Source: an uncultured Gammaproteobacteria bacterium
GTDB taxonomy: Bacteria; Pseudomonadota; Gammaproteobacteria; Pseudomonadales; Litorivicinaceae
Assembly: GCA_913062835.1 (NCBI GenBank)
Contig: CAJXXD010000006.1
Coordinates: 1-13,911 of the forward strand
Direction: 5' to 3'
DNA: 13,911 nucleotides
A program made the position numbers and the translations under genes. The notes under the pieces were generated by a model, which worked only from the letters and a program-made list of their open reading frames with translations, did no database searches and was not told where the DNA came from. Shown here one piece after another: positions 1-13,911 of the stretch; position 1 is the stretch's first letter; the number at the start of each line of letters is the position of its first letter.

Positions 1-49
1 ATCCGAATCGTGGTGGGATGGATGTCAGTGAAATGACGAGTTGCGTCAC
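1..49 (-). CDS. Partial glycosyltransferase gene (first 16 codons only)
   Basis: Reading the minus strand from a GTG at 49-47 gives MTQLVISLTSIPPRFG, and the gene then runs out of the window. The GTG overlaps the TGA stop of the upstream glycosyltransferase (stop 48-46) as GTGA, the same coupling style seen at other junctions here. A purine-rich GGGGGA lies about 8-9 nt upstream of the GTG. The opening ISLTSIPPRF is a recognisable N-terminus of a group of bacterial glycosyltransferases from LPS and capsule clusters, which fits its place as the third gene of a leftward glycosyltransferase operon. Only the start is visible, so the family is a motif-level guess. That a gene starts here is well supported by the overlap, the ribosome-binding site and the peptide. 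Confidence 0.6.
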   Translation of the reverse strand, partial: MTQLVISLTSIPPRFG

Positions 50-795
50 GAGAGCGATCCCCCATGGCTTTGCCAATAGTCTTGCATCCAGCTGACGAGC
101 TTATAGCGTCTATCGCTTTCAGGACGGATTAATTCAATGGGTCTCGGGCGGCCATGAAAAGCGATAATCTTTGCCGACTCAGGCGGAGTTTTTGCATCGA
201 AAAACCAGCTGACTATCGGGGGTCGCCGAAGATGATATTTGTAACTTCGAATCCACGATTGTGGCCAATACTGAATGTTTTCGAGTTCCCCATGCACATA
301 GTCTTGTTCGATTTTGTATTTCTCGACAACAGTTGCGCGATTTTTTGAAATGCGAGCCACGAGGTCGGGCAAGGCGCCCAAGTTAAAACTGAATACGCCG
401 GTGCCAGTTCTCGGCCCGCCTGGTCTACGTCCCCAAGGCTGGGAGTCGATCGCGACAAGCTCGCCATCGTAGTCAAACATGTCATCGAGTGATCCACAGA
501 TGACGGAGTCGAGATCAATAAATAGCGCTCGACCCGACAGACCGTAAAGTGACGCAGAAAAGACGCTGATTTTGGGCCACGCACCGTGATAGTAGTCCGC
601 GGGCTCAAGACCAATATCGGGTATTGGATAATGCTCGATATCCTCAGCAAGGCCCTGCGGATCATCGGTCAAACAAACGAACCGAAAAGATCCGCGCATG
701 AAGGCTCTGCATGCAGAAAACAACACATTGACGTACTCAGCAGAGTACAGAGTGCCCCATTTCATGCACAAAATTGTACGCTCTGGTTCGTTCAT
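46..795 (-). CDS. GT-A fold (GT8-like) glycosyltransferase
   Basis: This is a 249-aa predicted cytoplasmic glycosyltransferase. Near residues 91-98 it carries LFIDLDSV, a hydrophobic strand followed by Asp94-x-Asp96. That is the metal and nucleotide-sugar binding DxD of GT-A enzymes. It is followed by GSLDDMF, as in GT8-like proteins that add sugars to LPS or capsule. A VFSFNLG stretch near residue 134 and an EQDYVHGEL segment further on are also typical of the group. I chose the ATG at 795 rather than an in-frame ATG 19 codons upstream, because 795 makes an ATGA overlap with the stop of the GT25 gene. No signal peptide or membrane segment is seen. Sugar and acceptor are unknown. The surrounding GT25 and following glycosyltransferase genes suggest outer-core LPS or another surface oligosaccharide. 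Confidence 0.75.
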   Translation of the reverse strand: MNEPERTILCMKWGTLYSAEYVNVLFSACRAFMRGSFRFVCLTDDPQGLAEDIEHYPIPDIGLEPADYYHGAWPKISVFSASLYGLSGRALFIDLDSVICGSLDDMFDYDGELVAIDSQPWGRRPGGPRTGTGVFSFNLGALPDLVARISKNRATVVEKYKIEQDYVHGELENIQYWPQSWIRSYKYHLRRPPIVSWFFDAKTPPESAKIIAFHGRPRPIELIRPESDRRYKLVSWMQDYWQSHGGSLS

Positions 796-1592
796 CGTAG
801 ACCTTGAAGTGGCAAGTTGTTGGTTTTGGGTATGAGTCGTCTGGTCACGCAAAGATAAATCAGCCGACCGATTAAATTTTCGAGCTGCTCAGCGTATTTC
901 GTCCACCGCTTTCGGAGTGGCCAACGCTTCACTGCGCCGAATTGGTCACCGGTAATGGTACTGCGTCCATGATCCTCGGGGTGCGCTGGAAAGGGTTCCA
1001 ACCCAAAGTGACGGAGATCATAGCGATGCACCTGTTCCAACTCTCGATCAATCGGCGCTTTGATGGGAAGTAATAACGGCAGTAGTCTCATTGCCGTTTC
1101 TCGATTTAGCAAGTAAGCGCCAAAACCGGTTGCTGCGCCTAAATATGCATTGAGCTGATAGGGCCCGATGCGACCTTGGCAAATTGGTTGTTTCGCGCGA
1201 ATTTTAGCCAGCTTTAACATATCCCAGTGAGATGACGCGCGCAGTGCGACATGAAGCGCATCGATGAAGTCTGCGTGTAACACCATGTCGTCCTCCAGTA
1301 CCAGGAGGAATTCGGCCGAGGAGTCAAGAAACCGTTGCCAAGCGCCGAGGTGTGCGTGGTAGCAACCGATTTCACCAGGCAGCACCGCGCGTCCAACATG
1401 CCGCTGAAATGCTGATATATCGACACTGGGCGCCAGTCGGTCCCATTCCGCTTTGCCATCGACTGCCTCATAGAAGGCGTAATGAAGCCCAGTTGTTTCA
1501 AGCTGCATTTCCATCCGCTGTCGTCTTTCTTTTGATTGCGGCAGATTGATGACGAAGGTCATGAGCATGGGAAATTGATCGGCTTGTTGCAT
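792..1592 (-). CDS. Glycosyltransferase family 25 (LPS biosynthesis type)
   Basis: This 266-aa protein has the full GT25 signature. It opens with VINLPQSKERR (residues 14-24), then PGEIGCYHAH (72-81), then VLEDDM (98-103) holding the acidic metal-binding motif. A C-terminal segment has RYDLRHFGLEPFPAHPEDHGRSTI-type residues, written here in short form as FGLEPFPA and GRSTI. GT25 enzymes are cytoplasmic, often galactosyltransferases of LPS or lipooligosaccharide outer core. The exact sugar cannot be read from sequence. The gene is first of a leftward operon, and its TGA overlaps the next ATG (ATGA). Starts at Met9 or Met11 are possible, since many family members begin just before the VINLP strand. 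The upstream ATG has a weak GAG about 7 nt before it and is kept. The gene is divergent from neuB across a 220-bp spacer. Confidence 0.85.
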   Translation of the reverse strand: MQQADQFPMLMTFVINLPQSKERRQRMEMQLETTGLHYAFYEAVDGKAEWDRLAPSVDISAFQRHVGRAVLPGEIGCYHAHLGAWQRFLDSSAEFLLVLEDDMVLHADFIDALHVALRASSHWDMLKLAKIRAKQPICQGRIGPYQLNAYLGAATGFGAYLLNRETAMRLLPLLLPIKAPIDRELEQVHRYDLRHFGLEPFPAHPEDHGRSTITGDQFGAVKRWPLRKRWTKYAEQLENLIGRLIYLCVTRRLIPKTNNLPLQGLR

Positions 1593-1661
1593 TCAGGTCT
1601 CGTATCAGTATTCGGGAGGGGCACTTCAGCTCGTTCGGTTGCACAGTTTGATTGACTGGGT

Positions 1662-1686
1662 CCGGATGCACAACTGTTGTTGCCGG
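1662..1686. repeat. Imperfect inverted repeat / possible operator
   Basis: The arms CCG (1662-1664), GCA (1668-1670) and CAAC (1671-1674) pair with GTTG (1676-1679), TGC (1681-1683) and CGG (1684-1686) around a central T, with small bulges. The core ACAAC-T-GTTGT (1670-1680) is a perfect dyad. No T-tract follows, so it is not a standard terminator. It overlaps the candidate -35 box of neuB, which would suit an operator. Confidence 0.3.
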
Positions 1687-1706
1687 ATCCATAAAGATTT
1701 CATATT
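1677..1706 (+). promoter_or_regulatory. Weak candidate sigma-70 promoter for neuB
   Basis: TTGTTG at 1677-1682 and CATATT at 1701-1706 are separated by 18 nt. Each matches four of six consensus positions. Transcription would begin about 100 nt upstream of the neuB ATG. The match is weak and rests on eye inspection only. Confidence 0.22.
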
Positions 1707-1812
1707 ACTGATTGCGATGATGCTGCGGTTGTTTAACCATACTGGAGTAACCTATCAAGGCAACTCTTGAGGGAACTTTGGAGTGACGCATTCCATGGAG
1801 AGAGACTGATTT

Positions 1813-2838
1813 ATGCAAATTGCGCATCGCTTGATCGGCCCTGATCACCCACCCTTGGTTGTCGCCGAGATTGGGATCAACCACGGTGGAAGTCTTGAGG
1901 TCGCCAAAGATATGGTGCGAGCAGCTGCACAGTCAGGATGCGAGATGGTCAAACACCAGACGCACATCCTAGATGACGAAATGACCGAGGAGGCGAAATC
2001 CATTGTTCCGGGCAATGCGGACACCTCAATCTGGTCGATCATGGAATCCTGTGCATTGAGTCTGGATGAGGAGACTGAGCTTAAACGATACACAGAGTCC
2101 CTTGGCGTCATTTGGATTTCGACTCCCTTCTCTCGGGCTGCGTTGAAGTTCTTAGAAACTCTGGATGTACCCGCCTACAAGATCGGTTCTGGTGAGGCAG
2201 ACAATATCCCACTCATCCGAATGATTGCAGCCACTGGAAAGCCCGTAATCATGTCGACCGGGATGCACACCATCGACAGTTTAAAGCCTGGTGTGGACGC
2301 CTTGCGTAGCGCACCCTCCTTTGCACTCTTAGAGTGTACCAACCTCTACCCATCACCACCTGAGCATGTCTCTTTGCAGGGGATTCAGCAGCTGCGTGAT
2401 ACGTTTCCAGACGCTGTGATTGGGTTTTCCGATCATTCGATGGGTCCGCACATGGCCTTGGCTGCCGTCGCACTTGGGGCGAATATTATCGAGCGACATT
2501 TCACCGACACACGGTATCGGGTAGGTCCGGATATTTCATGTTCGATGGATCCGGCTGAATTGCGATTTTTGATTGACCGAAGTCGCGAGATTTGGGAAGC
2601 CACTCGTCGTCCGAAACATCGAACAGCACCAGAAGAAACGACCTATGCATTTGCCAGAGCCAGTTTAATTGCCGATCGAGACTTGGTTGCGGGGCAGGTG
2701 ATCGGTGATGGGGATATTTGGGCAAAACGTCCTGGGAATGGTGAAATCGCGGCCGTGTCGTACGATGCCATCCTCGGTCGAACGTTAAAGCACGACGTTC
2801 CAAAAAATCGACAGTTATCGTGGACAGACTTTGTGTGA
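1813..2838 (+). CDS. neuB: Nonulosonic (sialic) acid synthase, NeuB family
   Basis: This 341-aa enzyme would condense phosphoenolpyruvate with ManNAc (or a 2,4-diacetamido hexose) to form Neu5Ac or an analogue in the cytoplasm. Residues 14-24 read PLVVAEIGINH, the start of the TIM barrel. Next come KHQTH (47-51), STPFSR (103-108), KIGSGEADN (123-131) and STGM (148-151). FSDHS (205-209) and ERHFTD (227-232) supply the two metal-binding histidines, His208 and His229. A C-terminal SAF (antifreeze-like) domain from about residue 283 contains KRPGNG, whose Arg306 matches the substrate-contacting arginine of NmeNeuB. Length and motifs are full. KHQTH...PGNA and GPDISCSMD resemble Campylobacter NeuB1 more than the E. 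coli form, as recalled from memory. Neu5Ac and legionaminic acid synthases cannot be separated safely here. The gene converges on the GT30-neuC unit, and the stops are 4 nt apart. Confidence 0.88.
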   Translation: MQIAHRLIGPDHPPLVVAEIGINHGGSLEVAKDMVRAAAQSGCEMVKHQTHILDDEMTEEAKSIVPGNADTSIWSIMESCALSLDEETELKRYTESLGVIWISTPFSRAALKFLETLDVPAYKIGSGEADNIPLIRMIAATGKPVIMSTGMHTIDSLKPGVDALRSAPSFALLECTNLYPSPPEHVSLQGIQQLRDTFPDAVIGFSDHSMGPHMALAAVALGANIIERHFTDTRYRVGPDISCSMDPAELRFLIDRSREIWEATRRPKHRTAPEETTYAFARASLIADRDLVAGQVIGDGDIWAKRPGNGEIAAVSYDAILGRTLKHDVPKNRQLSWTDFV

Positions 2839-2842
2839 GTGC

Positions 2843-4153
2843 TTAAAGATTCTGATGGTCGAGGATACTTCGAATCACCGATATAGTCCGTTCGGTTGCG
2901 CCAGTATGCGCACTGAAGAATTCACGTATCTTTTGTGGGTCCGGTGCTGGTTCACTTAAGGCGTTAACCAATGCGGCACTTGTGTTGTCAACGACTCGGA
3001 GCACACCGGCAGCTTTCGCTTCAACGGCTGGAAATTCGATCGTATGTAAAAATGGGCCCGTGTAAACGGGTTTCCCCAAGGCGATTGCCTCGGAAATATT
3101 GTGCGCGCCCTTGGGTGCGAAGCTGCCGCCAACCACGACTTGATCAGCCATGGCGAGATACCCATACATCTCCCCCATGGAGTCGCCAAGCAATACATCG
3201 ATGGGTTCGAGCAAGGGTGTTTGCGGATGGAAAGTGCTGTCAAAGAGTTCGCTTCGACGTTTGACCACAAGGCCGCGTGCGATGAGTTGTTGGTAGACCA
3301 AACCAAATCGCTCTGGTGCACGTGGAACATAAATGATCAGTGGCTGCGGGCGCCCAGATTCCGTCGCCTCATGTCGCAGGGCGACGATGGCGTCGATGCA
3401 TAACGTGTCCTCTCCCTCAATGACACTCACCATCGCGATCGTGGGTCGATTGCGAGCGAAAGCGGCGCGATTATCGATACCTTGGTTAATCAATGCGGCA
3501 GGTAAAGGCTGGTCAAAGCGTAACTCGCCGGTTACTGCGATACGGGCGATACCGGTCGATTGAAAACGGGCTGCGTGGGTCGCCGATTTAACGCATGCCG
3601 TGTGTACATGGCCAATCGCACGAAAACGCCAACCAGAAGTTCGGCAGTCACGTTGATAACTGCGCTCCAGATATTGAGCATTAACAAGGACCAACGGGAT
3701 ATTGTGTCGTGCGGCCTGAATGATTTGTTCGGGCCAGATCTCGATTTCAGAGACCAAAATGGCTTTGGGCTGGATCCGCCGGATCGCGCGTACAACAGAT
3801 CCGACTGTATCCAGTGGTGCCCATGAAACCGAGACGGTGCCGTTGTCGATTGCTTCTGCATAGGTCTCTGCGATGGCACGTCGTGCCACCGGCGTGATAC
3901 ACGCGAGATGAATCGTTTCACCCAACTCGAGCAGTCGGTTGATGAGGGTCAAGCAAGCGCGGAACTCGCCGATACTGACAACATGAAGCCAAATAGGGCG
4001 TCTGTGATGTGGCACAATCACGCCAAAGCGCTCTGCGAGGTGCTGTCGGTACATTCGGTCCTTGCGGCTGCGCCACAGGAAATAGCCAATCGCCAGAGGG
4101 GTGGCACACAGTAAGGCGATTCGATACAGAATCCGATCAGCCCATTCACGCAT
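2843..4153 (-). CDS. GT30 Kdo-transferase-like (WaaA family) glycosyltransferase, copy 2
   Basis: This 436-aa protein has the WaaA/KdtA architecture. An N-terminal membrane anchor (about residues 8-27) is followed by basic YRQHLAERFG. HVVSIGE (57-63) holds the catalytic-site Glu63. SEIEIWPE (135-142) stands where the usual ETELWPN lies. GDSMGE (323-328) and GGSFAPKGAHNISE (342-355) form the CMP-sugar site. Family members move Kdo from CMP-Kdo to lipid A at the inner face of the inner membrane. Departures from the usual motifs are VPRAPERF instead of VPRHPER (His to Ala at 279), VIEGED instead of THEGEE, and GAHNISE instead of GGHNPLE. I chose the ATG at 4153, which overlaps the previous gene by 8 nt (ATGCGTGA) and gives the usual family length. 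An upstream ATG would bury 36 codons in that gene. It could be the true waaA or, given its place between neuC and neuB, a nonulosonate transferase. Confidence 0.78.
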   Translation of the reverse strand: MREWADRILYRIALLCATPLAIGYFLWRSRKDRMYRQHLAERFGVIVPHHRRPIWLHVVSIGEFRACLTLINRLLELGETIHLACITPVARRAIAETYAEAIDNGTVSVSWAPLDTVGSVVRAIRRIQPKAILVSEIEIWPEQIIQAARHNIPLVLVNAQYLERSYQRDCRTSGWRFRAIGHVHTACVKSATHAARFQSTGIARIAVTGELRFDQPLPAALINQGIDNRAAFARNRPTIAMVSVIEGEDTLCIDAIVALRHEATESGRPQPLIIYVPRAPERFGLVYQQLIARGLVVKRRSELFDSTFHPQTPLLEPIDVLLGDSMGEMYGYLAMADQVVVGGSFAPKGAHNISEAIALGKPVYTGPFLHTIEFPAVEAKAAGVLRVVDNTSAALVNALSEPAPDPQKIREFFSAHTGATERTISVIRSILDHQNL

Positions 4154-5441
4154 GTCCGTGATTCCCAAGACCTGCTTCACCGATGATCGACTGTGCGAGC
4201 CCATCCGCCTCCGTGAGTTGAGACAAGCGGGCGCGCTCTGCTCGTGTCGCTTGCGCAGCACCTGATGTCGAGAGGGTCCTAATCACCGACTGAGCATCGG
4301 TCACGACTGTGACCGCGTCATACGCTGTGAGAAGCGCATAGTCTGCCGTAAAGTTGCTGGTCTGCTGACCGGCCATGATCGGACACTCAAGCGCAACTGC
4401 CTCCCACGGGTTGTGCCCGCCAACTGCTGGGTCTTGGGTGCCGCCGATCAATGCCCATCGTGCGCTTCGAAGCGCCTGTCCAAGCCGTCCATACTGATCA
4501 ACGATAATAATGTCAGCGGGTGAGAGATTGCGTGCGTATGAACACTGACTGATCAGGAGGCTCTTCAAACCGGCTTCATGGATGGCGGATTGGATGCTGA
4601 TGAGTCGACTTAAATCCCTCGGAACCAACACCAGTTGTAATGGACTGCCCTGATCAACGCATGCGCGTTGAGCTGCAAGCGCCATGGTCTCATCGGCAGC
4701 GTGAGAAGACACCACCACCCAGTAAGAGAGGCTTGAGAGACAATCCCACCATGGCTCTCCTGCGGGCGACTGGGTCGGAAGCGGCGGCGCGATACGTTTC
4801 AAAGAAGGGGTTTGTCGGACTTGATCTGCGGATGCGCCGAGCGTGATGAGTCGCGAGATCATCGTCATGTCGGTCGTATGGATCTCGCGAAAGGATCTAA
4901 GAAGATCTCGGTACAGACCCGACAGCCGAAGTCGGCCTTTGAGTGAGCGTTCTGAGATGCGGGCATTGACCCAAAATGTGGGAATTTTCGACTGTGCAAG
5001 CGTGATCAGCGTGCGTGGCCAAAGATCCTGATCACACACAATATAAGCGGCAGGTTGCCAATGGGCTAAAAATCGGTTGAGACTTTGCGGAATATCGAGT
5101 GGGCAGAATTGGTGTGTGACCTGCGGTTCATGAAACGTTGTGGCGATGTGCATCGAGCTTTTCGCGCTGGACGTGATCAGAACCTGGATTTCAGGCTGAA
5201 GGCGGACGACACATTGGACCAGACCTCGTAGGGCCGCGAGTTCGCCGATACCGACGCCATGAAACCAAATGACGAGTCGGTTGCGCCGTGGTGCCAGATC
5301 GAGTCCGAGTTTTTCACGCCAGCGCGCCGGATCCTCACGATGTTGTGCAGCTCGAGCTCGAATCAACCAAGGTGCGATTGCACTGATGACCCAGGTTAGG
5401 CCCAGATAACAGCGTGTCTGCCAATGCAGTTGTTCAGTCAT
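4146..5441 (-). CDS. Divergent GT30 (WaaA-like) glycosyltransferase, copy 1
   Basis: This 431-aa protein is clearly GT30-like. It has a hydrophobic N-terminal anchor (about residues 11-27), then PARWREKLG (38-46), FHGVGIGE (60-67) with the conserved GE, and GGHNPWE (341-347) near the C-terminus. Several usual Kdo-transferase positions are changed. VCDQDLWPR (135-143) replaces ETELWPN, VPRDLSR (273-279) replaces VPRHPER, SSHAADE (245-251) replaces THEGEE, and DQYGRLGQAL (315-324) replaces the GDxxGEL segment. The fold is probably kept while donor or acceptor contacts have shifted. It starts with an ATG inside the end of neuC (8-nt ATGACTGA overlap) and ends inside the start of the second GT30 gene. 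Its likely role is transfer of an alpha-keto acid sugar. A nonulosonate made by NeuC/NeuB is a reasonable but unproven donor. Confidence 0.72.
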   Translation of the reverse strand: MTEQLHWQTRCYLGLTWVISAIAPWLIRARAAQHREDPARWREKLGLDLAPRRNRLVIWFHGVGIGELAALRGLVQCVVRLQPEIQVLITSSAKSSMHIATTFHEPQVTHQFCPLDIPQSLNRFLAHWQPAAYIVCDQDLWPRTLITLAQSKIPTFWVNARISERSLKGRLRLSGLYRDLLRSFREIHTTDMTMISRLITLGASADQVRQTPSLKRIAPPLPTQSPAGEPWWDCLSSLSYWVVVSSHAADETMALAAQRACVDQGSPLQLVLVPRDLSRLISIQSAIHEAGLKSLLISQCSYARNLSPADIIIVDQYGRLGQALRSARWALIGGTQDPAVGGHNPWEAVALECPIMAGQQTSNFTADYALLTAYDAVTVVTDAQSVIRTLSTSGAAQATRAERARLSQLTEADGLAQSIIGEAGLGNHGHA

Positions 5442-6546
5442 GAAATATCTTTTGCAGTGGTTGGTCCCAAAAGCTCGGGTTCTGAATTACTTCGACAAAT
5501 CGACGCGCTGATTCACCATGGCCAAACTGGGTCTCAGGTGTCCGTCGCCGTCCCCACCAAGTCGTGAGAAATGCATTGATCGCTTCGTGGTCGAAGGGAG
5601 AGACCGTCAGGGGCCAGTCTGTTTCAGAGCGCGCTGTCTGCCTTGACCCGATATCAAGGGAGGGTAAGCCAACAAAGGGTGCTTCGCGGACGCCAGCACT
5701 TGAGTTTCCAATCAAACATGCCGCATGTTTCATCATTTCTGAAAAATGAGCGAAGCGCATTGAGGGGAGTACCCGAAAGCGCGCGGGAAGTGCTTTGATT
5801 CGATTCCGTATCGCTTCAGAGCCTGGATCGTTATTTGGTGCAATCACTACAAAGCTCCGCTGGCTCGCCTCTAACGTTGAAAACAGCGCATCAGCCTGTT
5901 GGGCCATCTCATCAGCCTCAGATGTCACCGGATGAAAGATGCAAATGCCAAACACCTCATCAGTGAGGGCATAGCGTTCTCGAACGTCACTGATGTGGAC
6001 TCCCGATGCTGTGGCATGGACGTCCAGTTCGGGCGATCCGATCACATGGATTGAGGCAGCAGACTCACCCAGTGCACGTACGCGGCGAGCAGCGCCTTCA
6101 GAACTGACAAAGTGATGCAGCGCCAATTTTGTATTGCAGTGCCGAAACAGCTCGTCGATGGTGCCAGAAATCTCTCCACCTTCAATATGAGCGAGCGGAA
6201 TATAGTTTGTAGCCGCCACGAGAGAGCAGGCAATGGCTTCCACACGATCGCCATGGACAACAATCAGATCCGGATGGGTCTCCAAGACATAATCAGAGAA
6301 GCCCATAATGGTCTTCGCCAGTATCTGGTCTTGTGAGTCACTGGGTCGCTGGTTCAGAAACTCATAGACTTCAATTCCAGGTAGCCGGTGCACCTCAATT
6401 TTAGTTAATCCATATTCATAGAGCATGTGCATACCGGTGACGAAGAACGTGACTTCAAATCCGGCGCCATGGGCGGCGCGGGCTAACACCTCGAGTTTGC
6501 CAAAGTCAGCGCGTGTACCAGTTACGAATAAGAGGGATTTTGACAA
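5434..6546 (-). CDS. neuC: UDP-GlcNAc 2-epimerase, hydrolysing (NeuC family)
   Basis: NeuC converts UDP-GlcNAc to ManNAc plus UDP, the first step of sialic acid synthesis. Related LegG/NeuC forms use UDP-diNAc-bacillosamine. This 370-aa protein has all family blocks: FVTGTRADFGK (7-17), VVHGDRVEA (96-104), HIEGGEISGTIDE (120-132), FHPVTSE (204-210) and NSSAGVREAP (281-290) followed by IGSRQ. The longest open frame starts at 6609, but I chose the TTG at 6546-6544. It has GAGGAAG 8 nt upstream and gives the N-terminus MSKSLLFVTGTRAD, the usual family start, whereas the 21-residue extension has no family counterpart. The stop overlaps the next gene's ATG by 8 nt. The gene leads a three-gene minus-strand unit with the two GT30-like genes. 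It is divergent from the arabinose operon. Confidence 0.87.
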   Translation of the reverse strand: MSKSLLFVTGTRADFGKLEVLARAAHGAGFEVTFFVTGMHMLYEYGLTKIEVHRLPGIEVYEFLNQRPSDSQDQILAKTIMGFSDYVLETHPDLIVVHGDRVEAIACSLVAATNYIPLAHIEGGEISGTIDELFRHCNTKLALHHFVSSEGAARRVRALGESAASIHVIGSPELDVHATASGVHISDVRERYALTDEVFGICIFHPVTSEADEMAQQADALFSTLEASQRSFVVIAPNNDPGSEAIRNRIKALPARFRVLPSMRFAHFSEMMKHAACLIGNSSAGVREAPFVGLPSLDIGSRQTARSETDWPLTVSPFDHEAINAFLTTWWGRRRTPETQFGHGESARRFVEVIQNPSFWDQPLQKIFHD

Positions 6547-6554
6547 GGTGTAGG

Positions 6555-6561
6555 CTTCCTC
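6555..6561 (-). promoter_or_regulatory. Shine-Dalgarno that decides the neuC start
   Basis: On the minus strand GAGGAAG is followed by 8 nt and then TTG (6546-6544). This is the only good ribosome-binding site near the conserved N-terminus of NeuC. It supports a TTG start over the longer frame. Confidence 0.6.
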
Positions 6562-6650
6562 AATTGTCGGTTCAAACTCAAGTGGCGACCGATCTGTTCG
6601 GTCCACCAAATCGTTTGCAGATTACCATGATTCGATGCATCCAAGCGGAC

Positions 6651-6664
6651 TCCATTGCAATGGA
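6651..6664. repeat. Perfect 14-bp palindrome, candidate operator
   Basis: TCCATTGCAATGGA is identical to its own reverse complement. It lies roughly midway between the divergent neuC and HAD-UbiA starts, with the smaller palindrome GATGCATC 10 bp to its left. Its position suits a dimeric repressor or activator controlling both operons. No known regulator box was recognised. Confidence 0.4.
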
Positions 6665-6717
6665 TCGACAGCATGGTCGTCGCCGATTTGAATATCCGAT
6701 ATGCTGTGAGCCTCGTA

Positions 6718-8187
6718 ATGTTATCTAGCTATGGAATCCGATTGACCAACGTAATTTCCACCCGTCCTCACGTGCTTGTTGTGGATCTGGATGGCACACT
6801 GACTCCCTCCAACTCCCTCGTTGAATTGGTCCTGCAGCTGGCTCGTCGAGATCCGGTGAAGTTGGTCTCGCTTGTCTGGGTGCTGTTGACTTCAGGCCGT
6901 TTGGCATTCAAGTGCGCGGTTTCAGATTGCATTGAGGCTCAGGTTGATCATTGGCCATGGAACCCGAAGGTGCTTGATAAAATTGAAGCTGCTCGATTGC
7001 GAGCGGACACGATTGTGCTGATGACGGCATCAGATCAGCGCGTGGCCTCGCGGGTCGCGGATTACCTGGGGGGATTCGATGCTGTGTTTGGCTCGACACC
7101 CGAGTGCAATCTCAAAGGGATTGAAAAAGCCCGTCTCATTGCTACCACGTATGCAGATGCCAAAGTGACCTATATCGGCGATTCCAACGCGGATCGTCCT
7201 GTGTGGGAAGCGGTTGATACAGCGATTGGTGTGGGCATTGATCCGCGACAGGTCGGGAACATCGCGGGCCAAAGTGAGGAGCTACCAAAAGTACGAGGAC
7301 AGCGCTCGGTCGTCTGGTCTATCCTCAAGGCGCTCCGGCCGCACCAGTGGGTGAAGAATGTATTGCTGTTCGTGCCCTTGGTTTTGGCGCAAGTGACTGC
7401 TCCAAGTGTCTACCTGTTGGTGTGCCTTGGGTGGATTGCCTTCTCATTCGTCGCATCGGCAGTGTATCTGTTCAATGACCTCATGGATCTTGCAGATGAC
7501 CGTGCTCACCCCCGTAAGCGAAATCGGCCGCTTGCCTCGGGATACATGCCCATTGAGTGGGGAGTCATCGGCGTGGTCGCGTTAGTCACCATCGGACTTG
7601 GCTTGGCCTGGATACTGGATGCGTTTTTTGCATTGATGCTGCTTGGTTATCTGGGTTTAACCACCCTTTATTCGTTGAAGCTGAAACGCGTCGCTTGGGT
7701 TGATGTGGTAACGCTTTCAGGTCTCTATACCTGGCGGTTACTATCGGGTGCCGTATTGGCCGGTGTTTTGATTTCGCCCTGGTTATTTGTGTTTTCCTTG
7801 ATGTGTTTTCTGTCCCTGGCTGGGATGAAACGGATCACTGAATTATTGGATCGGATTGAGCGTGGGTCAGATGCGACCTATGGACGCGATTATGCTGTTG
7901 AAGATTGGCGGTCCATGGCGTGGTTGAGCGGTATTGCACTTTTGAGTGCCTTGGTGACCTTTGTGCTCTATCTACAAGTGCCGACAACAGCGGATCTTTA
8001 TCCCAATATTCACGCGCTTTGGTGGGTGGTGCCTGTGCTGTCGCTCTGGCTTGGCCGGATGTTCTGGTCAACGCTGAGTGGGCGGATGCATGATGACCCG
8101 ATCGTTTATGCAGCCATGGATCCTCTCAGTTGGGTATCTGGGCTGTGCGTCATGGTGCTGATGTTGCGAGCGAGCGGCTTGTGGTGA
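6718..8187 (+). CDS. HAD phosphatase-UbiA fusion, polyprenyl-phosphate phosphoribosyltransferase type
   Basis: This 489-aa fusion has two parts. Residues 1-200 are a HAD hydrolase with DLDGT (23-27, nucleophile Asp23), TASD (103-106) and GDSNAD (154-159). Residues from about 203 are a UbiA membrane prenyltransferase with LRPHQWVKN (206-214), the Mg-binding NDLMDLADD followed by RAHPRKR (253-268), and a second conserved stretch YSLKLKRVAWVDVV, with about eight membrane segments. The UbiA part resembles mycobacterial Rv3806c, which joins PRPP to decaprenyl phosphate. The fused HAD domain would remove the 5-phosphate. NoeC of Azorhizobium is a related protein for arabinosylation, as I recall. 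I preferred the ATG at 6718 because the longest frame begins at a TTG (6655) without a ribosome-binding site. The ATG at 6673 is possible. The stop overlaps gtrA as GTGA. Confidence 0.8.
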   Translation: MLSSYGIRLTNVISTRPHVLVVDLDGTLTPSNSLVELVLQLARRDPVKLVSLVWVLLTSGRLAFKCAVSDCIEAQVDHWPWNPKVLDKIEAARLRADTIVLMTASDQRVASRVADYLGGFDAVFGSTPECNLKGIEKARLIATTYADAKVTYIGDSNADRPVWEAVDTAIGVGIDPRQVGNIAGQSEELPKVRGQRSVVWSILKALRPHQWVKNVLLFVPLVLAQVTAPSVYLLVCLGWIAFSFVASAVYLFNDLMDLADDRAHPRKRNRPLASGYMPIEWGVIGVVALVTIGLGLAWILDAFFALMLLGYLGLTTLYSLKLKRVAWVDVVTLSGLYTWRLLSGAVLAGVLISPWLFVFSLMCFLSLAGMKRITELLDRIERGSDATYGRDYAVEDWRSMAWLSGIALLSALVTFVLYLQVPTTADLYPNIHALWWVVPVLSLWLGRMFWSTLSGRMHDDPIVYAAMDPLSWVSGLCVMVLMLRASGLW

Positions 8188-8591
8188 CATTGTGTGTGAA
8201 GTATTTCGGTTTCGCGGTGCTTGCGATCATGGCTAACCTTCTGGTGCAGCGTGCCGTGTTTGCAACTTGGCAAGCGGGTGAGACCTTCGTCGTTGCAATT
8301 GCGCTCGGGACGGTTGTCGGCTTGGTGGTGAAATACTGGCTGGACGCACGATGGATTTTTTACTCAGATCGGCCGCGTTCAGATCTCGGTCAATTCGGTC
8401 GGTACACTATCACAGGTGTGGTCACGACTTTTCTGTTTTGGGGCTTTGAGTGGGTGGGTTGGTACCTATCAGGGGATCATCAGATTCGCGAACTTGCAGC
8501 GATCATTGGGCTGTCTCTAGGGTATTTATTAAAGTACCAATTGGATAAGCGATTCGTGTTTGCCGGGATGACCAATGGAGAGTCTGGATGA
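8184..8591 (+). CDS. GtrA family membrane protein
   Basis: This protein of about 135 aa has four predicted membrane segments. It opens VKYFGFAVLAIMANLLVQRAVF in the usual GtrA manner and has two KYWLDARWIF / KYQLDKRFVF repeats at the cytoplasmic ends of helices 2 and 4, the hallmark of the family. GtrA proteins are implicated in moving or presenting polyprenyl-phosphate sugars. Mycobacterial Rv3789, next to dprE1/dprE2, is of this type. Here it would help bring polyprenyl-phosphate-arabinose to the periplasmic side. I chose the GTG at 8184, which overlaps the upstream TGA as GTGA. GTG 8181 is equally possible. The longer TTG start at 8130 would add 18 non-conserved residues inside the previous gene. 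The stop overlaps the next ATG (ATGA). Confidence 0.85.
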   Translation: MTLCVKYFGFAVLAIMANLLVQRAVFATWQAGETFVVAIALGTVVGLVVKYWLDARWIFYSDRPRSDLGQFGRYTITGVVTTFLFWGFEWVGWYLSGDHQIRELAAIIGLSLGYLLKYQLDKRFVFAGMTNGESG

Positions 8592-9889
8592 AGCGGCCAT
8601 TATCCGGATGGGGTTGCTCACAAGTTATGGATTGCGACGTCCGTGATTGGGATGCAGAGCATGTGTCGTTATGGGCCCAACATGGCGGGATCGCTCGCGG
8701 CCTCGGTCGCGCCTATGGGGATAGCGCCTACAATCAGCAGCTCACTGTTGAGACCGGCTCACTCAATCGGGTTGTGCAGTTTGATTCGGAGTCTGGGGTG
8801 CTTGTTGCGGAGGGTGGTTTGTCGCTTTACGCAATGCTTCGTACGATTGTGCCTCACGGTTGGTTTGTGCCCGTGACCCCAGGCACTCAGTTTGTCACCT
8901 TGGGTGGCATGATTGCAGCCGATGTGCACGGTAAGAACCATCATCATCAGGGGTCCTTTGCGCACTGTGTGGATTGGATCGAGATGATGGATCCGACTGG
9001 TCAGCGGCACCGCGTCAGTCGAGAGCAGGATCCAGCCTGGTTTAATTGGACCTGCGGTGGCATGGGTCTGACCGGCGTCATTCTGTACGCGCAGATTCGG
9101 TTGTTGCCGATCCATTCGCCTTGGATTGAACAAACCACTGTTGTGACACCCGATTTGGAAGCGACCATGCATTGTTTCGAATCGAAAGTCGATGCGCCGT
9201 ATTCCGTGGCCTGGCTTGATGCCAGCGCGCGTGGTTCGAAGCTTGGTCGCTCAGTGGTCTTTTTGGGAGCGCATCAGAACGAGTCTGAATTACCGCCCGG
9301 TGAATGGATCGCCCCTCGCCGATCATGCCCGGAGGTTCCTCGTTTGCCATTTGGCGTAGTCAATCGCTGGACAACGGATCTATTCAACACTGTTTACTAC
9401 CGAAAGCAGTCCAATAATCAAAAGCCTGTGCACTGGCAAACGTATTTCTACCCACTTGATGGCTTGAATCACTGGAACCGTGTTTATGGTCCGAAGGGGT
9501 TTGCCCAATTTCAAACCGTCATACCGATTGATTCGGCTCCTGCATGCATTCCTTTGTTGCTCAAAATAGTGCGAATACATGGGTTTGCATCGCCTGTCAG
9601 CGTGTTAAAAAAAATGGGTGCAGAGGCATCCGGTATCTCGTTTCCAATGCCCGGTTACACATTGACTGTGGATTTACCGAATCGGTCCGGATTGCGCAAA
9701 TTGATGTCGCAACTCATCGATTGTGCAATTGATCACGGTGGGCGGTTTTATCTTGCCAAGGATTTGCATTTAACTGCCGAGCAGTGCTTCCGTGCCGATT
9801 CCCGCATGGATGCGTTTCGTGCGTTTCGTGAAGCACGGGGCATGCGCTCCGTCTTCGTATCAGAACAATCTAAACGGTTAGGACTGTAG
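8588..9889 (+). CDS. dprE1: DprE1-like FAD-dependent polyprenylphosphoryl-ribose 2-oxidase
   Basis: DprE1 oxidises the 2-hydroxyl of polyprenyl-phosphoryl-ribose as the first half of its epimerisation to arabinose. This 433-aa protein fits the whole family. GLGRAYGD (38-45) and VTPGTQFVTLGGMIA (96-110) form the FAD site, VHGKNHH (113-119) is the flavin/substrate loop, and GGMGLTG lies at 157-163. Then come YFYPLD (286-291), YGPKGFAQFQ (300-309), FPMPGY (352-357) and GGRFYLAKD (384-392) with the substrate-site Lys391. By motif alignment Thr360 sits where Mycobacterium tuberculosis DprE1 has Cys387, the residue attacked by benzothiazinones. The ATG overlaps the gtrA stop (ATGA), with GGAG about 7 nt upstream. 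It ends directly before the dprE2 ATG (TAG-ATG). The identification is strong. The actual sugar is inferred from the neighbours. Confidence 0.87.
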   Translation: MKRPLSGWGCSQVMDCDVRDWDAEHVSLWAQHGGIARGLGRAYGDSAYNQQLTVETGSLNRVVQFDSESGVLVAEGGLSLYAMLRTIVPHGWFVPVTPGTQFVTLGGMIAADVHGKNHHHQGSFAHCVDWIEMMDPTGQRHRVSREQDPAWFNWTCGGMGLTGVILYAQIRLLPIHSPWIEQTTVVTPDLEATMHCFESKVDAPYSVAWLDASARGSKLGRSVVFLGAHQNESELPPGEWIAPRRSCPEVPRLPFGVVNRWTTDLFNTVYYRKQSNNQKPVHWQTYFYPLDGLNHWNRVYGPKGFAQFQTVIPIDSAPACIPLLLKIVRIHGFASPVSVLKKMGAEASGISFPMPGYTLTVDLPNRSGLRKLMSQLIDCAIDHGGRFYLAKDLHLTAEQCFRADSRMDAFRAFREARGMRSVFVSEQSKRLGL

Positions 9890-10624
9890 ATGATGCGACC
9901 TGCAGTGATGATTCTTGGATCGGGCTCAGATTTGGGTGCTGAGCTTGCGAGGCAATATGCCGAGCGCGAACATCCTGTCTATTTGTTGGGTCGTGATGCT
10001 GAGCGTCTCCAACATTTGGAAAATGCACTTGGGGGGTGTCGATCGCCCCAAGTACGTGGCTATGTGTGTGACCTCCTTGATGATGAGCGCTTTGAGTCGG
10101 TATTGGCTGACTTGGACCCTTTCCCAGAGATTGTCATTGTCACGGCGGGCACGATGACTGGATTGGAGGCACCGACTGCCGAAGCGGTTCGGGAACTCAT
10201 GCGCATCAACGCAGAAGCGCCGGCGATTCGATTAGAGCAGATGATGACAGAGTTTGAGCAGCGAGGAATTCAGGGCGTGTTGGTTGGTGTCAGCTCGCTT
10301 GCAGGTGAGCGTGGCCGTCGTTCAAACTATCCTTACGGTGCAGCGAAAGCAGCGTTTACGACATATTTGTCTGGACTTCGTCATCGGATGTTTAGAAGCG
10401 GGATCCATGTGATGACAGTGCTTCCTGGTTTTGTGCAAACCAAAATGCTGGAGGGGATGCAAACACCAGCGCTGCTGACGATTGGTCCGGAAGAAATGGC
10501 GGCACGCATTCGGCTGGGCATCGAGCAGCGTAGGGATGTGGTCTACTCGGGCGCGATCTGGCGTCTCATTCAGTGGGTTTTGATTCTGCTCCCAGAGTGG
10601 CTCTTTAAGCGAACAAACCTATGA
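9890..10624 (+). CDS. dprE2: DprE2-like short-chain reductase (ribose to arabinose epimerisation)
   Basis: This 244-aa short-chain dehydrogenase would reduce the 2-keto intermediate made by the upstream oxidase, using NAD(P)H, to give polyprenyl-phosphoryl-arabinose. Its cofactor site is ILGSGSDLGAELA (8-20). Asn-like turn residues VTAGTM follow at 84-89. The catalytic set is Ser135/Ser136, Tyr149 and Lys153 in YGAAK, and LPGFVQTKM lies at 178-186. The C-terminus, about residues 223-240, is a hydrophobic helix ending in basic residues. This is usual for DprE2 relatives and would keep the enzyme at the membrane with its lipid substrate. It begins immediately after the dprE1 stop and overlaps the next gene as ATGA. 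A second ATG follows directly at 9893. SDR sequence alone does not fix the substrate, so the role rests on gene order. Confidence 0.82.
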   Translation: MMRPAVMILGSGSDLGAELARQYAEREHPVYLLGRDAERLQHLENALGGCRSPQVRGYVCDLLDDERFESVLADLDPFPEIVIVTAGTMTGLEAPTAEAVRELMRINAEAPAIRLEQMMTEFEQRGIQGVLVGVSSLAGERGRRSNYPYGAAKAAFTTYLSGLRHRMFRSGIHVMTVLPGFVQTKMLEGMQTPALLTIGPEEMAARIRLGIEQRRDVVYSGAIWRLIQWVLILLPEWLFKRTNL

Positions 10625-12105
10625 CGGCACAGATGACCGCATCGCGATATACGCTACTTGTGGGCGTTGTGATCGCAAAAATTCTGTTAGCAGCGTTGAT
10701 GCCATTGACCGGTGACGAAGCTTATTTTGTCTTATGGGGACAGCACCCGGCGCTCGGTTATTACGACCATCCGCCATTGGCTGGTTGGTGGTTGGCTCTG
10801 ATATTGCCCCTGAGTGATCATGTGTTGGCGGTCCGTTTTGCCGCGATTGCTGTGTCACTTGTTCCGGCCATTTTAGTATTTCAAGCGCTTCGGGCGTCGC
10901 CTGAGGCACAGTGGCCAGCCACACTGGTTGCGCTCTTTTCGCCGCTGTTTTTTATCAACATTTTTTACACCACTGATACTTGGTTGATTTGTTTTGGCAT
11001 CTTGGCCATGTGGAGTTACGTGCGGGCGACACAGGATGAGAGCGCACTTTTTTATCTTCTTTGTGGGCTATGCTTGGGGCTCGCCTTTTTTTCGAAGTAT
11101 CTGGCAGTGTTAATTGGTCTGGGCATGGTCGTCGAGCAGATCGTTTCTGGCCGCCGATTTGTGCGTAATTTGCTGTTGATTCTGCTCGCTGTGTTTCCGT
11201 TTGTTGCACTGAACCTCTGGTGGAATGTGACCCACTGTGGTTACAACCTAATGTTTAACCTGGTGAATCGACAGTCGGATGCGAGCTGGGACCTTACGGG
11301 CCCCCTGACCTATGCGTTGATGTTGCTCTATGTGCTGACTCCATGGTTAGTCCTTGGGGTGTTGCGTCAGCGGCCCTCAATTGCGTCCATAGATCGATCC
11401 GCCGATGTATGGCGATGGCTTTGGATCATCCCAGGCTTGGTACTGTTGCTCGTCTCGTTGATCAAACCCATCGGTCTGCATTGGGTGATTCCGATTATGT
11501 TTGCGTTTTTGATGGCGATACGCTGGTCTTCTTGGTCATTGCGGTCGATACGATGGGCAATGTTCGCAACCGTCAGCTTTGGGATCATTCACTATGCGAT
11601 CTTGATGGGGGTGGCGGTTTTTCCGGTTGAGCGCTGGATCCAGCCAGATCGCGCAGATCGCGTCGGTTTTTATCGATACGGAGATGAAATCGGGATCGAT
11701 TTAAATGCGCGTTATGATGCGTCTTGGATCATAGCGTCACCGAGTTATTCGCGAGCGGCCACAATGAGTTATCACACCAAACGGGATGTGCCTGTGTTTG
11801 GTCAAGGGTCGCGTTATGGTCGGCAGAGTGATTTGCTGTTTGATCTGACACGAGCTCCTGAAAGTAAGGTGGCTATTGTGGGTTCGACAGCGGCAGAACT
11901 CGAGTCATTTGAGAAATTCTTCAGTCAGGCGGAGTTGTATAACCTGACCTCAGGTGGAAATGTTTCATACTGGGTATTGGAAGGAGAGGGTCTCCGCGCT
12001 GATGTTTATGCGACCACTGTGATAGCGGAGATTGTCGAAAGCTTTTACCAAATACCGTCATGGATGCCGGTGAAAGAGTGTGAATATACTAATCGCGCGC
12101 GATAA
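10621..12105 (+). CDS. GT-C membrane glycosyltransferase, PMT/ArnT-like (GT39/GT83)
   Basis: This 494-aa integral membrane protein starts with a membrane helix followed by GDEAYF (31-36) and GYYDHPP (46-52). This periplasmic acidic loop is found in PMT_2/ArnT-like enzymes that use polyprenyl-phosphate sugars. About ten further hydrophobic segments follow to about residue 335. A soluble C-terminal domain of about 150 residues comes next, with SYSRAATMSYHTKRDVPVF and a later RYGRQSDLLFDL segment, like periplasmic domains of GT39-type proteins. As last gene of the operon it is the likely user of polyprenyl-phosphate-arabinose, comparable in role to TfpW of Pseudomonas aeruginosa, which puts D-arabinofuranose on pilin. 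The acceptor here is unknown. The start overlaps the dprE2 stop (ATGA). After the stop I see no strong terminator, only a short GATAA/TTATC dyad at 12102-12117. Confidence 0.8.
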   Translation: MTAQMTASRYTLLVGVVIAKILLAALMPLTGDEAYFVLWGQHPALGYYDHPPLAGWWLALILPLSDHVLAVRFAAIAVSLVPAILVFQALRASPEAQWPATLVALFSPLFFINIFYTTDTWLICFGILAMWSYVRATQDESALFYLLCGLCLGLAFFSKYLAVLIGLGMVVEQIVSGRRFVRNLLLILLAVFPFVALNLWWNVTHCGYNLMFNLVNRQSDASWDLTGPLTYALMLLYVLTPWLVLGVLRQRPSIASIDRSADVWRWLWIIPGLVLLLVSLIKPIGLHWVIPIMFAFLMAIRWSSWSLRSIRWAMFATVSFGIIHYAILMGVAVFPVERWIQPDRADRVGFYRYGDEIGIDLNARYDASWIIASPSYSRAATMSYHTKRDVPVFGQGSRYGRQSDLLFDLTRAPESKVAIVGSTAAELESFEKFFSQAELYNLTSGGNVSYWVLEGEGLRADVYATTVIAEIVESFYQIPSWMPVKECEYTNRAR

Positions 12106-12188
12106 GATTGATTATCACTTTGACCGGGCTGAGTGAGTTTGAGCGCGGGTAGTGTTTTGTTCCGATTTGAGTAAGGAAATGTGCGCAG

Positions 12189-12455
12189 ATGAAAAAATGT
12201 TGGGTGCTAATTGCAGTAGGGCTATTCCTTAGTGGCTGTCAGCAGAATGTGAAATCCTCCGGCACAGCCTATGAGGAGATAGAAGTGATGGCTCGCTCTG
12301 AGCGATCGGTAACAATTCGATTTGCTGAGTTTGGGCGAGCACGGGCTGAGAGTTACGCTGCTGACTTCTGTGCCGCTGAGGGCCGTACCGCTTCCTTCGA
12401 TGGGTTTGAAAAGAAATTTGGAATGAGCGACATCGGGACTTGGCGATGTGACTAA
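12189..12455 (+). CDS. Small lipoprotein of unknown function
   Basis: This 88-aa protein has a clear lipoprotein signal: MKK, a hydrophobic stretch, then the lipobox LSGC with lipidated Cys17. Gln at position +2 does not match the inner-membrane retention rule, so outer-membrane attachment is expected. The mature part is about 72 residues and holds just two further cysteines, Cys61 and Cys87, probably a disulfide. The pattern of a cysteine followed by AEGR, a variable stretch and a final W-x-C resembles many small proteobacterial lipoproteins of unknown role. An AAGGA lies 11 nt before the ATG, slightly far. It follows the arabinose operon by 83 bp in the same direction, so co-transcription is possible. 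No function is assigned. Confidence 0.7.
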   Translation: MKKCWVLIAVGLFLSGCQQNVKSSGTAYEEIEVMARSERSVTIRFAEFGRARAESYAADFCAAEGRTASFDGFEKKFGMSDIGTWRCD

Positions 12456-12462
12456 GCTTGCT

Positions 12463-12486
12463 ATGGCGCTGGATATAACGCGCCAT
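12463..12486. terminator. Hairpin after the lipoprotein gene, possible terminator
   Basis: ATGGCGC (12463-12469) and GCGCCAT (12480-12486) form a perfect 7-bp stem around a 10-nt loop, 8 nt after the lipoprotein stop. No T-tract follows directly. The first run of T residues is near 12512-12517, so intrinsic termination would be weak. It could also stabilise the mRNA 3' end. Confidence 0.4.
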
Positions 12487-12555
12487 CGTCACGCTAGCCT
12501 TCGTCGTTCCTCTTTTTACCGAGGATAAGCCATGTTTTTAATTATTCTGTATTCC

Positions 12556-12580
12556 AAAATTTGTTGAGATATCAAATTTT
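12556..12580. repeat. AT-rich inverted repeat
   Basis: AAAATTTG (12556-12563) and CAAATTTT (12573-12580) are perfect 8-bp arms around 9 nt. A run of T then A residues follows to about 12590. It could be bent DNA or a protein-binding site. As a terminator stem it would be unstable because it is nearly all A-T. Confidence 0.35.
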
Positions 12581-12635
12581 TTAAAAAAATTACCTAGCAC
12601 ACAGCAAGGATTCTTGTCTCGAGTTAGTAAATCCT

Positions 12636-12673
12636 GTTTTGGCCCGTATTCCTGCCAACATGTGGCCCAAAAC
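12636..12673. repeat. 10-bp inverted repeat upstream of the antitoxin
   Basis: GTTTTGGCCC (12636-12645) and GGCCCAAAAC (12664-12673) pair at nine of ten positions across an 18-nt loop. It lies about 15 nt upstream of the candidate -35 box of the phd-PIN operon. It could be a regulator site or a weak transcript hairpin. Confidence 0.35.
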
Positions 12674-12687
12674 TCGATGTTCGGACG

Positions 12688-12716
12688 TGGAAATTTGGCA
12701 TGAGAAAATATAAACT
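12688..12716 (+). promoter_or_regulatory. Candidate promoter of the phd-PIN operon
   Basis: TGGAAA (12688-12693) and TAAACT (12711-12716) are 17 nt apart and match four of six consensus positions each. The -10 region lies in AATATAAACT, so a -10 shifted to TATAAA (12709-12714) is also possible. Initiation near 12723 would leave a short leader before the antitoxin ATG. Confidence 0.3.
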
Positions 12717-12735
12717 AAGTCAAGTGAACTAAGTT
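12713..12735. repeat. Tandem AACTAAGT palindromic elements, candidate antitoxin operator
   Basis: AACTAAGT occurs at 12713-12720 and again at 12727-12734, 14 bp apart. Each contains the dyad ACT-A-AGT, and the second extends to the perfect AACT-A-AGTT. The first overlaps the candidate -10 box and the second lies between it and the ribosome-binding site GGGAG (12736-12740). Phd-family antitoxins bind paired palindromes over their own promoter, so this is the likely autoregulatory site. Confidence 0.45.
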
Positions 12736-12745
12736 GGGAGTGGGT

Positions 12746-12991
12746 ATGGAATCATTTAATATGCATGAAGCAAAGACGCGCCTATCACAATTAGTGGCTC
12801 GCGCTCAGCAAGGGGAAGGTTTCATCATCGCCAAGGCTGGAAAACCTCTGGTGCGTGTAACAGCCATTGACTCGCCGGAGCCAAGTCAAAAAAAGCGGAT
12901 CGGATTTTTGGCAGGACGGTGTGTCGTTCCTGATAACTTCGATCGGTTAGGGGAGCACGAGATTGCAGAAATGTTTGGAAGTTCAACGTGA
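12746..12991 (+). CDS. Phd/YefM family antitoxin
   Basis: This 81-aa antitoxin starts MESFNMHEAKTRLSQLV, the usual DNA-binding N-terminus of the Phd/YefM fold. IIAKAGKPLVRVTAI (residues 27-41) then completes the dimer domain. The C-terminal tail from about residue 51, RIGFLAGRCVVPDNFDRLG, is the segment that wraps and blocks a PIN toxin in this subfamily. I chose the ATG at 12746 because GGGAG ends 5 nt upstream. The longer TTG frame (12734) starts inside the candidate operator. The stop overlaps the toxin GTG as GTGA, the usual coupled antitoxin-first order. Autoregulation through the ACTAAGT repeats just upstream is likely. Confidence 0.87.
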   Translation: MESFNMHEAKTRLSQLVARAQQGEGFIIAKAGKPLVRVTAIDSPEPSQKKRIGFLAGRCVVPDNFDRLGEHEIAEMFGSST

Positions 12992-13374
12992 ATCTTCTGA
13001 TCGATACTCATCTATTGCTCTGGGTTGCAGGCGGTTCTGCAAAGTTGTCAAAAGAAGCGCTCCAAATGATCAACGATGATTCAAATCGGCTGTATTTCAG
13101 TGCAGTCAGTATTTTGGAGGTGGTGATCAAAAATGCGTTGCAACGAGAAGACTTTTACGTGGATCCAAATTTGTTCAAAAGAGGGCTCGTGGATAACGGC
13201 TACGAAGAGCTGGTGATCACCTCTGCTCATAGTTTGGGGGTGGCTCATTTGCCTCCCATTCATAAAGATCCCTTCGATAGACTGCTTTTGGCACAAGCTG
13301 AGCTTGAGGGTTTTCTTCTCCTAACATCCGATGCTGTAGTTGCTCAATACCCAGGACCGGTGCAGCTCGTTTGA
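12988..13374 (+). CDS. PIN-domain toxin (VapC-like, Sll0205 type)
   Basis: This 128-aa PIN ribonuclease has the four acidic active-site residues expected of the fold: Asp6 in LLIDTHLLLW, Glu44 in SILEVVIK, Asp97 in the HKDPFDRLLLAQA block (92-104), and Asp115 in LLTSDAVV. The H-x-DPFDR-LLAQA motif marks the subgroup that pairs with Phd-type antitoxins. It would cleave RNA, often tRNA or rRNA, when its antitoxin is degraded. The start is a GTG at 12988 inside the antitoxin stop, so translation depends on the antitoxin being translated first. All catalytic residues are present, so the toxin looks intact. Confidence 0.88.
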   Translation: MNLLIDTHLLLWVAGGSAKLSKEALQMINDDSNRLYFSAVSILEVVIKNALQREDFYVDPNLFKRGLVDNGYEELVITSAHSLGVAHLPPIHKDPFDRLLLAQAELEGFLLLTSDAVVAQYPGPVQLV

Positions 13375-13548
13375 TTGCGATGAGACTGTAGGGGTTTCTA
13401 GAAGAACCATCTCTTCTTTTCAATTCACAGCCTTGTCGCGGTTAATACAATGGCCTTTGTCTCATGTGAGGTCGTATCGATAAAAACAGTGAAATTTGGT
13501 TTAACGCACCAATCAGGACCTGCTTATCGCTAAAGAAGTCTATTCGTG

Positions 13549-13911
13549 CTACACCCAGTTCTCGACGCGAAGACCCTCAACCCGTCCAAACTCTCGTATA
13601 TTGTTCGTGACCAGTGTCAGTCCGTGACTTCGTGCATGCGCTGCGATATGCAGATCATTAATACCAATGATCATACCTTTCCGCTCGAGATCGGCACGGA
13701 TGTTTCCATAGTGCCCAGCTGAGTCTTGGCCGTAGTCGAAAATGGCGACACGCGACGTAAAATCATCGATTGCAGCCATGTTTTTATCAGGGCTCGTACT
13801 TTTTTCGACCCCATGATAGAGCTCGGCAAGCGTTATCGTGCTGATCGAGAGCTGCGCAGCTCGACGATTGAACACGTCTAACACGTGAACCGGTCGACGT
13901 TTGATCACGTA
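13549..13911 (-). CDS. VapC-type PIN toxin, N-terminus beyond the window
   Basis: The frame stays open to the right edge of the window, where the last codon read is Tyr before VIKRRPVHVL. Intact relatives begin about 14 residues earlier with a MLDTN-type strand carrying the first catalytic Asp, so the gene is cut by the window and not by mutation. The visible 120 codons hold LAELYHGVEKS with the catalytic Glu, and GINDLHIAAHARSHGLTLVTNNIREF with the two remaining acidic positions, ending RVENWV. This is the VapC4-5/FitB-like PIN group, whose partner is normally a VapB antitoxin encoded just upstream, here outside the window. It is convergent with the Phd-PIN pair across 174 bp, in which I see no gene and no clear terminator. 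Confidence 0.87.
   Translation of the reverse strand, partial: YVIKRRPVHVLDVFNRRAAQLSISTITLAELYHGVEKSTSPDKNMAAIDDFTSRVAIFDYGQDSAGHYGNIRADLERKGMIIGINDLHIAAHARSHGLTLVTNNIREFGRVEGLRVENWV

Follow-up and report, generated by a model that had tools for sequence, protein, structure and literature searches.

Two tandem GT30 glycosyltransferase genes, embedded among nonulosonate synthesis genes in a gammaproteobacterial contig, appear to pair a WaaA-type Kdo transferase (GT30-A) with a member of a separate GT30 clade (GT30-B), and we somewhat favour the reading, drawn from sequence comparisons, that GT30-B is a transferase for a CMP-nonulosonate, probably CMP-neuraminate, acting on Kdo-lipid A. The window, by which we mean the whole stretch of DNA analysed, is this contig of 13911 bp. 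The reading is offered as the best explanation of the gene order, phylogeny, co-occurrence and residue changes described below, from which the donor, acceptor and linkage are inferred. The GT30 family is usually regarded as one of Kdo transferases, and to our knowledge the members characterised so far are users of CMP-Kdo; among the open-licence PMC papers listed by searches on these enzymes and sialic acids or nonulosonates, no title or abstract opening ascribes neuraminate to a GT30 protein.

The left half of the window encodes, on the minus strand, NeuC, a hydrolysing UDP-GlcNAc 2-epimerase with an uncertain start codon (5434..6609; NCBIfam TIGR03568, 330.7 bits with a cut-off of 235.9), GT30-A (4146..5441, 431 aa) and GT30-B (2843..4153, 436 aa, best start ATG at 4153). 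As judged from the ORFs, their translations and the junction sequence, NeuC and GT30-A overlap by 8 nt (5434-5441), as do GT30-A and GT30-B (4146-4153), and GT30-B is convergent with the plus-strand gene for a NeuB-family nonulosonate synthase (1813..2838; PF03102, 233.6 bits), with 4 nt between them. For each GT30 protein, PF04413 is the only Pfam match (145.1 bits for GT30-A and 127.7 bits for GT30-B; cut-off 23.9 bits). The window NeuB falls under the NCBIfam cut-off for TIGR03569 NeuB_NnaB (340.6 vs 399.65 bits), though this is its best match, and the exact nonulosonate that it makes is uncertain. The cluster probably extends past the 2843-6546 interval to take in a GT25-family LPS glycosyltransferase gene (792..1592, minus strand; PF01755, 86.4 bits) and a gene for a glycosyltransferase-like protein without a Pfam match (46..852, minus strand; phrog_1962 glycosyltransferase, E 5.1e-12), since these have homologues in some related loci (3 and 9, respectively, of 23 GT30-B loci). 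Because the contig stops beside the cluster, more cluster genes may lie past its end. A chance grouping is excluded by the recurrence of the NeuB, NeuC, GT30-A and GT30-B set in other genomes. The preliminary description had reported both 8-nt overlaps and the orientation towards neuB, which the ORFs, the Pfam and NCBIfam matches and the junction sequence confirm, and it had seen no sialyltransferase of the GT42, GT52 or GT80 type, in agreement with the absence of matches to Pfam sialyltransferase families among the ten window proteins scanned. Its suggestion to search for neuA was answered in part: no NeuA is encoded on the 13911-bp contig, and the sole CMP-sugar synthetase seen in the window's genome, which is 68% complete, belongs to a Pse-type operon.

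Two phylogenetic trees separate the GT30 proteins from one another, and a local duplication was rejected on this ground. GT30-A groups with Rhodobacteraceae WaaA at a support of 0.998 in one tree, where it joins three of six such sequences plus a weak C group, and of 100 in the second, where it joins three of the six; its branch is long (1.45). In Aquifex numbering, the window protein keeps K162, His184 and the GGHN motif as well as the base E31 and the CMP-site residues R212, N273 and E276, with changes of E98 to D and S28 to G, and position 162 is lysine in 30 of 30 GT30-A sequences and 47 of 47 WaaA sequences. Given its grouping with Rhodobacteraceae WaaA and its retention of K162, His184 and GGHN, GT30-A looks like a Kdo transferase. 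Its score against the NCBIfam WaaA equivalog (195.8 of 438) is under the cut-off, as is that of the host's own waaA (277.4 of 438).

GT30-B belongs to a clade of its own (support 1.0 and 100) that both trees place on the gammaproteobacterial WaaA side, apart from GT30-A and Rhodobacteraceae WaaA. It shares with WaaA/KdtA the PF04413 domain, the residues Glu31, Glu98, Trp102, Arg212, Asn273 and Glu276, among them the catalytic base and the CMP site, and, by inference, a CMP-ulosonate type of donor. In addition to its separate clade and its linkage to neu genes, it differs from WaaA at three sites: the K162 position is arginine in 32 of 32 GT30-B sequences, His184 is lost in all 32 and replaced by V or I (I in the window protein), and GGHN has become G(A/S)HN (GAHN in the window protein). 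PMC6286764 proposes that K162 of WaaA positions Kdo, possibly through the Kdo carboxylate. The substitution of arginine for lysine is a conservative change. GT30-B also scores under its NCBIfam WaaA equivalog cut-off (284.8 of 524), just as the host's own waaA falls short of the cut-off of 438; those listed GT30-B proteins with a visible name are called Kdo transferases or are named by domain alone. One listed protein (G380, 36% identity) carries the WaaA signature (GNLKFD, GGQN) and was not counted as GT30-B.

Across 246 Rhodobacteraceae genomes, GT30-B was found in 40, NeuC in 37 and both in 34 (Fisher p 4.5e-32), and NeuC lies within 10 kb of GT30-B in 31 of 37, usually at a distance of ~1.3 kb; three of the 37 genomes with NeuC are without GT30-B. 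Genes resembling GT30-A occur in 237 of the 246 genomes, so possession of GT30-A is not specific to NeuC. GT30-A is no more than 10 kb away from NeuC in at least 30 of 37, almost as often as GT30-B, and the counts of GT30-A near NeuC and near GT30-B are both lower bounds, as they take in 40 GT30-A places and leave out weaker matches. GT29 sialyltransferases were found in 9 of 46 genomes, all nine of which also carry GT30-B and NeuC.

Gene order was read in 23 GT30-B loci, among which NeuC is encoded in 23, NeuB in 20 and a NeuA-type protein in 21; 20 of these loci were chosen with NeuC on the contig of GT30-B, so that the NeuC figure follows from selection and the unbiased measure of association is the 246-genome count. 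Filtering of ORFs hid GT30-A in one locus (L138) and NeuA in another (L064, where there is a CTP_transf_3 match). A further 13 stretches, mostly exceptions, were also read. In two genomes (G257 and G610), NeuC and GT30-B are adjacent, with gaps of 40 and 69 bp, and GT30-A is absent from the cluster, which in G257 reads NeuB-NeuC-B-GFO (oxidoreductase)-NeuA-SDR and is flanked by PALP- and CcmF-family genes. The opposite arrangement is found in G486 and G452, in which NeuC keeps GT30-A, and GT30-B lies far off beside genes for a GMC oxidoreductase, a CMP-sugar synthetase and a DegT aminotransferase. The preliminary description had proposed that the sugar made by NeuC and NeuB is transferred by one or both GT30 proteins, recruited to this role, and this proposal gains ground for GT30-B, which forms its own clade, tracks NeuC in the 246 genomes, has changes at Kdo-linked positions and stays by NeuC without GT30-A in two genomes; it loses ground for GT30-A, an ordinary WaaA-like protein by its tree position and its retained residues. 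Conservation of the neighbourhood with neu genes, which it had suggested scoring, is seen for GT30-A almost as often as for GT30-B.

Under the reading we favour, positions 46-6609 would form a cluster for nonulosonate and LPS inner-core synthesis, of a type that approximately one-seventh of the sampled Rhodobacteraceae genomes carry. By family membership, NeuC would convert UDP-GlcNAc to ManNAc and NeuB would make a neuraminic-type nonulosonate, which would be activated by a CMP synthetase, present in most related clusters read and absent from the window contig. GT30-A, from its phylogeny and residues, would act as WaaA and transfer Kdo to lipid A, while GT30-B would retain the same base-assisted inverting chemistry of the GT-B fold and an acceptor of the same type, Kdo-lipid A, but draw its sugar from a CMP-nonulosonate. 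It would thereby form neuraminic acid on Kdo, as in the alpha-Neu-(2->8)[alpha-Kdo-(2->4)]-alpha-Kdo of Loktanella rosea, now Yoonia rosea (order Rhodobacterales). PMC3210612 describes an LPS core of this species composed of ulosonic acids only, with neuraminic acid 2→8 on Kdo, as a Kdo transferase together with a Kdo-directed neuraminyltransferase would be expected to produce. This core is known as a chemical structure, and its connection with GT30-B runs through seven proteins named Yoonia in the GT30-B list, all of which match GT30-B best, and not through Y. rosea itself. A second ulosonate-adding enzyme beside WaaA, as proposed for GT30-B, has a parallel in KdoT of Acinetobacter baumannii, a dedicated enzyme that, according to PMC12856342, adds an extra ulosonate onto Kdo2-lipid IVA; however, KdoT is annotated as ELM1-like, is assigned to no GT family and uses CMP-Kdo, whereas GT30-B is a GT30 protein and a predicted nonulosonate user. 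Sialyltransferases of the GT29, GT42, GT52 and GT80 families would use the donor predicted for GT30-B, CMP-neuraminate, but have no Pfam match in either window protein, and GT29 genes are present in 6 of the 23 clusters read. One sialyltransferase, gonococcal Lst, is described in PMC8092323 as able to use both CMP-Neu5Ac and CMP-Kdo.

We give even odds to a broader proposal, that the GT30-B clade is a new GT30 branch switched from CMP-Kdo to other CMP-ulosonates (neuraminate where NeuABC are neighbours and possibly a Kdo8N-like sugar where oxidase and aminotransferase genes are). On Kdo-lipid A, its members would assemble an inner core of ulosonates alone and would be the missing enzymes of the Loktanella rosea-type core. 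Transfer of neuraminate by GT30-B, if true, would mean wrong annotations in many marine Alphaproteobacteria and would provide an enzyme for neuraminic acid on Kdo, an LPS structure to which none is assigned. The clusters would additionally predict which marine bacteria bear sialic-acid-type sugars on the LPS core, and the residue contrast between GT30-A and GT30-B would amount to a natural experiment on donor change in a Kdo transferase.

Rather unlikely, though the first alternative to be weighed, is that both proteins are Kdo transferases, GT30-A adding the first Kdo and GT30-B a second or side-chain Kdo, with the nonulosonate attached by another core glycosyltransferase and the neu linkage reflecting a shared LPS-core locus. 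CMP-Kdo as the donor of characterised GT30 members (for WaaA, PMC6286764) and the CMP-site and base residues kept by GT30-B fit this account, as do the 6 of 40 genomes with GT30-B and without NeuC. Glycosyltransferases of the GT29, GT25, RgpF or an unassigned type are labelled in 16 of the 23 loci; however, no single type exceeds 9 of 23, seven loci have none labelled (only part of their unlabelled ORFs was scanned), and in the G257 cluster GT30-B is the only glycosyltransferase. The Kdo step itself bears on the question. A 96% complete genome (G666) has NeuA, NeuB, NeuC and GT30-B and no GT30-A-like match, so that, unless a WaaA was missed, GT30-B could be its Kdo transferase. Among relatives, G122 and G153 have GT30-A, GT30-B and one weak GT30, and G075 has GT30-A and GT30-B alone; as there is no other strong GT30 and KdsA and KdsB-type genes are present, one of the two most likely carries out the Kdo step there. 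Replacement of Kdo by the nonulosonate altogether was rejected, since all 9 genomes checked have KdsA and the 8 complete ones a strong CTP_transf_3 match, its KdsB type being assigned from score and place. Against two Kdo transferases stand the tracking of NeuC by GT30-B, the location of its clade-specific changes at Kdo-linked positions, and the 206 of 246 Rhodobacteraceae genomes without GT30-B at the threshold used; E. coli WaaA, moreover, adds both Kdo residues alone, according to the same source (PMC6286764).

It is improbable that the sugar transferred by GT30-B is not neuraminate but a changed form of Kdo (Kdo8N or some other modified ulosonate), with its clade being general alternative-ulosonate transferases. 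The genes beside GT30-B in G486 and G452 are of types that presumably fit Kdo8N synthesis as in Shewanella, and its donor may therefore vary or may not be neuraminate. However, these two GT30-B proteins are divergent (43-45% identity) and represent 2 of 40 genomes, and in the 23 loci, selected as they were for GT30-B near NeuC, the NeuC, NeuB and NeuA genes make a nine-carbon sugar. More improbable still is that the window pair came along by horizontal transfer as a passenger and is now neutral or in decay. The preliminary description had allowed that one of the two might be the genome's only waaA, but a third GT30 gene, on contig C148 and thus placed elsewhere than the pair, is taken as the housekeeping waaA. 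This gene, the long branch and E98-to-D change of GT30-A, the absence of NeuA from the contig and the lack of any GT30-A match above 105.6 bits in 21 same-genus genomes are all compatible with a passenger. On the other side, all cluster reading frames are open and the 8-nt overlaps are kept, relatives in other sequence sets at 60% (P0002, for GT30-A) and 70% (P0122, for GT30-B) argue for maintenance, and the contig ends beside the cluster. Acquisition of the cluster by the gammaproteobacterium is probable. A binning error involving a Rhodobacteraceae contig is not favoured, as the left half of the window correlates in tetranucleotide usage at 0.873 with the genome's own contigs (12.7 kb of these) and at 0.769 or less with Rhodobacteraceae loci. 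Finally, a plasmid search with GT30-A returned 27 records, all below 60% identity and 8 of them annotated as waaA, and a search of genome contigs returned one WaaA-like match, in a Micavibrio.

The overlapping neuC-GT30-GT30 unit facing neuB is confirmed by the coordinates of the window: NeuC (5434-6609, minus strand; above its NCBIfam cut-off) overlaps GT30-A (4146-5441, minus strand) by exactly 8 nt, GT30-A overlaps GT30-B (2843-4153, minus strand) by the same length, and 4 nt separate GT30-B from the convergent NeuB gene (1813-2838, plus strand). The best NCBIfam match of NeuB is N-acetylneuraminate synthase, with a score under the cut-off, and its product is therefore narrowed only to a putative nonulosonate. 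The preliminary description proposed that one or both GT30 paralogs were recruited to transfer this product. Recruitment is probable for GT30-B, which forms its own clade, stays with NeuC without GT30-A in two genomes (G610 and G257) and has changes at Kdo-linked residues, and unlikely for GT30-A, which groups with WaaA of Rhodobacteraceae.

The window is the entire contig C6 of a 1.34-Mb assembly that is 68% complete. Another probable waaA exists elsewhere in this genome, as the preliminary description suggested checking: a third GT30 gene lies on contig C148, between argH and an FAD-dependent oxidoreductase gene (names by eye). We take it as the housekeeping waaA because G005, a related genome, contains the beginning of a GT30 gene of this type beside the same oxidoreductase gene and WaaF, WaaC, HldE and GmhA-type LPS genes (by eye). 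Among the eight matches listed for the C148 gene, gammaproteobacterial records are the best. G005 also encodes a very divergent GT30 protein (L026:8633-9985; tree branch length 2.47) beside two acyltransferase-like genes (by eye). No NeuA for the window cluster was found in the 68%-complete genome, whose sole CTP_transf_3 match falls in a Pse-type row on contig C87. This row (L028:1070-5036), consisting of PseB, PseC, NeuB/PseI-family and PseF-like genes, is a separate nonulosonate pathway. Among 21 same-genus genomes, no match to GT30-A exceeded 105.6 bits (self, 966.7), and the neu/GT30 cluster is thus rare in the genus and probably acquired. Relatives include proteins P0002 (60% to GT30-A) and P0122 (69-70% to GT30-B); besides these, the nearest relatives with names are mostly from Rhodobacteraceae, a family represented by Shimia isoporae (G122). 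G122 was assigned to this species because its GT30-A and GT30-B are identical, across the length aligned, to proteins P0030 and P0298, which bear the species name. It shares the phylum of the window's genome and differs in class; from this and the matches of the C148 waaA, we take the window's genome to be gammaproteobacterial. The composition of the window contig agrees with that of the host genome.

Conservation of the neighborhood with neu genes, also raised earlier as a check, was evaluated in the Shimia family, which we take to be the Rhodobacteraceae, across 246 genomes that are at least 95% complete and nearly all one per genus. GT30-B occurs in 40 (E <= 1e-60), NeuC in 37 (E <= 1e-50) and both in 34, with a Fisher p of 4.5e-32 that overstates independence because the genomes are related. 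NeuC lies less than 10 kb from GT30-B in 31 of the 37 and, nearly equally, from a listed GT30-A in at least 30; the gap between NeuC and GT30-B is typically ~1.27 kb, the length of GT30-A, and is 40 and 69 bp where GT30-A is absent. GT30-A-like genes are found in 237/246 genomes (E <= 1e-20). GT30-B occurs without NeuC in G495, G579, G588, G590, G614 and G655, and NeuC without GT30-B in G465, G532 and G628, the last with NeuB, NeuC and NeuA in a different kind of locus. In a phylum sample of 398 genomes, GT30-B passes 1e-58 in six; one of these, G380, was rejected as a carrier when inspection of its sequence identified an ordinary WaaA.

The Shimia isoporae cluster runs NeuB, NeuC, GT30-A, GT30-B, then oxidoreductase, SDR and NeuA, and that of G153 resembles it; in G075, of the window's own class, NeuC, NeuB, GT30-B and GT30-A stand together. 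GT30-A and GT30-B are the only GT30 genes found in G075 (given as 100% complete), and G122 and G153 have these two plus one weak third each. Since KdsA and KdsB-type genes are present in all three genomes with few or no other GT30 genes, one of the pair is most likely WaaA there. GT30-B stays beside NeuC, with no GT30-A in the cluster, in G610 and G257. In G257 the order is NeuB, NeuC, GT30-B, GFO-type oxidoreductase, NeuA and SDR, flanked by PALP- and CcmF-family genes, and GT30-B is the sole glycosyltransferase; in G610, GT30-A occupies the end of a contig, and the 8.8 kb read there contain no recognized neu gene. GT30-A and GT30-B of G670 sit together, with NeuC on a different contig, and G486 and G452 have the opposite pattern, NeuC retaining GT30-A and GT30-B being located elsewhere.

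For phylogenetic comparison, gammaproteobacterial WaaA comprised proteins of same-order genomes and of the window's genome itself, and alphaproteobacterial WaaA those of genomes in the phylum that do not belong to the window's class, plus one from a Micavibrio. In a FastTree analysis of 116 GT30 proteins, the 30 GT30-A proteins form a clade (0.988) that joins three of six Rhodobacteraceae WaaA and a weak C group at 0.998 inside the alphaproteobacterial part, and the 32 GT30-B proteins, on the gammaproteobacterial side, form a separate clade (support 1.0, stem 0.78), with the window's GT30-B nested in its Rhodobacteraceae-type members. IQ-TREE analysis of 47 of these proteins groups GT30-A with three Rhodobacteraceae WaaA (100) and GT30-B with gammaproteobacterial WaaA (100), GT30-B being monophyletic (100) and GT30-A monophyly receiving just 29; two of nine alphaproteobacterial WaaA fall on the opposite side, with weak support (55, 69). 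The window genome's own waaA is the individual sequence placed closest to the GT30-B clade (0.886 FastTree, 93 IQ-TREE), a nearness that may be an artefact of the long branches. Each of the six Rhodobacteraceae genomes counted encodes a weak extra GT30-like protein (L077-L082); none of the residues listed for this group at the catalytic Glu31 column is Glu.

Residues were numbered as in Aquifex WaaA, following PMC6286764 and alignments to 2xci. GT30-B retains E31, E98, W102, R212, N273 and E276. K162 is Lys in 47/47 WaaA and 30/30 GT30-A and Arg in 32/32 GT30-B; H184, invariant in the same WaaA and GT30-A proteins, is replaced in GT30-B by Val (25), Ile (6) or Thr (1); and the second Gly of the GGHN motif, present in 46/47 WaaA and 30/30 GT30-A, is Ala or Ser in 32/32 GT30-B. 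The GT30-B proteins of G486, G452, G603 and G666, outside the tree set, have the same Arg and lack the His. K162 is proposed to position Kdo, possibly via its carboxylate (PMC6286764), making it a natural site for a donor change; Lys to Arg is conservative and does not prove such a change. S28, Ser in 47/47 WaaA and 32/32 GT30-B, is Gly in 30/30 GT30-A; in four GT30-A proteins outside the tree set it is Gly in three and Ser in that of G603. The window's GT30-A also has E98 replaced by Asp.

A review gives the LPS core of Loktanella rosea as alpha-Neu-(2->8)[alpha-Kdo-(2->4)]-alpha-Kdo, made up of three ulosonic acids, on a lipid A with GalA instead of the 1-phosphate (PMC3210612), and sialic acid is listed for Rhodobacter capsulatus LPS (PMC9631793). 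L. rosea is currently named Yoonia rosea (NCBI places Yoonia in Paracoccaceae), and seven of the listed GT30-B proteins bear that genus name. One WaaA and one Kdo-directed neuraminyltransferase would explain this core, with GT30-B fitting the latter place. S28 is a proposed contact of the lipid A 1-phosphate (PMC6286764), and one might speculate that its change to Gly in GT30-A fits a GalA-bearing lipid A of the L. rosea type. Transfer of a nonulosonate is probably the right reading for GT30-B and unlikely for GT30-A; the GT30 enzyme kind is already known and, as far as our search of the open literature extends, the GT30-B variant is new, no title or abstract opening listed in that search assigning a GT30 enzyme to neuraminate.

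The sugar could instead be attached by another glycosyltransferase of the GT30-B loci. Of the 23 loci read, 16 carry one or more further genes labelled as glycosyltransferases, including GT29 sialyltransferase genes in six, and a genome-wide search for the GT29 family found it in 9/46 genomes, all nine with GT30-B and NeuC; however, seven of the 23 loci have no other labelled glycosyltransferase and no single type occurs in more than nine (counts of labelled genes, with part of the ORFs scanned). One GT29-type gene (L141:12178-12951; PF00777, 48.4 bits, the one scanned) has homologs in L146, L149, L152, L154 and L155, inside Rhodobacteraceae neu clusters.

GT30-B may also serve altered ulosonates in general, as its neighbors in G486 and G452 suggest: a divergent GT30-B adjoins genes for a GMC oxidoreductase, a CMP-sugar synthetase (CTP_transf_3) and a DegT aminotransferase (L172:8901-13529; L174:8279-12949), all three assigned by scan in L174 and the cytidylyltransferase of L172 by phmmer label only. 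This set is reminiscent of Kdo8N synthesis and may provide a pathway to an 8-amino-Kdo-like sugar that has a dedicated transferase. GT30-B would perform the Kdo step itself in G666 (L179), a 2.2-Mb genome with NeuA, NeuB, NeuC and GT30-B and no GT30-A-like match, if WaaA was not simply missed; yet eight other genomes of the 246, without GT30-B, likewise gave no such match at E 1e-20, so WaaA was possibly missed.

Directly beside the neu cluster, the window (6655-12105, plus strand) encodes a HAD-UbiA prenyltransferase (NF006088, 490.6 vs cut-off 351 bits), a GtrA-type protein, DprE1-like (365.6 vs 500) and DprE2-like (106.5 vs 250) proteins and a PMT_2 glycosyltransferase, a putative polyprenylphosphoryl-pentose pathway that presumably resembles mycobacterial arabinan synthesis. 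Farther along are a PhdYefM-like/PIN toxin-antitoxin pair (12734-13374, plus strand; PhdYefM at 28.7 bits, just under its cut-off of 29.8) and, close to the contig end, a further PIN-domain gene (13549-13908, minus strand).
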